Below, piece after piece: positions 1 through 64,000 of a stretch of 64,000 nucleotides of DNA (the first letter of the stretch is position 1; every line of letters begins with the position of its first letter). The position numbers and the translations under genes are program-made. The DNA comes from an uncultured Lachnospiraceae bacterium (lineage in GTDB: Bacteria; Bacillota; Clostridia; Lachnospirales; Lachnospiraceae). The stretch covers positions 62,001 to 126,000 of the forward strand of contig CALWLA010000001.1 of NCBI GenBank assembly GCA_944381405.1. The letters are read 5' to 3'. Under the pieces are notes generated by a model. It made no database searches, had not been told where the DNA came from, and saw nothing but the letters and a program-made list of their open reading frames with translations.

Positions 1-271
1 GCACCTTCCGCATCTGCTTGCGGTCGTAGCTCTGGATCTCCTCGCCGTCGATGATGATCTTGCCGTCCGTGGGCTCGATGAGCTTGCAGATGGACTTGCC
101 CAGGGTGGACTTGCCGCAGCCCGACTCGCCTACGATTCCGAAGACCTCGCCTTTTTTTACCTCGAAATCCACGCCGTCCACTGCCTTGACAAAGATTTTT
201 TTCTCAAGCAGACCGCCGGAAACCGGATAATACTGTTTTAATCCTTCAACCTTTAATAAATCTTCTGCCAT
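1..271 (-). CDS. oppF: Oligopeptide/dipeptide ABC transporter ATPase, OppF-like (partial, N-terminal part only)
   Basis: Reading on the minus strand from an ATG at 271, the frame stays open to the window edge, so only about the first 90 residues are present. They contain a Walker A motif GESGCGKST preceded by FGIVG, which is typical of the second ATPase of Opp/Dpp peptide importers. It lies 11 bases downstream of the oppD-like gene and completes the usual pair of ATPases in the cytoplasmic motor. The Q-loop region is near the edge; signature and Walker B lie outside the window. The family assignment is firm, the substrate is not visible. Confidence 0.85.
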   Translation of the reverse strand, partial: MAEDLLKVEGLKQYYPVSGGLLEKKIFVKAVDGVDFEVKKGEVFGIVGESGCGKSTLGKSICKLIEPTDGKIIIDGEEIQSYDRKQMRKV

Positions 272-282
272 ATCCGTCCTCC

Positions 283-1260
283 CTATTTCTCACAGCGCCA
301 GCATCTGCTGAGGTGGCCGTTGCCCAGATCGAAAAATCCAGGTTCCTCCTCCTGGCAGCGCTCCGTCGCATACGGGCACCGCGGCGCAAATTTGCAGCCC
401 TTGGGCATGTATTTGGGATTGGGCACGTTTCCGGGAATGGAATCCAGCTCCTCCACATGCTCCCCGAGCTTCGGGATCGAGTTCAGAAGCCCCTCCGTAT
501 ACGGATGGGCGGTATGATCGAAAATGTCGTAAACATTGCCCTTTTCCACCACGCGGCCGCAGTACATGACTACCACGTCGTCGCAGGTCTCCGCCACGAC
601 GCCCAGGTCGTGGGTGATAAAGAGGATCGAGGTTCCGATCTCCTTCTGCAGGTGGTTCATCAGATCGATGATCTGGGCCTGGATGGTCACGTCCAGAGCC
701 GTGGTGGGCTCGTCCGCGATCAGGATGCGGGGATTGCACACCAGGGCCATGGCGATCATGACTCTCTGGCGCTGTCCGCCGGAAAGCTGGAAGGGATACT
801 CATCCACCAGACGCTCCACCCGGGGAAGTCCTGTCTTTTTCAGGATCTCGATGGTCATCTTCCGGGCTTCCTCTTTGCTCTTGTCCTGGTGCATGCGGAT
901 GGCTTCCACGATCTGGTCGCCGATCTTCATGACCGGATTCAGGCTGGTCATGGGCTCCTGGAAGATCATGGAGATCTTGTTGCCTCTGATCTTCCGCCGC
1001 TCCTCGTCGCTGAGCTTTGTGATATCCTGGCCGTCCAGAAGGATCTCTCCCTCTACGATCTTGCCGGTGGTTCCCATCAAAAGGCCCATGACAGAAAGGG
1101 CGGTGACGCTCTTTCCGCTTCCGGACTCACCCACGATACCCAAGGTGGTTCCCTCTCTCAGCTCGATGTCCACACCGTCAACAGACTTCACAACGCCGCT
1201 GTCCGTGAAGAAGTAGGTGTGCAGATTTTTGATCTCAAGAATGTTTTTTCCCGTCTCCAT
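283..1260 (-). CDS. oppD: Oligopeptide/dipeptide ABC transporter ATPase, OppD/DppD-like
   Basis: This 325-residue protein is a full-length peptide-importer ATPase. Visible motifs are Walker A GESGSGKS (about residue 45), the signature LSGGQRQR, Walker B ILIADEPTTALD and the switch histidine in FITHDLG. The C-terminal extension typical of the OppD/DppD family carries a cysteine-rich stretch with CKFAPRCPYATERC and RCWRC; related extensions have been reported to bind an iron-sulfur cluster. It follows the OppC permease by 14 bases and precedes oppF, giving the order binding proteins-B-C-D-F. It powers import from the cytoplasmic face. The transported peptide class cannot be read from the sequence. 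Confidence 0.93.
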   Translation of the reverse strand: METGKNILEIKNLHTYFFTDSGVVKSVDGVDIELREGTTLGIVGESGSGKSVTALSVMGLLMGTTGKIVEGEILLDGQDITKLSDEERRKIRGNKISMIFQEPMTSLNPVMKIGDQIVEAIRMHQDKSKEEARKMTIEILKKTGLPRVERLVDEYPFQLSGGQRQRVMIAMALVCNPRILIADEPTTALDVTIQAQIIDLMNHLQKEIGTSILFITHDLGVVAETCDDVVVMYCGRVVEKGNVYDIFDHTAHPYTEGLLNSIPKLGEHVEELDSIPGNVPNPKYMPKGCKFAPRCPYATERCQEEEPGFFDLGNGHLSRCWRCEK

Positions 1261-1274
1261 CTCTTACTCCTCCT

Positions 1275-2153
1275 TTAGTCAGTCAGCTTCGGATCCAGGG
1301 CGTCTCTGAGGCCGTCTCCAAGCAGGTTGAAGGCGAGCACCGTCAGGAAGATCGCAAGACCCGGGAACAATGTGGTATGCCAGCTGGTCATCATGTAGGT
1401 ACGGCCGTTGCTCAAAAGCAGGCCCCATTCCGGCGTCGGCGGCTGAGCGCCCATTCCCAGGAAGCTCAGGCTGGATGCGGTCAGAATGGAAGTACCGATG
1501 GACATGGTGTACTGTACGATAATGTTGGGTACGGCGCTGGGCAGGATGTGCCTGAACAGGATCCTGGCGTCGCTGGCGCCGATGTTGCGGGCAGCCTGTA
1601 CGAAAACGTTGCCCTTGGTCGCCAGAGTGGTGCTTCGCACCAGACGGGCAAAGGTGGGGGTGCTGAATACCGCCACGGCGATCACCACGTTGGTCATGCC
1701 GCTGCCCAGGATGGCGATGATGGCGATGGCCAGGATGATGCCGGGGAATGCGAATAGCACGTCGCAGACACGCATGATGGCGGAATCAAGCAGGCCGCCG
1801 TAATAACCGCCCAGAAGCCCCAGGATGGTGCCGCAGATGGCGGCGATGCTGACGGAAAACAGACCTACGCTCAAAGAGATCCGGGTACCGCAGATGATCC
1901 GGGAGAACAGGTCCCGTCCGAACTCGTCGGTGCCGAACCAGTGGGCCGCGCTGGGTCCCTGAAGGATGGCCATATAATCGTACTCGTTGATGCCATAGGG
2001 GGCGATCTGATAGCTGATAAAGGACAGGATCACCAGAAAGATGATGAAGCACATGGCCACCAGGGCGGTCTTCTGCTTCTTGAACTTTCTCACAAAGTCC
2101 TTGAATGGAGTGTTGATGTCTGTCCGCTCGTTCAATACTTTTTCTTTTGCCAT
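1275..2153 (-). CDS. oppC: Oligopeptide ABC transporter permease, OppC/DppC-like
   Basis: The 292-residue protein has the OppC-type soluble N-terminus, a first membrane helix around residues 33-53 and the binding-protein-dependent permease domain with further helices. The phrase HWFGTDEFGRDLFSR is diagnostic for the OppC/DppC/NikC family. A long coupling-loop region includes RNIGASDARILFRHILP. It forms the membrane channel with the OppB-like partner, whose stop is 16 bases upstream. Start chosen at the ATG giving MAKEKVL, behind a GGGAGG-type ribosome site. Length is normal for the family. Confidence 0.93.
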   Translation of the reverse strand: MAKEKVLNERTDINTPFKDFVRKFKKQKTALVAMCFIIFLVILSFISYQIAPYGINEYDYMAILQGPSAAHWFGTDEFGRDLFSRIICGTRISLSVGLFSVSIAAICGTILGLLGGYYGGLLDSAIMRVCDVLFAFPGIILAIAIIAILGSGMTNVVIAVAVFSTPTFARLVRSTTLATKGNVFVQAARNIGASDARILFRHILPSAVPNIIVQYTMSIGTSILTASSLSFLGMGAQPPTPEWGLLLSNGRTYMMTSWHTTLFPGLAIFLTVLAFNLLGDGLRDALDPKLTD

Positions 2154-2169
2154 AACCGTGCTCCCTCCC

Positions 2170-3090
2170 TTAGCTCAGCTTGATTTCCGGATTAAGCAGA
2201 GCATAGAGTATGTCTACCACCAGATTGATCACGATGAAGTGCAGTGAAAAGATCAGGATCAGGGACTGGATCGCGTTGTAATCACGATAGTTTACGGATT
2301 CAACCAGCAGAGAACCAAGTCCCGGGAAGGCGAATACCGTCTCGGTAACAACGGAGCCGCCCAGCAGGAAACCGAACTGCAGGCCTACGACCGTTACCAC
2401 GGAGATCATGGCGTTACGGAAAGCGTGCTTCCAGATCACCGTGTTTTCCCGGATACCCTTTGCCCGGGCCGTTCTGATGTAATCCTCCTTCATGACCTCG
2501 ATGATGGAGGATCTGGTAAAGCGGGCGATGATGGCCGCGATACTGGTGCCCAGGGCGATACCCGGAAGGATAAAGCTCTTCCAGGAGTCAGCGCCGGTGG
2601 TGGGGAACCAGTTCAGCTTGACCGCAAACAGCATAATAAGCAGGAAGCCTATCCAGAATGACGGCATCGATATGCCGGATATGGCGATCGTCATTCCAGT
2701 ATAGTCCTGCCATTTCGACCGGTGCCGTCCGGACCAGACGCCAAGCAGCACGCCGACGATCACGCTCCATACCAGGCTGAATACCGTCAGCTTTACCGTA
2801 TTCATATAGCGGAGGCTTACCTCCAGGGCTACGGGGCGCTTGGTTCTCAGGGAATCCCCGAGATCTCCGTGAAGCAGTCCCGTAACATACTTCACATACT
2901 GGGTCGTGATGGGCTGATTGAGTCCCAGCTCCTCTCTTACCACCTCAACGTCTTCCTGAGTTGCCTGAGGTCCAGCCACAAGCCTTGCCGGATCTCCCGG
3001 AATCATGCGGACAAAGAAAAATACAAAGGTGACCACAATGATCAGGGTGGGTATCACGCCGATAATTCTCTTGATAACGTATTTCAGCAT
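2170..3090 (-). CDS. oppB: Oligopeptide ABC transporter permease, OppB/DppB-like
   Basis: At 306 residues this is a complete OppB/DppB permease. It has an N-terminal helix (VIKRIIGVIPTLIIVVTFVF), the conserved MIPGDPAR motif just after it, and an ABC permease domain with the coupling sequence DYIRTARAKG, which docks on the ATPase. It lies 122 bases downstream of the binding-protein gene. A strong hairpin (3121-3157) sits in that gap and may lower permease expression relative to the binding proteins. Together with OppC it makes the peptide pore. Confidence 0.93.
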   Translation of the reverse strand: MLKYVIKRIIGVIPTLIIVVTFVFFFVRMIPGDPARLVAGPQATQEDVEVVREELGLNQPITTQYVKYVTGLLHGDLGDSLRTKRPVALEVSLRYMNTVKLTVFSLVWSVIVGVLLGVWSGRHRSKWQDYTGMTIAISGISMPSFWIGFLLIMLFAVKLNWFPTTGADSWKSFILPGIALGTSIAAIIARFTRSSIIEVMKEDYIRTARAKGIRENTVIWKHAFRNAMISVVTVVGLQFGFLLGGSVVTETVFAFPGLGSLLVESVNYRDYNAIQSLILIFSLHFIVINLVVDILYALLNPEIKLS

Positions 3091-3120
3091 CCTTTACTCT
3101 CCCGTTCCTAATAATATGAA

Positions 3121-3160
3121 AATGGCCCGGCAGGCCTTCACTTGCCGCCAGGCCATTTTT
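3121..3160 (-). terminator. Hairpin between binding protein and permease (attenuator or mRNA stabiliser)
   Basis: The arms AATGGCC (3121-3127) and GGCCATT (3151-3157) enclose a second stem CGGCA/TGCCG. On the minus strand the stem is followed by TTTTC. The site lies between the binding-protein stop (3213) and the oppB start (3090) inside one operon. It is therefore probably a partial terminator or a 3'-end stabiliser for the binding-protein transcript. Confidence 0.6.
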
Positions 3161-3212
3161 CTTACGCTTTATGCCTGTTCTGTCTCCTTATTGCCAGAGC
3201 AGGTCAGATCCA

Positions 3213-4940
3213 TTACTGGAGCATTCTTGCGTTTCTGACATTCAGGCAGCCGTCTGCGAAGTTCTTCACATTGGCGATCTTGTTGGAGGTTGCCCAGGTG
3301 TTGTCGTCGTTTGCAAGACATACCATGGGGCAGTCCTCCCAGACGATATCCTGCGCCTCAGCGTACTTCTCTGCTCTGATGCTCTCGTCTGCAGTGGAAA
3401 GCGCTTCGTAAAGCAGGTTATCGAAATCCGGGTTCTCATAGTAGCAGATGTTGTAGCTCATGGGCGGCTCGGACTCGATGGCAAGCAGCGGACGAAGCGC
3501 CCAGTCTGCGTCGCCGGTGGAGGAAGACCAGCCGATGGTGTAAAGCTCAACCTCAGCCTCCGCACCCGGTGCGTCCGTATCCTGGATCATCTCGTTTACG
3601 ACTGCGCTCTCCAGAGCGTTGATGTTTACGGTAATGCCAACCTGTGCCAGCTGCTGCTGAATGAACTCAGCCTGCTTCAGGTTTGCCGTGGTGCTGGCGC
3701 AGGTAAGAGTGGTCTCGAAGCCGTCGGGATAGCCCGCCTCAGCCAGAAGCTCCTTTGCCTTTTCCGGATCATAGGGATAGGGCTCGTTTGCCTTGTAGTG
3801 CTGGGTAGCCGGTCCCATAACGGAGGTTGCCGTTGTGGAAAGGCCGTTCTTTACGACCTGGTTGTAAGCGTCCTTGTTGATGGCATAGTTCATAGCCTGA
3901 CGGACTCTCTTGTCGGTGTAGGGCTCCTTCTGGTTGTTCATGAAGATGTAACGAACAACGATGCTTTCCTCAGCTGCCACATAGACGTTGGGATCAGCTG
4001 CCAGGGTAGCCATGCTCTCGGTGGGAACCGGCCAGATGAAGTCGGCGTCCCCTGCCTGCAGCATTGCAACACGGGTAGCGTTCTCCGTTACCGGACGGAA
4101 GGTAATGCTCTTGAAGCCTGCATCCGGCTCTGCCAGAGCGGTTCCGCCGCAGATCTCTGCGTCATAGCCCCACCAGTCGGGGTTCAGGGTTACGGTAGCG
4201 TGGTCGCCTGCAACCCACTCCTCAAAGAGATACTGTCCGGTACCAACCGGGCTGGTTGCGCAGGCCTCGTTGCCCTGGGCGATCACTTCCGGGCTCATGA
4301 GCACGCAGGCAGGATGTGCCAGGGTCGCAATGAATGCACCGAAGGGCTGGGAAAGGGTAACCTTGACGGTATAGTCGTCTACGATGTCCGTGTGGTCGAT
4401 GACGTTGCACAGGAGGGTGGTTCTCTTAAGGCCCAGCTCCTTGTCGCCCCAGCGGTCAAGGTTTGCCTTGGCTGCCGCTGCGTCCATGGGGGTGCCGTCG
4501 GAGAAGGTGATACCCTGACGGATGTGGAGGGTATACTCCGTAGCGTCGTCGTTTGCCTCATAGCTCTCCGCCAGCATGGGGATAATCTCCATGTCGTCGT
4601 TGAAGCCGAAGAAGCCGTCCATGATCAGTCTCTGGAGACCGCCGGAAAGGGTATCGGAGGTATCCATGGGATCCAGGGTGGTGAAGTCCACGTTGGTAGC
4701 GCCTACTACATCGGTCTGCTGGGATACGGACTCGCCCTCCGGAACCTCTACCGTAAAGGTGGATACCGGCTTTGCAGCCTGGGCAGCAGTCTCGCCCTCG
4801 GCAGCGGCCTCGCCGCCTGCTGCTGCGGTGGTCTGTGCTCCGCTGTCGCTGGTCTGGCTTCCGCCGCCGCAGCCTGCCATGGAAACCACCATAGCGCCGG
4901 CTGCCGCCAGGGCTGCCAGTCTTTTCAGATTCTTTTTCAT
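3213..4940 (-). CDS. Peptide ABC transporter substrate-binding lipoprotein (family 5, copy 1)
   Basis: The start is set at the ATG giving MKKNLKRLAALAAAG, because this begins a lipoprotein signal with lipobox VSMAGC; upstream in-frame codons do not look coding. The 575-residue product is a family-5 (OppA/DppA) solute-binding protein, with LDPMDTSDTLSGG near the N-terminus and the SDGT...NLDRW region typical of the fold. A low-complexity Ala/Gly/Glu linker follows the lipid anchor. It closely resembles the protein encoded at 5138-6886 along its whole length, so the pair is a tandem duplication. A private promoter lies upstream at 5028-5056. It captures peptides outside the membrane; ligand unknown. 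Confidence 0.93.
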   Translation of the reverse strand: MKKNLKRLAALAAAGAMVVSMAGCGGGSQTSDSGAQTTAAAGGEAAAEGETAAQAAKPVSTFTVEVPEGESVSQQTDVVGATNVDFTTLDPMDTSDTLSGGLQRLIMDGFFGFNDDMEIIPMLAESYEANDDATEYTLHIRQGITFSDGTPMDAAAAKANLDRWGDKELGLKRTTLLCNVIDHTDIVDDYTVKVTLSQPFGAFIATLAHPACVLMSPEVIAQGNEACATSPVGTGQYLFEEWVAGDHATVTLNPDWWGYDAEICGGTALAEPDAGFKSITFRPVTENATRVAMLQAGDADFIWPVPTESMATLAADPNVYVAAEESIVVRYIFMNNQKEPYTDKRVRQAMNYAINKDAYNQVVKNGLSTTATSVMGPATQHYKANEPYPYDPEKAKELLAEAGYPDGFETTLTCASTTANLKQAEFIQQQLAQVGITVNINALESAVVNEMIQDTDAPGAEAEVELYTIGWSSSTGDADWALRPLLAIESEPPMSYNICYYENPDFDNLLYEALSTADESIRAEKYAEAQDIVWEDCPMVCLANDDNTWATSNKIANVKNFADGCLNVRNARMLQ

Positions 4941-5027
4941 AATCCTCGTTCCTTCCTTTTTCAATTTACAGCGCTGCATGGCTAAAGCCCGCAGCATAAA
5001 ATAAGACAGTTTATAAAACTAACCCTT

Positions 5028-5056
5028 ATTATCTCTCAGAATAATACATCTGTCAA
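5028..5056 (-). promoter_or_regulatory. Sigma-A type promoter for binding protein copy 1
   Basis: On the minus strand a perfect TTGACA (5051-5056) is followed after 17 bases by GATAAT (5028-5033). It lies about 88 bases before the start codon at 4940, inside the gap between the two binding-protein genes. The second gene and the permeases could thus be transcribed without the first. Confidence 0.75.
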
Positions 5057-5137
5057 TCTTTTCCTGATGTTGTGTCTTCCCTGGGGAGTACCCGGAGGGC
5101 ATCCAGCCTTCCCCGGGCGCTTCCGCTGCGGCCGGTT

Positions 5138-6886
5138 TTACTCAGCGGCCATCCGGGCGTTCCGGATGTTCAGACAGCCGTCAGGATAGATCTTGACATT
5201 GGCAACATTGGCCTTGCTGCCCCAGGTGTTGTAGTCGTTTGCCAGGAATACCATGGGGCACTCCTGCCATACCAGATCCTGGGCCTCGGCGTAATATTCG
5301 CCCCGCTTCTCCTCGTCTGCGGTCTCCAGAGCGCTGTAGAGCAGCTCATCCAGCTCATCGCTCTCGAAATAGCTGATGTTGAAGCTTGCCGGAGGCTCGG
5401 ATTCCTTTGCCAGAAGGGGACGGATGCCCCAGTCCGCATCGCCGGTGGAGGTGGACCAGCCGCTGATGTACATATCTACCTCAGCCTCTGCGCCGGGTCC
5501 TTCCGCACCCTCTACCATCTCGCTGACGATGGCGTTCTCAAAGGATCTGATCTCCACGTTCACCCCGATCTGGGCCAGCTGCTGCTGTAAGAACTCGCTC
5601 TGCTTCAGGTCCGCAGTAGTGCTGCGGCAGATGATGGTGGTATCGAAGCCATCGGGATAGCCTGCCTCAGCCAGCAGCTCCTTTGCCTTTTCCGGATCGT
5701 AGGGATAGGGATCGTTGTGCTTATAGTGCTGTACGGAGGGGCCGATGATGGAGGTTGCCTGGGAGGCAAGTCCGTTCTTCACCACCGCGATGTAGGCGTC
5801 CTTGTCCACGCCGTAGTTCAGCGCCTGACGTACCCGCACATCGGTGAATGGCTCCTTCTGGGTATTCAAGAACAGCCACCGTACCACGATGCCCTCGCCT
5901 GCGTCCACATACACGTCCGGATCCTCTGCCAGAAGCTGCATGCTCTCGGTGGGTACCGGCCAGATGAAATCCGCATCCCCGGACTGGAGCATGGCCACAC
6001 GGCTGGCGTTCTCGCCTACTGGACGGAAGGTGATGCTCTTGAAGCCTGCATCCGGCTCCGCCAGGGCGGTTCCGCCGCAGATCTCCGCATCATAGCCCCA
6101 CCAGTCGGTATTCAGAGTCACGGTGGCATGGTCGCCTGCCACCCACTCCTGGAAGATGTACTGTCCCGTACCTACCGGGTTTTCTGCGCAGGCCGCGCTG
6201 CCCTGCTCGATGACCTTGGGGCTCATGAGCACGCAAGCCGGATGGGCCAGGGTGGAGATGAAGGCGCCGAAGGGCTCCGTCAGCGTCACCTTTACGGTGT
6301 AATCGTCAACGATCTCCGTGGACTCCAGGATGTTGCACAACAGGGTGGTCCGCTTCAGGCCCAGGGTCTTGTCTCCCCAACGGTCGAAGTTGGCCTTTGC
6401 CGCCGCCGCGTCAAAGGGGGTCCCGTCGGTAAAGCTGATGCCCTGGCGCAGATGGATGGTAAACTCCGTGGCGTTGTCGTTGGCCTCGTAGCTTTCTGCC
6501 AGCATGGGGATGATCTTCATGTCGTCGTCAAAGCCGAAGAGGCCGTCCATCATCAGACGCTGAATGCCTCCGGAAAGGGTATCGGAGGTATCCAGGGGAT
6601 CCATGGTGATGAAATCCACCTGCATGGCTGCCACCACATCGGTCTCCTGGGAGACGGACTCTCCTGCGGGGACCTCCGGCACCACGGCGGATACCGGAAG
6701 GGCGGTCTGCTGGGCCTGTGTCTCGGCTGTCTCAGCCCCGCTGCTCTCCCCGGCCCCGGTCTGGGCCGCGCTCTGGGCGGCAGTGGTCTCAGCGGCTTCC
6801 TGGCTTCCGCCGCAGCCTGCGGTCATGGAAGCGATCAGCCCCGCCATAAGAAAAAAGGACGCCAAACGGCGTTTATTACATTTCAT
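5138..6886 (-). CDS. Peptide ABC transporter substrate-binding lipoprotein (family 5, copy 2)
   Basis: The 582-residue product begins MKCNKRRLASFF and has a lipoprotein signal with cysteine in MTAGCGG, preceded by the ribosome site GGGAGGAG. It is a family-5 peptide-binding protein and a close paralogue of the protein at 3213-4940: long identical blocks such as DTSDTLSGG, IPMLAESYEAND and AEPDAGFKSITFRPV are shared. Differences are concentrated in the signal, the linker and scattered surface positions. It is the first gene of the transporter operon and faces the hydrolase gene at 7170 across a 283-base divergent promoter region. Different ligand ranges for the two copies are likely but unproven. 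Confidence 0.93.
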   Translation of the reverse strand: MKCNKRRLASFFLMAGLIASMTAGCGGSQEAAETTAAQSAAQTGAGESSGAETAETQAQQTALPVSAVVPEVPAGESVSQETDVVAAMQVDFITMDPLDTSDTLSGGIQRLMMDGLFGFDDDMKIIPMLAESYEANDNATEFTIHLRQGISFTDGTPFDAAAAKANFDRWGDKTLGLKRTTLLCNILESTEIVDDYTVKVTLTEPFGAFISTLAHPACVLMSPKVIEQGSAACAENPVGTGQYIFQEWVAGDHATVTLNTDWWGYDAEICGGTALAEPDAGFKSITFRPVGENASRVAMLQSGDADFIWPVPTESMQLLAEDPDVYVDAGEGIVVRWLFLNTQKEPFTDVRVRQALNYGVDKDAYIAVVKNGLASQATSIIGPSVQHYKHNDPYPYDPEKAKELLAEAGYPDGFDTTIICRSTTADLKQSEFLQQQLAQIGVNVEIRSFENAIVSEMVEGAEGPGAEAEVDMYISGWSTSTGDADWGIRPLLAKESEPPASFNISYFESDELDELLYSALETADEEKRGEYYAEAQDLVWQECPMVFLANDYNTWGSKANVANVKIYPDGCLNIRNARMAAE

Positions 6887-6916
6887 ACTCTCTCCTCCCT
6901 TCAGTTTTACGCGCCC

Positions 6917-6952
6917 AAATGTCTTTTATCACCGGACATTTGTTTGCAAACA
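6917..6952. promoter_or_regulatory. Paired inverted repeats in the leader of the peptide-transport operon
   Basis: Two symmetric elements abut: AAATGTC-N11-GACATTT (6917-6941) and the perfect palindrome TGTTTGCAAACA (6941-6952). They lie 31-66 bases before the binding-protein start codon. A minus-strand promoter-like TTGTTG-N17-TGTAAT lies just upstream of them. An operator role is inferred from symmetry and position only. Confidence 0.4.
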
Positions 6953-7120
6953 GATTTTGCTTATTATTACACACCTTTTATGATTTTTCAACAATTATTT
7001 TCAAAAAGCGACCGGTTTTCATTAAATAAGATTACTAATATGATTACCAAACCTTATCGGTTTTTATAAAAAGCATAACTTGAAGTTATTGTATTTTTTT
7101 CTTTTCAACAGCCCAAAATG

Positions 7121-7129
7121 TGGTATACT
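7121..7129 (+). promoter_or_regulatory. Extended -10 promoter of the amidotransferase-like gene
   Basis: TGG immediately followed by TATACT forms an extended -10 element about 40 bases before the start codon at 7170. No good -35 hexamer is seen, which is usual for extended -10 promoters. Confidence 0.5.
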
Positions 7130-7169
7130 GGTTAAATCATTTTACAAGGATTTGATAAGGAGGCAACTT

Positions 7170-7892
7170 ATGTCCCAAAAGCCAGTCATCGGCATCGTCA
7201 CCGTCCACGACGAAAGCCCGATCCCCAGAATCTTTACCAACGAGCACTACCCCAAGGCCGTCATCCGGGGCGGCGGCACCCCCGTCATGCTGCCGGTCAC
7301 CACGGACCGGGAGGTGCTGCAGCAATTCACCGGCCTCTGCGACGGTTTTCTTTTCAGCGGCGGTCAGGATATCTCTCCCATGAGATACGGAGAGCTCCAG
7401 AGCCGTCTCTGCGGTTCCACCAGCCTGCTTTTGGATGATTTTCAGATTCCGCTGATGCAGATGGTGCTGGAGAGCCGGAAGCCCTTTGTGGCCATCTGCC
7501 GGGGCATCCAGGTCCTGAACGTAGCCCTTGGGGGCACCCTGTATCAGGACGTGACAGAGTATTCCGAAAAGGTTGCAAAGCATATCCAGGAAGCAAACCG
7601 TGGGGATGTGACCCATCCCGTGGAGATTCAGGAAGGCACCCAGCTTTACGATCTCTTCGGAAAGCAGATCTGGACCAACAGCTTCCATCACCAGGCCCTG
7701 AAAAAAGTGGCAGACCGCCTTACGGTATCCGCCCGCTGCCCCGACGGCATCGTGGAGGCCGTGGAGGTGAAGGACTATCCCTACGGCATGGGCATCCAGT
7801 GGCATCCCGAGGGCATGCTGCCCTATGACGACGCCATGCTGCCCCTGTTCCAGGAGCTGGTGCGTGCATCCATTTCAAAAGCGGCGGACTAA
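7170..7892 (+). CDS. Peptidase C26 / gamma-glutamyl-GABA hydrolase family (PuuD-like) class-I amidotransferase fold protein
   Basis: The start is the ATG giving MSQKPVIGIV, directly behind a perfect AAGGAGG; a longer frame upstream lacks such a site. The 240-residue protein has the class-I glutamine amidotransferase triad: nucleophile Cys110 in FVAICRG and His212/Glu214 in IQWHPEG. FSGGQDISP is typical of the C26 branch, which hydrolyses gamma-glutamyl amides such as gamma-glutamyl-GABA or trims gamma-glutamyl peptides. It is transcribed divergently from the peptide importer, so processing of imported gamma-glutamyl compounds is plausible but inferred. A strong terminator overlaps the stop codon. 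Confidence 0.9.
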   Translation: MSQKPVIGIVTVHDESPIPRIFTNEHYPKAVIRGGGTPVMLPVTTDREVLQQFTGLCDGFLFSGGQDISPMRYGELQSRLCGSTSLLLDDFQIPLMQMVLESRKPFVAICRGIQVLNVALGGTLYQDVTEYSEKVAKHIQEANRGDVTHPVEIQEGTQLYDLFGKQIWTNSFHHQALKKVADRLTVSARCPDGIVEAVEVKDYPYGMGIQWHPEGMLPYDDAMLPLFQELVRASISKAAD

Positions 7893-7911
7893 ATCGGTCC
7901 GCCGCTTTTTT
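7880..7911 (+). terminator. Intrinsic terminator, probably bidirectional
   Basis: The perfect arms AGCGGCGGAC (7880-7889) and GTCCGCCGCT (7897-7906) are followed by a run of T on the plus strand and by TTTTG on the minus strand. It can end both the hydrolase gene and the convergent transporter gene at 7961. Confidence 0.9.
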
Positions 7912-7960
7912 CTCGTCTCTTTTTCCAGATAAACTGTATTCAGTTCAAATGTCGAAGCGA

Positions 7961-9100
7961 TTAAGCTTTCTTCTTTGCCATAAGATCCTTGATGTTCTTC
8001 CAAACCATGAAGATGATCAGAACTGCTCCAAGATATCCGTTCAGAACGTAGATGATGTTAACCAGTACGCGGAAGGGAAGGAACAGACCAACGAACAGAC
8101 CTACAAGGCCCAGCACGATGGTGAGGATCTTAAACTGGGAGGTACCCTCCTTTGCAAAACGGGCTGCCGGATTGTAAAGAAGCGGAACCGCCGTGGTGTA
8201 GATACCGCCGAATACCACGATAGCGAAGATCGCGGAGAAGGGCTTCCAGATGCGCTCTGCAAGGATCAGATTCGGGATATCAGCATTCCATACATACATG
8301 GTGCCGGTGCTGTCCGGAGTGTTGATGTTTGCGATCTGCGCAAAGGATACCAGAACGATGGCAACGCAGACTGCAACAGCGCCCCAGAGGATACCGTGAT
8401 AGAGATCCTTTTTCTTGTTCTGTGCACCAAGAGCTGCGGTGAAGCTTGCGAACCACAGAAGTACGAAGCCTGCGTAGCTGATACCGGACATGAGCCAGTT
8501 GGCGCCGGCATTCTTGATGGTGTTGGTCTCGGTCGCGCCGGTGAAGGCTCCGGTCTTGATGATTTCAAGACCTGCCGGGATGTTGGCAGCGTCACGGATA
8601 ACCGTGATGAGACCGATGGCGATACAAAGAACAACGATCGCGGGACCTACTGCACCGATCTTGTCAACCAGGGAGTTCAGTCCGCCTACTACAGTCAGGA
8701 TCGTAACCACCGCCAGGATGGTACCGCCGATATAGGGGTGCAGGCCATACTGCTGATTCAGCGTAGAAGCAGCGCCGCCTACCATTACGAAGAAAGACAT
8801 GTAGCAGAATACTGTGGAATAGTAATCGAAGAAGGTACCGATGTACTTTCCGCAGAAATACTTGTATACGTCGTTACCTTTTTCAAAACGTTCCTCTGCG
8901 CCTGCCTTGGCGAAGTTAAAGTTGTAGTACAGGAAAATGACGAGGAACAGCAGTACAGCCAGAACACCTTCTACGCCGTATGCCGTAAAATACTGGATGA
9001 TCTCCTGTCCGGTTGCAAAACCGGAACCGATGGTGAAGGCTATAACCGCACCAGCGAGAATCAGGACTCTGCCCCAGTTCACTTTTTCATTTCCGCCCAT
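7961..9100 (-). CDS. YkvI-like integral membrane transporter of the APC superfamily type
   Basis: This 379-residue, very hydrophobic protein has about ten membrane helices. The opening segment with AFTIGSGFATGQEIIQYF resembles the first helix of amino-acid or cation-coupled transporters, with an unwound glycine-rich motif. It matches what I know of the YkvI family (COG3949), whose substrates are not defined. It starts behind AGGAGGG and lies downstream of the selenoprotein GrdB gene. A strong terminator (9206-9238) separates the two, so it is probably transcribed from its own promoter. Import of the reductase substrate, or export of a product, is a reasonable guess from context. The family call is moderately sure; function is open. 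Confidence 0.75.
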   Translation of the reverse strand: MGGNEKVNWGRVLILAGAVIAFTIGSGFATGQEIIQYFTAYGVEGVLAVLLFLVIFLYYNFNFAKAGAEERFEKGNDVYKYFCGKYIGTFFDYYSTVFCYMSFFVMVGGAASTLNQQYGLHPYIGGTILAVVTILTVVGGLNSLVDKIGAVGPAIVVLCIAIGLITVIRDAANIPAGLEIIKTGAFTGATETNTIKNAGANWLMSGISYAGFVLLWFASFTAALGAQNKKKDLYHGILWGAVAVCVAIVLVSFAQIANINTPDSTGTMYVWNADIPNLILAERIWKPFSAIFAIVVFGGIYTTAVPLLYNPAARFAKEGTSQFKILTIVLGLVGLFVGLFLPFRVLVNIIYVLNGYLGAVLIIFMVWKNIKDLMAKKKA

Positions 9101-9165
9101 AAACCACCCTCCTAAAAATGTAAATAAATTTCAAAGGAATGTCACGCCGCCTGCAGCATCGCAGA

Positions 9166-9180
9166 TTTACAAATTGTAAA
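9166..9180. promoter_or_regulatory. 15-base perfect palindrome upstream of the YkvI-like gene
   Basis: TTTACAA-A-TTGTAAA is perfectly symmetric. It lies 66-80 bases before the transporter start codon, in the region where its promoter must lie (a weak TTGTTA-N16-TAAATC can be read there). It is a candidate operator. Confidence 0.35.
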
Positions 9181-9205
9181 AAAAGTAACAATCCTTTGTT
9201 AAAAA

Positions 9206-9238
9206 AACAGTGCGGCGCGCGGTGCGCACCGCACTGTT
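9206..9238 (-). terminator. Intrinsic terminator of the grd operon
   Basis: The arms AACAGTGCGG and CCGCACTGTT with an inner GCGC/GCGC stem are followed by seven T on the minus strand. It begins 24 bases after the grdB stop codon. Confidence 0.92.
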
Positions 9239-9261
9239 CTGATCAGTGTGTGAGAATTGGA

Positions 9262-10581
9262 TTAGAAATCGTCCTTCTCAAATACAGTCTGTCCGTCAAC
9301 CGGGGTCTGAAGAGCCTTAAGCGCTCTCTTGACCATCCGCATACGGATCTTCTTGGAATCTACCTCGCCCTGAGTAGGATCGCCAAGCGGATACGGGATA
9401 CCTACACCGGGGATGATACGGTTTGCGCCGATCGTGAGAGAGATCGGAACAACAGTTGCCATGTGAACTACCGGAAGACCATACTTCTCGATACCCTTAA
9501 CCATCGTTGCGCCGCAACGTGTGCAGGTTCCTCACGTGGATACGAGGATTACGCCGTCTACGCCGTCCTCCTTCAGTTTCTTACCGATGGCATCGCCGAA
9601 CTTTGCAGCAGAACCGGTTGCAGTACCGGTACCGGTGGTAGTGAAGAAGCTGTCATACAGCTTTCCGAACTCGCCGGCCTTCTCCAGCTCGCGGAGAACG
9701 TCAAGCGGAACTACCAGGTTGGGGTTCGCCATAACGAACTGTCTGTCATATCCACCGTGGATGGTGGTGAACTCATCGGGAGACATGGAATCCTTGCCAG
9801 CGATGGAGTACTCACCGAACTTGGTTGCGTTGGAGGACTCGATGTGATCCGGGTTGCCCTGGGGGACAACACCACCGGAGGTAACAACCGCGATGGTAGC
9901 GTGCTTGATGTCCTTGATGGGCTCAGCAGGTGCTACACGGTCGAACTTGGGCATCGGAAGGTCGGTCTCAAAGGGCTCGCCCTTCATCTTCTTGATCAGC
10001 ATCTCAAGACCACGCTCGGAACCTCTCTTCTCTGCGAAGTAGTTCACGCGGATGCCTCTCTCATGATAACCTTCGATAGCCGGTCCGAGGATCTCCTCAC
10101 CGGTAGCCATCTTCTTGATGAGCTTCGCCATGGTGGGGATCGCATTCTTCATGTCTGCAGAGGAGTTACCGGTCTTAACGATGATAACGTCCTTCCTGAA
10201 CATATCGGTACCCGGGTTCTCCTCGTATTCAGCGGTGAGTACCGGAATACCAAGTCTCTCCTCAACTGCCTTACAGATGGTACCGCAGGCAACGCCGTAA
10301 CGTCCTGCATTGAAAGCAGGTCCTGCTACGAATACGTTGGGCTCGTACTTCTTAACCATCTCGATGATGGTGTCGGTAGCCTCGTCCAGGTTCTCGCCGA
10401 AATAGTTGTCACCGCAGATAACGGTTGCAACGATCTCGTAATCCGGGCCAAGTGCAGCGGCAAGCGCTCCGCCAGGTCCTACAACGCCCTCTCTAAGCTC
10501 GGGCTTGTAATCAGCCATTTCCTCGCCGCCGATACCAGCGAAGAACTGGTTCAGATAATGAACAATTTTATATTTAGCCAT
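9262..10581 (-). CDS. grdB: Glycine/sarcosine/betaine reductase component B, selenoprotein subunit (GrdB/GrdF/GrdH family), in-frame UGA as selenocysteine
   Basis: The frame from ATG 10581 has one internal TGA at 9532-9534 and continues in phase to a TAA at 9262. Reading TGA as selenocysteine gives 439 residues with Sec at position 350, in the context ST-U-GTCTRC. This is the UxxCxxC active-site motif of the component B selenoprotein, and the length fits the family. In the known enzyme Sec attacks the substrate amine-carbon bond and hands a carboxymethyl group to selenoprotein GrdA, yielding acetyl phosphate via GrdC/GrdD. A SECIS-like hairpin follows the UGA (9505-9519). grdE lies 27 bases upstream in the same operon. 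No grdA, grdC or grdD is nearby, so the substrate (glycine, sarcosine, betaine or other) cannot be assigned. Confidence 0.93.
9505..9519 (-). promoter_or_regulatory. Candidate bacterial SECIS hairpin for the grdB UGA
   Basis: On the minus strand CGTTGC-GGC-GCAACG forms a 6-bp stem with a three-base, G-containing loop starting 12 bases after the UGA. The spacing and loop agree with bacterial SECIS elements recognised by SelB. Confidence 0.7.
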
Positions 10582-10608
10582 CTCATCTTCTCCTTTCCGC
10601 AGACTTCA

Positions 10609-11895
10609 TTAGTAGCCTCTTGCAGCCAGCTTGTTGAAGCCGTTTGCAATGGTGGAAGCGATAATGATCTGAATCTCTGCCTCGAATGAGCCGTCCGGAT
10701 TTACGCAGCCAGCCCAGCCGCCGATCTGAGACTCAATGTAGTCCTGGGTGCCGATAATCTTATCCATAGCCGGGAACTGAAGGGTCATGTTACCCTGTCC
10801 GCAGGATGCAAGAGCGGTTGCCTCGTCACAAGTATCAGCCAGGGACTGGGACTTACCATCCTTGCCCGGGAACTCGTCGGTGATCAGACAAACCTTGATG
10901 CCCTTCTGCTCTACCTTCTTACAGTTCATCATCAGGTCGGTATCCGGGTTGCCGTAACCTTCCTCGGTGATGAGCACGCCGTCAAGGCCCATGTACTCAG
11001 CGAGCTTTGCAACCATGTCGGAATGTCTTTCCTTATCTGCCAGGAATACGTTCTCGTTGGTCAGGATAACGCCCATGAAGTTGATGTCCTTGCCGTGGTG
11101 CTTGTAGCAGTCCTCAATTACCGGGTTATGGAAATGATGATAGGTGGTAACCTTGTCGCAAGGAGCTACGCAGTTACCGGAAACGATGGCGCCGTCCATG
11201 ATCTCTGTGGGATACATGAAGGTGGGAACAAAGTTCTTTGCGTCTACGCCATAGTAATAGGTGTCATGCAGAAGTCCCTGAGACTGAAGCATGTGAACGT
11301 ATCCAACCTTCGGAAGATCCGGATACTCAGCAGCCTGCTCGAAGATCGGCTTTGTCTCAAAGGTCTCCAGAGTATCGGGCTCCAGATTTCTGGCGGTTTC
11401 GCCGAGATAAGCTGCAACCTTCAGGCCAGCCATACGTCCGGCCTTCTCGTAAACGTGGGTCTCAAGACCATCTGCCGGCTCGATCACTACGCAGAGGTTA
11501 ACGGTCTTGGAGAACGGGCAATAATCCGCTGCAACGCCGGACATATCGATAACACCCTCCTGGAAGCCAACGATACGGCCAACCGTTACAACGGTCATAC
11601 CATCCAGGGCATGGGTCCTTCCGGTACCAACCGGCGGTGTAACCTTACCAATTACGCCCGGGAAGATCTCTCCGCCGGAAACCTTTACACGCGGCTCGAT
11701 AACATCCTTAACCGGCGTAATACGGGTGGACTCACCCGGATGAGCGATCTCAAGGTGGCAGCCGATGAGCTTGTCATCCTCAAGAACCAGCTTCTCCACT
11801 TCTTCCTTATTTACATAAAGAACGTGGTCCTTCACTTCTGTCTTGTCTGCAAACTTGATATCGTTGATTTTAATCTTACCTAATTCAAGTTTCAT
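10609..11895 (-). CDS. grdE: Glycine/sarcosine/betaine reductase component B proprotein (GrdE/GrdG/GrdI family)
   Basis: The start is the ATG giving MKLELGKIKI, placed behind a perfect AGGAGG; this yields 428 residues. The motif SGN-CVAPCDK places a cysteine at position 242. In the characterised GrdE proprotein, cleavage at Cys242 produces two subunits and converts the cysteine to a pyruvoyl group, which forms a Schiff base with the amine substrate. The conserved residue number supports the call. It pairs with the selenoprotein gene downstream to form component B. Upstream, a 310-base gap with several inverted repeats separates it from the TetR gene, so a separate promoter is likely. Substrate class remains uncertain. 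Confidence 0.92.
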   Translation of the reverse strand: MKLELGKIKINDIKFADKTEVKDHVLYVNKEEVEKLVLEDDKLIGCHLEIAHPGESTRITPVKDVIEPRVKVSGGEIFPGVIGKVTPPVGTGRTHALDGMTVVTVGRIVGFQEGVIDMSGVAADYCPFSKTVNLCVVIEPADGLETHVYEKAGRMAGLKVAAYLGETARNLEPDTLETFETKPIFEQAAEYPDLPKVGYVHMLQSQGLLHDTYYYGVDAKNFVPTFMYPTEIMDGAIVSGNCVAPCDKVTTYHHFHNPVIEDCYKHHGKDINFMGVILTNENVFLADKERHSDMVAKLAEYMGLDGVLITEEGYGNPDTDLMMNCKKVEQKGIKVCLITDEFPGKDGKSQSLADTCDEATALASCGQGNMTLQFPAMDKIIGTQDYIESQIGGWAGCVNPDGSFEAEIQIIIASTIANGFNKLAARGY

Positions 11896-12205
11896 TTGAA
11901 CCCCTCCTTTTAATTTGGCCATCGCGATACTTTCCTGACAGGAAAGCCGAAGCTATACGCTTCCGTGCTGTAAGGGGAAAGCCTGTTTTGTGGTGGCGGC
12001 CTTCCTCTTTTGGTGGTGGTTACACTTGACTTTTATCACAAAAATAATCGCGATAACTTATGTTAATAAAATAACATGTTTCGCGATCATTTGCAATCAA
12101 AACTTTCTTATTTTCTGTAACTTTGTGTTACTTTTCCCATTTTTGTCAACTTTGTATATTTTTGAAGCTTCTCTTTGTGCAACTTTCTTTTCTTTTCAAA
12201 AAGCT
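11896..12205. promoter_or_regulatory. Repeat-rich regulatory gap between tetR and grdE
   Basis: No gene was seen here. Elements are CTTTCCTG-A-CAGGAAAG (11930-11946), the palindrome ATCGCGAT (11921-11928), ATCGCGA...TCGCGAT arms (12047-12053 and 12081-12087) flanking ATGTTA...TAACAT, and GTAAC-N5-GTTAC (12117-12131). A 14-bp inverted repeat (12157-12170 and 12201-12214) overlaps the tetR stop codon. AACTTT recurs five times between 12101 and 12219. A TTGACA is present on the minus strand at 12144-12149, without a clear -10. Confidence 0.5.
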
Positions 12206-12919
12206 TCAAAAATAACTTTCGGGAAGCAGCTCTTCATGTCCCTGTACATCGTCTGCCAGCAGGGCTATCAACAGCCGCACCTCCCGCAGGAACCGCTCCA
12301 CAAGGCCCTCGATATCCTGGCTTTCGATGCCGGAATCCAGGATGCCCTTGAGATAACCCTTATAGAGCATGCAGACGTAGCGGTTCATGTACCGGGCCTT
12401 TTCCTCGCTGATGACCCCTGCCGCCACGCACTTTTCGCACATCTGCATATCCCGGTCAAAAAAGTCCGGGGTCTCCAGCATGGCCCGGAGATGGGGGCTT
12501 ACCAGATTGATGTGCTCCGGAAACAGCTCGTAGTATTCCCGCAGGGCGCTGGGGAGCTTTTTGCTCATGGAGGAAAAGAAAATGGTGTTGAAGGCCTCGG
12601 GATAGGTAAAGGCGGCCCTGGAATAGCACTCCCAGATGCCGATATGGAGATCCCAGGCATCCTTCCACTGCTTTTCGTGCCGGTTGATCTCCTCCAGGTA
12701 ATAGTTCAGGAAGCCGATCTGGGCATAGAAAAGGAGCTCCTCCACATTTTCAAAATAATGGTAGAGACAGGCGCTGGAGCAGTTCATCTCCTGGGCGATG
12801 CGGCGGATGGTCAGGCCCTGCACCCCGTCCCTTCTTACGATCTCATTGGCCTTTTCGATGTAATCCCTTCTGGATAGGTCCTTAAAATATTTCTTTTCCT
12901 TCATGTCGCTTTGTTTCAT
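12206..12919 (-). CDS. TetR/AcrR-family transcriptional regulator
   Basis: The 237-residue protein begins MKQSDMKEKKYF. It has an N-terminal helix-turn-helix with GLTIRRIAQEMNCSSACLYHYF (about residues 35-56), the TetR DNA-binding signature. The rest is helical ligand-binding domain rich in Tyr and Cys (MQMCEKCVAA). It lies between the grdX pair and grdE and is transcribed with them, so local control of the reductase genes is likely. The symmetric elements between its stop and grdE (11921-12131) are candidate operators. Its inducer is not evident; the reductase substrate is one possibility. Confidence 0.9.
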   Translation of the reverse strand: MKQSDMKEKKYFKDLSRRDYIEKANEIVRRDGVQGLTIRRIAQEMNCSSACLYHYFENVEELLFYAQIGFLNYYLEEINRHEKQWKDAWDLHIGIWECYSRAAFTYPEAFNTIFFSSMSKKLPSALREYYELFPEHINLVSPHLRAMLETPDFFDRDMQMCEKCVAAGVISEEKARYMNRYVCMLYKGYLKGILDSGIESQDIEGLVERFLREVRLLIALLADDVQGHEELLPESYF

Positions 12920-12952
12920 GCTGTCTGATGCTGTCTGGGACTTCCGGAGCCA

Positions 12953-13342
12953 TCAGCAGATCCGGGGAATGATGTTGTCGATCACAGACAGGTCGATGGT
13001 CTGGAAATCATAGGCAACGTTGTCTGCGTATTTTTCCGGGGTGGGGGCAATGTGCTGCCACTGCTGAAAGACCTCGATGCACTTTTCGATGAGCATCACG
13101 TCCTTCATGTTGTCCTCCTCTCCCTTGGGGTACACCACCACGGAACGATAGGGGGTCTGATTTGGTTTCAGGCTGGAGGCCTGGGGATGGGTCAGCAGCA
13201 CATGCCTGTCATACACCAGGTCCCGCACCTTAAGGAGCACCTCCCCGTAGGTGTGCAGCAGGATCACATTGGTTTCATCCTTGTATTTTTCGTAAACTCT
13301 GGGATTGTTGGTCACAATCGTCGCCTTTTCCAGCTCCCACAT
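12953..13342 (-). CDS. grdX: GrdX family protein (copy 2)
   Basis: Start chosen at the ATG giving MWELEKATIVTNNP, directly behind AGGAGG; the longer upstream frame overlaps the preceding GrdX gene and is unlikely. The 129-residue protein matches the small GrdX family found in glycine and betaine reductase operons, whose function is not established. It shares VLLKVRD, LTHP.ASSLKPNQTP(Y/F)RS and the closing ID..(V/I)I.(N/D).IP block with the neighbour at 13357-13749, so the two are tandem paralogues. It is 33 bases upstream of the TetR gene. Confidence 0.85.
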   Translation of the reverse strand: MWELEKATIVTNNPRVYEKYKDETNVILLHTYGEVLLKVRDLVYDRHVLLTHPQASSLKPNQTPYRSVVVYPKGEEDNMKDVMLIEKCIEVFQQWQHIAPTPEKYADNVAYDFQTIDLSVIDNIIPRIC

Positions 13343-13356
13343 AGCTTCAGCCTCCT

Positions 13357-13749
13357 TTATCTCGTCAGATGGGGAATCGCATCCTCGATCATGTAAAAAT
13401 CGATCTTTTTGAAATCGGCATCCGTGGTCTCCCGGTACCATTCCGTAGGCTGCTTGTCATGCTCGAATTTCTCGAAGCTCTCGATGGCTTCCTGGATCAT
13501 GATGATATCGTCGGTGTTGTCTTCCTTGGACTCGATGAGGATAATGGACCGGAAGGGGGTCTGGTTGGGCTTGATGGAGCTGGCCATGGGATGGGTGATG
13601 AGCTTCCAGCCCCCGGCATAGATATAGTCCCGCACCTTTAACAGCACGTCCTTGTGGGTCTCCACCATCTCCGTGCGGATCTGTCCCTTGAAATAATCCT
13701 CCGTCACATCGTTGTTGGTGATAATCAAAAGCTTTGTTACGTCTATCAT
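13357..13749 (-). CDS. grdX: GrdX family protein (copy 1)
   Basis: This 130-residue protein starts MIDVTKLLIITNND and ends IEDAIPHLTR. It belongs to the GrdX family and is the first gene of the local reductase operon, behind a promoter at 13838-13866. The second GrdX starts 14 bases after its stop. Both copies keep the central THP-ASS-KPNQTP core, but the N-terminal and loop segments differ clearly, so this is not a recent duplication. No enzyme motif is visible. A role in assembly or maturation of the reductase is often supposed but unproven. Confidence 0.87.
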   Translation of the reverse strand: MIDVTKLLIITNNDVTEDYFKGQIRTEMVETHKDVLLKVRDYIYAGGWKLITHPMASSIKPNQTPFRSIILIESKEDNTDDIIMIQEAIESFEKFEHDKQPTEWYRETTDADFKKIDFYMIEDAIPHLTR

Positions 13750-13837
13750 ATGAAATTCCTCTCTGAATTTATATTTTCCCGTTGAAAATGGTACTACGTA
13801 TTATTTATTACAATTATTTATGTGTAGGCAGGAATAT

Positions 13838-13866
13838 ATTCTAACATTTCCAATGTTTTTTTGCAA
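13838..13866 (-). promoter_or_regulatory. Sigma-A type promoter of the grdX-tetR-grd locus
   Basis: On the minus strand TTGCAA (13861-13866) and TAGAAT (13838-13843) are 17 bases apart. The element lies about 90 bases upstream of the first GrdX start codon, just downstream of a terminator. Confidence 0.55.
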
Positions 13867-13871
13867 CTGAC

Positions 13872-13910
13872 AAAACGCGGCCCTGTGTGGATCACACAGG
13901 AACCGCGCTG
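13872..13910 (-). terminator. Intrinsic terminator of the NSS transporter gene
   Basis: The arms CGCGG/CCGCG and CCTGTGTG/CACACAGG enclose a GAT loop at 13876-13907. The stem is followed by TTTTG on the minus strand and by TGTTTTT on the plus strand. It lies 39 bases after the transporter stop. Confidence 0.85.
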
Positions 13911-13945
13911 TTTTTCCTATTCAGCTTTCATAGCCATTTCTTATT

Positions 13946-15331
13946 TTAGAAGAACTTCTCCACATATCCCATCACCAGGATGATGAGGATGATCAGGGGG
14001 ATGCCGTAGCAGACATAGAGCTTTGCCAGCTTTCCGGTGGGGAACCGAAGGCCCTTGCCCTGGTTGGCTTCCTTTGTGAAGTTTTCCCAGCCCCAGCCCC
14101 ATTTCCTGGTACAGAAGAACAGGAAGATCAGGGAACCGATGGGCAGGATGTTGTTGCTGACAATGAAGTCCTCAAAGTCCAGAATGGTGGAGCCTGCTCC
14201 CAGGGGCTGGATACCGCTTAAGAGGTTATAGCCCAGCACCGCCGGAAGGGACAGGACGCCGATGGCGATACCATTCAGCACAACCGCCTTTTTTACGGAG
14301 CAGCCTGTCAGGTCCGTAGCGAAGGCGATGATGTTCTGGAACACCGCGATCACCGTGGTAAGGGCTGCAAAGGACATGAAGATGAAGAACAGGGCGCCCC
14401 ATACCCGTCCAAAGGGCATGTTGTTGAAGACATTAGGCAGGGTCACAAAGATCAGGGAAGGTCCCTGTCCCGTCTCGCCGCCGTTATAGGCAAAGCAGGC
14501 GGGGAAGATGATCAGTCCTGCCGTAAAGGCCACGAAGGTGTCCAGCACCATGATGTTGATGCTCTCTCCTGCCAGCCTCCGCTCCTTTCCGATATAGGAA
14601 CCGAAGATGGACATGGCGCCGATGCCGATGCTTAAGGTAAAGAAGGACTGTCCCAGAGCCGCATAGAGGGCATTGAAGACGCCGGCCTCCTTCATCCTTG
14701 AAAAATCAGGCTTTAAGTAAAATTCCAGTCCTGCCTTGCCGCCGGGAAGGAGGCAGGAGTTGATGGCGATCACCACCATCAGCACCATCAGGCATACCAT
14801 CATTTTCTTGGAGATGCTTTCCACGCCAGCCTGCAGGCCGCGGCTGCAGATGAAGAAGCACAGAGCCACTACGATCAGCATGAAGGCCACCATCAGCGCC
14901 GGATTTGCCAGCATGTTGTTGAACTCCGCCCCGGAGGCCTCAGCGGTCATACCCGCATGGAAATCTCCCCGGACAAACTTGACAAAGTAGTACAAAAGCC
15001 ACCCTGCAATGGTGGTGTAGTACATCATCAGGATATAATCTCCTGCAATGTGGAACCACTTGGCCAGATGCCACTTGCTACCCTTGGGCTCCAGTTCCTC
15101 ATAGGAAAGGGCCACGGATTTCTGGGAGGCACGGCCGTTGGCAAACTCCATCACCATGATGGGCAGGCCGAAGACCACCAGAAATGCAAGATACACCAGC
15201 ACAAAGGCCGCTCCGCCGTACTGTCCTACGATGTACGGGAAACGCCATACGTTTCCGAGACCGATGGCACAGCCTGCCGAGATCAGGATAAACCCGATGC
15301 GGCTGGCAAAGGTCTCTCTTTTCTTTTCCAT
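13946..15331 (-). CDS. Neurotransmitter:sodium symporter (NSS/SLC6) family amino-acid transporter
   Basis: The 461-residue protein starts MEKKRETFASR at an ATG nine bases after GGGAG; a GTG two codons earlier is possible. Its first helix has the NSS sodium-site signature SAGCAIGLGNVWRFPYI, followed by YGGAAFVLVY, and about eleven to twelve helices are visible. NSS members use sodium to import amino acids or related small amines. It lies directly upstream of the grdX-grdEB locus but is separated from it by a terminator. Supplying the reductase substrate (for example glycine or a methylated glycine) is therefore an inference from position. Confidence 0.9.
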   Translation of the reverse strand: MEKKRETFASRIGFILISAGCAIGLGNVWRFPYIVGQYGGAAFVLVYLAFLVVFGLPIMVMEFANGRASQKSVALSYEELEPKGSKWHLAKWFHIAGDYILMMYYTTIAGWLLYYFVKFVRGDFHAGMTAEASGAEFNNMLANPALMVAFMLIVVALCFFICSRGLQAGVESISKKMMVCLMVLMVVIAINSCLLPGGKAGLEFYLKPDFSRMKEAGVFNALYAALGQSFFTLSIGIGAMSIFGSYIGKERRLAGESINIMVLDTFVAFTAGLIIFPACFAYNGGETGQGPSLIFVTLPNVFNNMPFGRVWGALFFIFMSFAALTTVIAVFQNIIAFATDLTGCSVKKAVVLNGIAIGVLSLPAVLGYNLLSGIQPLGAGSTILDFEDFIVSNNILPIGSLIFLFFCTRKWGWGWENFTKEANQGKGLRFPTGKLAKLYVCYGIPLIILIILVMGYVEKFF

Positions 15332-15358
15332 AATCACACACTCCCTTTACTGCAACGA

Positions 15359-15394
15359 TTGCGCCCTGGCGGTCTGAGCCGCCGGAGGGCGCAA
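15359..15394. repeat. Long hairpin in the leader of the NSS transporter gene
   Basis: TTGCGCCCT pairs with AGGGCGCAA around an inner GGCGG/CCGCC stem. It lies between the polC stop and the NSS ribosome site and lacks a T run on the minus strand. It may be a processing or attenuation element rather than a terminator. Confidence 0.5.
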
Positions 15395-15457
15395 CGCCTA
15401 GTTTATCACATTCCGGCAACGCAGACAAGGGGGCCCTTATACCAGATTGAAAAATCC

Positions 15458-18400
15458 CTATACCAGATCGAAGATGCTCAGCTGGTTGGTGTCGGGAATG
15501 GAGCCCAGAAGCCCCAGCTCCTTTAAAAGATCCGCGTTGGTCTTGGAGACCTTGGTGCGGGAAATGAATTCCTCCACGCTTAAGTAGGGGCCGTTTGCCG
15601 CCTCCCGCTCGATGGCTTCCGCTGCGTTGTCTCCCAGACCTGCGATGGAGTTCAGGGCAGGCATGATCTTGCCGTCCACCACCTGGAACTCCCGGGCCTT
15701 GGCCTTGAAGATGTCGATGGGAGTAAACTCCACGCCTCTTGCCATCATTTCCTCCACGATGCGCATATCCCGCAAAAGAAGCTTGTCGTTGGCGGTGGTA
15801 TCCCGGTTGTTGGCGATGTAATCTTTCAGCTCCTTCAGATTTTGCCTAAGCTTCGGGAAGCTTACGCACATCTTTTCGTAATCGAAGCCTTTACCCTTTA
15901 CCGTATAGTAGGCCGCATAGTATTCCAGCGGATAATAGATCTTGTAATAGGCGATGCGCAGGGACATGACCACATAGGCCGCCGCATGGGCCTTGGGGAA
16001 CATGTACTTGATGGTGTCGCAGGACCAGATATACCAGTCCGGCACGCCGTGGGCCCGCATCATCTCGCAGTATTCCTCGTGTTTTGGATCCTTGGGGAAT
16101 TTTCCCTTTCGCACCAGCTCCATGATCTTGAAGGCATCCCCGGGTTCCAGCCCCTTGGTGATGAGGTAGATCATGATATCGTCACGGGTACAGATGGCGG
16201 TCTGAATGGTACATTTTCCCTCGTTGATCAGCTTCTGGGCGTTGCCCACCCACACGTCGGTGCCGTGGGCCAGGCCCGCGATCCGCACCAGGTCGGAAAT
16301 ATATTTTGGCTTTGCGTCCAGCAGCATCTGGATGGCGAAGTCGGTGCCGAACTCCGGGATACCCAGGGTGCCGCACTGGGTTCCCCCGATGTCCTCCGGG
16401 GTGAGCCCCAGGGCCTCCGTGTTCTGGAACAGGGACATAATCTTCGGGTCGTCCACAGGGATCGTCATGGGATCCACCCCAGTCATATCCTGGAGCATGC
16501 GCACCATGGAGGGATCATCCTTTCCCAGGATATCCAGCTTCAGCAGGTTGTGGTCGATGCTGTGGTAGTCAAAATGGGTGGTAATGGGGCTCTGCATATC
16601 GTTGGCCGGATGCTGGATGGGCGTAAAGGTGGACATTTCCTCCCCGTGGGGAAGCACCACGATGCCGCCGGGGTGCTGTCCCGTGGTACGGCGCACCTCG
16701 GTGCAGCCCATGGCGATGCGCTCCACCTCCGCCCGGCGCATGCCGGTGATGCCGTGCTCCTCGTTGTACCGGAGCACATAGCCGTAGGCGGTCTTGTCCT
16801 GCACGGTGCCGATGGTCCCCGCCTTGTAGGTCTGGCCCTTGCCGAAGATCACCTCGGTGTAGGCGTGGGCCTTGGCCTGGTAATCTCCCGCAAAGTTCAG
16901 GTCGATATCAGGCTCCTTGTCTCCCTTAAAGCCCAGGAAGGTCTCAAAGGGAATGTCAAAGCCGTCCTTGATGAGTTTTTCCCCGCAGACGGGACATACC
17001 GCATCCGGCATGTCGCAGCCCGCCTTGTCGGCGTATTCCTGCACCACTTCGCTGTGGAAGTCCACATAGTGGCACTTGGGACAGCGGTAATGAGGCGGCA
17101 GGGGATTTACCTCGGAAATACCCGCCATGGTAGCCACTAGGGAGGAACCTACGGAGCCCCGGGAGCCCACCAGATAGCCGTGGTCATTGGAATCCCACAC
17201 CAGCTTCTGGGCGATGATGTACATGACGGAGTAACCGTTGGAGATGATGGAATCAAGCTCTTTGTTGAGCCGGACGCTTACCTCTGGCGGAAGCTCCGGG
17301 CCGTACATCTCGTGAGCCTTCTGATTGCAGATCTCCCGCAGGGTCTCGTCGGAGTTTTCGATCACCGGCGGGCACTTGTCCGGGCGGACGGGAGCGATGG
17401 GCTCGCACATCCTCAGAATCAGCTTCGGATTGTCGATGACGATCCGGTGGGCGGTTTCCGCATCGTAGTCCCGGAAGCAGGCCAGCATCTCCTCGGTGGT
17501 GCGAAGATACACCGGGGCGGCCCACTGGGGAGATTCCATAAAGTGGATGCTTTTGTCAAAATATTTGATGATCTGCCGATAGATGGCGTCCCCCTCCTCG
17601 GGGAAATGCACGTCTCCCACGGCGCAGACAGGTTTTCCCAGTTTTTCTCCCAGCCGGAGGATGCGGGTATTGATCTCCACGATGTCCTGCCGGGATTTTA
17701 CCGTGGATTTTTCATCCAGGGTCATATACATGAGATTTTCCGGGGGCAACACCTCCAGATAATCGTAAAAGGAGGCGATGGCTTCCGCTTCCTGATCCGA
17801 CACGCCCCGCAAAAGCGCGTCGTAAAGCTCGCCGCTCTGACAGCCGGAGCCCAGCAAAAGCCCGTCCCGCAGGGAAGCGATGAGACTCTTGGGCATCCTG
17901 GCCTGTCCGTGGAAATAGTCGATGTGGGCCGCGGAAAGCAGCCGGTACATGTTGGTCCGGCCCAGATCATTTTTCGCGAAGATCGTAACGTGTTTCGGGG
18001 GCAGCTTTTTGATCATGGCCTCGTCAAAGGTCTCCGCCTGCCACAGGGTGTCCATGTCTTCGATGCCCTGCTCCTTAAGCCGCTGGCAGAGCTTTAAGAA
18101 GATCCCTGCGGTGGCCTCCGCATCGTCTACGGCCCTGTGATGGTTTTCCAGGGAAACCCCCAGTTCCTTTGCCACCGTATCCAGACGGTAACGGCCAAGC
18201 TGGGGCAGGAGCATCCGGCTCAGGCCCACCGTATCCACGATGGTAGGGCTGTAGGGAAGCCCCAGAAGGCCTGCGTAATGGCCGATGAAATTGGTATCGA
18301 ACCGGGCGTTGTGGGCCACGATCACCGCATCCTTGCAGAACTCCAGAAAGGCAGGGATCCATTTTTCGTAGGTGCCCTGTCCCATAACGTCTGCGTCTGT

Positions 18401-19612
18401 GATGCTGGTGAGTTTCTGGATATCGTAGGGAATCGGTTCCTCCGGATCCACGAACTGGGAGAACCGCTCCGCCACTCTGCCGTCCCGAAGCTTTACCGCG
18501 CCGATCTCGATGATCTTGTTTTTCAGGGGAGAAAATCCGGTGGTCTCGATATCGAAAACCACGAAGTCCCCGGAAAGGGGCTGGCCCATGGGACGCTGGA
18601 CGCATTTTTCCGTATCGTCCACCATCCTGCCCTCCACCCCAAACAGAAGCCGCAGCTTGCTGCCCTTGGGAATGGAGTGGGCTGCGGTGGGAAATACCTG
18701 GACGCTGTTGTGGTCCGTGATGCCGATGGCCTCCCAGCCCCAGTCCACTGCCCGCTTGATATAAGCCCCCACGTCTCCCACGCCGTCCATATCGCTCATC
18801 TTTGTATGAAGATGCAGCTCGATGCGCTTTTCTCCCTCTGGCATCCGGTCCATACGGGCCCCTGCGCTGTCCTTCCAGCGCTTGATGCCTTTGATCCGGG
18901 AGATGGTCAGCTCCGTGTTGAACTTTCCGTCCGGCGGCGTTACCTCTCCGGAAACCGCCACCCATTTGCCGGGCTTCAGCTCTCCGGAAACCGCATCCGC
19001 TTCGTTTTCCTCGCAGAACAGCCTGCAGGAAATGGAATCCGTCTTGTCGGAAAGGTTGAATTTGATGATGAACTTTCCGTTTCGGGTCTTCACCAGCTCC
19101 GTTCCGAAGACAAAGCCGGTGATGATGACCCCTCCCATACCCTCCTCCAGGGTTTTGATCTTCAAGGGCTCTCCCTTGAAATCATAGCCATAGATCACAT
19201 CCGGGTTGTCGGATTTTTTATCCACCTTGGGGGTCCACTGATTGACGGTCTTTTTGAAGCCCTGCTGCCCCGGCTTGGGGGCCTGGCTCTGGGCAGGGCG
19301 TTTTTCCCCTGCTGTCCCCTGGCTCTGTCTGCTTCCGCCGCCTGCCGCCGCCGTATTGGCATGTTCTCCGTGGGGGGCGGTATCCACCAGCAGGACTCCC
19401 ACGTCCTTATTGTCGAAGATCCGTTCCCGGATGGCCCGTTCCGCCTCCGTCACTGCCTCCCTGGGCAGGGCTTCCCTGGAGCGGATGTACACCGTCAGGG
19501 CGCTGCGGTCCCTGGGCATCACGATCTTCACCACTTCCGCGCCGGAAAAAAGCCCGGCATGCTCCGGGCTGATATTCAGGTTTTCAAATACCTCTAAAAA
19601 ACTGCTGCTCAT
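15458..19612 (-). CDS. polC: DNA polymerase III alpha subunit, Gram-positive PolC type
   Basis: Start set at the ATG giving MSSSFLEVFENLN, which overlaps the ispG stop in an ATGA; the frame extends upstream but only as a shadow of ispG. The 1384-residue protein has an OB-fold region, a split PHP domain (IELHLHTKMSD near residue 266 and AIGITDHNS), an inserted 3'-5' proofreading exonuclease (FVVFDIETTGFS near 350) and the C-terminal polymerase with GYLVGSRGSVGSS and PDIDLNFAGDYQ (near 904). A zinc-finger-like CPKCHYVDFHS...CPVCGEKL lies between them. It is the leading- and lagging-strand replicase of low-GC Gram-positives. It is the last gene of the pyrH-to-polC operon. Confidence 0.98.
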   Translation of the reverse strand: MSSSFLEVFENLNISPEHAGLFSGAEVVKIVMPRDRSALTVYIRSREALPREAVTEAERAIRERIFDNKDVGVLLVDTAPHGEHANTAAAGGGSRQSQGTAGEKRPAQSQAPKPGQQGFKKTVNQWTPKVDKKSDNPDVIYGYDFKGEPLKIKTLEEGMGGVIITGFVFGTELVKTRNGKFIIKFNLSDKTDSISCRLFCEENEADAVSGELKPGKWVAVSGEVTPPDGKFNTELTISRIKGIKRWKDSAGARMDRMPEGEKRIELHLHTKMSDMDGVGDVGAYIKRAVDWGWEAIGITDHNSVQVFPTAAHSIPKGSKLRLLFGVEGRMVDDTEKCVQRPMGQPLSGDFVVFDIETTGFSPLKNKIIEIGAVKLRDGRVAERFSQFVDPEEPIPYDIQKLTSITDADVMGQGTYEKWIPAFLEFCKDAVIVAHNARFDTNFIGHYAGLLGLPYSPTIVDTVGLSRMLLPQLGRYRLDTVAKELGVSLENHHRAVDDAEATAGIFLKLCQRLKEQGIEDMDTLWQAETFDEAMIKKLPPKHVTIFAKNDLGRTNMYRLLSAAHIDYFHGQARMPKSLIASLRDGLLLGSGCQSGELYDALLRGVSDQEAEAIASFYDYLEVLPPENLMYMTLDEKSTVKSRQDIVEINTRILRLGEKLGKPVCAVGDVHFPEEGDAIYRQIIKYFDKSIHFMESPQWAAPVYLRTTEEMLACFRDYDAETAHRIVIDNPKLILRMCEPIAPVRPDKCPPVIENSDETLREICNQKAHEMYGPELPPEVSVRLNKELDSIISNGYSVMYIIAQKLVWDSNDHGYLVGSRGSVGSSLVATMAGISEVNPLPPHYRCPKCHYVDFHSEVVQEYADKAGCDMPDAVCPVCGEKLIKDGFDIPFETFLGFKGDKEPDIDLNFAGDYQAKAHAYTEVIFGKGQTYKAGTIGTVQDKTAYGYVLRYNEEHGITGMRRAEVERIAMGCTEVRRTTGQHPGGIVVLPHGEEMSTFTPIQHPANDMQSPITTHFDYHSIDHNLLKLDILGKDDPSMVRMLQDMTGVDPMTIPVDDPKIMSLFQNTEALGLTPEDIGGTQCGTLGIPEFGTDFAIQMLLDAKPKYISDLVRIAGLAHGTDVWVGNAQKLINEGKCTIQTAICTRDDIMIYLITKGLEPGDAFKIMELVRKGKFPKDPKHEEYCEMMRAHGVPDWYIWSCDTIKYMFPKAHAAAYVVMSLRIAYYKIYYPLEYYAAYYTVKGKGFDYEKMCVSFPKLRQNLKELKDYIANNRDTTANDKLLLRDMRIVEEMMARGVEFTPIDIFKAKAREFQVVDGKIMPALNSIAGLGDNAAEAIEREAANGPYLSVEEFISRTKVSKTNADLLKELGLLGSIPDTNQLSIFDLV

Positions 19613-20673
19613 AGATAGCGGTCCAGCTCCTTCTGAAACTCCTCCAACAGCCGGTCCTCCGGAACCTTCCGGAGCACCTCTCCCCGGCGGATGATCAGGC
19701 CCTCGCCCTTGCCGCCGCAGATGCCAAGCTCTGCCTCCCTGGCTTCTCCCGGGCCGTTTACCACGCAGCCCATGCAGGCCACCTTCATGGTGAGGCCCTC
19801 GTATTTCTTGCTCTGACAAAGGGCCGTTACCTGATCCGCAAGGGCTATGAGATCGATGCTGGTCCTGCCGCAGGTGGGACAGCTGACAACCTCGATGCCC
19901 CCCTTCCGAAGGCCCAGGGTCTTTAAGATCTGCTTTGCCGTGCGTACCTCCTCCACGGGATCCCCGGTAAGGGACACCCGGATGGTGTCGCCGATGCCCT
20001 CATGGAGGATGATCCCCAGGCCCACGGAGGACTTGATGTTGCCTGCCCACACCGTGCCTGCCTCGGTGATTCCTACATGGAGGGGATAGTCCGTCTGCTC
20101 CCGAATGAGCTCGTGAGCCCGGACACACATCACCACATCTGAAGATTTGATGCTGATGACGATGTTATGATAGCCCATGTCCCCGATCATGCGGGCCTTA
20201 TCCAGGGCGGATTCCACCAGTCCCTCCGCCGTCACATGGCCGCCGTATTTTTCGATCAGCTCCTTTTCCAGGGAGCCGGAATTGACGCCTACCCGGATGG
20301 GGATGTTCCGGGCCGCAGCGGCGGACACCACCTTTTCCAGCCGGTCCGCTCCACCGATGTTTCCGGGGTTGATGCGGATCTTGTCAATGCCTCGTTCGAT
20401 GGCGGCAAGCGCCAGGCGGTAATCGAAATGAATGTCCCCCACCAGAGGAATGGCGATCCGCTCCCGGATGGCTGGAATGGCCTCCGCCGCCGCCATATCC
20501 GGGATGGCCACCCGGACGATCTCGCAGCCCGCTTCCGTAAGACGTCGGATCTGCTCCGCCGTCGCCTCCACGTCGGAGGTCCTGGTGTTGCACATGGACT
20601 GGATAGCCACCGGATGATTGCCTCCGATGGTGACGTTTCCGATCCTGACTTCCCTTGTTTTCATTCTTTCCAT
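19609..20673 (-). CDS. ispG: 4-hydroxy-3-methylbut-2-enyl diphosphate synthase (flavodoxin-type IspG/GcpE)
   Basis: The 354-residue protein catalyses the penultimate MEP-pathway step, converting MEcPP to HMBPP with a [4Fe-4S] cluster. It has the TIM-barrel half with VGDIHFDYRLAL and the cluster-binding half with SCPTCGRTSID and CMGCVVNGPGEA. Its length suits the bacterial form. The start may be ATG 20673 or the internal ATG three codons later. It overlaps polC by four bases. With dxr and uppS in the same operon it links isoprenoid supply to cell-envelope carrier lipid synthesis. Confidence 0.97.
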   Translation of the reverse strand: MERMKTREVRIGNVTIGGNHPVAIQSMCNTRTSDVEATAEQIRRLTEAGCEIVRVAIPDMAAAEAIPAIRERIAIPLVGDIHFDYRLALAAIERGIDKIRINPGNIGGADRLEKVVSAAAARNIPIRVGVNSGSLEKELIEKYGGHVTAEGLVESALDKARMIGDMGYHNIVISIKSSDVVMCVRAHELIREQTDYPLHVGITEAGTVWAGNIKSSVGLGIILHEGIGDTIRVSLTGDPVEEVRTAKQILKTLGLRKGGIEVVSCPTCGRTSIDLIALADQVTALCQSKKYEGLTMKVACMGCVVNGPGEAREAELGICGGKGEGLIIRRGEVLRKVPEDRLLEEFQKELDRYL

Positions 20674-20722
20674 TTGATACCGCCTCTTTTTTTCTTTCTC
20701 TCCGGCGATTACCGGAATTTAT

Positions 20723-20796
20723 GCTCCGGCGCCGCCGGAGCTTTTTTGACTCAGTGCTTCCGGAGCTTTTTGACGCAATGCCGCCGGACTTTTTAT
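20723..20796. repeat. Hairpin and degenerate tandem repeat between rseP and ispG
   Basis: A perfect hairpin GCTCCGGC-GCC-GCCGGAGC (20723-20741) leads into three imperfect units built on CCGGA(G)CTTTTTGAC. The T runs are on the plus strand, where no gene ends, so this is not an obvious terminator for the operon. Confidence 0.5.
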
Positions 20797-20808
20797 GTGT
20801 TCTTCCCC

Positions 20809-22002
20809 TTACCCCAGGATGATGCTGAAATCATTGAACATCACCAGCACCATCAGCATCAGCAGGAGCATCATGCCCGCCATATTGATGCGGCCCACGA
20901 GCTCCGGCGATACCGGCCTTCGCCGCACCATTTCTATCAGGATGAACAAAAGCTGTCCCCCGTCCAGCGCCGGAAGGGGCAGCAGATTCATGGCTCCCAG
21001 AGAGGCCGAGATCAGGACGATCAGATCCATGAGGCTCATGACCGTGGTCCACAGGCCATAGGAGGCTGCCGCGGCCACCGTATCGTCCATGGTAGCCACC
21101 ATGCGCACCGGTCCCATGACATCGTCCCGCTGCACCTTTCCCTGCACCAGCATCTCCAGGGAAGCCACGGTGGTCTTGACGCAGAACTCCACGTTATACC
21201 ATCCGTACTTCAGAAGCTCCCCCAGGCTCTCCACCGGCCGGTAGCCTGCGCTGAAATAGATCCCCATGCGGTAGCTTCCCGTATCTTCCATATAGACCGG
21301 CTGGATCACCGCGGTTTTTTCCGTTCCCTCCTGGGTCCTTAAGGCAAGGGAGATGGGCATGCCCTCCGCCATTTCCCGCTGATGGGTCAGCAGATACAGC
21401 TGGACATCCCGGTATACCGTCACCTTGTCTCCGTTGATGGAAAGGACCGTATCCCCTTCCGCAACGCCGCTTTCCGCCGCAGGCACTCCTTCTTCCGCAG
21501 CGAGGATCACCGCCGGGTCGTAGCCCGCCTGCTGGGTAATGACCAGAGAAAGCAGCAGCGCCAGGATAAAATTGAATACCGGACCTGCCGCTATGATACA
21601 GAACCGCTGCCAGGCAGGTTTCTCCGTAAAGGCCTTTCCCTTCGGGAAAAATCTGCCGTCCAGAAGGATTCCTTCAGACTCTTCCGCCGCCCCGGCCGAC
21701 TCCGGTTCCTCCCCGGCTGCTTCCGCCGGGCTTACCTCCATCTTTTCCGGCTGCCGAAAGTCTCCCTCGGGAATGCCGTTTTCTTCCGGATCCTCTCCTA
21801 CCATCATGCAGGAGCCCCCAAAGGGCAGGACTCGCAGGGAATACCTGGTCTCCCCCTTTACGACGGACCAGAGCCTGGGTCCCATGCCCAGGGAAAACTC
21901 CACCACGCCTACGCCAAAGCGCTTGGCCATAAGAAAATGCCCCAGCTCATGAAAGAGAATGATAAAGCCCAGGGCAAGGATAGATATGATCAGGCTGAAC
22001 AA
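20809..22002 (-). CDS. rseP: Site-2 intramembrane metalloprotease RseP/YluC
   Basis: The 397-residue membrane protein has the zinc motif HELGH at residues 18-22 in the first helix and the second conserved motif NLLPLPALDGGQ near the C-terminus. A PDZ-like domain lies between (GVPAAESGVAEGDTVLSING). An acidic, low-complexity insert of about 50 residues (EEPESAGAAEESE and flanks) lies in the first loop. Such proteases cut anti-sigma factors or signal-peptide remnants within the membrane. It overlaps the end of dxr by 13 bases, as in many Firmicutes. Confidence 0.95.
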   Translation of the reverse strand: MFSLIISILALGFIILFHELGHFLMAKRFGVGVVEFSLGMGPRLWSVVKGETRYSLRVLPFGGSCMMVGEDPEENGIPEGDFRQPEKMEVSPAEAAGEEPESAGAAEESEGILLDGRFFPKGKAFTEKPAWQRFCIIAAGPVFNFILALLLSLVITQQAGYDPAVILAAEEGVPAAESGVAEGDTVLSINGDKVTVYRDVQLYLLTHQREMAEGMPISLALRTQEGTEKTAVIQPVYMEDTGSYRMGIYFSAGYRPVESLGELLKYGWYNVEFCVKTTVASLEMLVQGKVQRDDVMGPVRMVATMDDTVAAAASYGLWTTVMSLMDLIVLISASLGAMNLLPLPALDGGQLLFILIEMVRRRPVSPELVGRINMAGMMLLLMLMVLVMFNDFSIILG

Positions 22003-23198
22003 CCGCTGCTTTCCTCCTGTGTAAGGCCATAGCGTTCCCGGATAAAGGACCGGGCCCAGGCCTCTGTTTCAAGTATTTCCGCAACATCTGGGGCTTCCTG
22101 CAGGCTGTGAGCCTCCATGGCTGCCTCGATGCCGTCGGCAATGTCGGTGTAGCGGATCTTTTTTTGCAGAAAAGCCGCCACCGCCTCCTCGTTGGCTGCG
22201 TTGAACACGGTGGGCATGGTTCCCCCCTGCTCCCCTGCCTCGATGCCGAGCTTAAGCCCCTTGAACACCTCCAGGTCCGGCTTGGAAAAGCTCAGCTCCC
22301 GGAGCTTGCCGAAATCCAGCTTTTCCTCCGGGGGAAGCTGCATCCTGCAAGGCGCGCAAAGAGCGTATTCGATGGGAATCAGCATGCTGGGAACCCCCAG
22401 CTGGGCCTTTACCGCGCCGTCCCGAAACTGCACCATGCTGTGGATCACCGACTGAGGCTGGATGACGATCTCGATGTCCTTGATGGGCACGTCAAAAAGC
22501 CAATGGGCTTCCATCACCTCCAGGGCCTTGTTGACCATGGTGGAGGAATCGATGGTGATCTTGGCTCCCATGCTCCAGTTGGGATGTTTCAGGGCGTCCT
22601 CCGGCTGAATATCCTGCAGCATTTCCTTTGTGTAGCCCCTGAAGGGTCCTCCCGATGCCGTCAGCAGGATCTTTTCCACCGCTTCCTTCGGCTCACCCAC
22701 AAGGCACTGGTAAACGGCGCTGTGCTCGGAATCCACCGGCATCAGTTTTACGCCGTATTCCTGCAGCATGGGCATGATGATATGTCCTGCACACACCAGG
22801 GTCTCCTTGTTGGCCAGGGCGATGGTCTTTCCCGCCTTGATGGCCGCGATGGTAGGCCTGATGCCGATCATTCCCACCACGGAAACCATGACGGTGTCCG
22901 CTTCCGGCAGCGCTGCCGCTTCCAACAGCCCCTCCATGCCGCTCAGGATCCTGGGCATCTTAGGCAGGAGCCCTTCCGCCACCTTTTGGGAAAGCCGGTC
23001 CGAAAGCTCCTTTGCCCGGTCCTGCCTATATACGCAGGCCAGCTTCGGGCGGAACTCCAGGATCTGCTGCTCCAGAAGGTCGATGTTGGAGCCTGCGGAA
23101 AGGGCTCCGATCCGGATCTTTGGATCGAGCCTTGCCAAAGAAAGGGTCTGGGTGCCGATGGAACCGGTGCTGCCCAGAACCGAAAGGATTTTCTCCAT
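21990..23198 (-). CDS. dxr: 1-deoxy-D-xylulose 5-phosphate reductoisomerase
   Basis: The 402-residue enzyme makes 2-C-methyl-D-erythritol 4-phosphate from DXP using NADPH. Visible are the N-terminal Rossmann motif VLGSTGSIGTQTL, the metal- and substrate-binding segment LMPVDSEHSAVYQCL, and SGGPFRG with HPNWSMGAKITIDSSTM in the catalytic domain. It has the expected length with a short C-terminal extension. It is encoded between cdsA and rseP and shares the operon with ispG, the later enzyme of the same pathway. Confidence 0.97.
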   Translation of the reverse strand: MEKILSVLGSTGSIGTQTLSLARLDPKIRIGALSAGSNIDLLEQQILEFRPKLACVYRQDRAKELSDRLSQKVAEGLLPKMPRILSGMEGLLEAAALPEADTVMVSVVGMIGIRPTIAAIKAGKTIALANKETLVCAGHIIMPMLQEYGVKLMPVDSEHSAVYQCLVGEPKEAVEKILLTASGGPFRGYTKEMLQDIQPEDALKHPNWSMGAKITIDSSTMVNKALEVMEAHWLFDVPIKDIEIVIQPQSVIHSMVQFRDGAVKAQLGVPSMLIPIEYALCAPCRMQLPPEEKLDFGKLRELSFSKPDLEVFKGLKLGIEAGEQGGTMPTVFNAANEEAVAAFLQKKIRYTDIADGIEAAMEAHSLQEAPDVAEILETEAWARSFIRERYGLTQEESSGCSA

Positions 23199-23256
23199 CT
23201 TGTCTCCTTATTTTCCGTGATCAGGCCGGCTGCGGCAGCCTCTGCCGCCCGGACCC

Positions 23257-24069
23257 TCAGATCACAAACTCGTTCATAAACTGTATCGCATAGTAGATCG
23301 CCGGAGCGGTAAACAGCAGGGAATCAAAACGATCCAACACCCCGCCGTGTCCCGGGATCAGATTGCCGTAATCCTTGATATCGTGGTTGCGCTTAATGGC
23401 AGAGGCCGCCAGATCTCCGATCATGGAGATCACCGCCCCAACGCCGCAGGCAAAGGCACAGGTATAGGCCGGGCTCTGCATCTCATCCATGTATCCGGCA
23501 AAGATGGTGCCGAAAAGGAAGCCCAGCAGGGACGCGCCCAGCACGCCTCCTACCGCCCCCTCCCAGGTCTTCTTGGGACTCAGCTTCGGGGCCATCTTGT
23601 GCCTGCCGAAGAGCATGCCTGCGCAGTAAGCCAGGGTATCGCAGCCCCAGGAGCTCAAAAAGATCAGCCAAACCAGATATCTTCCGTCCCCGAGGGCCCT
23701 GGTGAGATACAGGTAGCTCAGCATCACGGACACATAGCACATGCCGAAAAAGGCGGTGGTGATCTCCTCGGTCTTGTATTCCGGAAAGGTCACCACATAG
23801 GCGGTCATGAACACCATCAGGGTGCCTACGATCATGGCCGTCATATAGGCCCTGCCCTCAAACATGACCAACAGGTAATAGATCACTGTGGAAGCATAGC
23901 CGATAAATGCGATGGATTTGTGTTCGATGGAAAGTGCCCGGTACAGCTCAAACTGTCCTACCAGGGAGATCAGGGCCACTGCAAAGAGCAGGGGAACGCC
24001 ACCCAGGCTCACCAGAATGACGGCCAGGATCACCAGCACGATTCCACTGATCAGTCGCTTTCTGAACAT
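23257..24069 (-). CDS. cdsA: Phosphatidate cytidylyltransferase
   Basis: The 270-residue, multi-helix membrane protein makes CDP-diacylglycerol from phosphatidate and CTP. The family signature is in the last third: LSPKKTWEGAVGG and SMIGDLAASAIKRNHDIKD, followed by PGHGGVLDRFDSLLF. Its start overlaps the uppS stop by one base. It supplies the precursor for phospholipid synthesis in the envelope part of this operon. Confidence 0.97.
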   Translation of the reverse strand: MFRKRLISGIVLVILAVILVSLGGVPLLFAVALISLVGQFELYRALSIEHKSIAFIGYASTVIYYLLVMFEGRAYMTAMIVGTLMVFMTAYVVTFPEYKTEEITTAFFGMCYVSVMLSYLYLTRALGDGRYLVWLIFLSSWGCDTLAYCAGMLFGRHKMAPKLSPKKTWEGAVGGVLGASLLGFLFGTIFAGYMDEMQSPAYTCAFACGVGAVISMIGDLAASAIKRNHDIKDYGNLIPGHGGVLDRFDSLLFTAPAIYYAIQFMNEFVI

Positions 24070-24788
24070 CAGACGCCTCCGTACCTTCTGTTTCTGTGGT
24101 TGAATTCCTCGATGGCGGAAAGGAGCACCTGCTTGTTGAAGTCAGGCCAGAGCACATCCGTGATGACGATCTCGGAATAGGCGCACTGCCACAGCAGGAA
24201 ATTGCTGAGCCGAAGCTCGCCGGAGGTACGGATCAGAAGATCCGGGTCCGGCATCCCCGCCGTGTCCAGATATTTCCCGAAATCCGCCTCGGTAAAGCTG
24301 TCCGCAGCTTCCCTGCGGCCCTCCCGCACATCCTCCGCATAACGGATGGCCGCCCGGCGGATATCATCCCGGCCGCCGTAGTTGACCGCGATCACAAAGG
24401 TCAGCCCCGTGGCCTCCCTGGTCTCCGTCTCCAGCTTTTCGATGCCTGCCCGGATATCCTCCGGAAAACGCCTGCGGTCGCCGATCATCCGTACCCGCAC
24501 GTTGTTTTTGGTAGCCACATCCAGAAGCCGCACCATGTAGTAGCGGAACAGCTGCATCAGCGCTCCCACCTCATCCGCGGACCGTTTCCAGTTTTCCGTG
24601 GAAAAGGCATATACCGTCAGATACCGGATGCCGAGCCTTGCCGCATCCTCTACCGTCTGCTCCACCACCTTACAGCCCTGCTTGTGGCCGAAGGTGCGGG
24701 GCAGTCCTCTTTTTTTTGCCCATCTGCCGTTCCCGTCCATGATGATGGCCACATGGTCGGGAACAGCCATTGTTTTTTCATCTGCCAT
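24069..24788 (-). CDS. uppS: Isoprenyl transferase (undecaprenyl diphosphate synthase)
   Basis: The start is the ATG giving MADEKTMAVPDHV, about ten bases after AGGAG; a longer reading would need a TTG start. The 239-residue cis-prenyltransferase has the catalytic IIMDGNGRWAKKRG, the GHKQG motif and the C-terminal DLLIRTSGELRLSNFLLWQ substrate-binding block. It builds the C55 carrier lipid needed for peptidoglycan and exported polysaccharides. It is located between frr and cdsA. Confidence 0.97.
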   Translation of the reverse strand: MADEKTMAVPDHVAIIMDGNGRWAKKRGLPRTFGHKQGCKVVEQTVEDAARLGIRYLTVYAFSTENWKRSADEVGALMQLFRYYMVRLLDVATKNNVRVRMIGDRRRFPEDIRAGIEKLETETREATGLTFVIAVNYGGRDDIRRAAIRYAEDVREGRREAADSFTEADFGKYLDTAGMPDPDLLIRTSGELRLSNFLLWQCAYSEIVITDVLWPDFNKQVLLSAIEEFNHRNRRYGGV

Positions 24789-24907
24789 AGCTCGATTTCT
24801 CCTGAACTGCAAGATGAGCCCCCGGTGTCATGAAAGGGATCAAGCTCCGCTCCAAAAGCCCCCGTAGGCCCATCTGATGCAGTTTCTGAATTTATTCTGA
24901 CACGCTG

Positions 24908-25462
24908 TTATACGGTCATGATATCCTTTGTCTTTGCCTCTACCGCCTTGTCGATCTCCTGGATCATATTGTCGGTCATCTTCTGGATGTCCTTGTCCGC
25001 CGCCTTTACGTCGTCCTCGGTCATCTCCCCGGCCTTTTCCATCTTCTTGACGGCGTCGTTGGCGTCCCGGCGGATGTTGCGCACCGCCACCTTGGCCTCC
25101 TCGCCGTATTTCTTGATCTGCTTTGCCAGCTCCTTACGGCGCTCCTCGTTGAGCTCCGGGAACACCAGCCGGATGGAGCTTCCGTCAGAGGTGGGGTTGA
25201 TGCCCAGATCGGACATGTTGATGGCCTTTTCGATCTCTTTGATGAGGCTCTTTTCCCAGGGCTGGATCAGGATGATCCGGGCCTCAGGCACGGAGATGTT
25301 GCCTACCTGCTGCAGGGGCGTTTGTGTGCCGTAATAATCCACCTTGATCTTGTCCAGCACATGGGGATTGGCCCGGCCTGCCCGGATGCCTGCAAATTCC
25401 TCGCAGAGGTTGTCGTAGGATTTCTTCATTTTCGCTTCAAATTTTTTCAGTTCTTCCGTCAT
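24908..25462 (-). CDS. frr: Ribosome recycling factor
   Basis: The 184-residue protein has the family hallmarks FAGIRAGRANPHVLDKI, VDYYGTQTPL and the helical stretch FPELNEERRKELAKQIKK. With EF-G it splits post-termination ribosomes. It follows pyrH by 69 bases and has standard length. It is the second gene of the housekeeping operon. Confidence 0.98.
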   Translation of the reverse strand: MTEELKKFEAKMKKSYDNLCEEFAGIRAGRANPHVLDKIKVDYYGTQTPLQQVGNISVPEARIILIQPWEKSLIKEIEKAINMSDLGINPTSDGSSIRLVFPELNEERRKELAKQIKKYGEEAKVAVRNIRRDANDAVKKMEKAGEMTEDDVKAADKDIQKMTDNMIQEIDKAVEAKTKDIMTV

Positions 25463-25531
25463 GTTCTTATTCTCCTGCTCTTCGATTTATTTCTGTTGTG
25501 ATCTGTTTTCCTGTTTTTGATCCGCTGTCCT

Positions 25532-26242
25532 TTAATCCGCCGTCACCACAGTGCCGTGGATCGTTCCCTTCAGTGCGTCGGTGATGGCGCCCTTTTTGTT
25601 CAGGGAAAAGACCGCCAGCGGCATATGGTTTTCCATGCAGAGGATGCTGGCCGTAAGGTCGATGACCTGAAGCTTTTTCTCCACCACCTCTGAAATGCTC
25701 AGCCTGTCATAGCGCTTTGCCTGCGGATTTTTCACCGGATCGCTGTCGTATACCCCGTCCACGGCCTTGGCCAAAAGGATGCTGTCCGCGCCGATCTCGA
25801 TGGCCCTTAAGGCAATGCCCGTGTCGGTGCTGAAATAAGGATGTCCCGTGCCTCCGGCAAAGAACACCACCTCGTGGGCAGAAAGCGCCTCCATCACCGC
25901 GTCCTTTTCAAATACCGGCGCGATGCCCGGTATCTCAAAGGCGCAGAAAATGCGGGTCTTCATCCCGGCATTCCGGAAAATCTCAGAAACATAAATACAG
26001 TTCATCACCGTAGCCAGCATGCCGATCTGATCCGCCTTTACCCGGTCAAAGGCATCGCTGCTGCGGCCCCGCCAGAAGTTGCCGCCGCCGATGACCACGG
26101 CGATCTCCACACCCTCCTTGTAGGCCTCCAGGACCTCTGCGGCCACCTCCTTTACGGTGTCCTCACAAAAGCCCATATGCTTGTCGCCTGCCAGGGCCTC
26201 CCCGGAAAGCTTCAGCATCACCCGTCTGTTTTTTTCCATCAT
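25532..26242 (-). CDS. pyrH: UMP kinase
   Basis: The 236-residue hexameric-type UMP kinase phosphorylates UMP to UDP. It shows the phosphate-binding start VMLKLSGEALAG, the GGGNFWRG motif and FFAGGTGHPYFSTDT, all standard for the family. Two adjacent ATG codons (26242 and 26239) follow GGGAGGG; the first was kept. It opens the operon that ends with polC. rpsB and tsf, often found upstream, are absent here, where a GntR gene and its terminator lie. Confidence 0.97.
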   Translation of the reverse strand: MMEKNRRVMLKLSGEALAGDKHMGFCEDTVKEVAAEVLEAYKEGVEIAVVIGGGNFWRGRSSDAFDRVKADQIGMLATVMNCIYVSEIFRNAGMKTRIFCAFEIPGIAPVFEKDAVMEALSAHEVVFFAGGTGHPYFSTDTGIALRAIEIGADSILLAKAVDGVYDSDPVKNPQAKRYDRLSISEVVEKKLQVIDLTASILCMENHMPLAVFSLNKKGAITDALKGTIHGTVVTAD

Positions 26243-26252
26243 ACCCTCCCAT

Positions 26253-26286
26253 ACAGATCCAAGATCTGTTTTGGGATATTATAGCA
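26253..26286 (-). promoter_or_regulatory. Extended -10 promoter and inverted repeat before pyrH
   Basis: On the minus strand TGC directly precedes TATAAT (26278-26283). An inverted repeat ACAGATC-CAA-GATCTGT (26253-26269) lies just downstream, in the early transcript. The promoter is well formed; a role for the repeat is inferred. Confidence 0.6.
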
Positions 26287-26311
26287 TAGACCTTCCGCTT
26301 TTGCCATACTG

Positions 26312-26336
26312 AAAAAGGCCCTCAGGGGGCCTTTGG
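26312..26336 (-). terminator. Intrinsic terminator of the GntR gene
   Basis: The arms AAAGGCCC and GGGCCTTT (26314-26334) are followed by TTTTTC on the minus strand, 15 bases after the GntR stop codon. Confidence 0.85.
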
Positions 26337-26348
26337 CGTTCCCGGGCA

Positions 26349-27128
26349 TCAGGGCTGGGGGATGACCTGGATCCCAAGCCTTTCCCGCTTGAATTTCAGA
26401 TGGTTGGTGTTGTCAGTGGAGATGATGTAGGAGGTGTTTTCTCCGTTGGTGATGTCAACGGACACATGCACCGGCACCTTATGCTCATCATAGACGATCT
26501 TGAAAATGTCGAACACCGGACAGCCGGGCTTGCATTCCAAAAGTTCTCCCTCCTCTTCTGTGGCCACGCGGACCTTCAGCACCTTTTCCGCCGTGGCAAA
26601 GCTTATGCCGTAATCCTCATGGAAGATCCGGTAAATGGAAAAATCTCCCGTAAGCCGGTCCAGCATCTCCGGAAACCGGGAGGCGGGGATATAACAGGTG
26701 TCGATCATCATGGGCACCTCGTCTGCGCAAAGCACACGCTTTACCACGATGACCTTTTCCGTTTCCGGGATCCCCAGATACCCTGCCATCTCCTGGCCGG
26801 CCGCCTGCTCGGTAAGGCTCACAAGCCTGGTGTTCGTCTGCCGTTCTTCGCCGATGCCCTCATGGAAACCGCCGATTCCATCCAGGTGGGAATGGAAGCC
26901 CCGATTCAGCACAAAGGTCCCCTTTCCCTGTTTCTTCATCAGAATCTTCTGGTCGCAGAGCTCCTTTACCGCCCTGCGCACCGTGATCCGGCTGACGCCG
27001 TAGATCTGCTCCAGCTCCGTCTCCGTAGGGAGCCGGTCTCCCGGCTTATAGACCTGCTTCTGGATATCCTCCCGGATCGCATCCATCAGCTGTTCGTAAA
27101 GCGGCTTTAGCGCGTTCTGTTCCAACAT
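26349..27128 (-). CDS. GntR-family regulator of the HutC/UTRA type, probable FrlR-like
   Basis: The 259-residue protein has an N-terminal winged helix (PLYEQLMDAIREDI, YKPGDRLPTETELEQIYGVSRITVRRAVKEL) and a C-terminal UTRA effector domain ending VPVHVSVDITNGENTSYI. In Bacillus subtilis the fructosamine operon is controlled by the UTRA regulator FrlR. The gene order here matches, so control of the operon at 28116-33157 by binding the palindrome at 33234-33249 is a good inference. A phosphorylated Amadori compound would be the natural ligand. It is 47 bases downstream of the PHP phosphatase gene. Confidence 0.88.
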   Translation of the reverse strand: MLEQNALKPLYEQLMDAIREDIQKQVYKPGDRLPTETELEQIYGVSRITVRRAVKELCDQKILMKKQGKGTFVLNRGFHSHLDGIGGFHEGIGEERQTNTRLVSLTEQAAGQEMAGYLGIPETEKVIVVKRVLCADEVPMMIDTCYIPASRFPEMLDRLTGDFSIYRIFHEDYGISFATAEKVLKVRVATEEEGELLECKPGCPVFDIFKIVYDEHKVPVHVSVDITNGENTSYIISTDNTNHLKFKRERLGIQVIPQP

Positions 27129-27175
27129 GTCATCCCTTACTCCGTTTCTTTATCGTAAGGCCGGCATGGCCTTGC

Positions 27176-27982
27176 CTACAGATCGATGAGCTCCGGTCTT
27201 CTGCTGCGGAAGCGGGCGATGTGCTTCAGGCCAGCCTCCATAAGCAGCTCCCGTCCGGTCTGGATATCCGCCGCCACGTCCATGGCCCGGTGTGCGTCGG
27301 AGCCGATGGTGACGATGGTCCCGCCCAGCTCCCTGTAACGCTTCAGCAGGGGAAGGGAAGGAAAGCAGTCTCCCGCTCCCTGCCGGAGGCCTGAGGTGTT
27401 GATCTCGATGCCTTTTCCGTTCTGGATCACCAGGCGAAGGATCTCCTCCACTCTCGGATCCGCCGGATCGATCTCAAGATCCGTTCCCTGACGCCTTGCA
27501 TAACGCTTCGGCAGGTCAAAATGGCCGATGCAGTCGTACCGGTCCTGCCGGACGATCTCCAGAAGAGACCCCAGGTAACGGTCCAGAAGCTCATTTGTAT
27601 CTATATTGTTATAATCATACTGCGACAAATCCATATTGTCAATTTTATGACAGGACCCTATCACGAAATCAAAGGGGAATTTTCTTAAAACGGCCTCTCC
27701 CCGTTCCGGATTCTCGTTGGACTGCCCAAGCTCCAGGCCAAAGCCGATGTACAGGGGCCCCTGGTACTGCTGCCGGGCGTTCTGAAAGGCTTCCGCATAG
27801 CCCTCCAGATACCCCTCCTGAAAGAACCGGCTTTGATAGCCCGGGGTGTAGCATTCATAATGCTCCGTGATCATGATCTCTGAAAGCCCCTGCTGACCGG
27901 CCGCCTGAAAGATCGCCTGGTAGCTTTCTTTGGAATCCGGAGAAACCGAGGAATGAATGTGATAGTCTGCTGCAAATGACAT
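27176..27982 (-). CDS. PHP-superfamily phosphatase, HisJ (histidinol-phosphatase) family
   Basis: Start chosen at the ATG giving MSFAADYHIHSS, behind GGAAGGAG; upstream in-frame codons lack coding character. The 268-residue protein has the PHP metal ligands in DYHIHSS, GLELGQ, VIGSCHKID, CIGHFDL and the closing IGSDAHRAMDVA. The closest known family is the HisK-type histidinol-phosphatase. No other histidine gene is in the window, and it lies between the fructosamine kinase and a GntR regulator, so its substrate may be another sugar or amino phosphate. A terminator upstream suggests its own promoter. Confidence 0.85.
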   Translation of the reverse strand: MSFAADYHIHSSVSPDSKESYQAIFQAAGQQGLSEIMITEHYECYTPGYQSRFFQEGYLEGYAEAFQNARQQYQGPLYIGFGLELGQSNENPERGEAVLRKFPFDFVIGSCHKIDNMDLSQYDYNNIDTNELLDRYLGSLLEIVRQDRYDCIGHFDLPKRYARRQGTDLEIDPADPRVEEILRLVIQNGKGIEINTSGLRQGAGDCFPSLPLLKRYRELGGTIVTIGSDAHRAMDVAADIQTGRELLMEAGLKHIARFRSRRPELIDL

Positions 27983-28017
27983 ATGTGCCGCTCCTTCCTT
28001 TCCGCCTTTTGCGGTAT

Positions 28018-28060
28018 GAAAAAAGGATAACCAAAGGCGCACCCTCAGTTATCCTTTCTT
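28018..28060 (-). terminator. Intrinsic terminator after the fructosamine operon
   Basis: AAAGGATAAC (28022-28031) pairs with GTTATCCTTT (28048-28057). T runs follow on both strands. It lies between the kinase stop and the PHP phosphatase start. A second hairpin with ACACCC/GGGTGT is near 28090-28110. Confidence 0.8.
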
Positions 28061-28115
28061 TTTTATGCCGTGATCTTCACGGCCTCAAGGGACACCCGAG
28101 GGTGTTTCCTTTTTC

Positions 28116-28934
28116 TTATCCCTTCAGGGGATGGGGATGTCCGAAGCCGCCCCGCTGGGTACAGGTCAGCGCCGACCGTTCCGCAGCATAATCGAGGGAC
28201 TTTTCCATATCCTTCGTATCCCCGTACCTGGTCAGGAAGCCCGCGATGAAGCTGTCTCCCGCCCCCATGGTATCCACCGCCTCTACTTCCTTGATGCCCT
28301 GGGCATAAAAGCGGTTTCCGTCATAAAACAGGGAACCCAGCTTTCCTCTGGTGACGCCTGCCACCTTTGCCCCAAGCGCACAGGCCTTTTCCAAAAGCCC
28401 CCTGCAGGCCTCCTCGGAAAGCTCTGCGCCGGAGAAAAAGGCATAGGTCACATAGGGGCAGACCCGGGCAAGATAGGCTTCCTCCCGCTGGTCGGAAAAA
28501 TCAAAGCTGACGTCACAGGCCTCTGCCAGGGCCGGCAGCTCGTATTCGATGTTGGAATAGCAGCTGGTGTGGCAGATGTCGAACTGACGGATGAGCTCCA
28601 GATCTTCCGGGACGATTCGGATGCTGTACAGGTGCTGGCAGCTGTCCCTCGGTCCCGGTCCGAACACGCGGTCCCCGTCCTTTAAGTATACCCGAGGCTG
28701 TGCGGAATGTCCATAAACTTTTCTGGAGCGCGTTGTTCCAACGCCTTCTTCCGCAAGGCAAGCCTTGATCCATGCGGCGTTTTCATCATCGCCAAAGATC
28801 CCGATGTATTCTGCTTCTTCTGCGCCGTTGCGGCGGCAGTTCACCGCCACATTCACCGCGTTCCCGCCGGGGAAATACACCCCTTCATCCACATAGCAGT
28901 CCGTTACATTATCTCCTACTGCGATCAGTTTCAT
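28116..28934 (-). CDS. frlD: PfkB-family sugar kinase, fructoselysine 6-kinase-like
   Basis: The 272-residue ribokinase-fold enzyme opens MKLIAVGDNVTDCY with GGNAVNVAVNCRRNGAEEAEYIG split across the first sheet. It carries the PfkB catalytic signature DTMGAGDSFIAGF, whose Asp is the general base. The neighbouring deglycase, ABC importer and GntR regulator mirror the Bacillus frl operon, so phosphorylation of fructoselysine or related alpha-glycated amino acids at the 6-position is the likely reaction. It is the last gene before a strong terminator. Exact Amadori substrate is not determined by sequence alone. Confidence 0.85.
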   Translation of the reverse strand: MKLIAVGDNVTDCYVDEGVYFPGGNAVNVAVNCRRNGAEEAEYIGIFGDDENAAWIKACLAEEGVGTTRSRKVYGHSAQPRVYLKDGDRVFGPGPRDSCQHLYSIRIVPEDLELIRQFDICHTSCYSNIEYELPALAEACDVSFDFSDQREEAYLARVCPYVTYAFFSGAELSEEACRGLLEKACALGAKVAGVTRGKLGSLFYDGNRFYAQGIKEVEAVDTMGAGDSFIAGFLTRYGDTKDMEKSLDYAAERSALTCTQRGGFGHPHPLKG

Positions 28935-28993
28935 CTTTTTGTCCTCTTTTCAAGTAATTTCCTCGTTGCAGCCAGGAACCTGCGCCCAGGGCT

Positions 28994-29836
28994 TTAGCCT
29001 TTGACGCTGCCTGCCGTGATACCTCTGATAAAGCTCTTCTGCATCAGGATGAACAAAACGCAGATAGGCAGACAGGCGATGACCATACCTGCCATGACGA
29101 CGCCCCAGTTGGTCATAAGGCCGTCGGAGAACACCATCAGGCCCACCGGGATCGTCTGCCGCTCCGAAGAGTCGATGAACATGGTGGCAAAGACGAACTC
29201 GTTCCAGGAATAGTAGGCGGTCATGATGATCACCGTGGAAATAATGGGCTTTGACAGAGGCAGATATATCTTCCTGTAGATCTCAAAGAAGGATGCGCCG
29301 TCGATGATGGCGGACTCCTCCAGGTCCTTCGGGATACCGATAAAGAAGGAACGAATCAACATTACGGAAACCGGTATCCTGAAGGCGATGTATGGAAGAA
29401 TCAGCGCAAGGTAGGTATCCTTGATGCCGAGATTCTTCAGCAGCATGTAAAGGGGCATCAGGCAGACCTGGGGCGAAAGCAGAAGCCCGCCCAGGATGGC
29501 CAGGAAGCAGAAATCCGCGAGCCTGCTCTTCATCTGGCAGATGCCGAAGGCCGCAAAGGTGGTCAGCAGCACAACGCCCAGGATGGTGCCTGCGCTGACA
29601 ATGACGGAGTTGATGAAATAGCTGGAAATACCCCGGTCCCAGGCGGTCACATAGTTTTCAAAAAGCCAGGTCTCCGGCAGTCCCCACACGTCCTGGAAAA
29701 TGCCGTTGTAGTCCTTGAAGGAGGACATGACGATCCAGAACATGGGATAAATGATCAGGACCGCCAGCACCACGAGAAGGATCATCCAGATGACCTCTCC
29801 GATGCCGATGCGTTTTCTGGCAGAGAAATCTTTCAT
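28994..29836 (-). CDS. frlM: Carbohydrate-type ABC transporter permease (MalG class, FrlM-like)
   Basis: The 280-residue membrane protein has six helices and the permease loop ESAIIDGASFFEIYRKIYLPLSKP, with the EAA-type coupling sequence of the MalG class. It overlaps its MalF-class partner gene by one base. With the binding protein it forms an importer of the CUT1 type. No ATPase gene is in this operon. By analogy with Bacillus frl, the transporter would share a general ATPase such as MsmX encoded elsewhere. Confidence 0.88.
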   Translation of the reverse strand: MKDFSARKRIGIGEVIWMILLVVLAVLIIYPMFWIVMSSFKDYNGIFQDVWGLPETWLFENYVTAWDRGISSYFINSVIVSAGTILGVVLLTTFAAFGICQMKSRLADFCFLAILGGLLLSPQVCLMPLYMLLKNLGIKDTYLALILPYIAFRIPVSVMLIRSFFIGIPKDLEESAIIDGASFFEIYRKIYLPLSKPIISTVIIMTAYYSWNEFVFATMFIDSSERQTIPVGLMVFSDGLMTNWGVVMAGMVIACLPICVLFILMQKSFIRGITAGSVKG

Positions 29837-30720
29837 TATGCTTCCTCCTCCTTTCCGCCGATGGTCAAAAACTGGATGCTGGAGAGCACCGCCGTGATGA
29901 CAAAGATCAGAAGGGCGATGGTGGATGCGTAGCCCATGTCATTCTTCACCACGCCGGTCTGGTACATGTGCAGCGCCAGGGTCATGGTGGAGGTGCCGGG
30001 ACCGCCGCCCGTCAGGATGTAGGGCTCGTTGAATACGGTAAAGGCGCCTACCACGGTGATGACCATGGTAACGAAGAACATCTGCTTGACCTGAGGCACG
30101 GTGATGCAGAAAAACTGGCGGATCTTTCCCGCTCCGTCCATTTCCGCCGCCTCATACAGATCTCTCGGAATCTTCTGAATGGCAACGATAAACAGCATGG
30201 TCACATAACCAGTGCTCTGCCACTGGGATACGGCGATGACCGCATACATGGCGATGGAGCTTTTTCCAAGCCATACGTTGGTGAGGCCATCCAGGCCGAT
30301 GAGCTCCAGAAAGCTGTTCAAAAGTCCCATCTGGGGATTGTAGATGAATTCGAACAGCAGGCACACTACCGTCATGGACAGCAGGGTTGGGATAAAATAG
30401 GTGGTCCTGAAAAAGGGTGAAAATTTCTGAAATACCCGGTCCTCCAGAACAGCCGCAAGCACCAGGCCAAAACCCACCTGGATGATCACGGAGATCACCG
30501 CATAAAGGACGTTATTCTTCAGGCTGGTAAGAATGATCTCGTCCGAAAATAGCTTTTTAAAATTAGCCAGTCCTACAAACTCCCTGGTGGTATCCGACAT
30601 GCCGAAGGACTGAAAGCTGTACACCAGATTCATGATCAGCGGATAGTACACAAACAGTCCCAGGACAATGAGACAGGGCAGGATGTAGAAAAAGGCGGTT
30701 CGATTGCGTTTTTGCGTCAT
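29836..30720 (-). CDS. frlN: Carbohydrate-type ABC transporter permease (MalF class, FrlN-like)
   Basis: The start is taken as the ATG giving MTQKRNRTAFFYILPCL, five bases after GAGGG; an ATG seven codons earlier is possible. The 294-residue protein has six helices and the coupling loop YEAAEMDGAGKIRQFFCITVPQ typical of MalF-class permeases. It pairs with the MalG-class permease downstream. A 122-base gap with two strong hairpins separates it from the binding-protein gene. Confidence 0.88.
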   Translation of the reverse strand: MTQKRNRTAFFYILPCLIVLGLFVYYPLIMNLVYSFQSFGMSDTTREFVGLANFKKLFSDEIILTSLKNNVLYAVISVIIQVGFGLVLAAVLEDRVFQKFSPFFRTTYFIPTLLSMTVVCLLFEFIYNPQMGLLNSFLELIGLDGLTNVWLGKSSIAMYAVIAVSQWQSTGYVTMLFIVAIQKIPRDLYEAAEMDGAGKIRQFFCITVPQVKQMFFVTMVITVVGAFTVFNEPYILTGGGPGTSTMTLALHMYQTGVVKNDMGYASTIALLIFVITAVLSSIQFLTIGGKEEEA

Positions 30721-30757
30721 AGTTCCCTCTTTTCCGCGCATCTCGCGCTTTCAGGGC

Positions 30758-30810
30758 GGGCCTCCGCCGGAGGCCCTTTAACGATACAGGCGGCCTGAAA
30801 CGGCCGCCTG
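30758..30810 (-). terminator. Double hairpin between binding protein and permeases
   Basis: GGGCCTCC-GCC-GGAGGCCC (30758-30776) and CAGGCGGCC-TGAAAC-GGCCGCCTG (30787-30810) lie in the gap after the binding-protein gene. On the minus strand neither has a long T run, so partial termination or protection of the upstream mRNA is likelier than full termination. Confidence 0.6.
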
Positions 30811-30842
30811 CACAATGATTCGTGGTTTCCCTCAGATCGCAA

Positions 30843-32159
30843 TTACTGCTTTGTGCGAAGGTCTGCCGCAGCTGCCTGTACGTCAGCCATGGCATCCTCC
30901 GGCGTCATGTCGCCGGTAGCTACCGCAGATGCGCCCTGACCGAATACGGTGTAGATGGAAGCATCGCAGGCATTGTCAAACCAGGGAGCCATCTGGCTCG
31001 CTGCGTCGATGGTCTCCAGGGCCTCGATCTGGGCCGGAAGAGCATTTTCCTCTGTCAGCGCACCGTTGACACAGGTCAGGTCGCCGCCTTCCACTGTCAG
31101 CTGTACAGCGCCTCCCTCGGGGCTTACCAGCCACTTCAGGAACTTGATGCACTCCTCCGGATGCTCCGCCTTGTTGGAGATCATAAAGCCCTCCGGCGCG
31201 CCTGTCAGGGCATTGGGGTCTCCCTTTCCTTCCTCGAAGGCCGGGAAATTGAAATAGCCGTAATCAAAGTTTACCGTGTCAGTCATGAGAGAGATCTCTG
31301 CAAACTGCAGGTACATGATGGGCGCTTCCTCGGTGGCGAACAGCGTGTTTCTTGCAGTCTCGTGATCGATGGCTACCGCAACCTCTCCCATGTAGGAGGT
31401 GAGCTGCTGCCATTTCTCCAGAACGTCCACATAGGCCGGGTCGGTGAATTCTCCGGTGGCCGGATCGTAGTCCGCAGCCAGTACCTCCGGATCCACCATT
31501 CTCTGATTCATGGTTCCCAGATAATGGAGGATCGCCCACTGATCCTTAAGGCCCTCGGCGATGGGGGTCTCATAGCCCGCTGCCTTCAGTTTGTCCAGAA
31601 CGTCGATGAACTCCTCCCAGGTGGTGGGAACCTCCAGGTTGTTTTCCTCGAAGATCCGCTTGTTGTAGAAGAAGGCCTTGCCGTCCTGGGACCAGGGAAT
31701 CGCCATGAGCTTTCCGTCAAAGGTGAAGGGGCCCTTGCTGACTTCCGCAATGGTATCGCTCCACTCCGGATCCTCCTCGAATACGGAGGTCAGGTCCATG
31801 ACGTTGCCGGAATCGATCATCTCCTGGGCAAAGGTTCCGGACCAGGATGAAAAGATGTCCGGTACCTCATCCGTGGACACGATCATACGGATCTTCTCCT
31901 TGTACTGATCGTTCAGGATGCAGTCCATGTTGATCTTGACGTTGGGATTTTCCTCCTCGTATCTGGCGATGAGCTCCTTGAACATGGCGTTCTTGGGGTC
32001 GTTGGGCCAGCGGTGGAAGAAATCGATCTCGATCTGATCCCCGCCTGCACCAGATCCTGCCCCCTCATTGGAGGCGGTTTCGCTTCCGCCGCCGCAGGCG
32101 GTCAGGGCAAAGGCTGCAAGGACTGCTGCCGCCAAAACATTATATTTTTTCAATTTCAT
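30843..32159 (-). CDS. frlO: Extracellular solute-binding lipoprotein of the sugar ABC family (FrlO-like)
   Basis: The 438-residue protein begins MKLKKYNVLAAAVLAAFALTA-C, a lipoprotein signal with the modified cysteine at 22, then a Ser/Gly/Glu-rich linker. The mature part is a family-1 solute-binding protein (FHRWPNDPKNAMFKELIARYEEENP; AIPWSQDGKAFFYNK). It follows the deglycase gene by 23 bases. By operon analogy it binds fructoselysine or other Amadori products outside the membrane. Ligand identity rests on context. Confidence 0.87.
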   Translation of the reverse strand: MKLKKYNVLAAAVLAAFALTACGGGSETASNEGAGSGAGGDQIEIDFFHRWPNDPKNAMFKELIARYEEENPNVKINMDCILNDQYKEKIRMIVSTDEVPDIFSSWSGTFAQEMIDSGNVMDLTSVFEEDPEWSDTIAEVSKGPFTFDGKLMAIPWSQDGKAFFYNKRIFEENNLEVPTTWEEFIDVLDKLKAAGYETPIAEGLKDQWAILHYLGTMNQRMVDPEVLAADYDPATGEFTDPAYVDVLEKWQQLTSYMGEVAVAIDHETARNTLFATEEAPIMYLQFAEISLMTDTVNFDYGYFNFPAFEEGKGDPNALTGAPEGFMISNKAEHPEECIKFLKWLVSPEGGAVQLTVEGGDLTCVNGALTEENALPAQIEALETIDAASQMAPWFDNACDASIYTVFGQGASAVATGDMTPEDAMADVQAAAADLRTKQ

Positions 32160-32182
32160 TTGATTCCCCCCTTATCGTTCTA

Positions 32183-33157
32183 TTAGTATTCCATCTTCCA
32201 CATGTATCTGCGAACGCCCAGGTCATGGCCTCTCTCGTAAGCGATGGCGTCTGCCATGCATCTCAGCACGGAGCCCACCAGAAGGGGCGCATAGTACTCT
32301 CTTACTGACTCGTCGATACCGCACCAGTCGAAGTCTGCCGCATCGATGAGGGCGATCCTCTGAGAATACTTCTTGCAGAAGTTATAAGCACGCTCGTCCA
32401 GGTATCTGGTGGAGCCAACGCCCTTTACGATGATGAAGGGAACGTCGAAATCCGTTACCTCGAAGGGTCCGTGGAAATATTCGCCGGAATGGATGCAGCT
32501 GGAATGGATCCACTGCATCTCCATCATCAGGCAGATGGCATAGGAATAGCATTCGCCGTAGCATGCGCCGCTGCCCATAGTGTAGATGAGGGGCTCTCTC
32601 TTGTAGCTCTTTCCCCACTCCTTTGCGAAGTCGGCATACTGAGCCTTCACCTTGTCGGTAGCCTCCTGGATATGATTGATGGCCTCGAGGCCCTTCTCAT
32701 ACTTCTCGCAGGGGTTAATCTGGTTGAGGATTCTGAACAGCAGGGAGTAAAGCACTGCCTTGTTCAGATCAGAGGTGTCCGCCTCCTGTCCCCAGTCGTA
32801 GAAGATGGGGAATTCCGCAGCCTTCCAGAGGGGTGAATCCACCAGATGGGACAGGGCGATGGTAACGGCGCCCTTTGCTCTTGCTACCTCGGCGGCCTTT
32901 ACGGTCTCCGGGGTGTTTCCGGAATGGGAGCAGGTGATGACAACGGAGTTCTCGTTGAGGGCCTTGGGCTCCATGTGTACGAACTGGTTTGAAGTGTAGA
33001 TGCTCGCCGGAATCTCGATCTCCCGGTCGAACATGAACTGTGCCGGCATCATAAACGCCTGAGAGCCGCCGCAGGCTACAAAGTAAAAATGATTGACCTG
33101 CTTACCTGCCACTGCCTTTACCGCCGCATCGATCTGTGCAACAATTTCGTTTCTCAT
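32183..33157 (-). CDS. frlB: SIS-domain fructosamine-6-phosphate deglycase (FrlB-like)
   Basis: The 324-residue protein has two sugar-isomerase (SIS) domains, with FYFVACGGSQAF and VVITCSHSGNTPETVKAAE in the first. The second has SGEYFHGPFEV, followed by a C-terminal RRYMWKMEY that resembles FrlB. FrlB-type enzymes split fructoselysine 6-phosphate into glucose 6-phosphate and lysine. It is the first gene of the operon, behind a consensus promoter with an overlapping palindrome. The family call is strong; the amino-acid half of the substrate could differ. Confidence 0.88.
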   Translation of the reverse strand: MRNEIVAQIDAAVKAVAGKQVNHFYFVACGGSQAFMMPAQFMFDREIEIPASIYTSNQFVHMEPKALNENSVVITCSHSGNTPETVKAAEVARAKGAVTIALSHLVDSPLWKAAEFPIFYDWGQEADTSDLNKAVLYSLLFRILNQINPCEKYEKGLEAINHIQEATDKVKAQYADFAKEWGKSYKREPLIYTMGSGACYGECYSYAICLMMEMQWIHSSCIHSGEYFHGPFEVTDFDVPFIIVKGVGSTRYLDERAYNFCKKYSQRIALIDAADFDWCGIDESVREYYAPLLVGSVLRCMADAIAYERGHDLGVRRYMWKMEY

Positions 33158-33233
33158 AGCTTCCGTCCTCCATGAAATAAGATGGTGTTGTTTTTGTTTT
33201 ACGCACGTTTGTTTGCCTTTAGGGCAATATCAT

Positions 33234-33249
33234 TATATAACGTTATATA
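33234..33249. promoter_or_regulatory. Operator-like perfect palindrome at the frl promoter
   Basis: TATATAACGTTATATA is a perfect 16-base palindrome centred about 12 bases after the predicted transcript start. A half-matching copy TATAACGTA overlaps the -10 box. Binding by the UTRA regulator encoded at 26349-27128 is the natural hypothesis. Confidence 0.65.
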
Positions 33250-33259
33250 TCATATCTAC

Positions 33260-33288
33260 GTTATACAACAAAAAAACCAGGATGTCAA
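33260..33288 (-). promoter_or_regulatory. Sigma-A promoter of the frl operon
   Basis: On the minus strand TTGACA (33283-33288) and TATAAC (33260-33265) are separated by 17 bases, about 100 bases before the frlB start. Beyond this promoter and operator, the gene-free stretch 33158-33395 shows nothing else recognisable; the bL25 terminator follows. Confidence 0.85.
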
Positions 33289-33395
33289 CAGAATCCACAA
33301 ACTTATTGGCGTGTAACGAAAAAACGTCTGAAGGATGAAGGAAATGAAACCGTTACAAACTGTAACACTTTGAAAATGACCGCCGCAGACAGAAA

Positions 33396-33430
33396 AGCAC
33401 AGGCCTTCCTTCGGAAAGCCTGTGCTCTGC
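33396..33430 (-). terminator. Intrinsic terminator of the bL25 gene
   Basis: The arms AGCACAGGC and GCCTGTGCT with an inner TTCC-TTC-GGAA are followed by TTTTCTG on the minus strand. It lies 57 bases after the bL25 stop codon. Confidence 0.9.
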
Positions 33431-33482
33431 ATTTCATTTCTATTCTGTTGTAACCGGGCTTCCTTCCGGAAGCTGCCGCGGC

Positions 33483-34085
33483 TTATTTCTCCGGAGCCGC
33501 CTCAGTCTCGCCCTCTGAGGCCTCTGTCTCCTCGATGTCCGTATTGTGGACAGCCGCTACGGAAACTACCAGGGTCTCCGGGTCTACCGTCAGATGCACG
33601 TCCTTATCGGAAGCGATGGGCAGATCCTTGACGCAGATGGTGTCGCCAACCTTTAAGCTGCTGACGTCGATCTCCACCTTTTCCACCAAAGCCGCCGGAA
33701 GGGCTCTGTAGGAGATCTCTTCCAGATGCTGCTCCAATACGCCCTCCTGCACCTTGTCGTGGTTCAGAAGCACGATCTCCGCCACGGAATTTACCATTTC
33801 GTTCTGTACCAGCGCCTGAAAATCGATCTCGTTGATCTGGCGCTTCAGGGCGTCAAAATCAATCTCCTTGATGAGGACGTTCATGGGCTGTCCCTCCAGC
33901 TCCAGGACGATCCTGCTGCCCTTTGTGCTGGTCTTCATGAGCCGGTCGGCGTCTTTTTTGCTGAACTGTACCGGAATGGAGTTTTCGATCTCCCGTCCGA
34001 ACACGCTGCCGGTAACATAGCCCTCGCGTCTTAATTTCTTTGCCTTTACAGCCATATCTCTTTTCTCAGCTTTTAAAGTATCCAT
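33483..34085 (-). CDS. rplY: Ribosomal protein bL25 of the long CTC/TL5 type
   Basis: Start chosen at the ATG giving MDTLKAEKRD, behind AAGGAGGAAG; upstream in-frame residues are not conserved-looking. The 200-residue protein has the 5S-rRNA-binding L25 domain (KLRREGYVTGSVFGREIE, VLIKEIDFD) and the extra C-terminal beta domain of the TL5/CTC form (VEKVEIDVSSLKVGDTI, VVSVAAVHN), then an acidic tail. It binds 5S rRNA in the large subunit; CTC forms are also stress-linked. It is transcribed alone from an extended -10 promoter at 34200-34208. Confidence 0.94.
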   Translation of the reverse strand: MDTLKAEKRDMAVKAKKLRREGYVTGSVFGREIENSIPVQFSKKDADRLMKTSTKGSRIVLELEGQPMNVLIKEIDFDALKRQINEIDFQALVQNEMVNSVAEIVLLNHDKVQEGVLEQHLEEISYRALPAALVEKVEIDVSSLKVGDTICVKDLPIASDKDVHLTVDPETLVVSVAAVHNTDIEETEASEGETEAAPEK

Positions 34086-34106
34086 TTGTCTCTTCCTCCT
34101 TAAGCC

Positions 34107-34208
34107 GCCCGGAATTCCGGGTGAAATCTGAGATTGCTTAGCGGCCTTCAACTTTGCTCTGCAAAGAGGTTGTTAAGTATCTTTTCTTGTTACGCCTTTA
34201 TTATAGCA
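34107..34208 (-). promoter_or_regulatory. Promoter and leader hairpin of the bL25 gene
   Basis: On the minus strand TGC precedes TATAAT (34200-34208), an extended -10. The roughly 110-base leader ends with the perfect palindrome CCCGGAATTCCGGG just before the ribosome site, which could control translation. The rest of the divergent gap 34209-34400 shows no gene. Confidence 0.55.
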
Positions 34209-34416
34209 CCGCGGCACTGGAAAAGATTCACAAAAACAGGCCCCATAAGAGCCTATTTTCCGAAAAAATTTCATGCTGCATATTTTCTTTTTTCATGCAG
34301 CCCATTTTCTTTGCAGTTTTCCGGCGATCCGCCATTGTGCCCAGAGCCGCTTTGGTATATGATATGGACGGTCTGGTATAGAATGGCTATGACATCATCA
34401 TATAAGGAGATTTTTC

Positions 34417-35556
34417 ATGACAGTTTTCGGAAAGCTTACCGCTTTTATCAAAAAGGAGCCGGTGTTTTTCGCCGCGGCGCTCTGCGCCCTTTTGTCCGCT
34501 CTGATCGTACCGCCGGACGGGGCTTATTTTCAGTATCCGGATTACCGGACCCTGTGCCTGATCTTCTGCCTCATGACGGTGGTGGCGGGGCTCCAGTCCA
34601 TCGGGCTTTTTTCCATCCTGGGCTATCTGCTTCTGAAGCTTGCGGCAGGCCTCAAGAGCCTGTCCCTGCTCCTGGTGTTTCTCTGTTTTTTCAGCTCCAT
34701 GGTGATCACCAACGACGTGGCCCTCATCACCTTTATTCCCTTTACCATCCTGATCTACCGGCTGATCCGCCGGGAGGACCATCTGCTCCGGGTGGTGGTG
34801 CTGGAGACCATCGCCGCAAACCTGGGGAGCATGTCCACGCCCATCGGCAATCCTCAGAACATTTTCCTCTACTCACTGTCCGGCATGTCCTTTTCCCAGT
34901 TTGCCGCAGCCATCCTGCCCTACTCCTTCCTTTCAGCGGCGCTGCTGGCCCTGTGCCTCCTTTGGGGAAAGGGGGAAAAGACCACCCTGAACATCCAGAC
35001 GGACCGGTCCACCATTGAGCGGGATCCCAGATTTTTCCAGAAGCTGGCGGTTTACGGTATCCTGTTCCTTCTGTGCCTGCTGGTGGTCTTTAAGGTGCTG
35101 CCCTATGGCCTTGTGACGGTTTTCCTGCTGGCGGCGATGCTTTTGATGGACAGAAAGGTGCTGCGCTCCGTGGATTATCTGCTGCTTTTGACCTTCCTGT
35201 TTTTCTTCATCTTCGTGGGGAACATCAAGCGCATCGACCTCATCAGCGAGGCCCTTTCCTCCCTGGTGGCCGGCCGGGAGCTTCTTTCCGGCGTTCTCCT
35301 GAGCCAGGTCATCAGCAACGTGCCTGCCGCCATCCTGCTGTCAGGCTTTACTGGCCAATATCAGCCCCTGCTTACCGGCGTCAACCTGGGCGGCCTGGGG
35401 ACTCTGGTGGCCTCCCTGGCGAGCCTCATTTCCTACAAATATTTTTCCCGGGAATTCCCGGAAAAAACCGGCGCCTTCCTCCGGTCCTTTACCGGCTGGA
35501 ACCTGCTGTTTCTCCTTGTACTTCTGGCCGCTGCCCTGCTGCTTTCCGGTTCATGA
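34417..35556 (+). CDS. Ion-transporter (IT) superfamily permease, ArsB/NhaD/CitMHS-like
   Basis: The 379-residue protein has about ten to eleven membrane helices and starts MTVFGKLTAFIKK behind AAGGAG. The helix with SMVITNDVALITFIPFTIL and the re-entrant-type sequence NLGSMSTPIGNPQN are hallmarks of the ion-transporter superfamily, which includes arsenite, citrate and sodium/proton carriers. A second N-P pair, SQVISNVPAAILL, marks the repeat half. Substrate cannot be told. It is one of only two plus-strand genes, and its last 68 bases overlap the end of the convergent gene at 35489. Confidence 0.85.
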   Translation: MTVFGKLTAFIKKEPVFFAAALCALLSALIVPPDGAYFQYPDYRTLCLIFCLMTVVAGLQSIGLFSILGYLLLKLAAGLKSLSLLLVFLCFFSSMVITNDVALITFIPFTILIYRLIRREDHLLRVVVLETIAANLGSMSTPIGNPQNIFLYSLSGMSFSQFAAAILPYSFLSAALLALCLLWGKGEKTTLNIQTDRSTIERDPRFFQKLAVYGILFLLCLLVVFKVLPYGLVTVFLLAAMLLMDRKVLRSVDYLLLLTFLFFFIFVGNIKRIDLISEALSSLVAGRELLSGVLLSQVISNVPAAILLSGFTGQYQPLLTGVNLGGLGTLVASLASLISYKYFSREFPEKTGAFLRSFTGWNLLFLLVLLAAALLLSGS

Positions 35557-38500
35557 TCAGCATCTGCAGCCGGTTTTCGATGTTGGCGAAGCTGACGTCG
35601 GGATCGTAGTCCAGACACAGGATCTGGGCGTCGGGATAAAGCTCCTTCAGTTTTTTGGCAATGCCCCGCCCTACGATGTGGTTGGGGAGGCATCCGAAGG
35701 GCTGCAGGATCACAAAGGCCCGGCAGCCGTTTTTCGCGTGATGCAGGATCTCTGCAGGAATCAGCACCCCTTCCCCCGTATCAAAGGTATGGGGGATGAT
35801 CCCGTCGCTTTCCTTCACCAGCTCCGGCAGCCGTACCGGGGGCTCGTACAGGGGATGGGCCGCCCCTACCCGGTCCGCCATATCGTGCGCCATTTCAAAC
35901 AGCATGTCTGCGATCCGGTAAAAGCCCTTTTCCGTTATGGGTTTATGGATGTGGTACTCCCGGATCTGGGTATCCCTGGCAAAATAGGTCTTTCGGATCA
36001 CGTCGGTCATGTGGGCCTCTATGATCTCAAATCCATTCCGTTCCAGATACCGTTCGATCTCCCGGTTTGCTCCCGGGTGGAAGTTCAGAAGATATTCTCC
36101 CACGATCAGCACTCTTGGCCTGCGGGCCTTTTCATCATAGGGGATCTGCTTCATTTCTTCGATGGCTTTTGCAAAGCCCTGCTCCAGTCCCTTGATTCCG
36201 TCTTTTTCCAACCCTTTGGCAATGAGATCCATCCCTCGCTGAAAGGCTGCGTCCGCGCTTCCGGGCACAAGCTCATAGGGACGGATCCGCCGCAGCAGCG
36301 CCTCCATGGCGTCGATCACCGGCATGGCAAAGGCGATGCGGGCGGAGGTGATGAAATTCATGCGGAAGCCGGGATGCAGGTCGTGGTAGTCCCGGTCGTC
36401 GTTTGTGAGGATGGGCACCTTTGCAAAGCCCGCATCGTCCAGGGCCTTTCTCAGCAGGGCGGAATAATGGGTCAGACGGCAGTCTCCCACATACTTCGCC
36501 ATGGCTACCGCCACATGATCCAGGTCGTATCTGCCGCTTTTCAGGGCGGAGATGGCCTCTCCGATGACGATCTGGGCCGGGAAGCAGATGTCGTTGTGGA
36601 CGTAACGTTTTCCGTAGGCGATGGCCTCCTCCCGGCCGATCTCCAGCGGCACTGCCTTAAGTCCCTGGGCGGACATGGCCGCCGACATGACCCGGCTGAA
36701 GGCATGGGAGGTATTGGGCACCAGCACCACCCGTTCCCTTTTATCCTGTTTTTCAAATTTCACCGGATAGGGATCCGGCAGAGGCCGGGGCTTTCTTTCC
36801 TCCTCCTTCTGCCATTCGGAAAGCCTTGCGCCCTTCCGTTCTTCCTCCTCCTGCTTCCGGTTTCGCCGAAGCTGCAGGGTCTCCAGGAAGGAACGGACCC
36901 GGATGCGCAGCGGTCCCTGGACGTCGCTTTCGTCGAGCTTCAGCACCAGAGGCGTTTTTCCGGATATCTCCCGCATCATGCGGGCGATCTCATCCGACAG
37001 GTAAGCGTCGTGGCCACAGCCGAAGCTGACGATCTGGACGTATTCCAGCGCCGGATCCTCTGCTGCCAGTACCGCTGCGGACAGCATCCTGGCATGAAAA
37101 TTGTTGACGATGTCCAGACGGCTCTGGCTCAGGTCCGTTTCCCCGATGAGGGGCAGGGAATCCGCCGTCAGCACCGGGATTCCCATGGAGGTAAAGAGTC
37201 CCGGCAGGCTGTGGTTCACCAGAGAATCGTTCTGGTAGGGCCGGGAGGCCAGCACCACCGCAAAGCGGCCCTCTGCCCGCACCTCCTCCAGCACCCGCGC
37301 TGCATACTCCCGCAGGCTCCGGAGGAAATCCTTCTGAGCCTTTTCCGCAGCCCGCATGGCTGCCCTGGTAGCCTTTGGAGCGATGCCGAAGCGATCCTGC
37401 AGATACTGCTGGAGCTGCTTTCTCCTGTCTCCGTCGGTATACCAGTAAAAGAGAGGCGTTTCCATGGGTACCCCGAATCGCTCCATGGGATCGTCGGAGT
37501 TTTTCAGCACAAAGGGATACCCTTTTACCACCGCGCACATGGATTCGCTGGTTTTTTCCGTATTTTCCGACTTCATGACAGCAACGGAGGGCATGAAGAT
37601 GAAATCCACTTTTTTCTCCGCCAGATTCCGGATGTGTCCGTGGACCAGCTTGGCGGGGAAGCAGACCGTGTCGGAGGTGACAGAGGCCAGGCCTCTTTCA
37701 TAGAGCTTCCTGGTGCTGTGGTCGGAAAACTGCACCGTAAAGCCCAGGGAACGGAACAAGGTGTTCCAGAAGGGCATGGTCTCCCAGAATGCGAGGACTC
37801 GGGGCAGTCCCACCACCATATTCCTTTTCGGGCACACCTGCTCCGCCGGGTACTCCTGGAACAGGAGCTTTTCCCTAATCTGAAAAAGATCCGGCGCGTT
37901 CTGCCGCCTGCGGGGAGCCTGAACCCCCTCCGGCAGCACCGCGCCCCGCTCGCAGCGGTTGTTGGTGACCCAGGCGTTTCCGTTGGAGAAACGGACGATG
38001 GTGCGCTTGCAATGGTTGCCACAGTAGGGGCAGGGAACGTTTTCCTCCTCGGTATAGGAGAAATCCAGAAGCCCATGGAACCCGATAAAGCTGCGATGGG
38101 CCTCCCCCTTCCGCTCCGCCTCTTCCATATGCTCCTTTGTGAGAAGGGCTGCGCCGATGGCTCCCATCAGGCCGGGATAGGGGGCTCTCGTCACTTCCTT
38201 CCCGATATACTGCTCCAGGGCCCTCAGCACCGCATCGTTCCGGAAGGTGCCTCCCTGTACCACGATCCTGTCTCCCAGAGAATCGATATTGGAGATCCGG
38301 ATCACCTTGGTAAAGACGTTGTCGATGATGGACCGGCAAAGCCCCGCCATGATGTCCTCCGGCTGCTTGCCGCAGCGCTGGGCCGTTACGATGCTGCTGT
38401 TCATAAAGACGGTGCAGCGGCTGCCCAGGGCCGCCGGATACTTTGACCGGAAGGCTTCCCGGGCGATCTGCTCCGCCGGGATGTGGAGGGAGGCGGCAAA

Positions 38501-39916
38501 GTTTTCCAGGAAGGAGCCGCAGCCAGAGGAGCATGCCTCGTTCACCACGATGTTGGTGATGACGCCCTGATCCAGCCAGATGGCCTTCATATCCTGTCCG
38601 CCGATGTCCAGCACAAAGCTGGCATCCGGCACATATTTCTCCACGGCTCTGGCATGGGCCACGGTTTCCACCCCGTGATACTCCGTGGAAAAGGCCTTCT
38701 GGAACATGAGCTCTCCGTAGCCGGTGGTACCGGCCCCCAGGATCTCCAGACTGGCCCCTACAGCCTGATATTTCCGGAAGATATCAAGCAGGGCCTCCCG
38801 CACCACCTTGAGGGGCTGGCCCTGATTGTTGGCATAAAAATGATCCAGCAGATTTTCCTGTTCATCCAACAGGACCAGCTTGGAGGTGGTGCTGCCGGAA
38901 TCGATTCCGAGCCAGGCTCTGACATGCTCCCCCCGCTTCGGCTCATAGGAGGTTAAGGGAAGCCGTCTGTGCCTTTCCAAAAACCGGTCCCGTTCCTCCT
39001 CTGTTTCAAAAAGAGGCGGCGTGCTCTCTCCGCCCTCCGGCGCTTCCTGCTCCGTTTCCCTAAGACGGGAAAGGAGTCCTTCCAGGTCAACAGGCTTCCT
39101 TTGCCCGGGACCTGCCAGCACCGGAAGGGAAAGGGCCGCGCCATAGGCGATCATCAGCTCCGGCCGCTCCGGAAGGATGATATCCTCCTCCGAAAGGCCC
39201 AGCCGCTCCGAAAACACCTGTACCAGGGCCGGATTAAAGGTCAGGGGGCCGCCCTCAAAGATCACCGGCCCCTTGATATCCATGCCCTGGGCCAGCCCGC
39301 CGATGGTCTGCTTGGCGATGGCGTGAAAGGCGGAAAGGGCCAGATTTTCCTTGGAAACGCCCTGATTCAGCAGGGGCTGGATATCGGTCTTTGCGTAGAC
39401 ACCGCAGCGGCCGGAAACATCGTAAAGGGTATGCCCTGCTTCTGCCAGGGCGTTCATCTGCTCCACAGGCACGCCAAGGACGGAGGCGATCTCGTCGATA
39501 AAGGCCCCCGTTCCGCCGGCACAGCTGCCGTTCATCCGCATGTCTGAGGTTTCCGGCGCGCCGGTTTCTTCATCCCTTCGGAAAAAAATGATCTTGGCGT
39601 CCTGTCCTCCCAGCTCTATGGCCGTATTGGTCATTGGATACAGCCTGCGGATGGCCTCGGAATTGGCCACCACCTCCTGCACATAGGGAAGCCCCAGCCC
39701 TTCGGAAAGCTGCTTTGCCCCGGAGCCTGTCAGGATCAGATACAGGCTTGCCTTTGGGAATTCCTTTTTGATCTGCTCCAGGCATTCCCGCACGCTACGC
39801 ACCTGTACCGCCCCATGTCTTTTATAGGAACCATAGACCGGTCTGCCGGTCTCCACATCCAGGGCCAGGGCCTTTGTGGTGGTGGAGCCGACGTCAATTC
39901 CAACGTAAAGTTCCAT
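35489..39916 (-). CDS. Large acyl-CoA dehydratase activase-related fusion: two BadF/BcrA-type ATPase domains plus DUF2229/dehydratase-like cluster domains
   Basis: The 1475-residue protein starts MELYVGIDVGSTTTKA. Domain 1 (about 1-265) is an ASKHA ATPase with cluster-type cysteines C132 (GSCAGGTG) and C171 (GRCGVYAK). Domain 2 (about 335-600) repeats it with GIDSGSTTSKL, C462/C466 (ACSSGCGS) and C501 (SRCTVF). A cysteine cluster CPYCGNHCKRT with NRCERGA follows, then a DUF2229-type segment (VGLPRVLAFWETMPFW) and a C-terminal part resembling 2-hydroxyacyl-CoA dehydratase D subunits. Relatives couple ATP hydrolysis to low-potential electron transfer; some carry a double-cubane [8Fe-9S] cluster. 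No dehydratase operon is adjacent, so the electron acceptor is unknown. Confidence 0.9.
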   Translation of the reverse strand: MELYVGIDVGSTTTKALALDVETGRPVYGSYKRHGAVQVRSVRECLEQIKKEFPKASLYLILTGSGAKQLSEGLGLPYVQEVVANSEAIRRLYPMTNTAIELGGQDAKIIFFRRDEETGAPETSDMRMNGSCAGGTGAFIDEIASVLGVPVEQMNALAEAGHTLYDVSGRCGVYAKTDIQPLLNQGVSKENLALSAFHAIAKQTIGGLAQGMDIKGPVIFEGGPLTFNPALVQVFSERLGLSEEDIILPERPELMIAYGAALSLPVLAGPGQRKPVDLEGLLSRLRETEQEAPEGGESTPPLFETEEERDRFLERHRRLPLTSYEPKRGEHVRAWLGIDSGSTTSKLVLLDEQENLLDHFYANNQGQPLKVVREALLDIFRKYQAVGASLEILGAGTTGYGELMFQKAFSTEYHGVETVAHARAVEKYVPDASFVLDIGGQDMKAIWLDQGVITNIVVNEACSSGCGSFLENFAASLHIPAEQIAREAFRSKYPAALGSRCTVFMNSSIVTAQRCGKQPEDIMAGLCRSIIDNVFTKVIRISNIDSLGDRIVVQGGTFRNDAVLRALEQYIGKEVTRAPYPGLMGAIGAALLTKEHMEEAERKGEAHRSFIGFHGLLDFSYTEEENVPCPYCGNHCKRTIVRFSNGNAWVTNNRCERGAVLPEGVQAPRRRQNAPDLFQIREKLLFQEYPAEQVCPKRNMVVGLPRVLAFWETMPFWNTLFRSLGFTVQFSDHSTRKLYERGLASVTSDTVCFPAKLVHGHIRNLAEKKVDFIFMPSVAVMKSENTEKTSESMCAVVKGYPFVLKNSDDPMERFGVPMETPLFYWYTDGDRRKQLQQYLQDRFGIAPKATRAAMRAAEKAQKDFLRSLREYAARVLEEVRAEGRFAVVLASRPYQNDSLVNHSLPGLFTSMGIPVLTADSLPLIGETDLSQSRLDIVNNFHARMLSAAVLAAEDPALEYVQIVSFGCGHDAYLSDEIARMMREISGKTPLVLKLDESDVQGPLRIRVRSFLETLQLRRNRKQEEEERKGARLSEWQKEEERKPRPLPDPYPVKFEKQDKRERVVLVPNTSHAFSRVMSAAMSAQGLKAVPLEIGREEAIAYGKRYVHNDICFPAQIVIGEAISALKSGRYDLDHVAVAMAKYVGDCRLTHYSALLRKALDDAGFAKVPILTNDDRDYHDLHPGFRMNFITSARIAFAMPVIDAMEALLRRIRPYELVPGSADAAFQRGMDLIAKGLEKDGIKGLEQGFAKAIEEMKQIPYDEKARRPRVLIVGEYLLNFHPGANREIERYLERNGFEIIEAHMTDVIRKTYFARDTQIREYHIHKPITEKGFYRIADMLFEMAHDMADRVGAAHPLYEPPVRLPELVKESDGIIPHTFDTGEGVLIPAEILHHAKNGCRAFVILQPFGCLPNHIVGRGIAKKLKELYPDAQILCLDYDPDVSFANIENRLQMLIMNRKAAGQRPEVQGETAGSSR

Positions 39917-39990
39917 TGTGTTTCAGTTTCCTCCGATTTGTCCTCTTTCTCCTGTACCTGCAGATATACGACTCTGCTTCAAAAACCAGA

Positions 39991-40023
39991 AAAGGGCCGA
40001 AGGCAGGAGGTCCTGCTTCGGCC
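39991..40023 (-). terminator. Intrinsic terminator of groESL
   Basis: GGCCGAA-GCAGGA pairs with TCCTGC-TTCGGCC around a GG loop (39995-40023, one bulged G). On the minus strand it is followed by CTTTTC. It lies 43 bases after the groEL stop. Confidence 0.85.
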
Positions 40024-40065
40024 ATCTTCTTATTCATCTCAATGCTCAGTCCAAATGGCGGGCCA

Positions 40066-41727
<1,662 letters not shown>

Positions 41728-42012
41728 TTACTGAATGATCGCCAGTATGTCGGACTGCTTTACGATCAGATATTTCTCGCCTTCCAGCTCGACCTCGGTG
41801 CCGGAATACTTGGAATAAACCACCTTATCCCCTTCCTTCACCTGCATCTTGACTTCTTTGCCGTCCACCACGCCGCCGGGGCCTGCCGCAACGACCTCGC
41901 CCTGGGCCGGTTTCTCCTTGTCCTGACCCGGCAGCACGATGCCGCTCTTGGTGGTCTCCTCAGCCTGCAGTTTCTTAAGTACAACCTTGTCGTCAAGTGG
42001 AACTAACCTCAT
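41728..42012 (-). CDS. groES: Co-chaperonin GroES
   Basis: Start set at the ATG giving MRLVPLDDKVVLKKL, directly behind AGGAGG; the 25 residues read upstream are leader sequence. The 94-residue protein has the mobile loop region EETTKSGIVLPGQ and the closing KYLIVKQSDILAI. It caps the GroEL ring. It is the first gene of the groESL operon, with a CIRCE element and a consensus promoter upstream. Confidence 0.98.
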   Translation of the reverse strand: MRLVPLDDKVVLKKLQAEETTKSGIVLPGQDKEKPAQGEVVAAGPGGVVDGKEVKMQVKEGDKVVYSKYSGTEVELEGEKYLIVKQSDILAIIQ

Positions 42013-42099
42013 GTCTAAAGCCTCCTGAATCTTTCTTTCAATCTGATTTTTTTCTGCGGGAAGAATGTCCTTTTTGACTTCTCCCACTCACTGGAGCAT

Positions 42100-42128
42100 A
42101 TTATAATCCGTCTTGTTAGCACTGTCAA
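42100..42128 (-). promoter_or_regulatory. Consensus sigma-A promoter of groESL
   Basis: TTGACA (42123-42128) and TATAAT (42100-42105) on the minus strand are perfect hexamers with 17-base spacing, about 90 bases before the groES start. Confidence 0.9.
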
Positions 42129-42142
42129 GCTTCGAGTGCTGA
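42116..42142. promoter_or_regulatory. CIRCE operator for HrcA
   Basis: TTAGCACTG-N9-GAGTGCTGA matches the CIRCE consensus TTAGCACTC-N9-GAGTGCTAA with two changes. It overlaps the -35 box of groESL, the expected place for heat-shock repression by HrcA. Confidence 0.92.
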
Positions 42143-42171
42143 TTATTTTCTAAACTTTTTCTAAACAACGG

Positions 42172-42210
42172 AAAAGGGACCAACAGGTTGTCTGTTCCGC
42201 CGTCCCTTTT
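42172..42210 (-). terminator. Intrinsic terminator of the Pel-like operon
   Basis: AAAAGGGAC (42172-42180) pairs with GTCCCTTTT (42202-42210), with an inner AACAG/CTGTT stem. On the minus strand the last T residues follow the stem. It starts 15 bases after the stop of the last DivIVA-type gene. Confidence 0.8.
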
Positions 42211-42225
42211 GTTCCTGAAACCCTT

Positions 42226-42960
42226 TTAGTTTTCTTTGTCCGAAGGCTCGTTTTCCGTATCGCCGCAGTCCAGAAGCTCCACCGCCTGATCGTCCGTGTA
42301 GATGTCGGAAAGCTGCAGGGGCATGTTCCGCACCACTCTGCCCAGCTGCTCGTATACGTCGATGAGGTTGTACTGGGCCTGCTTGACGGAATCCAGATAA
42401 GCCTCCAGCCGTTCTCTGGCTGCATTCAGTCTGGCATCCTCCTCCAGCCGTTTCCGCTCGATCTCCTGCTCTGCATTGAGCTTATAGCTTTCGGCGTTCA
42501 GCCGCGCAGCGTCGGTGATGTCCTTGGCCCCGGTACGGGCAGAGGTGGTGATCTCGTCCGCATCTTTTTTTGCCAGACTGATGATCTCCTCGGCGTTTTT
42601 GCTGGCCTCCTGCACCATCGCTCTGGCCTGAGCCTTCATCCCTGCCATCAGGTCCACAAAATCTGAATAGCCCGTTTCGTACTTTTTCAGCCGTTCCTGG
42701 CTGCCGGAAAATTCCTCCTCCAGCCCTTTCAGCCGCTGATGTTCTTCTTCCAGTTCTCTTTTCTGGAACTGGGCCTTTTGTGCTTCCTCCTCCTGGACCC
42801 GCAGTTTTTCCCGCAGTTCCTCGATCAGGCGGTCCTTTTCCAGCAGGCTGTCGGTATTCTTTCTTTTCAAAGTTTCCAATTCTTCCGTCAGGCTGCTGAC
42901 ATATTCGTCTACTTCCGCCTTTTGATATCCGTTAAAAAATACGCTTCGAAATTCCTTCAT
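42226..42960 (-). CDS. DivIVA-domain protein (copy 1, last gene of the Pel-like operon)
   Basis: The 244-residue protein opens with FRSVFFNGYQKAEVDEYV, the membrane-binding DivIVA-type N-terminus. An almost continuous coiled coil follows (about residues 25-205), with a break near 90-110. DivIVA-like proteins sense negatively curved membrane and recruit partners to poles or septa. It starts 30 bases after the related protein at 42991. Being last in the polysaccharide operon it could position that machine. It is not necessarily the main cell-division DivIVA, which usually lies near ftsZ/sepF. Confidence 0.85.
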   Translation of the reverse strand: MKEFRSVFFNGYQKAEVDEYVSSLTEELETLKRKNTDSLLEKDRLIEELREKLRVQEEEAQKAQFQKRELEEEHQRLKGLEEEFSGSQERLKKYETGYSDFVDLMAGMKAQARAMVQEASKNAEEIISLAKKDADEITTSARTGAKDITDAARLNAESYKLNAEQEIERKRLEEDARLNAARERLEAYLDSVKQAQYNLIDVYEQLGRVVRNMPLQLSDIYTDDQAVELLDCGDTENEPSDKEN

Positions 42961-42990
42961 CGTTCTGTTCCTCGTATTTCCTTTTTCCGC

Positions 42991-43929
42991 TTATAAACTG
43001 AAACCGCCGGTATCCTCCAGCGATGCCAGAAGTCCCGCTGCCTTCTCCTTGATGTCCCGCAGGGACTGGTATGCCTTTTCATGGTATCCGTGATCCGGAT
43101 CTGGTTCTTCCGGTTCTTCCTGTTCCTGTGTGTTTTCTTCTTCCGCGGGTTCCGCTTCTTCCACAAGTTCCCTTTCCGGCACCTTGGCTTCCGCGGCCAG
43201 GGCTGCTTCCGGCAGTTTTTCCTCGGGGCCTGCCTCCGGTTCCGGATTTGGCTTAGGCGCAGGGATCTCCACTTCGATCTCCGTCGCAGCCGCCGGCTCG
43301 AACTCAGGCTCAGATTCAGGCTCGGCTTCCGGTTCTGATTCCGGCTCTGGTTCAGGTTCGATTTCTAATTCTATTTTGGGCTCGGGTCCCGGTTCGATTT
43401 CCGATTTCGGCTCCGCCTCGGCTTTCAGCTCTGCTTCCCATTCCGGTTCGGTTTGCGGTTTTGCTTCCCGTTCCGCAAGGCCGGACATGTATTCCCGAAG
43501 CTGCCGAATCTCCTTTTTCAGTTCTTCTTCCAGAGCCTCGTTGCTTTTCTTAAGCTCTGTCAGAAGTTCCTGCAGGCGGGCATCCCTGTCCAGAGTTTCT
43601 TCCTTCCAGCGCTGCTCCGCTTCCGCCCGGGCTTTTTCGGCGGCTTCTGTATCCACCGCAGCCTGAGCCGCTTCCTGCATGCCCAAAGGCGCTTCTTCCT
43701 TTTCCGCCTCCAGCCTGCTGTTTTCCTCCTTCAGCCGGGCAAGGGCCTCCCGAAGCTCGTTTCCCGCCGCGATCTCTTTTTCCAGCTGCGCTTTGATACC
43801 GCTGTTTTCCTTTTTGTTCAGGATCCGGATCGTTTCGTTCTCGTTTTCCAGGGAGCGTATATAATCCATTACGTCTTCTTTTTGATAGCCGCCGAACACG
43901 GTGGTCCGAAATATGTCCTTTTTGCTCAT
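42991..43929 (-). CDS. DivIVA-like protein with Glu-Pro-rich repeat region (copy 2)
   Basis: The 312-residue protein shares the DivIVA-type start ([18 protein letters not shown]) and a coiled coil up to about residue 150. From about 155 to 270 it is a low-complexity acidic segment built from EPE, EPESEPE and similar units. It ends with a short helical tail ([18 protein letters not shown]). The repeat is probably extended and disordered, acting as a spacer or binding platform. It lies 15 bases after the DUF4832 gene and 30 bases before its paralogue. No known named homologue is recognised beyond the N-terminus. Confidence 0.8.
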
Positions 43930-43944
43930 TGTGCCGGTACCTCC

Positions 43945-45366
43945 CTACGCTTCTTCCCCAAATGTCATTCCTCTGGTTCCGTCATAGGAATAGATCATAT
44001 TGATGCCATTCTTATATTGTTTATTCATACAAAGCTCTATCTCCGGTTCCTCCGTCAGAGGATCTGAAATGCCTACGCCGATGGCATATCCCTCACGGAA
44101 CATATCGTTAAAGGGGATATGATTGACGGACTGCATCTGCTCTCCGGGGATAAGCTCCGTTAAATCCAGCGGGATCTCTTCCCAGTATTTCAGCTTTCCG
44201 GTTTCGTCATATACATACATCATGGGCATCCATGGAAAATAGATCGGCGCAGAACCGCTGTTTTCCCAGGTCAGCTTTACCTGAAACTCATTGCCCGCAT
44301 AATCCATATCCACATCCATATGGGAGATCCAATAACGATAGCCCAGGCTGTCCTCCACCGCCTTTGCTGCAGCCGGATCCACCTCGTATTCCAAAGGCGT
44401 GTTGGGGCCGATAAAGCTCATGTGAGACGCTTCGATGAGCTCCATAGTTTTTGCGAAACCGTTGCCCAGCATTTCCTCCATGGAACCGGAAGGCGTGAAC
44501 TCCCCGCCGATTGGGGCCATTTTCCACTGCTCCGGAGCTTCCTTATAGGGAATCTCTCCGTTGGGAAGCGCATATGCGCCCCCCTTTTCCTGCCATTGAA
44601 GCCACTCCAGGGTATCCTCTTCGTCTCCAGTCATGTCGTTGTAAAGTCCCATGTTTCCGTCTATCGCCATAATGTAGTTGCGGCGCATCAAAAGCCTGGC
44701 GTTATAAAAGCTGTCCGCATAGTGATTGGCATATTCCCAGCAGATCTCCGCATCCGGCATCGGCGGAACGCCGTTCTCATGCTGCGTATGCCACTCCCCC
44801 CAGTGCCCCAGGCTTCCCAGCTCCACATAGGCCACGAAGGTATCCTGGTTGCAGTAGTCCCCAAGGGCCCTGAGGGCCCGTTCATGGGCCGCAAGGAAGG
44901 TCTCGTTTTCATAATCCGGCGCGTAGCCCTTGCCGTAATCCAGATCATAGAACACCCCGTCTCCCGTCTGCTCATACAGCCAGTTCGGGATGTCCATATG
45001 TTCTTCTTCGCCGGGCTTATCGCAGACAAACCGCAGCACGGCGTGCTTTCCTTCTTCCTTCCAGCGGCTGATATGATACCGTTCCTCCAGGCCCTTTCTG
45101 TCGTACTCCCCCTCCCGCGGCTCCCATTCCGCCCAGGTCACATCCATATAGACGAGACGGCTTTCTTCCGCAAGCTCTTCATCATCTCCCCAGGGGGCAT
45201 AGCCGGTAAGGGGGTTTTTGTGACCGGCTTCCGGATCCTCCTGAAAATCGATGCTTGCGGACAGATGATACATCCTTGGAATGATGACGAAAAGCGCCAG
45301 GGCCACAAACAGGATCAAAAAGATCACTGCGGCGGCGATCAGTTTTCTTTTCAGGCGATCAGCCAT
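43945..45366 (-). CDS. Membrane-anchored DUF4832-type (glycoside-hydrolase-like barrel) protein
   Basis: The 473-residue protein has one N-terminal membrane anchor (about residues 10-30), and the remainder lies outside the cell. YVELGSLGHWGEWH and the pattern TWAEWEPREGEYD fit the TIM-barrel and DUF4832 domains seen in putative glycosidases. The C-terminal third looks like a beta-sandwich (FQVKLTWENSGSAPIYF). Catalytic residues cannot be assigned with certainty. It overlaps the DUF4956 gene by eight bases. A role in trimming or binding the polysaccharide is inferred from context. Confidence 0.7.
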   Translation of the reverse strand: MADRLKRKLIAAAVIFLILFVALALFVIIPRMYHLSASIDFQEDPEAGHKNPLTGYAPWGDDEELAEESRLVYMDVTWAEWEPREGEYDRKGLEERYHISRWKEEGKHAVLRFVCDKPGEEEHMDIPNWLYEQTGDGVFYDLDYGKGYAPDYENETFLAAHERALRALGDYCNQDTFVAYVELGSLGHWGEWHTQHENGVPPMPDAEICWEYANHYADSFYNARLLMRRNYIMAIDGNMGLYNDMTGDEEDTLEWLQWQEKGGAYALPNGEIPYKEAPEQWKMAPIGGEFTPSGSMEEMLGNGFAKTMELIEASHMSFIGPNTPLEYEVDPAAAKAVEDSLGYRYWISHMDVDMDYAGNEFQVKLTWENSGSAPIYFPWMPMMYVYDETGKLKYWEEIPLDLTELIPGEQMQSVNHIPFNDMFREGYAIGVGISDPLTEEPEIELCMNKQYKNGINMIYSYDGTRGMTFGEEA

Positions 45367-46042
45367 GATATTCTCCGTTATACTGGATCAGGGTAACGTC
45401 TTTCACGTGCTCGATGGAGCGAATATTCTCCAGGAATACGGTACTGTCGGTACGGCAATAGACCTCCAGGATCATTTCCGTCTCATTCCCCCGCAGGGTC
45501 TTGGATTTCATCTGATACTTTATCTTCTTCATGGCCCGGAGCACCTCGTCTCCCACAAGCTCTCCCTCGTAATGCACCACCATGATATAGATCATGCCGC
45601 TTTTCTGGCGGTGATACAGCACATGGATCAGCACCGTCAGCAGCACGCTTCCCGTGATGGCCAGGATAAACATATTGGCCCCCAAGGTAATGCCTACGGA
45701 AATGGACCAGAACAGATACAGAAGATCCATGGGGTCCTTGATGGCGGTCCTGTAACGGACGATGGACAGGGCGCCCACCATACCGAGGGAGATGACGATG
45801 TTGGTACTGATGGCCAGGGTCAGCATGGCGGTCAGCACCGTCATGCCCACCAGGGTCGTGGCGAAGGAGCGGGAGAACACCACGCCTCCGAAATAGATCT
45901 GGTAGATCTTATAGATATAAAGTCCCAAGATCAGCGCCGCTGCCATAGCCAGAATGATCTGCAGCGCCACGTCCCCGGTAAGCGTTTGGCTGCTTACAAA
46001 GGACTCCCATACTGATTTTTTGAAATAATCCTGTAAATTCAT
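45359..46042 (-). CDS. DUF4956 membrane protein
   Basis: The 227-residue protein has about four membrane helices between residues 25 and 145 (LQIILAMAAALILGLYIYKI and following), with the conserved SLGMVGALSIVRYRTAIKDP. A cytoplasmic alpha/beta domain at the C-terminus ends VLENIRSIEHVKDVTLIQYNG. DUF4956 proteins are uncharacterised but commonly neighbour VTC-domain and CotH proteins, as here. It is 37 bases after the VTC gene and overlaps the next gene. It may form a channel or scaffold for the phosphate polymer; this is conjecture. Confidence 0.85.
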   Translation of the reverse strand: MNLQDYFKKSVWESFVSSQTLTGDVALQIILAMAAALILGLYIYKIYQIYFGGVVFSRSFATTLVGMTVLTAMLTLAISTNIVISLGMVGALSIVRYRTAIKDPMDLLYLFWSISVGITLGANMFILAITGSVLLTVLIHVLYHRQKSGMIYIMVVHYEGELVGDEVLRAMKKIKYQMKSKTLRGNETEMILEVYCRTDSTVFLENIRSIEHVKDVTLIQYNGEYHG

Positions 46043-46079
46043 ACTCTTTTCACCCTTCTGCCGCCTGGGGCAGCTTTGT

Positions 46080-46862
46080 TTACCATGATTTTTCCGACCG
46101 GGATACTAAGAACAGCGGCTCGGTACGGTGGTAGACCCTTTCATAACATAAGGTAAATTTGGAGATGGCGGAAAACTCCTGTCCTCCCGGAGGCAGCACC
46201 TCTTTCACCATCTGGGGCAGGAACTCCGTAAACTTCACTTCCATCACCGTTTTCCCATAAGGAATCACCTTGTAGGTGGGAATGTTCGGATCGAAGATGT
46301 CCTTGTCCGGTTCCGCCGCCCGCACGTCCCAGTCAAAGGTCACCCGCACATTTCCCTCCGGCAGGATAAAAGGCTCCCGCTCGTAGTCCACGATGACTTT
46401 TGGCCGCATGAGGTTTACCATACATTCGTAGTAAAACTCCCGGCACAGCCTGTGTTTATGGCAAAGCAGGAAATCGTACTTTCCTTCCATGAGCCATTCG
46501 TATTCCTGTCTTGTCAGGGACGCGGATTCCTTGAAAATGTAACTGCCGTTTTTCAGCTTCCGTTCCAGCTTGATGGAGGAATCGCTGCAGTTATAAATGC
46601 GGATCCGGTATTTTTTCCGATGCTGGACCCCCGCCATTTTTTCGTTGTAGGAGCTGTTCCAGTAATCGTCGAAATAAAGGCTCCGGATCATATAGATTCC
46701 ATCTTTGGCGTAGGGATCCCGCTGCATCACCGCCTCAAAGCGTTCCCGCATGGGCCCGCAGTCCCAGGAAGCCAGGTAATACTTCCACTCGTTGCGGAAT
46801 AGCGGGGAACCGGGCGCTTGACCTGTTTTAGGAATCCCCTTCCACTTCAACATACTGCTCAA
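46080..46862 (-). CDS. VTC-domain protein (polyphosphate polymerase-like)
   Basis: The 260-residue protein is a stand-alone VTC tunnel domain. Recognisable pieces are the basic FRNEWKYYL, RSLYFDDYWNSSYNEK, KKYRIRIYN, KLERKLKNGSYIFKE, PKVIVDYERE and the late glutamate in MEVKFTEFLP. In yeast Vtc4 the corresponding basic residues and glutamate polymerise phosphate from ATP. The residues needed appear present. It overlaps the CotH gene by 35 bases (26 if the second ATG is used), which indicates translational coupling. Whether the product is polyphosphate or another phosphate modification is unknown. Confidence 0.85.
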   Translation of the reverse strand: MSSMLKWKGIPKTGQAPGSPLFRNEWKYYLASWDCGPMRERFEAVMQRDPYAKDGIYMIRSLYFDDYWNSSYNEKMAGVQHRKKYRIRIYNCSDSSIKLERKLKNGSYIFKESASLTRQEYEWLMEGKYDFLLCHKHRLCREFYYECMVNLMRPKVIVDYEREPFILPEGNVRVTFDWDVRAAEPDKDIFDPNIPTYKVIPYGKTVMEVKFTEFLPQMVKEVLPPGGQEFSAISKFTLCYERVYHRTEPLFLVSRSEKSW

Positions 46863-48618
46863 CTGATCCGTCCTCCATTACATAGAAACATTTCGTACCG
46901 TACATCTTATCTCCGTCGATGGGATAATAATCAAAGGCCGTCTGGGTCTTGCCCGATTCGTTTCGCGCTATCACCTCCACAAAATATTGCCCGGCTGAAG
47001 GCATATCGATCTGAATCTGGGGTATCCGAAGATTCGTTTCGGAATAAACAAGGTTCTGATATAAATAGTCCGTAGCGACCCGCACATCATAGGAAATGCT
47101 TTCATTGTCAAAATCATAGGCTGTCTCCCAGTTTATCAAAAGCTTTCCATCCACATTCTGGGGTTCTCCGATATAAAATGGCATCGGCTTTTCCAAAGAT
47201 TCCAGATAGGCCTGGTAATTTTCCTCCACCTGATCCACCAGGCTGTCTGCGACGATCTCATATTCCGATTCCGTCAGCTGCGCATACATGATATCCGGCA
47301 TCCTGTAAACAAAGGGTTTTACCACCGGACGGTACATGTCCGTCAGCGCGTTGATCTTTTCTGGGGTAATGTACTCTGCCTTCAGCGTTTCTATGGTTTT
47401 GGTCAGACCATCCCGGTATTCCTTGACCTTAAACATCCGTTGGTAAAGAAGGTTCGCCCAGTAGTTGCTGATTCCGTCCTCCCAGCTTCCCCGATGGCTC
47501 TGCACCCCTCTTATCCGTTCTTCCAGGGTGTTCATCATACCGTCGTTATCCCAGGAAATAAAGTAGAATTTGTTTACATTCAAGGGGCTGTAAAGATAAT
47601 AGTTTCTGGACTGGGTATCCTCATTTCCCATGAGAATGTGGAATCCCATCCAGTAGAACAGGTTTTCCGTATCGAACCATTTTTCCACCGTTTCCTCTAT
47701 GGGAATGGAATAGTCGTTGACGTCCTCCAGCATCTCGATGAGCTTTGTATGATCGTCGTCTCCCTTCACCTCCAGGTAGTCCTCAAAGGCATCCAGATCA
47801 TAGGTGGGATCCGTTGCAAGTTTGATGGCATCCTCGTACCGCAGGAACTCAAAAAACTCGATCTTGTACATCTGGCCGTTGTTGTCCAGCCCATGGGTCT
47901 TCAGATAGGTTTTATTCATCTGCTCCACCTGGGTGTAAAGGCCGTAATCCTCGAATACGCCGCTTCCTCCGGCGGTTTCGTCCTTCACATAAAGATGGAC
48001 GAACTGGGTCCTTGCGGACATCATCTGGGGAATCTCCTTCATGAGGTCATATGCCAGCTTATTGCGGTAACGCAGTCCCTCTCCGCCGTGTTTGTTGAGA
48101 TTGATGGTCTGCTGTCCCCGCCATTCCCCTGCATCATCCTTCAGTTCGATTTTATAGTTTTTCTGCTCTCGTTTTGTGGATGACTGTCCGCGGATCTTCA
48201 CGATGGCATTTGGAATATTGACTCCATAACCCACCTCTCCAGGCACAGGGCCGTTTTCATCTCCCACCTGCAGGATCCCTTCCACGGCATACTGGGGGAT
48301 ATTATTTTCATCGTACCAGTACTTGGAATAGGTATTGACCTCTGTCCAGGTGTGATCCGTGTGTTCCGCGGAATTTCCTTCCCGCACCGTCAGATACATG
48401 GTCACCACGCTGTCTTCGTCATCGTCCGCATAGACGGCATCGTTGTCCCGCAGATGGAAATCCGCCAAAGACGGAGTCACCTTTTCCACATACTCTCCCA
48501 CTGCGGCAGGTTCCGCAGCTGCCTCCGTTTCCATAGCCGTCTCCCCTTGATCGGAGCAGCCTGAAAGCAAAAGCGTTCCCGCCGCAAGCAGCAGCATCCA
48601 TTTTCTCTTAAGCTTCAT
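46828..48618 (-). CDS. CotH-family kinase-like lipoprotein
   Basis: Start chosen at the ATG giving MKLKRKWMLLLAAGT, which begins a lipoprotein signal with lipobox LLSGC; the frame extends upstream without a signal. The 596-residue protein has the CotH fold signatures: VKIRGQSSTKREQKNYKIEL, LNKHGGEGLRYRNKLAYDL and YFISWDNDGMM, whose acidic residues bind metal and ATP in characterised CotH kinases. The C-terminal part has a fibronectin-III-like domain. Spore-coat CotH is an atypical protein kinase. This one is outside the membrane, anchored by lipid, and coupled to pelG and the VTC gene by overlaps. Confidence 0.85.
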   Translation of the reverse strand: MKLKRKWMLLLAAGTLLLSGCSDQGETAMETEAAAEPAAVGEYVEKVTPSLADFHLRDNDAVYADDDEDSVVTMYLTVREGNSAEHTDHTWTEVNTYSKYWYDENNIPQYAVEGILQVGDENGPVPGEVGYGVNIPNAIVKIRGQSSTKREQKNYKIELKDDAGEWRGQQTINLNKHGGEGLRYRNKLAYDLMKEIPQMMSARTQFVHLYVKDETAGGSGVFEDYGLYTQVEQMNKTYLKTHGLDNNGQMYKIEFFEFLRYEDAIKLATDPTYDLDAFEDYLEVKGDDDHTKLIEMLEDVNDYSIPIEETVEKWFDTENLFYWMGFHILMGNEDTQSRNYYLYSPLNVNKFYFISWDNDGMMNTLEERIRGVQSHRGSWEDGISNYWANLLYQRMFKVKEYRDGLTKTIETLKAEYITPEKINALTDMYRPVVKPFVYRMPDIMYAQLTESEYEIVADSLVDQVEENYQAYLESLEKPMPFYIGEPQNVDGKLLINWETAYDFDNESISYDVRVATDYLYQNLVYSETNLRIPQIQIDMPSAGQYFVEVIARNESGKTQTAFDYYPIDGDKMYGTKCFYVMEDGSVEQYVEVEGDS

Positions 48619-50071
48619 GGGCAGCGCCCTCCTTCCGTTCCAGATAATTGCACAGTCTTGAAAAGATTCCGATCTTGTCGTTTGCCACAAGCTCCCTGCG
48701 GCCCAGCAGGAAGTAGGGCAGCCGTTTCGTATACCACTCCAGCCTCAGCCAGCTCACCAGATAAAAGCTGAGCCCTCCCAGCAGAAATCCAAGGCCGTAG
48801 TAGTTCACCTCTCCAAAGAAGATCTGCAGGATCGTGGCGATGATGCTGACGCCTGCAAAAGCGGCAGTGGCTGCCAAAGCTCCGGCATAGTCCTCGAAAT
48901 ACAGCAGGATCAGCATGATGGTATTGCTGACGGCATAAAGGCCGTAGCCCGCGCAGAGGATCCGGTAGATGCCCATAGAGGTGTCGTTAAAGCCTAGAGG
49001 CAGGGTCTCCAGAACGATGGAACCGATGACGATGAACAGCAGGGTGGTGATCAGCTGTTTGTGGGCGTTGAAGGCCAGCTCCTGGCTCAGCACCGAGATC
49101 ATCTCGTTTTCCGCCTGCTTGATATCCATGATGGAGCCGTTGTCGTTAAAAAGGCTGTAATAGTTCCGGTATCTGGGATAAAACCGCACCTCCACGGAGG
49201 TGACGAAGTTGATGGTGGTGACCAGGATGGAGAAAAAGGCGCACAGGGCCGGCACGTCGTGCATGGGGGCTCCGTAAAACAAGCCTTCCACCTGTACCTG
49301 CAGAGGGCCGAAATACATGATCACCAGGTGGGCGAAAAGTCCCAGATTGACGAAAATGCCGGTAAAGGCCAGGGAACGGAACTTGTCAAACCACCTGAGG
49401 AAGGAAAACTTGCTGCCCTCTCCTTTTGGGAAATACATCAGAAGCCGCCGGAAGTAAAGGGCCATCAAAAGGCCATAGGCCAGGATCACGCAGAAAAACA
49501 ACGTGGCAATGCTCACCTGGCGGAACAGCACAAATAGCAAGGCAAGGAACAGTCCCACGCCCAGGGAAAGAGCGAAATCCAGCACCAGAGCCTTGTAATC
49601 CTTTAGGGCTGTCAGATAGTTCATCTCCATCCAGGTGACGATGAGGATGGCGTAAAACCACAGGCATAAAAGCCGGTAAAGGATCCTGACGCCGGAAAAA
49701 TGCAGGAATATCCCCCACAGGATACAGCCCCCTACCAGCATGATGCCGATGCTGCCGTAGAAGCTTGGCATGATCTTTTCCGGCTTTTCTTCATACAGCA
49801 TATCGGACACATACCGGGTCACGGACATGTTGAAAATGCTGGTGGTGGTGAGGGAAGCCAGCAGGCAGTAGGTCAGCATACAGTTCAGAAGCTCCCTGTT
49901 GTGGCGGCTCATGCCGGCCAGCATGGACAGAAAGGCGATGCTCACCAAAAGCACCACGCCCAGGATCATGGGACCTGCGCAGATCAGCCCCGCATAGCCA
50001 TAGGCGCGGCAGAGATTGAACACGCCCTTTTTCTGAAACAATTTTTTTAATGAGAAACCGATTCCCGCCAT
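48608..50071 (-). CDS. pelG: PelG-like polysaccharide exporter (MOP/Wzx-type membrane protein)
   Basis: The 487-residue, strongly hydrophobic protein has about twelve helices and starts MAGIGFSLKKLF-KKG, the typical PelG opening. Motifs such as VTWMEMNYLTALKDYKA and EVRFYPRYRNYYSLF are also PelG-like. In Pseudomonas and Bacillus cereus PelG forms the inner-membrane synthase complex with PelD, PelE and PelF and moves the chain across the membrane. It overlaps pelF by 25 bases and the CotH gene by 11. Confidence 0.9.
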   Translation of the reverse strand: MAGIGFSLKKLFQKKGVFNLCRAYGYAGLICAGPMILGVVLLVSIAFLSMLAGMSRHNRELLNCMLTYCLLASLTTTSIFNMSVTRYVSDMLYEEKPEKIMPSFYGSIGIMLVGGCILWGIFLHFSGVRILYRLLCLWFYAILIVTWMEMNYLTALKDYKALVLDFALSLGVGLFLALLFVLFRQVSIATLFFCVILAYGLLMALYFRRLLMYFPKGEGSKFSFLRWFDKFRSLAFTGIFVNLGLFAHLVIMYFGPLQVQVEGLFYGAPMHDVPALCAFFSILVTTINFVTSVEVRFYPRYRNYYSLFNDNGSIMDIKQAENEMISVLSQELAFNAHKQLITTLLFIVIGSIVLETLPLGFNDTSMGIYRILCAGYGLYAVSNTIMLILLYFEDYAGALAATAAFAGVSIIATILQIFFGEVNYYGLGFLLGGLSFYLVSWLRLEWYTKRLPYFLLGRRELVANDKIGIFSRLCNYLERKEGAAHEA

Positions 50072-51471
50072 TTGCGCATTACCTCTGTATAAGCATTTTC
50101 ATAGTTTGCGATCATGTCCTCGTGCCGGAAAAACCGTTCCACCCGTTTTTTTCCTACCTTTCCCATGAGGTACCGTTCCTCCGTATGGGTGCTCATGCGT
50201 TCCAGGGCGTTGCAGAGGGCGGTCCGCTCCATAGGCGGCACGCAGAGCCCCGCGCATCCCAGATCGTCTCCCTCCATGCCGTTCAGAAGCTCCCGGCAGC
50301 AGCCCACGTCGGTGGTGACGCAGGGCCTGCCTGCCGCAAAGGATTCCAAAACAGAAAGAGGCTGTCCCTCGGATATGCTGGACAGCACCGTAAAGTCCAG
50401 CTTTTCCATATATTTCAGCACGTCGGTCATACCCGTGAAGAGCACGTCAGAAACCCCCAGCTGTTCCACCAGTTCATAACATTCCTTTGCGTATTGCTCA
50501 TCGTCCTCCGGGCCAATGATATGGAGCCGGACGTTTTTCATGCGGAATTTCAGCTCATAGAAGGCATAGATCAGTGTCTTGATGTCCTTGATGGGGGCCA
50601 GCCGCACGATGGCCCCGATGTCGATCCAGCCGTCTTCCTTTTTCAGGGGAATATCCCGGAAACGTTCAAAATGGATGCCGTTGGCGATGACCCTGCACTG
50701 CTCCGGCCTGCAGCCGATGTCGATCTGGGTCTTCCTCGCATTGTCAAAAAGGCTCGTGACCATGTCCGCCTTGTCGTAGACCGCCGCGGACAGCATATAG
50801 AAAAACCGCACCCAGGTGCGCTTGAAGCCCGCCGGGACCCACCTGGCCCGGATGATCTCCTCCTCCCGTTCCCGGGTATAGATGCCGTGTTCCGTCAGCA
50901 TGAAGGGGACCCCGTATTTGTAGCTGCCGAGCCTCGCCAGTATGCCGCTGTAGCCGGTGGCGATGGTGTGATACAGATCCGCCTTCGGCACCTCCTGCCC
51001 CAGCACATAGAGCACCGGCAGGAACATGGACCTCATGGTGTGGAACATATCGGAAAAGGCGGTGTAGGGATAGTCCCGCTCGCAGATGGCCACAAGGATA
51101 TTCAGGAACTCCTGGCTCATGAGAAAGGACATGGGGGATAGCCTGCGTTCGTTGAACATTTCAAAAAGCACATCCCAGTCAGGCCGTTTGCAGTGGACAA
51201 AGTCCGTCAGCGCCTTGAGCTCCGTTTCCGTAAATTTATACCGGTCCTTTACCGGGGCGAGCTTCAAAGCGTCCTGGAGAAAAACCTCATGGATCTCCAC
51301 CACATTTTTTGGCAGCTTGTATTTGAATTTTCCCGCATCCTCTGAGGATGCGCCGATGACCCAGAGCACGAATTCGTGCTCCGGCATGGCCTGCATATAC
51401 TGATGGATCCAGGTGGAAACGCCTCCTGTCACATATGGATAACATCCTTCCAGCAATACACAAATCCGCAT
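50047..51471 (-). CDS. pelF: PelF-like glycosyltransferase (GT4 family)
   Basis: The 474-residue protein opens MRICVLLEGCYPYVTGGVSTW, as PelF does. It has the C-terminal GT4 EX7E motif in SEGQPLSVLESFAAGRP and nucleotide-binding residues around VRLAPIKDIKTLIYAF. PelF polymerises amino sugars from UDP donors in the cytoplasm and docks to PelG and PelD. It starts three bases after the second DUF2194 gene. Family membership is clear; sugar identity is not visible. Confidence 0.93.
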   Translation of the reverse strand: MRICVLLEGCYPYVTGGVSTWIHQYMQAMPEHEFVLWVIGASSEDAGKFKYKLPKNVVEIHEVFLQDALKLAPVKDRYKFTETELKALTDFVHCKRPDWDVLFEMFNERRLSPMSFLMSQEFLNILVAICERDYPYTAFSDMFHTMRSMFLPVLYVLGQEVPKADLYHTIATGYSGILARLGSYKYGVPFMLTEHGIYTREREEEIIRARWVPAGFKRTWVRFFYMLSAAVYDKADMVTSLFDNARKTQIDIGCRPEQCRVIANGIHFERFRDIPLKKEDGWIDIGAIVRLAPIKDIKTLIYAFYELKFRMKNVRLHIIGPEDDEQYAKECYELVEQLGVSDVLFTGMTDVLKYMEKLDFTVLSSISEGQPLSVLESFAAGRPCVTTDVGCCRELLNGMEGDDLGCAGLCVPPMERTALCNALERMSTHTEERYLMGKVGKKRVERFFRHEDMIANYENAYTEVMRKWRESVSH

Positions 51472-51474
51472 GGT

Positions 51475-53388
51475 TTATCCTTCGCCTCTTTCAATGACCA
51501 CCTGGCCCTGTTCCGCCTTTACCAGATAAAGGCCGCCTCCCAGGGAGGTGAGTTCTCCGCCCCGGATGCTTTCCGCAGGATCATCCGGCTCCCTGCCGTT
51601 GATCCGCAAAAAAAGATAGGCCTCATCCCGGAAATTGGACAGATTCAGGATGATCTCATCCTCGGTGATCTCCTTCTGCACATCCAGGTAGTAATAGCGC
51701 TGCACCGCGCCCGCAAGCTCCGTTGCGGACAGATTCCGGATCTCCGGAGCCGCTGTATAGAGCCAGTCCATATATTCCGAAAGCCGGTTCCGCATGGCTT
51801 CCCAGCCCGCTTCCGCGCCTCTGTCCTCGTCCAGCACATCGTCCGGGTGCATGAAATGGGAATTGACAAAATGAAGGTTCAGCTCCGACAAAGCCGCGAT
51901 CTCCATAAAGTCGTCGATGATGCAGCCAGAGATCACTCGCGGTGTTTCCACGATGCCGTCTTCTGCCACCTCGAACTCCTGGGTGTATTCCACGTCCCCC
52001 TCAAAGTAGATGCTGGCAACCGCCCGGATCTGGGGAAATTCCTCCGCCAGCATCTCCCTGGCCTCCGCCGAAAGGATGTTGGAAGGGGGCACATATACCT
52101 GGGGCTTATTTCCCGGATAAAGATCCTCCGTGAAACGGATCAGCTCCGAAACAGAATCCCGCATATCCTCCCGGCTGGCCCAGTAATCGTAGTCATAAAG
52201 CCGCTCGTAGGTCCCTTTGCGGTAGTCCGGCCCGAAGTCCGCGTCAAAGCCCTCCATGCAAAGAGGGATGTGGTTATAGCCGTGAAGGCCGATCTCCCCG
52301 CCGTCCCGCAGCAGGGAATTTCCGAAATACAGAAACCGCTGGGTATTGCTGTTGGCTGCATAGGGAGGCTCCAGCTCTTCGTTGTAATCCTCGATCACCA
52401 TGCCGCTGTAATAGATGCCGTAGGTTTCCGCCAGCTCCCGCAGGTCCGGCCACCAGACATTGGTGTAAAAATCGCTGACGCTGAGGCCGTAATCCCGCTC
52501 GATATAGGTGCTGGTGCCCGAGGGTACCGGGGAGGGGAAGTCGTCCAGGTAGAAGGCGCTGCCGTTGATCACCGGCCAGGCCGCAGCGTCATCCAACAGG
52601 CTGTAGGCCGCCCCGTAGATTCCACGATAAGCCTTGCCCATGATGCCGAAGTTCATAAAAACGATCCGCCCCTCGCCGTAGTCCCGCTCCCACATAAGAG
52701 GCAGTTCCCGTTCGTCGGCGCTGACCATGTGGACCAGGCAGTCCTCAGATATGGACAAGGTGTGGGCGCTTTCGTAAGGATCCTCGATCATAAAATCGTG
52801 CCCCTGACCTCCCAGCATCAGGTCTGTCTGAAAACGGAAGCCCGGCACTTCGTACATTTCCCAGCCGGACTCGATGATTCCCATCTGGGTGCCGAGGGCG
52901 CGGAAGAAATAATCTCCCTGGGGCGGAAAGTACACCATAAGACCCCCGCCGGTGCCCACCCAGTCCAGGATCTCGTAGGCCCTATCCCCCAGCTTAGAGG
53001 AATCCACCAGGGCAAAAACCAGGTATTCATAGGCGGAACAATCCGGAACCGCATCCGTCGAAATGTCCACGAAATCCGCATCCACCTTCATCTGGGCAAA
53101 GAGTCCCTGGATATCCTCCTGGGCCAGCTGGGAATTGGCCTCCCGGCTATTCCAAAGCACCAGGCATTCCGCGGCAGGTTCCGCCGTGCTGGCGCTGGCG
53201 GCTGCTTCTTCCCCGCCGTCCGCTTCCTGCGAGGCCTCAAACTCCGAAGCGGCCAAGAGCTCCACGGTTCTTTCTCTAGGGGTATAGCTTCCATAGAACT
53301 GCTGCCCAACCAGGGCAAACCCCAGCAGGGTAAACAGTCCGCATATGATCAAAACCGGCAAAAACCGCAATACTTTACTCGTCTTCAT
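51475..53388 (-). CDS. DUF2194 PelA-like extracytoplasmic deacetylase-like protein (copy 2)
   Basis: The 637-residue protein has an N-terminal membrane anchor (about residues 9-30), a variable acidic linker, a Rossmann-like region, and a deacetylase-type barrel. The latter has YLDDFPSPVP (metal Asp candidate) and GLHGYNHIPL (HxxxH), like the NodB-type catalytic core. Gram-positive pel operons carry a PelA-type deacetylase at this position. It is a diverged tandem paralogue of the protein at 53375-55252, sharing blocks such as HFVNSH and HPDDVLDEDRGA. It overlaps that gene by 14 bases. Confidence 0.8.
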   Translation of the reverse strand: MKTSKVLRFLPVLIICGLFTLLGFALVGQQFYGSYTPRERTVELLAASEFEASQEADGGEEAAASASTAEPAAECLVLWNSREANSQLAQEDIQGLFAQMKVDADFVDISTDAVPDCSAYEYLVFALVDSSKLGDRAYEILDWVGTGGGLMVYFPPQGDYFFRALGTQMGIIESGWEMYEVPGFRFQTDLMLGGQGHDFMIEDPYESAHTLSISEDCLVHMVSADERELPLMWERDYGEGRIVFMNFGIMGKAYRGIYGAAYSLLDDAAAWPVINGSAFYLDDFPSPVPSGTSTYIERDYGLSVSDFYTNVWWPDLRELAETYGIYYSGMVIEDYNEELEPPYAANSNTQRFLYFGNSLLRDGGEIGLHGYNHIPLCMEGFDADFGPDYRKGTYERLYDYDYWASREDMRDSVSELIRFTEDLYPGNKPQVYVPPSNILSAEAREMLAEEFPQIRAVASIYFEGDVEYTQEFEVAEDGIVETPRVISGCIIDDFMEIAALSELNLHFVNSHFMHPDDVLDEDRGAEAGWEAMRNRLSEYMDWLYTAAPEIRNLSATELAGAVQRYYYLDVQKEITEDEIILNLSNFRDEAYLFLRINGREPDDPAESIRGGELTSLGGGLYLVKAEQGQVVIERGEG

Positions 53389-55252
53389 AGCTAAGCTTCA
53401 AAATGACCTCGTTCTCCAATGCCTGTACCAGATACAGATCCTCCGCCACTTCTGTGGCGGTTCCGTTTATCACCTGGGAAACGGTTCCCCGGTTCACCCG
53501 GGCAAATAGCCAGGCCTCGTCCTGGAAGTTAGACAGGTGAATGGCGATCTCCCCGTCCCCCTCCTCCACCAGAGGATCCAGATAATAGTATCTTTGAACA
53601 GCCCCGGCCATCTCCGTGCCCGTGAGATTCCGGATCTCCGGAGCCGCCGTATAGAGCCAGTCCATGTATTCTCCGAGACGGTTCCGCATGGCTTCCCAGC
53701 CCTTTGCCGCGCCCCGGTCCTCATCCAGCACGTCGTCGGGATGGAGGAAATGGGAATTCACAAAATGGAAATTCAGCTCCGACAGGGCGGCGATTTCCAT
53801 GTAGGAATCGATCACACAGCCGGAAATGATTCTTGGGGTCTCGATGATTCCGTCTTTCGCCACCTCAAATTCCTGGGTGTATTCCGCCTGCCCTTCAAAA
53901 TAAATGCTGGCGATGGCTTTGATATCCAGAAAATCCTCTGCCAAAATGGCTCTTCCTTCCTGGGAAAGGACGTTGGAAGGGGGAACATACACCTGAAACT
54001 TTTCATCCGGATAAAGGGCCGTGCAGAACCGGTTCAGCTCTGCCATGGCTGTCCGGATATCCTCCGGGCTTTCCCACTGGCGATAGGATTCGTATTCTTC
54101 CCCGTAATAGAAATTGGGCAGCACCAAGGGCATGTGGTTGTAGCCGTGGAAGCCGATCTCCCCGCCCATGTTCAATAGTTCGTTTCCGAAATACTGAAAT
54201 CGTCTGGTATCCGTGTTGCCGGAAAGAGGCGCTGCATGCTCGTCGGAATAATTCTCGATCACAAGGCCCGTATAGCGGACCCCGTGTTCTTCCGCCAGTT
54301 CCTGAATATCCGGCCACCAGACGTTGGTATAAAAGCTTTCCACGTCCATGCCGTAGTCCCGTTCGATGTACTCGCCGGACCCATGGGGCACTGGGGAGGG
54401 GAAGTCGTCCAGATAAAAGCTGGAAGCGTTGATGACAGGGTAGACGCAGCTGTCGGACAGCAGGCTGTAGGCTGCGGCGTAAAACCCCCGGTAGGCCTTT
54501 TCAAAGTAGTTCAGATTGACGGATACCACATCGCCCTTTTCATAGGTATATTTCCAGATCAAAGGCACTTCCGTCTCGTCCGCGCTGGCAAGATACACCT
54601 GGCACTCCGGATCCAGAATGACCCGATTGGCGGAATCGAAGGGATCAGATACAGCAAAGTCCTTTCCAGCTCCTCCTACCATAAAATTCTTCTTAAACCG
54701 AAGCCTCCGCACGGTATATCGTTCTGAAGGGTCCGTTTCCCGGATTCCCATTTGCCGGAATACCATGTCGTAATAGCGATCGGCTTCCGGCGGACAGGCG
54801 ATCAACAGATCCATCCCTTCTTTTACGCTGTCGAAGATCTCGAAAAGTTCTTCCCCGAGGGCATCGTACAGCCCAAAGGCCAGGACCGCCTTCGGATAAC
54901 CGGAAAGCGCAAGTTCCGGTTCTATGGCAACGTCCTGCTCCTCATAGCTGACCCGCATCTGCCGGAGCACCGCCCGCATCTCCTCAGCCGCATTCACGGA
55001 ATTATCCTCCTGGCTGTTCCAAAGCAGCAGGCATTCTGGTTCCTTTTCAAAGGGCGGTTCCTGAAAGGCCTCCTGCTCCAGCACGTCGAGGCGCAGCTCG
55101 GATTTTTTCACAGCCACGTTGTGCCGTTCCGCCACCAGAACGCAGACGATGAACAAAAACAGGGTCATTGCCACCTGCATCCTGCCAAACAACAGCTTAT
55201 GAAATCCGCTTTTTCGGGATGTTTTCTTTTTCTTCTCCCTGCTTTCCTTCAT
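53375..55252 (-). CDS. DUF2194 PelA-like extracytoplasmic deacetylase-like protein (copy 1)
   Basis: Start chosen at the ATG giving MKESREKKKKTSRKSG, inside the end of the PelE-like gene; residues read upstream are a shadow of that gene. The 625-residue protein has one anchor helix (MTLFLFIVCVLVA) and then the same layout as its paralogue. YLDDFPSPVPHGS and GFHGYNHMPL are the candidate metal and catalytic sites. The conserved C-terminal half includes YVPPSNVLSQEGR. Two copies in tandem are unusual for a pel-type operon and may form a heteromer or act at different steps. Confidence 0.8.
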   Translation of the reverse strand: MKESREKKKKTSRKSGFHKLLFGRMQVAMTLFLFIVCVLVAERHNVAVKKSELRLDVLEQEAFQEPPFEKEPECLLLWNSQEDNSVNAAEEMRAVLRQMRVSYEEQDVAIEPELALSGYPKAVLAFGLYDALGEELFEIFDSVKEGMDLLIACPPEADRYYDMVFRQMGIRETDPSERYTVRRLRFKKNFMVGGAGKDFAVSDPFDSANRVILDPECQVYLASADETEVPLIWKYTYEKGDVVSVNLNYFEKAYRGFYAAAYSLLSDSCVYPVINASSFYLDDFPSPVPHGSGEYIERDYGMDVESFYTNVWWPDIQELAEEHGVRYTGLVIENYSDEHAAPLSGNTDTRRFQYFGNELLNMGGEIGFHGYNHMPLVLPNFYYGEEYESYRQWESPEDIRTAMAELNRFCTALYPDEKFQVYVPPSNVLSQEGRAILAEDFLDIKAIASIYFEGQAEYTQEFEVAKDGIIETPRIISGCVIDSYMEIAALSELNFHFVNSHFLHPDDVLDEDRGAAKGWEAMRNRLGEYMDWLYTAAPEIRNLTGTEMAGAVQRYYYLDPLVEEGDGEIAIHLSNFQDEAWLFARVNRGTVSQVINGTATEVAEDLYLVQALENEVILKLSYEDE

Positions 55253-56150
55253 CCTTTCCCTTCCAGAAGGCGACGATCTTCCTGGCATCCGCCGACAGGT
55301 AGATTCCCTTTTCCTCCAGCAGACCGATGAGCCGGCGCACTTCGCTGCCCTCATTCTTTTCCACCGCAAGCCGGATCTGGAACAGATAGCCGTCCTCCAT
55401 ATCCGGCCAGCGCTCCGTAACATATAACGCGCTTTCCAAAGCCTCCTGGAGTCTGCCCAAAGCCAGCAGCTGATCGAAGCGTTTGCGATAAAGCTCCCGC
55501 TGGAGTTTCTCATCTTCCTTGCTTCGTTCGATCATATATTTCAGCAGATCGCAGTATTCCTCCTGCCGGACGCGCTTCACATTTCCTTCCAGAAGTCCGC
55601 TGCCGATATAGGCTTCCAGCACGTCCGCATATGCGCGGCGCCGTTCCTCCGATTCCTTTCGTTCCTCAAAGGCCTCCCGCCTGCGCACAAGCTCCGCCTC
55701 ATAATCCTTCTGCAGCTCCACCATGGCAGTGGTGGCGTAATGCACCACCTCTACGTCGTCGTTGAGCTTGGCCTTCTGCAGCACCTCCACATACTGTCCC
55801 GTATCATGATACAGAATATCCATGATCAGTTCCCGCCGTGTCCTGCCATCGTTCATCAGCAGGGCTTCCTGCAGAGGCACCATGAGGTTTTTCGCCGGAT
55901 CCTCCTCCATCAGGATGCTCCGGTAGATCTCGTCGTTGATCTTCAGCTTTTCGATTCCGACCTCCATGTCCGCTTCCGGATGCATCCTGGTTCGCCACTC
56001 CAGTACCGCCAGGCAGGCAAAGCCGAACACCGGGACGAAGATCACCAGCGGCATGATCATGGAGGGGCTCTTCAAAATGCGCATCTTCATCAGCAGATAT
56101 GCCCCAAGGCAGAGAAGACAGTGAAGAATGACAAAAAACCACATCAGCAT
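55197..56150 (-). CDS. pelE: PelE-like membrane protein with helical-repeat domain
   Basis: The 317-residue protein has two N-terminal membrane helices (MLMWFFVILHCLLCLGAYLL and LVIFVPVFGFACLAVLEW) and then an all-helical, charged cytoplasmic part that looks TPR-like (LLALGRLQEALESALYVTERW). This is the layout of PelE, which bridges PelD and PelG in the inner-membrane complex. It starts seven bases after the PelD-like gene and overlaps the next gene by 56 bases. Sequence similarity to PelE is weak by eye, so position and architecture carry the call. Confidence 0.75.
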   Translation of the reverse strand: MLMWFFVILHCLLCLGAYLLMKMRILKSPSMIMPLVIFVPVFGFACLAVLEWRTRMHPEADMEVGIEKLKINDEIYRSILMEEDPAKNLMVPLQEALLMNDGRTRRELIMDILYHDTGQYVEVLQKAKLNDDVEVVHYATTAMVELQKDYEAELVRRREAFEERKESEERRRAYADVLEAYIGSGLLEGNVKRVRQEEYCDLLKYMIERSKEDEKLQRELYRKRFDQLLALGRLQEALESALYVTERWPDMEDGYLFQIRLAVEKNEGSEVRRLIGLLEEKGIYLSADARKIVAFWKGKDEGKQGEEKENIPKKRIS

Positions 56151-56157
56151 CTTTCCA

Positions 56158-58287
56158 TCACCCTACCTTCTCCCTTACCTGATAGGTAAGCCCGCTGCCC
56201 GCAAGCCGGTTTTCCACAAACCGGAAGCTGTCGGCGTTAGCCTGGGTCAACACCAGATAGAGCCTGCCGTCAGACCCTTCTCCGATGACATCCGTGGTCC
56301 GGATGATCCGGGAGAGAATATCGCTCGCCCGCTGTTTATCCGAAGTACCCAGCTGCACCAGCACATGCTCCGCTACGCCCTTTTCCTGCATTTCCTTCTG
56401 TACGGAAAGCAGCTCCATAAAGCGCTCCGGCCGCATGACGTTGGTTCCTGCATAATAGTTTTTCTCTTCCGTAAGGGCCATATAATCCAGGGCTCTCAGG
56501 ATGGAGGTCTGTACCAGTCCGCAGAGGATCCGGAACAGGTTCATGTAGTTCATGCCGTACTGCTCCGCATCCGCCTCATAAATAAACACCACCAACACCA
56601 GCCTGTCCTCCCGGAAGATGCCGTTGGCATAAACCGGCATTCCTTCCGTCATGCTGGTATTTTTATAGGTCTGCCCGCTCTTTACGGTGCGGAACAGCTC
56701 CTGGGCTTCATCCACCGCAATGGATTTCTGAAGCCTCTGGCGCATCTGATCCGAGCAGGCCACCAGGCGTCCGAAGCTTTCCTTTTGTCCCACGGAATAG
56801 ATGGCGATGGAATGATTTTCCAGGATATCCTCCATGATCAGAATGGCCTCCAGGAAGATTTCCTGGGGCAGCACATGGTCAAGCTTCTGCACCGCATCGA
56901 ACACCCGGCCAAAGCTGTCCTTGAAGCTCAGGATCTGTTTTTTGTATTCGCCCTTGTTTTCGACGGCTCCCTGGTATACCTCGTTCAGGAAGATATATTT
57001 GTCCCGCAGCAGGTTGTACTCCTCCTGGGCGAACTTAATCTCCTCGGTTTTCTTGTTCTTGACGTAGCCGGTAATGGAGCCCGCCATCAGGTAAATGGCA
57101 AAGGGGATCCAGTTTTCCACGTTGTAAAACAGGATCGTCCAGTCCATACCGCCCAGGAGGTACTGGATAAACAGCGCGATGCTGGACAGCACCGCCGCAA
57201 ACACGCCGATCTTCAGTCCATGGACCGTACCCATGGTCACGATATAAAAGAGCCTGACGTCCACAAACCGGAAATACACGCCGTCTCCCATATAAGCCCG
57301 CACAAGCTCTGACAGGAAGAACAGCACCACCAGCTCCACATATTGGATGAGGGCCGGGGCTTCCTCCAAAAGGCGGCTGAGATATTCCAGGATGCCGCCC
57401 TTGTTTTTTCCATAATTCCGGCAGAAGCGTTCATAGAGAGCTCCCATCCGCTCCATCATGTCATCCCTGGGAATCCAGCCATAGCGCTTTCTCAAGCCAT
57501 AGGGATAGGTTTCCTGGCTGATGACATAGGCGCGTTTTTCATAGACGACCCTGAGCTCCGGCTCTTCCATCTCCAGGACTGCCGCCAGTTCTCCATAGGT
57601 GTGGCTGTATCCGCTGGAAAGGATGTAGCTCCCGCTCTCATCCTCGTCCTCATCCACGATGCGCCGCAGCAGATCCCCCAGGTCTCTCTGGCTGATCATA
57701 TCCAGAGGATCGTTTTCCCTGTAGGGCAGAAGGATCTTTTTATCCTTGTAGGCTCTGGTGAATATCCTGCCGAGAAAGGCTCCCTCGTTGTCCATCTCGT
57801 CTGCCAGATAGGGAAGCCTCAGGGTAATGAGCTTCAGTCCCGTTGTGCGTGCAAAGAAACGGCACATTTCCTCCACCTGTCCGGCTCTCAGAGAGAGGGC
57901 CTGATAGTAGTCCTTTCCCATTTCCACACCGCCGGTCCCAATGGACGGAACGTAGTTCTGGCTTTCCACAGAGGACAGGATGATCACCTTGTCCACCTGG
58001 GCATGGGCCGCCTGCAGAAGGGTCTGTTCCAGCTTCTGGAGTTCGTTGTCCTGTCCTACACCGCCGTCCGCATAGCCGGAAACAAATACCACCGTGTGAA
58101 AGGAATACACGTCAAAAAGCTGGGCAAAGGATCGATCCTCCGGTCCGTAACGGTAACGGCGGCCCTTGATCCCCTTCCCCGCTGTTTCATCGCTGTCAGC
58201 CAAAATAACGCGGATTTCATCGCCGAGGCTTGCAAACATATTTTTTTTCAGGAGACCGGTGCGCCCGGTTACAAGAATATCCTTCAT
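56158..58287 (-). CDS. pelD: PelD-like c-di-GMP receptor fused to an N-terminal degenerate SDR/epimerase domain
   Basis: Start at the ATG giving MKDILVTGRTGLL, after GAGG; earlier in-frame codons are possible. Of 709 residues, about 1-295 form an SDR-like Rossmann domain whose glycine motif is altered (TGRTGLLKK) and whose YxxxK site is not kept (YYQALSLRAG). Residues about 312-410 hold four membrane helices, then a coiled segment, a GAF-like domain (about 430-600) and a GGDEF-like domain. In the last, RTTD (663-666) sits exactly five residues before SDGRL, which replaces GGDEF. An intact inhibitory I-site with a dead active site is the PelD pattern for c-di-GMP binding. It is the first gene of the operon. 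Confidence 0.88.
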   Translation of the reverse strand: MKDILVTGRTGLLKKNMFASLGDEIRVILADSDETAGKGIKGRRYRYGPEDRSFAQLFDVYSFHTVVFVSGYADGGVGQDNELQKLEQTLLQAAHAQVDKVIILSSVESQNYVPSIGTGGVEMGKDYYQALSLRAGQVEEMCRFFARTTGLKLITLRLPYLADEMDNEGAFLGRIFTRAYKDKKILLPYRENDPLDMISQRDLGDLLRRIVDEDEDESGSYILSSGYSHTYGELAAVLEMEEPELRVVYEKRAYVISQETYPYGLRKRYGWIPRDDMMERMGALYERFCRNYGKNKGGILEYLSRLLEEAPALIQYVELVVLFFLSELVRAYMGDGVYFRFVDVRLFYIVTMGTVHGLKIGVFAAVLSSIALFIQYLLGGMDWTILFYNVENWIPFAIYLMAGSITGYVKNKKTEEIKFAQEEYNLLRDKYIFLNEVYQGAVENKGEYKKQILSFKDSFGRVFDAVQKLDHVLPQEIFLEAILIMEDILENHSIAIYSVGQKESFGRLVACSDQMRQRLQKSIAVDEAQELFRTVKSGQTYKNTSMTEGMPVYANGIFREDRLVLVVFIYEADAEQYGMNYMNLFRILCGLVQTSILRALDYMALTEEKNYYAGTNVMRPERFMELLSVQKEMQEKGVAEHVLVQLGTSDKQRASDILSRIIRTTDVIGEGSDGRLYLVLTQANADSFRFVENRLAGSGLTYQVREKVG

Positions 58288-58344
58288 ATGGTCATCCTCG
58301 TTTATAAAATATGCACGTTTTCCAGCATGCATTCATAATCAATT

Positions 58345-58373
58345 ATTATAGTATAATCTACCCCCTTTTTCAA
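58345..58373 (-). promoter_or_regulatory. Sigma-A promoter of the Pel-like operon
   Basis: On the minus strand TTGAAA (58368-58373) and TATAAT (58345-58350) are 17 bases apart, about 60 bases before the pelD start. The rest of the gene-free stretch 58374-58601 contains only a run of eight C and no recognisable gene. Confidence 0.85.
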
Positions 58374-58601
58374 TAAAAATGAACACTTTTTATCTACCCC
58401 TGCACTATAATTTTGAAGAAATTTTACAGTCAGTTTAAACAGCACTGTGCGGTCACCTGATCACCCCTGTTCTTTCAGTATATGACTCCCCTATAGCATA
58501 CCCCTCTGTAAAAGCGCTTCCTGGCCTGCATTACACCCCCCCCGCTCAACTATTTTGGCCCGTTTCCCTCTGAAAGCCCCAGCGCATGCAATCAAAAAAG
58601 C

Positions 58602-58649
58602 CCCTCTAGGAAAGCCCTGCAGTTTTGCTGCTTCTGCTTTCCCAGAGGG
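58602..58649 (-). terminator. Intrinsic terminator of the Rpn fragment
   Basis: CCCTCTAGGAAAGC pairs with GCTTTCCCAGAGGG (one G-U-type mismatch) and is followed by GCTTTTTTG on the minus strand, directly after the nuclease remnant. Confidence 0.85.
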
Positions 58650-58672
58650 ACTGTATGTTTCTTTTTCAGCTT

Positions 58673-58957
58673 TTATTTTGCCAGATCAACCCTTCCGGAG
58701 AGCCACTCCTCTACTACTTTGGCGCTGACCTTGGCCGCCTGAGCGATCTTTTCCACGGGAATTCCCATCTCCGCCAGGGAAAAAGCCATCTCTTTGGCTT
58801 TTTTCATCTCACCTTCCGTAAATCCTTTTTCCAATACACCCTGACTTAAATTACACATATGCTCCACTCTCCCTTCTGTTTCCTGGCTCATCTTCAGCCC
58901 GTATTCCTGCTCTATGATCTCCTTCTTCTGCTCCGCTCCTGTTTCGTCAGAAAACAA
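58673..58957 (-). pseudogene. C-terminal remnant of an Rpn/PD-(D/E)XK nuclease family transposase-like protein
   Basis: Ninety-four codons remain open from a TTG. EQKKEIIEQEYGLKM and GRVEHMCNLSQGVLEKGF, followed by AKEMAFSLAEMGIPVEKIAQAAKVS, match the C-terminal tail of Rpn-family proteins, which are abundant in Lachnospiraceae. The N-terminal nuclease domain of about 200 residues is missing, and a stop codon lies four codons before the first homologous residues. It keeps its terminator. No ribosome site is evident, so it is probably a decayed gene. Confidence 0.75.
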
Positions 58958-59051
58958 GATTGGTTTTTGTTACTGAGATCTGCTTCTGATCGTAGAATCC
59001 ATCAGAAAACAAAGACTGTTTCTGACAGATATAAGAAATGGGCCTGCCCGA

Positions 59052-59112
59052 AGGAAGGCAAAAGCCGGAAGCACGACAGCTTTATGTTGCTATCATACCA
59101 TCCGGCTTTTCA
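59052..59112 (-). terminator. Terminator-like hairpin after ilvE
   Basis: AAAAGCCGGA (59052-59061) and TCCGGCTTTT (59101-59110) pair across a long loop. On the minus strand the stem ends in TTTTG, about 35 bases after the ilvE stop. Confidence 0.6.
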
Positions 59113-59144
59113 TTATTCAAGTCTCAAAAAGGGAGCTGGCTGCC

Positions 59145-60179
59145 TTATGCGATCTTGAAGATCCACCCCTCCGGTGCTTCCACGGTTCCCAGCTGAATGC
59201 CCGTCAGGGTATCCAGCAGTTTTTTCGTCACAGGTCCTGCTTCCGCCAGGCCCTTGCCGAACACGATGTCCTTTCCATGATCGTTTACGACGCCTACGGG
59301 AGAGATCACCGCCGCCGTGCCGCACATGCCGCACTCGGAAAATTCCGGCAGCTCCGAAAGAGCCACTCTCCGCTCCTCCACCTTAAGCCCCAGCATATGC
59401 TCCGCCACATATTCCAGGGACCGGCGGGTCACGGAAGGCAGGATGCTGTCGGACTTCGGCGTAACAAAGGTTTTTCCGTCTCCGGAAATGAAGTAGAAGT
59501 TTGCGCCTCCGGCTTCCTCCACATATTTTCTTTCCATGGGATCCGGGAACATGTTGTCCGCATAGCCGCCTTTGGCTGCGATCTCATGGGCGTGCATGCT
59601 CATGGCATAGTTGAGGCCCGCCTTGATATGGCCGGTTCCGTGAGGAGCCGCCCGGTCATAATCGCTGACCATCACCGATACCGGCTTTGCGCCGCCAGTA
59701 TAGTAGGGGCCTACCGGCATGACGATTATACGGAAGGTGTACTCGTCGGAGGGCTTGACGCCGATCACCGGTCCGGAAGCGAACATATAGGGACGCACAT
59801 AGAGGCTTGCGCCGCTTCCATAGGGAGGTACATAGGCGAGGTTTGCCTGTACCGTTTCCCGCAGGGCGGAAAGGAACTGCTCCTTGGGGAATTTCGGCAT
59901 GCAGAGGTACTCCGCGGAATCCATCATCCGTTCCGCGTTCAGATCCGGCCGGAAGCAGACGATGTCTCCCTTTACCGTCTCATAGGCCTTAAGCCCCTCA
60001 AAGCATTCCTGACAATAATGCAGGATACCGGCGCATTCGTTGATGGTCACATTGGGGTCTGCGGAAAGCCCGCCTTCCTGCCATGCGCCCTCCTTATATT
60101 GCGCCACATATCTCCAGTCACAGGGTCTGTACTGAAACCCGATATGTTTCCAATCCAGATCTTTCAGTTCTCTTGCCAT
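59145..60179 (-). CDS. ilvE: Branched-chain amino-acid aminotransferase
   Basis: The start is taken as the ATG giving MARELKDLDWKHIGF, where family homology begins. The 344-residue PLP enzyme has ECFEGLKAYE, the cofactor-lysine segment HIKAGLNYAMSMHA and the closing SECGMCGTAAVISPVG. It interconverts Leu/Ile/Val with their keto acids, in biosynthesis or Stickland fermentation. The ribosome site is odd: the nearest GGAGG is about 33 bases upstream and separated by a hairpin (GCCCTG/CAGGGC). A TTG-started N-terminal extension cannot be excluded. Confidence 0.95.
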   Translation of the reverse strand: MARELKDLDWKHIGFQYRPCDWRYVAQYKEGAWQEGGLSADPNVTINECAGILHYCQECFEGLKAYETVKGDIVCFRPDLNAERMMDSAEYLCMPKFPKEQFLSALRETVQANLAYVPPYGSGASLYVRPYMFASGPVIGVKPSDEYTFRIIVMPVGPYYTGGAKPVSVMVSDYDRAAPHGTGHIKAGLNYAMSMHAHEIAAKGGYADNMFPDPMERKYVEEAGGANFYFISGDGKTFVTPKSDSILPSVTRRSLEYVAEHMLGLKVEERRVALSELPEFSECGMCGTAAVISPVGVVNDHGKDIVFGKGLAEAGPVTKKLLDTLTGIQLGTVEAPEGWIFKIA

Positions 60180-60286
60180 TGCTGCTTTCGCCCTGCAAAC
60201 GCCCAGGGCGTTCCTCCTTCCTGTCTGTCTCCTCTGCCTCCGGCAGCCACCTCCGGAACTGCAGTTTTTCAAGTACGAATAGTATC

Positions 60287-60314
60287 ACTATACGCTCTTT
60301 TGGAAAAATCGCAA
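60287..60314 (-). promoter_or_regulatory. Promoter of ilvE
   Basis: On the minus strand TTGCGA (60309-60314) and TATAGT (60287-60292) are 16 bases apart, giving a leader of about 100 bases. No T-box specifier or GGTGG motif was found in the leader. Confidence 0.6.
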
Positions 60315-60406
60315 GTTTCCGGAGGGAAAGCCGTGAAAAGGCAAGGCTTTTTTTCCGCTTTCATAACCTGGATTTATAAAACGGGGTTCCTCTTCTGCAT
60401 AATAAA

Positions 60407-60449
60407 AGCACCTCCGTAAAAGTCTGTAAAGCCTCTTACGAAGATGCTC
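60407..60449 (-). terminator. Intrinsic terminator of the coiled-coil membrane protein gene
   Basis: On the minus strand AGCATCTTCGTAA pairs fully (two G-U pairs) with TTACGGAGGTGCT and is followed by TTTATT. It lies just after the stop at 60472. Confidence 0.85.
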
Positions 60450-60471
60450 CTTTGCTGTCAGGGATACAAAT

Positions 60472-61140
60472 TTACAGGCTCTCTTCGATGCGGGTCTCGT
60501 GTTTTTCCGCTTCTTCCCGGAGGGCTTCCTCCGTCTTCTTCTGAGCCTCTGCTTCCTTTTCCTTTGCTGCCGCTTCCTGCTCCTTTGCCGCCTGTTCCTC
60601 TTCCTCCAGGTTCTTGGCGAACTCCTCCTTGATGTCGGTGACGGTTTCGGAAATGCTGTCCTTCACGTTCTCCACTGCGGAGCGCACCTCCTCGGGCTTC
60701 AGCTTTTCGCTGACCTTTGAGGAAACGTCGCTGACCTTCTGGGTCACGTCGGAAGCCATGTCTCTCAGATTGCCGATGACCTCGCTCTTTGCTGCCTCCG
60801 GATCCACGTCGTATTTTGCCTTCATGTCCTTCACATGCTGTACAGCGGTCTTTCCGGCTGTCTTTGCGAGATTTCCGGCGTCTGCCGTCACAGCGCCTGC
60901 AGCCTTGGCAAGATCCGTGGCTGCAGCCTTCAGGTCTTCCTTTTTGCCGGTGCTGATGGAGGTATAGGTGCGTCTTGCTGCCTCCTTTACCTCGTCTGCG
61001 CTGCCCTCCAGCTCATGAATGTCAGCTTTTGCAGCCTCCTTGAAGTTTGTATAATCCTTCAGATATTTTACCACGGCCGCTGCGCCTGCTGCCAGCGCCG
61101 CCGCTCCGATCAATCCGCCTAATCCACTTCTCTTTCCCAT
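60472..61140 (-). CDS. Hypothetical membrane-anchored coiled-coil protein (YtxH/LEA-like)
   Basis: The 222-residue protein starts MGKRSGLGGLIGAAAL behind AGGAGGT. A short hydrophobic, glycine/alanine-rich helix covers about residues 8-24. The rest is amphipathic helix rich in Ala, Lys and Glu, with a highly charged end (EEEEQAAKEQEAAAKEKEAEAQ). Such apolipoprotein- or LEA-like proteins are often linked to stress or envelope, but no function is known. It is a single-gene unit with its own terminator. Confidence 0.75.
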   Translation of the reverse strand: MGKRSGLGGLIGAAALAAGAAAVVKYLKDYTNFKEAAKADIHELEGSADEVKEAARRTYTSISTGKKEDLKAAATDLAKAAGAVTADAGNLAKTAGKTAVQHVKDMKAKYDVDPEAAKSEVIGNLRDMASDVTQKVSDVSSKVSEKLKPEEVRSAVENVKDSISETVTDIKEEFAKNLEEEEQAAKEQEAAAKEKEAEAQKKTEEALREEAEKHETRIEESL

Positions 61141-61296
61141 AAGCTACCTCCTGTTTCAAAAGCCTTCTGCTTTGATAGAAATATCATATCACTTCACGGT
61201 GGATAAATAAACCTGTTTTTCGTGAAGTTTTTCTGATTTCCATGAAGTTTTTGTAAAATCTCCGCCATAGGGCCGGTGTACAGCAGCCTTTCGCAG

Positions 61297-61773
61297 TCAG
61301 GACAGATTTTCCAGTCCGAAGCTTTCCGGCAGGAGCTCTGACAGCCTGTATGCCTGATATGCCTCAGGGCTCTTTGGCAAAAGGATCTCAAAGCTGTCAG
61401 GATCGGAAAATTCCCGCATCACCTGCCTGCAGATGCCGCAGGGCGGGCAGTGATCCGGCAGACGCAGTTCCTGATAGTCCGCCGTAGAAAGCCAGCTCTC
61501 CGGACAGCCCGCTATGGCGATGGCCTGAAAGGACCGCTTTCCCTCTGACACCGCCTTGCATATGGCGGTGCGCTCCGCGCAGATTCCCGCCGGATAGGAG
61601 GCGTTTTCCACATTGACTCCGGTGACGATGCTGCCGTCGCTGCAGAGCAGGGCCGCCGCCACATGAAAATGAGAATAAGGCGCATAGGCCTTCGGCAGCA
61701 TGCGGATCGCCGTCTCCGCCAGTTTCCCATATACGCTTTGTTTGTCATTCTGAAGCTTGTTTTCCTGTTCCAT
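61297..61773 (-). CDS. cdd: Cytidine deaminase
   Basis: Start chosen at the ATG giving MEQENKLQNDK, behind AAAAGGAG. The 158-residue enzyme has the zinc and catalytic motifs NASYPAGICAERTA (Cys-Ala-Glu) and CPPCGICRQ, plus the substrate loop YAPYSHFHVAAAL. It deaminates cytidine and deoxycytidine in pyrimidine salvage. It is slightly longer than the usual 130-140 residues because of C-terminal additions. The 155-base gap to the next gene downstream holds only short AT-rich direct repeats. Confidence 0.95.
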   Translation of the reverse strand: MEQENKLQNDKQSVYGKLAETAIRMLPKAYAPYSHFHVAAALLCSDGSIVTGVNVENASYPAGICAERTAICKAVSEGKRSFQAIAIAGCPESWLSTADYQELRLPDHCPPCGICRQVMREFSDPDSFEILLPKSPEAYQAYRLSELLPESFGLENLS

Positions 61774-61849
61774 CCCTGTTCTCCTTTTCCGGCTTTTCCA
61801 GCCCGGCGGACCGCCCCTCACCCAGGAAGCAGACGGGCTGTCCTGTCTA

Positions 61850-62035
61850 ATGAAAACGGGCGGGAGCCTGTGCTTCCGCCCGGTTATGTTCCTCTGGCCC
61901 AGAGTGCCGTCAGTTTATCAGTGACTCCCAGCCCAAGGCCAGGTGGGATCTCGCATGGACCGTTTCAGCCCTCCGCTCCAAGGCGGCCCGGCATCCGCAT
62001 CGCAAATATAGAGATTCCGTATGTCAATTTGTGGA
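61850..62035 (-). ncRNA. Candidate structured RNA with its own terminator
   Basis: This lies in the 390-base gene-free gap between cdd and the kinase. On the minus strand a GC-rich segment has a CTGGCC/GGCCAG helix closing a loop (61894-61942), with a CCGC/GCGG stem nearby. It ends in a strong terminator hairpin (61857-61882, 11 bp with one G-U pair), followed by TTTTC. No ORF fits. It does not match any riboswitch, 6S, SRP or tmRNA core that I can recall. The 5' boundary is uncertain. Confidence 0.3.
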
Positions 62036-62163
62036 AGTAAAATGTATAAACTTAACGAGCACCCCAGGTTTTCGATAATATATTAACACAAATTTTCCGC
62101 TTAGGCAACCTTCTGGCGGTATCTGGACCTCTGAAAAAGCCTTTTTTCAGGCCCTTTTCCCCT

Positions 62164-63774
62164 TTAAGCCTCCTGGCCTGCGGCATCCAGGGTAAACCAG
62201 AAGGTCACCCCTTTTTCTTCATTCTGCACGCCGCATTCCTGGCCGTGGGAATCCACGATGGCCTTCACGATACTCAGGCCGATTCCGGAACCGCCATAGG
62301 CCCGGGTCCTGGCCTTATCCACCTTAAAGAACTTGTCCCAGATCCTGGGAATATCCTCCTGGGGAATCGGTTCCCCGTCGTTGTAAACGCTGATGCGGAT
62401 CCGTTTCTGTTCCTCCAGCCTCTCCAGATGGATCACGATGTTCCGCTCTCCCTCCAGATGATTCAGAGCGTTATTGAAGTAATTGGTGATCACCTCTTCG
62501 ATCTTGAATTCGTCCGCCCAGACCGGCGCGGAGGAAAGCCCTGTTACGGTCACCTTGGCCTCCTTGTCCCGGATCACCAGCTTCTGGGTCTCCAGGATGC
62601 TCCCCACCAGCTCCGCAACGTCAAAGTAAGCGAATTCGATCTTGTCATTTCCGATCTCCAGATCGTTCAGGGAGGTCAGCTGTTTGACCATCTTGTTCAT
62701 CTTCTGGGCCTCGTCCGCGATGACGTTGCAGTAATAGCTGCGGCTTTCCGGGTCCTCCGCCATGCCCTCCGTCAGGCCTTCCGCATAGCCCTGTATCAGG
62801 GCGATGGGGGTCTTCAGCTCATGGGACACGTTGGCGATGAAATCCTTCCGCATTTCGTCGATCTTGTTTTTCTCGTCGATATCCTTCTGCAGCTCGTTGT
62901 TGGCGGTCTTGAGCTCTGCGATGGTTTTCTCCAGCTGTTCCGACATGGTATTCATGGAACGGCCCAGCACCCCGATCTCGTCCGTCTCCCGTCCCTCATA
63001 CTTGATTCCGAAATCCAATCGGGTCATCCGCTCAGAGATCTTTGCCAGATGATTGATGGGTCTGGTGATGGCGCTGGTGGTAAGATACACCAGGATGCCT
63101 CCCAGGGCCAGGATCACCGCGCCCACCATCAGCAGAAACCGGTTGGTGATGGCGACGCTGTCCCGGATCAGGGCCACCGGCATGGACATCAGGAACTGGG
63201 TCTTACCGTCCGTAAAGTAGCCCCAGCTTTCCAGATAGGCTGTGTTGGAGCGGGAATCCACCGAACGCTGGATGCAGTAGTCTGCATTCTGAAAGATGGT
63301 CTCCGGCCTCTCCTGTCTTGGGAAGTTGCTGTCTCCAAAGGGATCCCCCTGGATCTCATACTCCCTGGTTCCGTCACCCAGCAGCGCCTGCCGGTTCCGG
63401 ATGTAAAACTGCAGCTTCTGAGCCAGCCAGTTACCCTCTCTGGAGGTAGCGATGATGGCCGTTCCATTCTGGTCGATCATCACCACATTGATGTTGGAGT
63501 TATCGTTCAGCTCCCGGAAGATGGATACCACCGTGGAATCCTCTCCGGACTGCCCGAATTCGTCCTGCATCACCTCCGGCAGGGTACGGCCCGCCTTTTC
63601 CGTCTGCAGCACCACCGTATCCAGGGTGTTGTAGGCGGTCTGAAGGGTCCCCACCATCTGCCGCATATAATAAGACTCCAGAAACTGACTGTTGATCACA
63701 TACATGACGATGAGCACCAGCGCCATGATTCCGGTAAAGATCAAGGTAAATCTTGTCCTGATGGAATGCTTCAT
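62164..63774 (-). CDS. Membrane sensor histidine kinase (HAMP, HisKA, HATPase_c)
   Basis: The 536-residue protein starts MKHSIRTRFTLIFTG after GGAG. It has two membrane helices (about 9-27 and 215-237) around an extracytoplasmic sensor domain, then a HAMP linker (SAITRPINHLAKISERM). The phospho-acceptor box FIANVSHELKTPIALIQGYAEG carries the conserved histidine, and the ATPase part has YFNNALNH and GGSGIGLSIVKAIVD. It autophosphorylates in response to an unknown envelope signal. The gene for a response regulator is not adjacent within the window; the upstream partial frame does not look like one. Confidence 0.95.
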   Translation of the reverse strand: MKHSIRTRFTLIFTGIMALVLIVMYVINSQFLESYYMRQMVGTLQTAYNTLDTVVLQTEKAGRTLPEVMQDEFGQSGEDSTVVSIFRELNDNSNINVVMIDQNGTAIIATSREGNWLAQKLQFYIRNRQALLGDGTREYEIQGDPFGDSNFPRQERPETIFQNADYCIQRSVDSRSNTAYLESWGYFTDGKTQFLMSMPVALIRDSVAITNRFLLMVGAVILALGGILVYLTTSAITRPINHLAKISERMTRLDFGIKYEGRETDEIGVLGRSMNTMSEQLEKTIAELKTANNELQKDIDEKNKIDEMRKDFIANVSHELKTPIALIQGYAEGLTEGMAEDPESRSYYCNVIADEAQKMNKMVKQLTSLNDLEIGNDKIEFAYFDVAELVGSILETQKLVIRDKEAKVTVTGLSSAPVWADEFKIEEVITNYFNNALNHLEGERNIVIHLERLEEQKRIRISVYNDGEPIPQEDIPRIWDKFFKVDKARTRAYGGSGIGLSIVKAIVDSHGQECGVQNEEKGVTFWFTLDAAGQEA

Positions 63775-63846
63775 AAACCTGTTCTCCTGAACCTTCGCAG
63801 ATCGTTCTGCTCCACATTTCGCGTAACGTTTTCCTTTTGAAGATTC

Positions 63847-63852
63847 ATTATA
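63847..63852 (-). promoter_or_regulatory. Possible -10 element before the histidine kinase
   Basis: TATAAT occurs on the minus strand 73 bases before the kinase start, in the gap after the preceding stop codon. The -35 region is poor (ACAATT at 18-base spacing). Confidence 0.35.
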
Positions 63853-63888
63853 AACGCGGCATATGAATAAATTGTGTCCTTTTTGTTT

Positions 63889-64000
63889 TTATTCTTTGAG
63901 TCGCCAGGCTGTCAGCTGATACCCCTTTTTGGAATACTCTGGAAAGGTATGCTTGGTTTCGCTGTAGGCGATGTTCTGATAGCTCTGGCCTCCGGCCTCA
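63889..64000 (-). CDS. C-terminal end of an unidentified protein (partial)
   Basis: The minus-strand frame from the window edge to TAA at 63889 encodes 36 residues ending KKGYQLTAWRLKE. The codon usage looks coding, and the stop is followed at once by an AT-rich promoter-like region, which supports a real gene end. It does not resemble a response-regulator C-terminus. I do not recognise the family. Confidence 0.4.
   Translation of the reverse strand, partial: EAGGQSYQNIAYSETKHTFPEYSKKGYQLTAWRLKE

Follow-up and report, generated by a model that had tools for sequence, protein, structure and literature searches.

A Gram-positive pel operon ending in two DivIVA-type genes in an uncultured Lachnospiraceae bacterium: a candidate operon-encoded scaffold for Pel synthesis

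The window, i.e., the whole stretch of 64,000 nucleotides analyzed here, contains a pel operon of the extended Gram-positive type that ends in two genes for DivIVA-type proteins (Div1 and Div2). Extended pel clusters as such are known, and the DivIVA end is the part which we have not found described. It recurs in 12 genomes (window included). The preliminary description of this DNA had regarded this end as unusual, and this view holds up. With moderate confidence, the operon is viewed as a c-di-GMP-responsive extended Pel operon to which a dedicated DivIVA-type scaffold was added in one Lachnospiraceae-centred lineage. To our knowledge, the position of biofilm polysaccharide synthases in Gram-positive cells, and what places them there, are poorly known; a single operon encoding a synthase together with a candidate positioning scaffold renders synthase placement directly testable.

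Operon layout and flanking signals

Twelve genes are encoded on one strand (42226-58332, minus strand; Table 1). Neighbouring genes either overlap or are separated by no more than 37 bases, so that the same-strand array with overlaps or gaps of less than 40 bases, as originally proposed, is real. The signals proposed to delimit it are less secure. The promoter-like site 5' of pelD indeed resembles the consensus, but such sites overall are not more frequent than expected by chance (12 found vs 12.7 expected). The supposed terminator is weak, since its hairpin folds at chance level relative to shuffled sequences. An end of the operon before groES is better supported, because groES possesses a perfectly matching promoter of its own together with a CIRCE-like repeat. 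A c-di-GMP riboswitch in the leader was also considered and ruled out, as comparison of the leader region with Rfam yielded no match to such an element.

Table 1 Features of the pel operon and its flanks, in the order of transcription (positions refer to the window)
Feature	Position	Strand	Basis of assignment
Sigma-70-like promoter TTGAAA-17-TATAAT, 5' of pelD	58345..58373	-	11/12 consensus match, region's second best
PelD: SDR-like N-terminus, transmembrane segments, C-terminal degenerate GGDEF-like domain with RTTD...R	56158..58332	-	Position, layout, conserved site
PelE-like	55197..56150	-	Position and length; same-place conservation in 64 ORFs of pel loci
DUF2194 (PelADA-type deacetylase), copy 1	53375..55252	-	PF09960, E 3.9e-158; ATG at 55252 with RBS
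DUF2194 (PelADA-type deacetylase), copy 2, HGYNH motif	51475..53388	-	PF09960, E 7.5e-149
PelF glycosyltransferase	50047..51471	-	NF038011, 357 bits vs cut-off 100
PelG exporter	48608..50071	-	PF16933, 438 bits; single copy in genome
CotH-like kinase, lipoprotein signal LLSGC	46828..48618	-	PF08757, E 1.8e-68
VTC/polyphosphate-polymerase-like tunnel domain	46080..46853	-	PF09359, E 4e-35
DUF4956 membrane protein, C-terminal ACT-like domain	45359..46042	-	PF16316, E 6e-11
DUF4832 protein	43945..45366	-	PF16116, E 7e-16
Div1: DivIVA-type N-terminus, Glu/Pro-rich linker, penultimate gene	42991..43929	-	Homology to relatives
Div2: DivIVA-domain coiled-coil protein, last gene	42226..42960	-	PF05103, 31.4 bits vs cut-off 28; TIGR03544, 23.0 vs 22
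Terminator-like hairpin AAAAGGGAC/GTCCCTTTT, long loop	42172..42210	-	Folding at chance level, z -0.20 relative to shuffles
groES promoter TTGACA-17-TATAAT and CIRCE-like repeat, start of next transcription unit	42100..42140	-	12/12 match

Pel synthase core

Judged by sequence, the first six genes are a complete Gram-positive Pel synthase, in which pelD, pelE (assigned by position only), two genes for DUF2194/PelADA deacetylases, pelF and pelG are contiguous. Their Pel identity stands as given in the preliminary description, with the correction that the deacetylase-like genes number two. PelD and PelE are without a family match of their own in profile searches, and phmmer retrieved no match for PelD in the PDB. 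Nevertheless, PelD residues R678, D681 and R709 are invariant across 23 loci. The degenerate GGDEF domain thereby carries the I-site residues (RTTD plus a downstream Arg) which we take to correspond to the published c-di-GMP site of PelD, and the c-di-GMP gating predicted from the sequence agrees with this invariance. Four GGDEF proteins are encoded in the genome, and several sister operons adjoin GGDEF or GGDEF-EAL genes. For pelD, a start at 58287 (MKDILVTG, preceded by GAGG) is more likely than one at 58332.

Copy 2 of the DUF2194 proteins matches a solved member of this family (9zau_A, E 3.4e-56), which is taken to represent the PelADA family of B. cereus (JBC 2026, PMC13254593). A fusion of PelG with CotH was considered for L005, L007, L008 and L010, where the frame is open across both genes, and was rejected; the lipoprotein signal at the join makes an internal start possible.

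CotH-VTC-DUF4956-DUF4832 extension

Genes 7-10, encoding CotH, a poly-phosphate polymerase (VTC), DUF4956 and DUF4832 proteins, follow contiguously downstream. This extension had been considered unusual at first and was rejected as the novelty of the operon, since the arrangement is already published (PMC7112168, PMC12345266). Whitfield et al. 2020 (PMC7112168) reported that streptococci and clostridia have the same four genes adjoining pelDEADAFG without interruption, and also described the SDR-like N-terminus of PelD. In S. intermedius (mBio 2025, PMC12345266), where the extension genes were deleted one by one, the core genes were needed and the CotH and DUF4956 genes modulated aggregation, while VTC deletion was without a reported aggregation defect.

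The CotH-like protein qualifies as a CotH kinase by its PF08757 match and by the Asp residues of the catalytic region, which are kept in the alignment to CotH 5jd9. In case of the VTC domain, the profile matches VTC4 (E 1e-7), and VTC4 structures are the top PDB matches (E 9e-15) of its AlphaFold model (pLDDT 87). The basic tunnel residues and the metal-site Glu, presumably the catalytic positions of VTC4, are invariant; the protein is thus assigned to the VTC4-like tunnel fold, with polyphosphate synthesis as predicted function. The model of the DUF4956 protein combines membrane helices with an ACT-like domain, the fold-search match being weak (E 4e-3 to 3e-2). The DUF4832 protein is a probable secreted glycoside hydrolase, and hydrolase activity has been shown for its relative SIR_1591 (PMC12345266). 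The phosphate modification of the polymer envisaged in the preliminary description is conjectural.

Div1 and Div2

Div2 scores above the curated cut-offs of both PF05103 and TIGR03544 and belongs to the DivIVA family. Div1 has no Pfam DivIVA match and reaches only 15.1 with TIGR03544 (cut-off 22). Since it stays below these curated cut-offs, yet is homologous to the pel-linked DivIVA relatives by profile (E 1.8e-29, with a profile built partly from Div1), it is named DivIVA-type rather than a curated member of the family. A hydrophobic residue at the position of the DivIVA membrane hairpin is kept in 15 of 15 sequences.

The two-protein form is found in the window, L001, L004 and L012. Single-protein relatives carry a Div1-like N-terminus (FRTxLFGGYxKEDVEEYI...LENEIE) together with a Div2-like C-terminus (AAKYKIEQY...MPxRLDDYWE). 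Div1 and Div2 therefore look like the ancestral head and the ancestral tail, respectively, descended from one split gene; the two-protein form would also fit a duplication with division of labour, and the two proteins may act together. For both, non-synonymous divergence is well below synonymous divergence, the synonymous sites being mostly saturated.

Linkage of DivIVA-type genes to pel

A survey of pel loci in 299 Lachnospiraceae and 391 class-level genomes, complemented by 15 loci from a separate scan, rules out that the DivIVA-pel link is confined to this genome, as the preliminary description had allowed for. The DivIVA-type gene is located directly after that of DUF4832 in the window, L001 (=L051), L004, L005, L006, L007 (=L054), L008, L010, L012, L056 and L058, and between the DUF4832 and VTC genes in G201 (L117), the operon of which is split over two contigs, with the DivIVA contig probably continuing the pel contig. 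With a profile of the pel-type DivIVA N-terminal domain, every match at E<1e-20 in the 299 Lachnospiraceae genomes falls into extended-pel loci; as this profile was built from pel-linked proteins and favours them, the informative part is that no strong matches occur elsewhere. A further match in G090 (2e-16) is positioned at a contig end, so that its location relative to pel is not fixed.

In the PelF tree, 11 of the 11 tested positives cluster in one clade of 17 rows (SH-aLRT 99), which also contains four DivIVA-negatives and two unknowns; two changes suffice. DivIVA is dispensable for the extended type of pel operon, since several such operons are without it, four of them in this same clade. 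On the downstream side of L061, the next gene encodes a Lys/Ala/Glu-rich protein and not DivIVA. The term DivIVA has no occurrence in the main texts of PMC7112168 and PMC12345266.

Lower-scoring DivIVA-type matches adjoin polysaccharide genes other than pel, namely those for BcsA-PilZ, MBOAT and AlgX (L127), MBOAT and AlgX (L137) or GGDEF-tailed membrane proteins (L121, L123). From these weaker hints, DivIVA-type adaptors may represent a recurrent add-on at c-di-GMP-type polysaccharide loci in Lachnospiraceae. In many other genomes, DivIVA-domain genes are instead located beside an amidase or MreB-like gene.

Proposed mechanism and alternative explanations

Judged by their sequences, PelD, PelE, PelF and PelG synthesize the polymer and transport it out of the cell, and PelD retains its c-di-GMP site. 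The two PelADA-type enzymes deacetylate the polymer outside the cell, the DUF4832 protein likely trims it, CotH is predicted to be a surface lipoprotein kinase, and VTC retains the polyphosphate-polymerase fold. In the proposed mechanism, Div1 and Div2 may attach to the membrane from the cytoplasmic side via the DivIVA N-terminal hairpin and oligomerise through their coiled coils. They would thereby gather or place the PelD/E/F/G complex, by analogy to DivIVA, which organises wall and beta-glucan synthesis at Streptomyces tips; the Pel synthase may then be built at a chosen cell site. That the operon encodes a c-di-GMP-gated Pel machine with its own DivIVA scaffold, put together at a particular place on the membrane, be it a pole, a septum or a cluster, is proposed tentatively, as a possibility somewhat short of even. 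Points against the scaffold are the extended pel operons without DivIVA, four of them in the PelF clade of the positives, the failure of the Pfam DivIVA model to recognise Div1, the derivation of the linkage profile from pel-linked proteins, and the split of the G201 operon over two contigs, which makes its continuity no more than probable.

Div1 and Div2 could instead be the cell's general DivIVA for division or growth, merely co-transcribed after pel. Profile searches, within their sensitivity, detected no other DivIVA-domain gene in this genome (a weak match on contig C20 lies at a GntR-type regulator by inspection), and elsewhere in Lachnospiraceae DivIVA families adjoin amidase and replication genes, both of which would suit such a role. 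However, in the sole other sampled genome of the genus (congener G117), PelG and the DivIVA pair are both absent, the pel-type family accompanies the pel locus in different genera, and additional DivIVA-like proteins are encoded in other genomes, e.g., G201 and G296. The absence of further detected DivIVA-domain genes here, taken together with the joint absence of PelG and the pair from this one congener, argues against a housekeeping role, which appears quite improbable. Rather unlikely, though less so, is a regulation of the synthase through cytoplasmic binding of PelD/PelE without a positional role, as by an assembly chaperone or a GpsB-like adaptor: the conserved tail MPxRLDDYWEGE of the single-form proteins resembles a binding surface, but the retained hydrophobic residue of the membrane hairpin favours membrane binding. 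Downstream hitchhiking of DivIVA genes functionally unconnected to Pel would be in line with the restriction of the link to one lineage; it is disfavoured, and very improbable, in view of the recurrence in 12 genomes, the purifying selection and the internal position in G201.

A further explanation concerns genes 7-10 and is compatible with a scaffold at the DivIVA end: VTC and DUF4956 would make and export polyphosphate, which the extracytoplasmic CotH would use as phosphate donor in modifying the polymer or matrix proteins. The VTC4-like fold with its conserved tunnel residues and the predicted extracellular location of CotH are in accord with it, as is the recurrence of the VTC-DUF4956-CotH triad next to a GT2 resembling chitin synthases, both in this genome and in C. 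perfringens NELoc-2. It is nevertheless highly doubtful, since CotH kinases are known to use ATP and the export of polyphosphate that it requires is hypothetical. In addition, aggregation of S. intermedius was changed by deletion of CotH or DUF4956 and not reportedly by that of VTC (PMC12345266).

Comparison with known systems

The Gram-positive pelDEADAFG operon of Bacillus cereus (PMC7112168) matches the present one in its core genes and their order, including a PelD with a c-di-GMP-type site and a DUF2194-family PelADA. The present operon differs from it by a second PelADA copy, by the SDR-like domain at the N-terminus of PelD and by the six additional genes downstream of the core. The extended clusters of streptococci and clostridia (PMC7112168 S4 Fig; S. 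intermedius SIR_1591-1594, PMC12345266) share the contiguous CotH, poly-phosphate polymerase, DUF4956 and DUF4832 genes after pelG, but DivIVA is unmentioned there and present here. The C. perfringens NELoc-2 locus (VTC-DUF4956-CotH-HEAT-GT2; PMC2879425) has the VTC, DUF4956-like and CotH genes in common, and differs by a chitin-synthase-like GT2 in place of Pel and by being without DivIVA. Its gene order recurs on contig C10 of this genome, where the triad is accompanied by HEAT and GT2 genes; the authors of PMC12345266 did not find the VTC-DUF4956-CotH arrangement outside pel.

In Streptomyces, growth of the tips depends on polarisomes anchored by DivIVA, and beta-glucan is produced there by CslA (PMC13432765). 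This system differs in the lack of an operon partnership, in its synthase and in its actinobacterial polar growth, yet resembles the arrangement proposed here in that a DivIVA scaffold organises wall synthesis at the place where glycan is made.

A single uninterrupted open frame spans PelG and CotH in four DivIVA-containing pel loci (L005, L007, L008 and L010) and carries a lipoprotein-like signal at the join, possibly indicating fusion or translational coupling. Several sister pel operons are directly followed by GGDEF or GGDEF-EAL genes. In L061, a Lys/Ala/Glu-repeat protein is encoded after the pel operon at the place of DivIVA in sisters.

DivIVA-type proteins also adjoin polysaccharide loci other than pel (L127, L137, L121 and L123), the partner genes including BcsA-PilZ with MBOAT/AlgX or, as the other type, GGDEF-tailed membrane proteins.

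Elsewhere in the window, a SECIS_4 element and in-frame TGA mark a selenoprotein gene, probably encoding a glycine/betaine/sarcosine-type reductase subunit.

Coordinates of features (window or surveyed locus; GGDEF or GGDEF-EAL genes lie directly 3' of sister pel operons)
Feature	Location	Strand	Remark
SECIS_4 element	window 9494-9531	-	56 bits; adjoins in-frame TGA
Lys/Ala/Glu-repeat protein	L061:3-416	-	
GGDEF or GGDEF-EAL gene	L012:6931-10938		
GGDEF or GGDEF-EAL gene	L010:14864-17470		
GGDEF or GGDEF-EAL gene	L117:5401-6786		
GGDEF or GGDEF-EAL gene	L057:16862-19684		
Second VTC-DUF4956-CotH cluster	L114:1729-9767		contig C10

The VTC-DUF4956-CotH triad is not pel-restricted, since another such cluster, also encoding a 754-aa protein, a HEAT protein and a GT2, is located on contig C10 of the genome to which the window belongs, with a GGDEF gene close by. 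Its gene order is that of NELoc-2.
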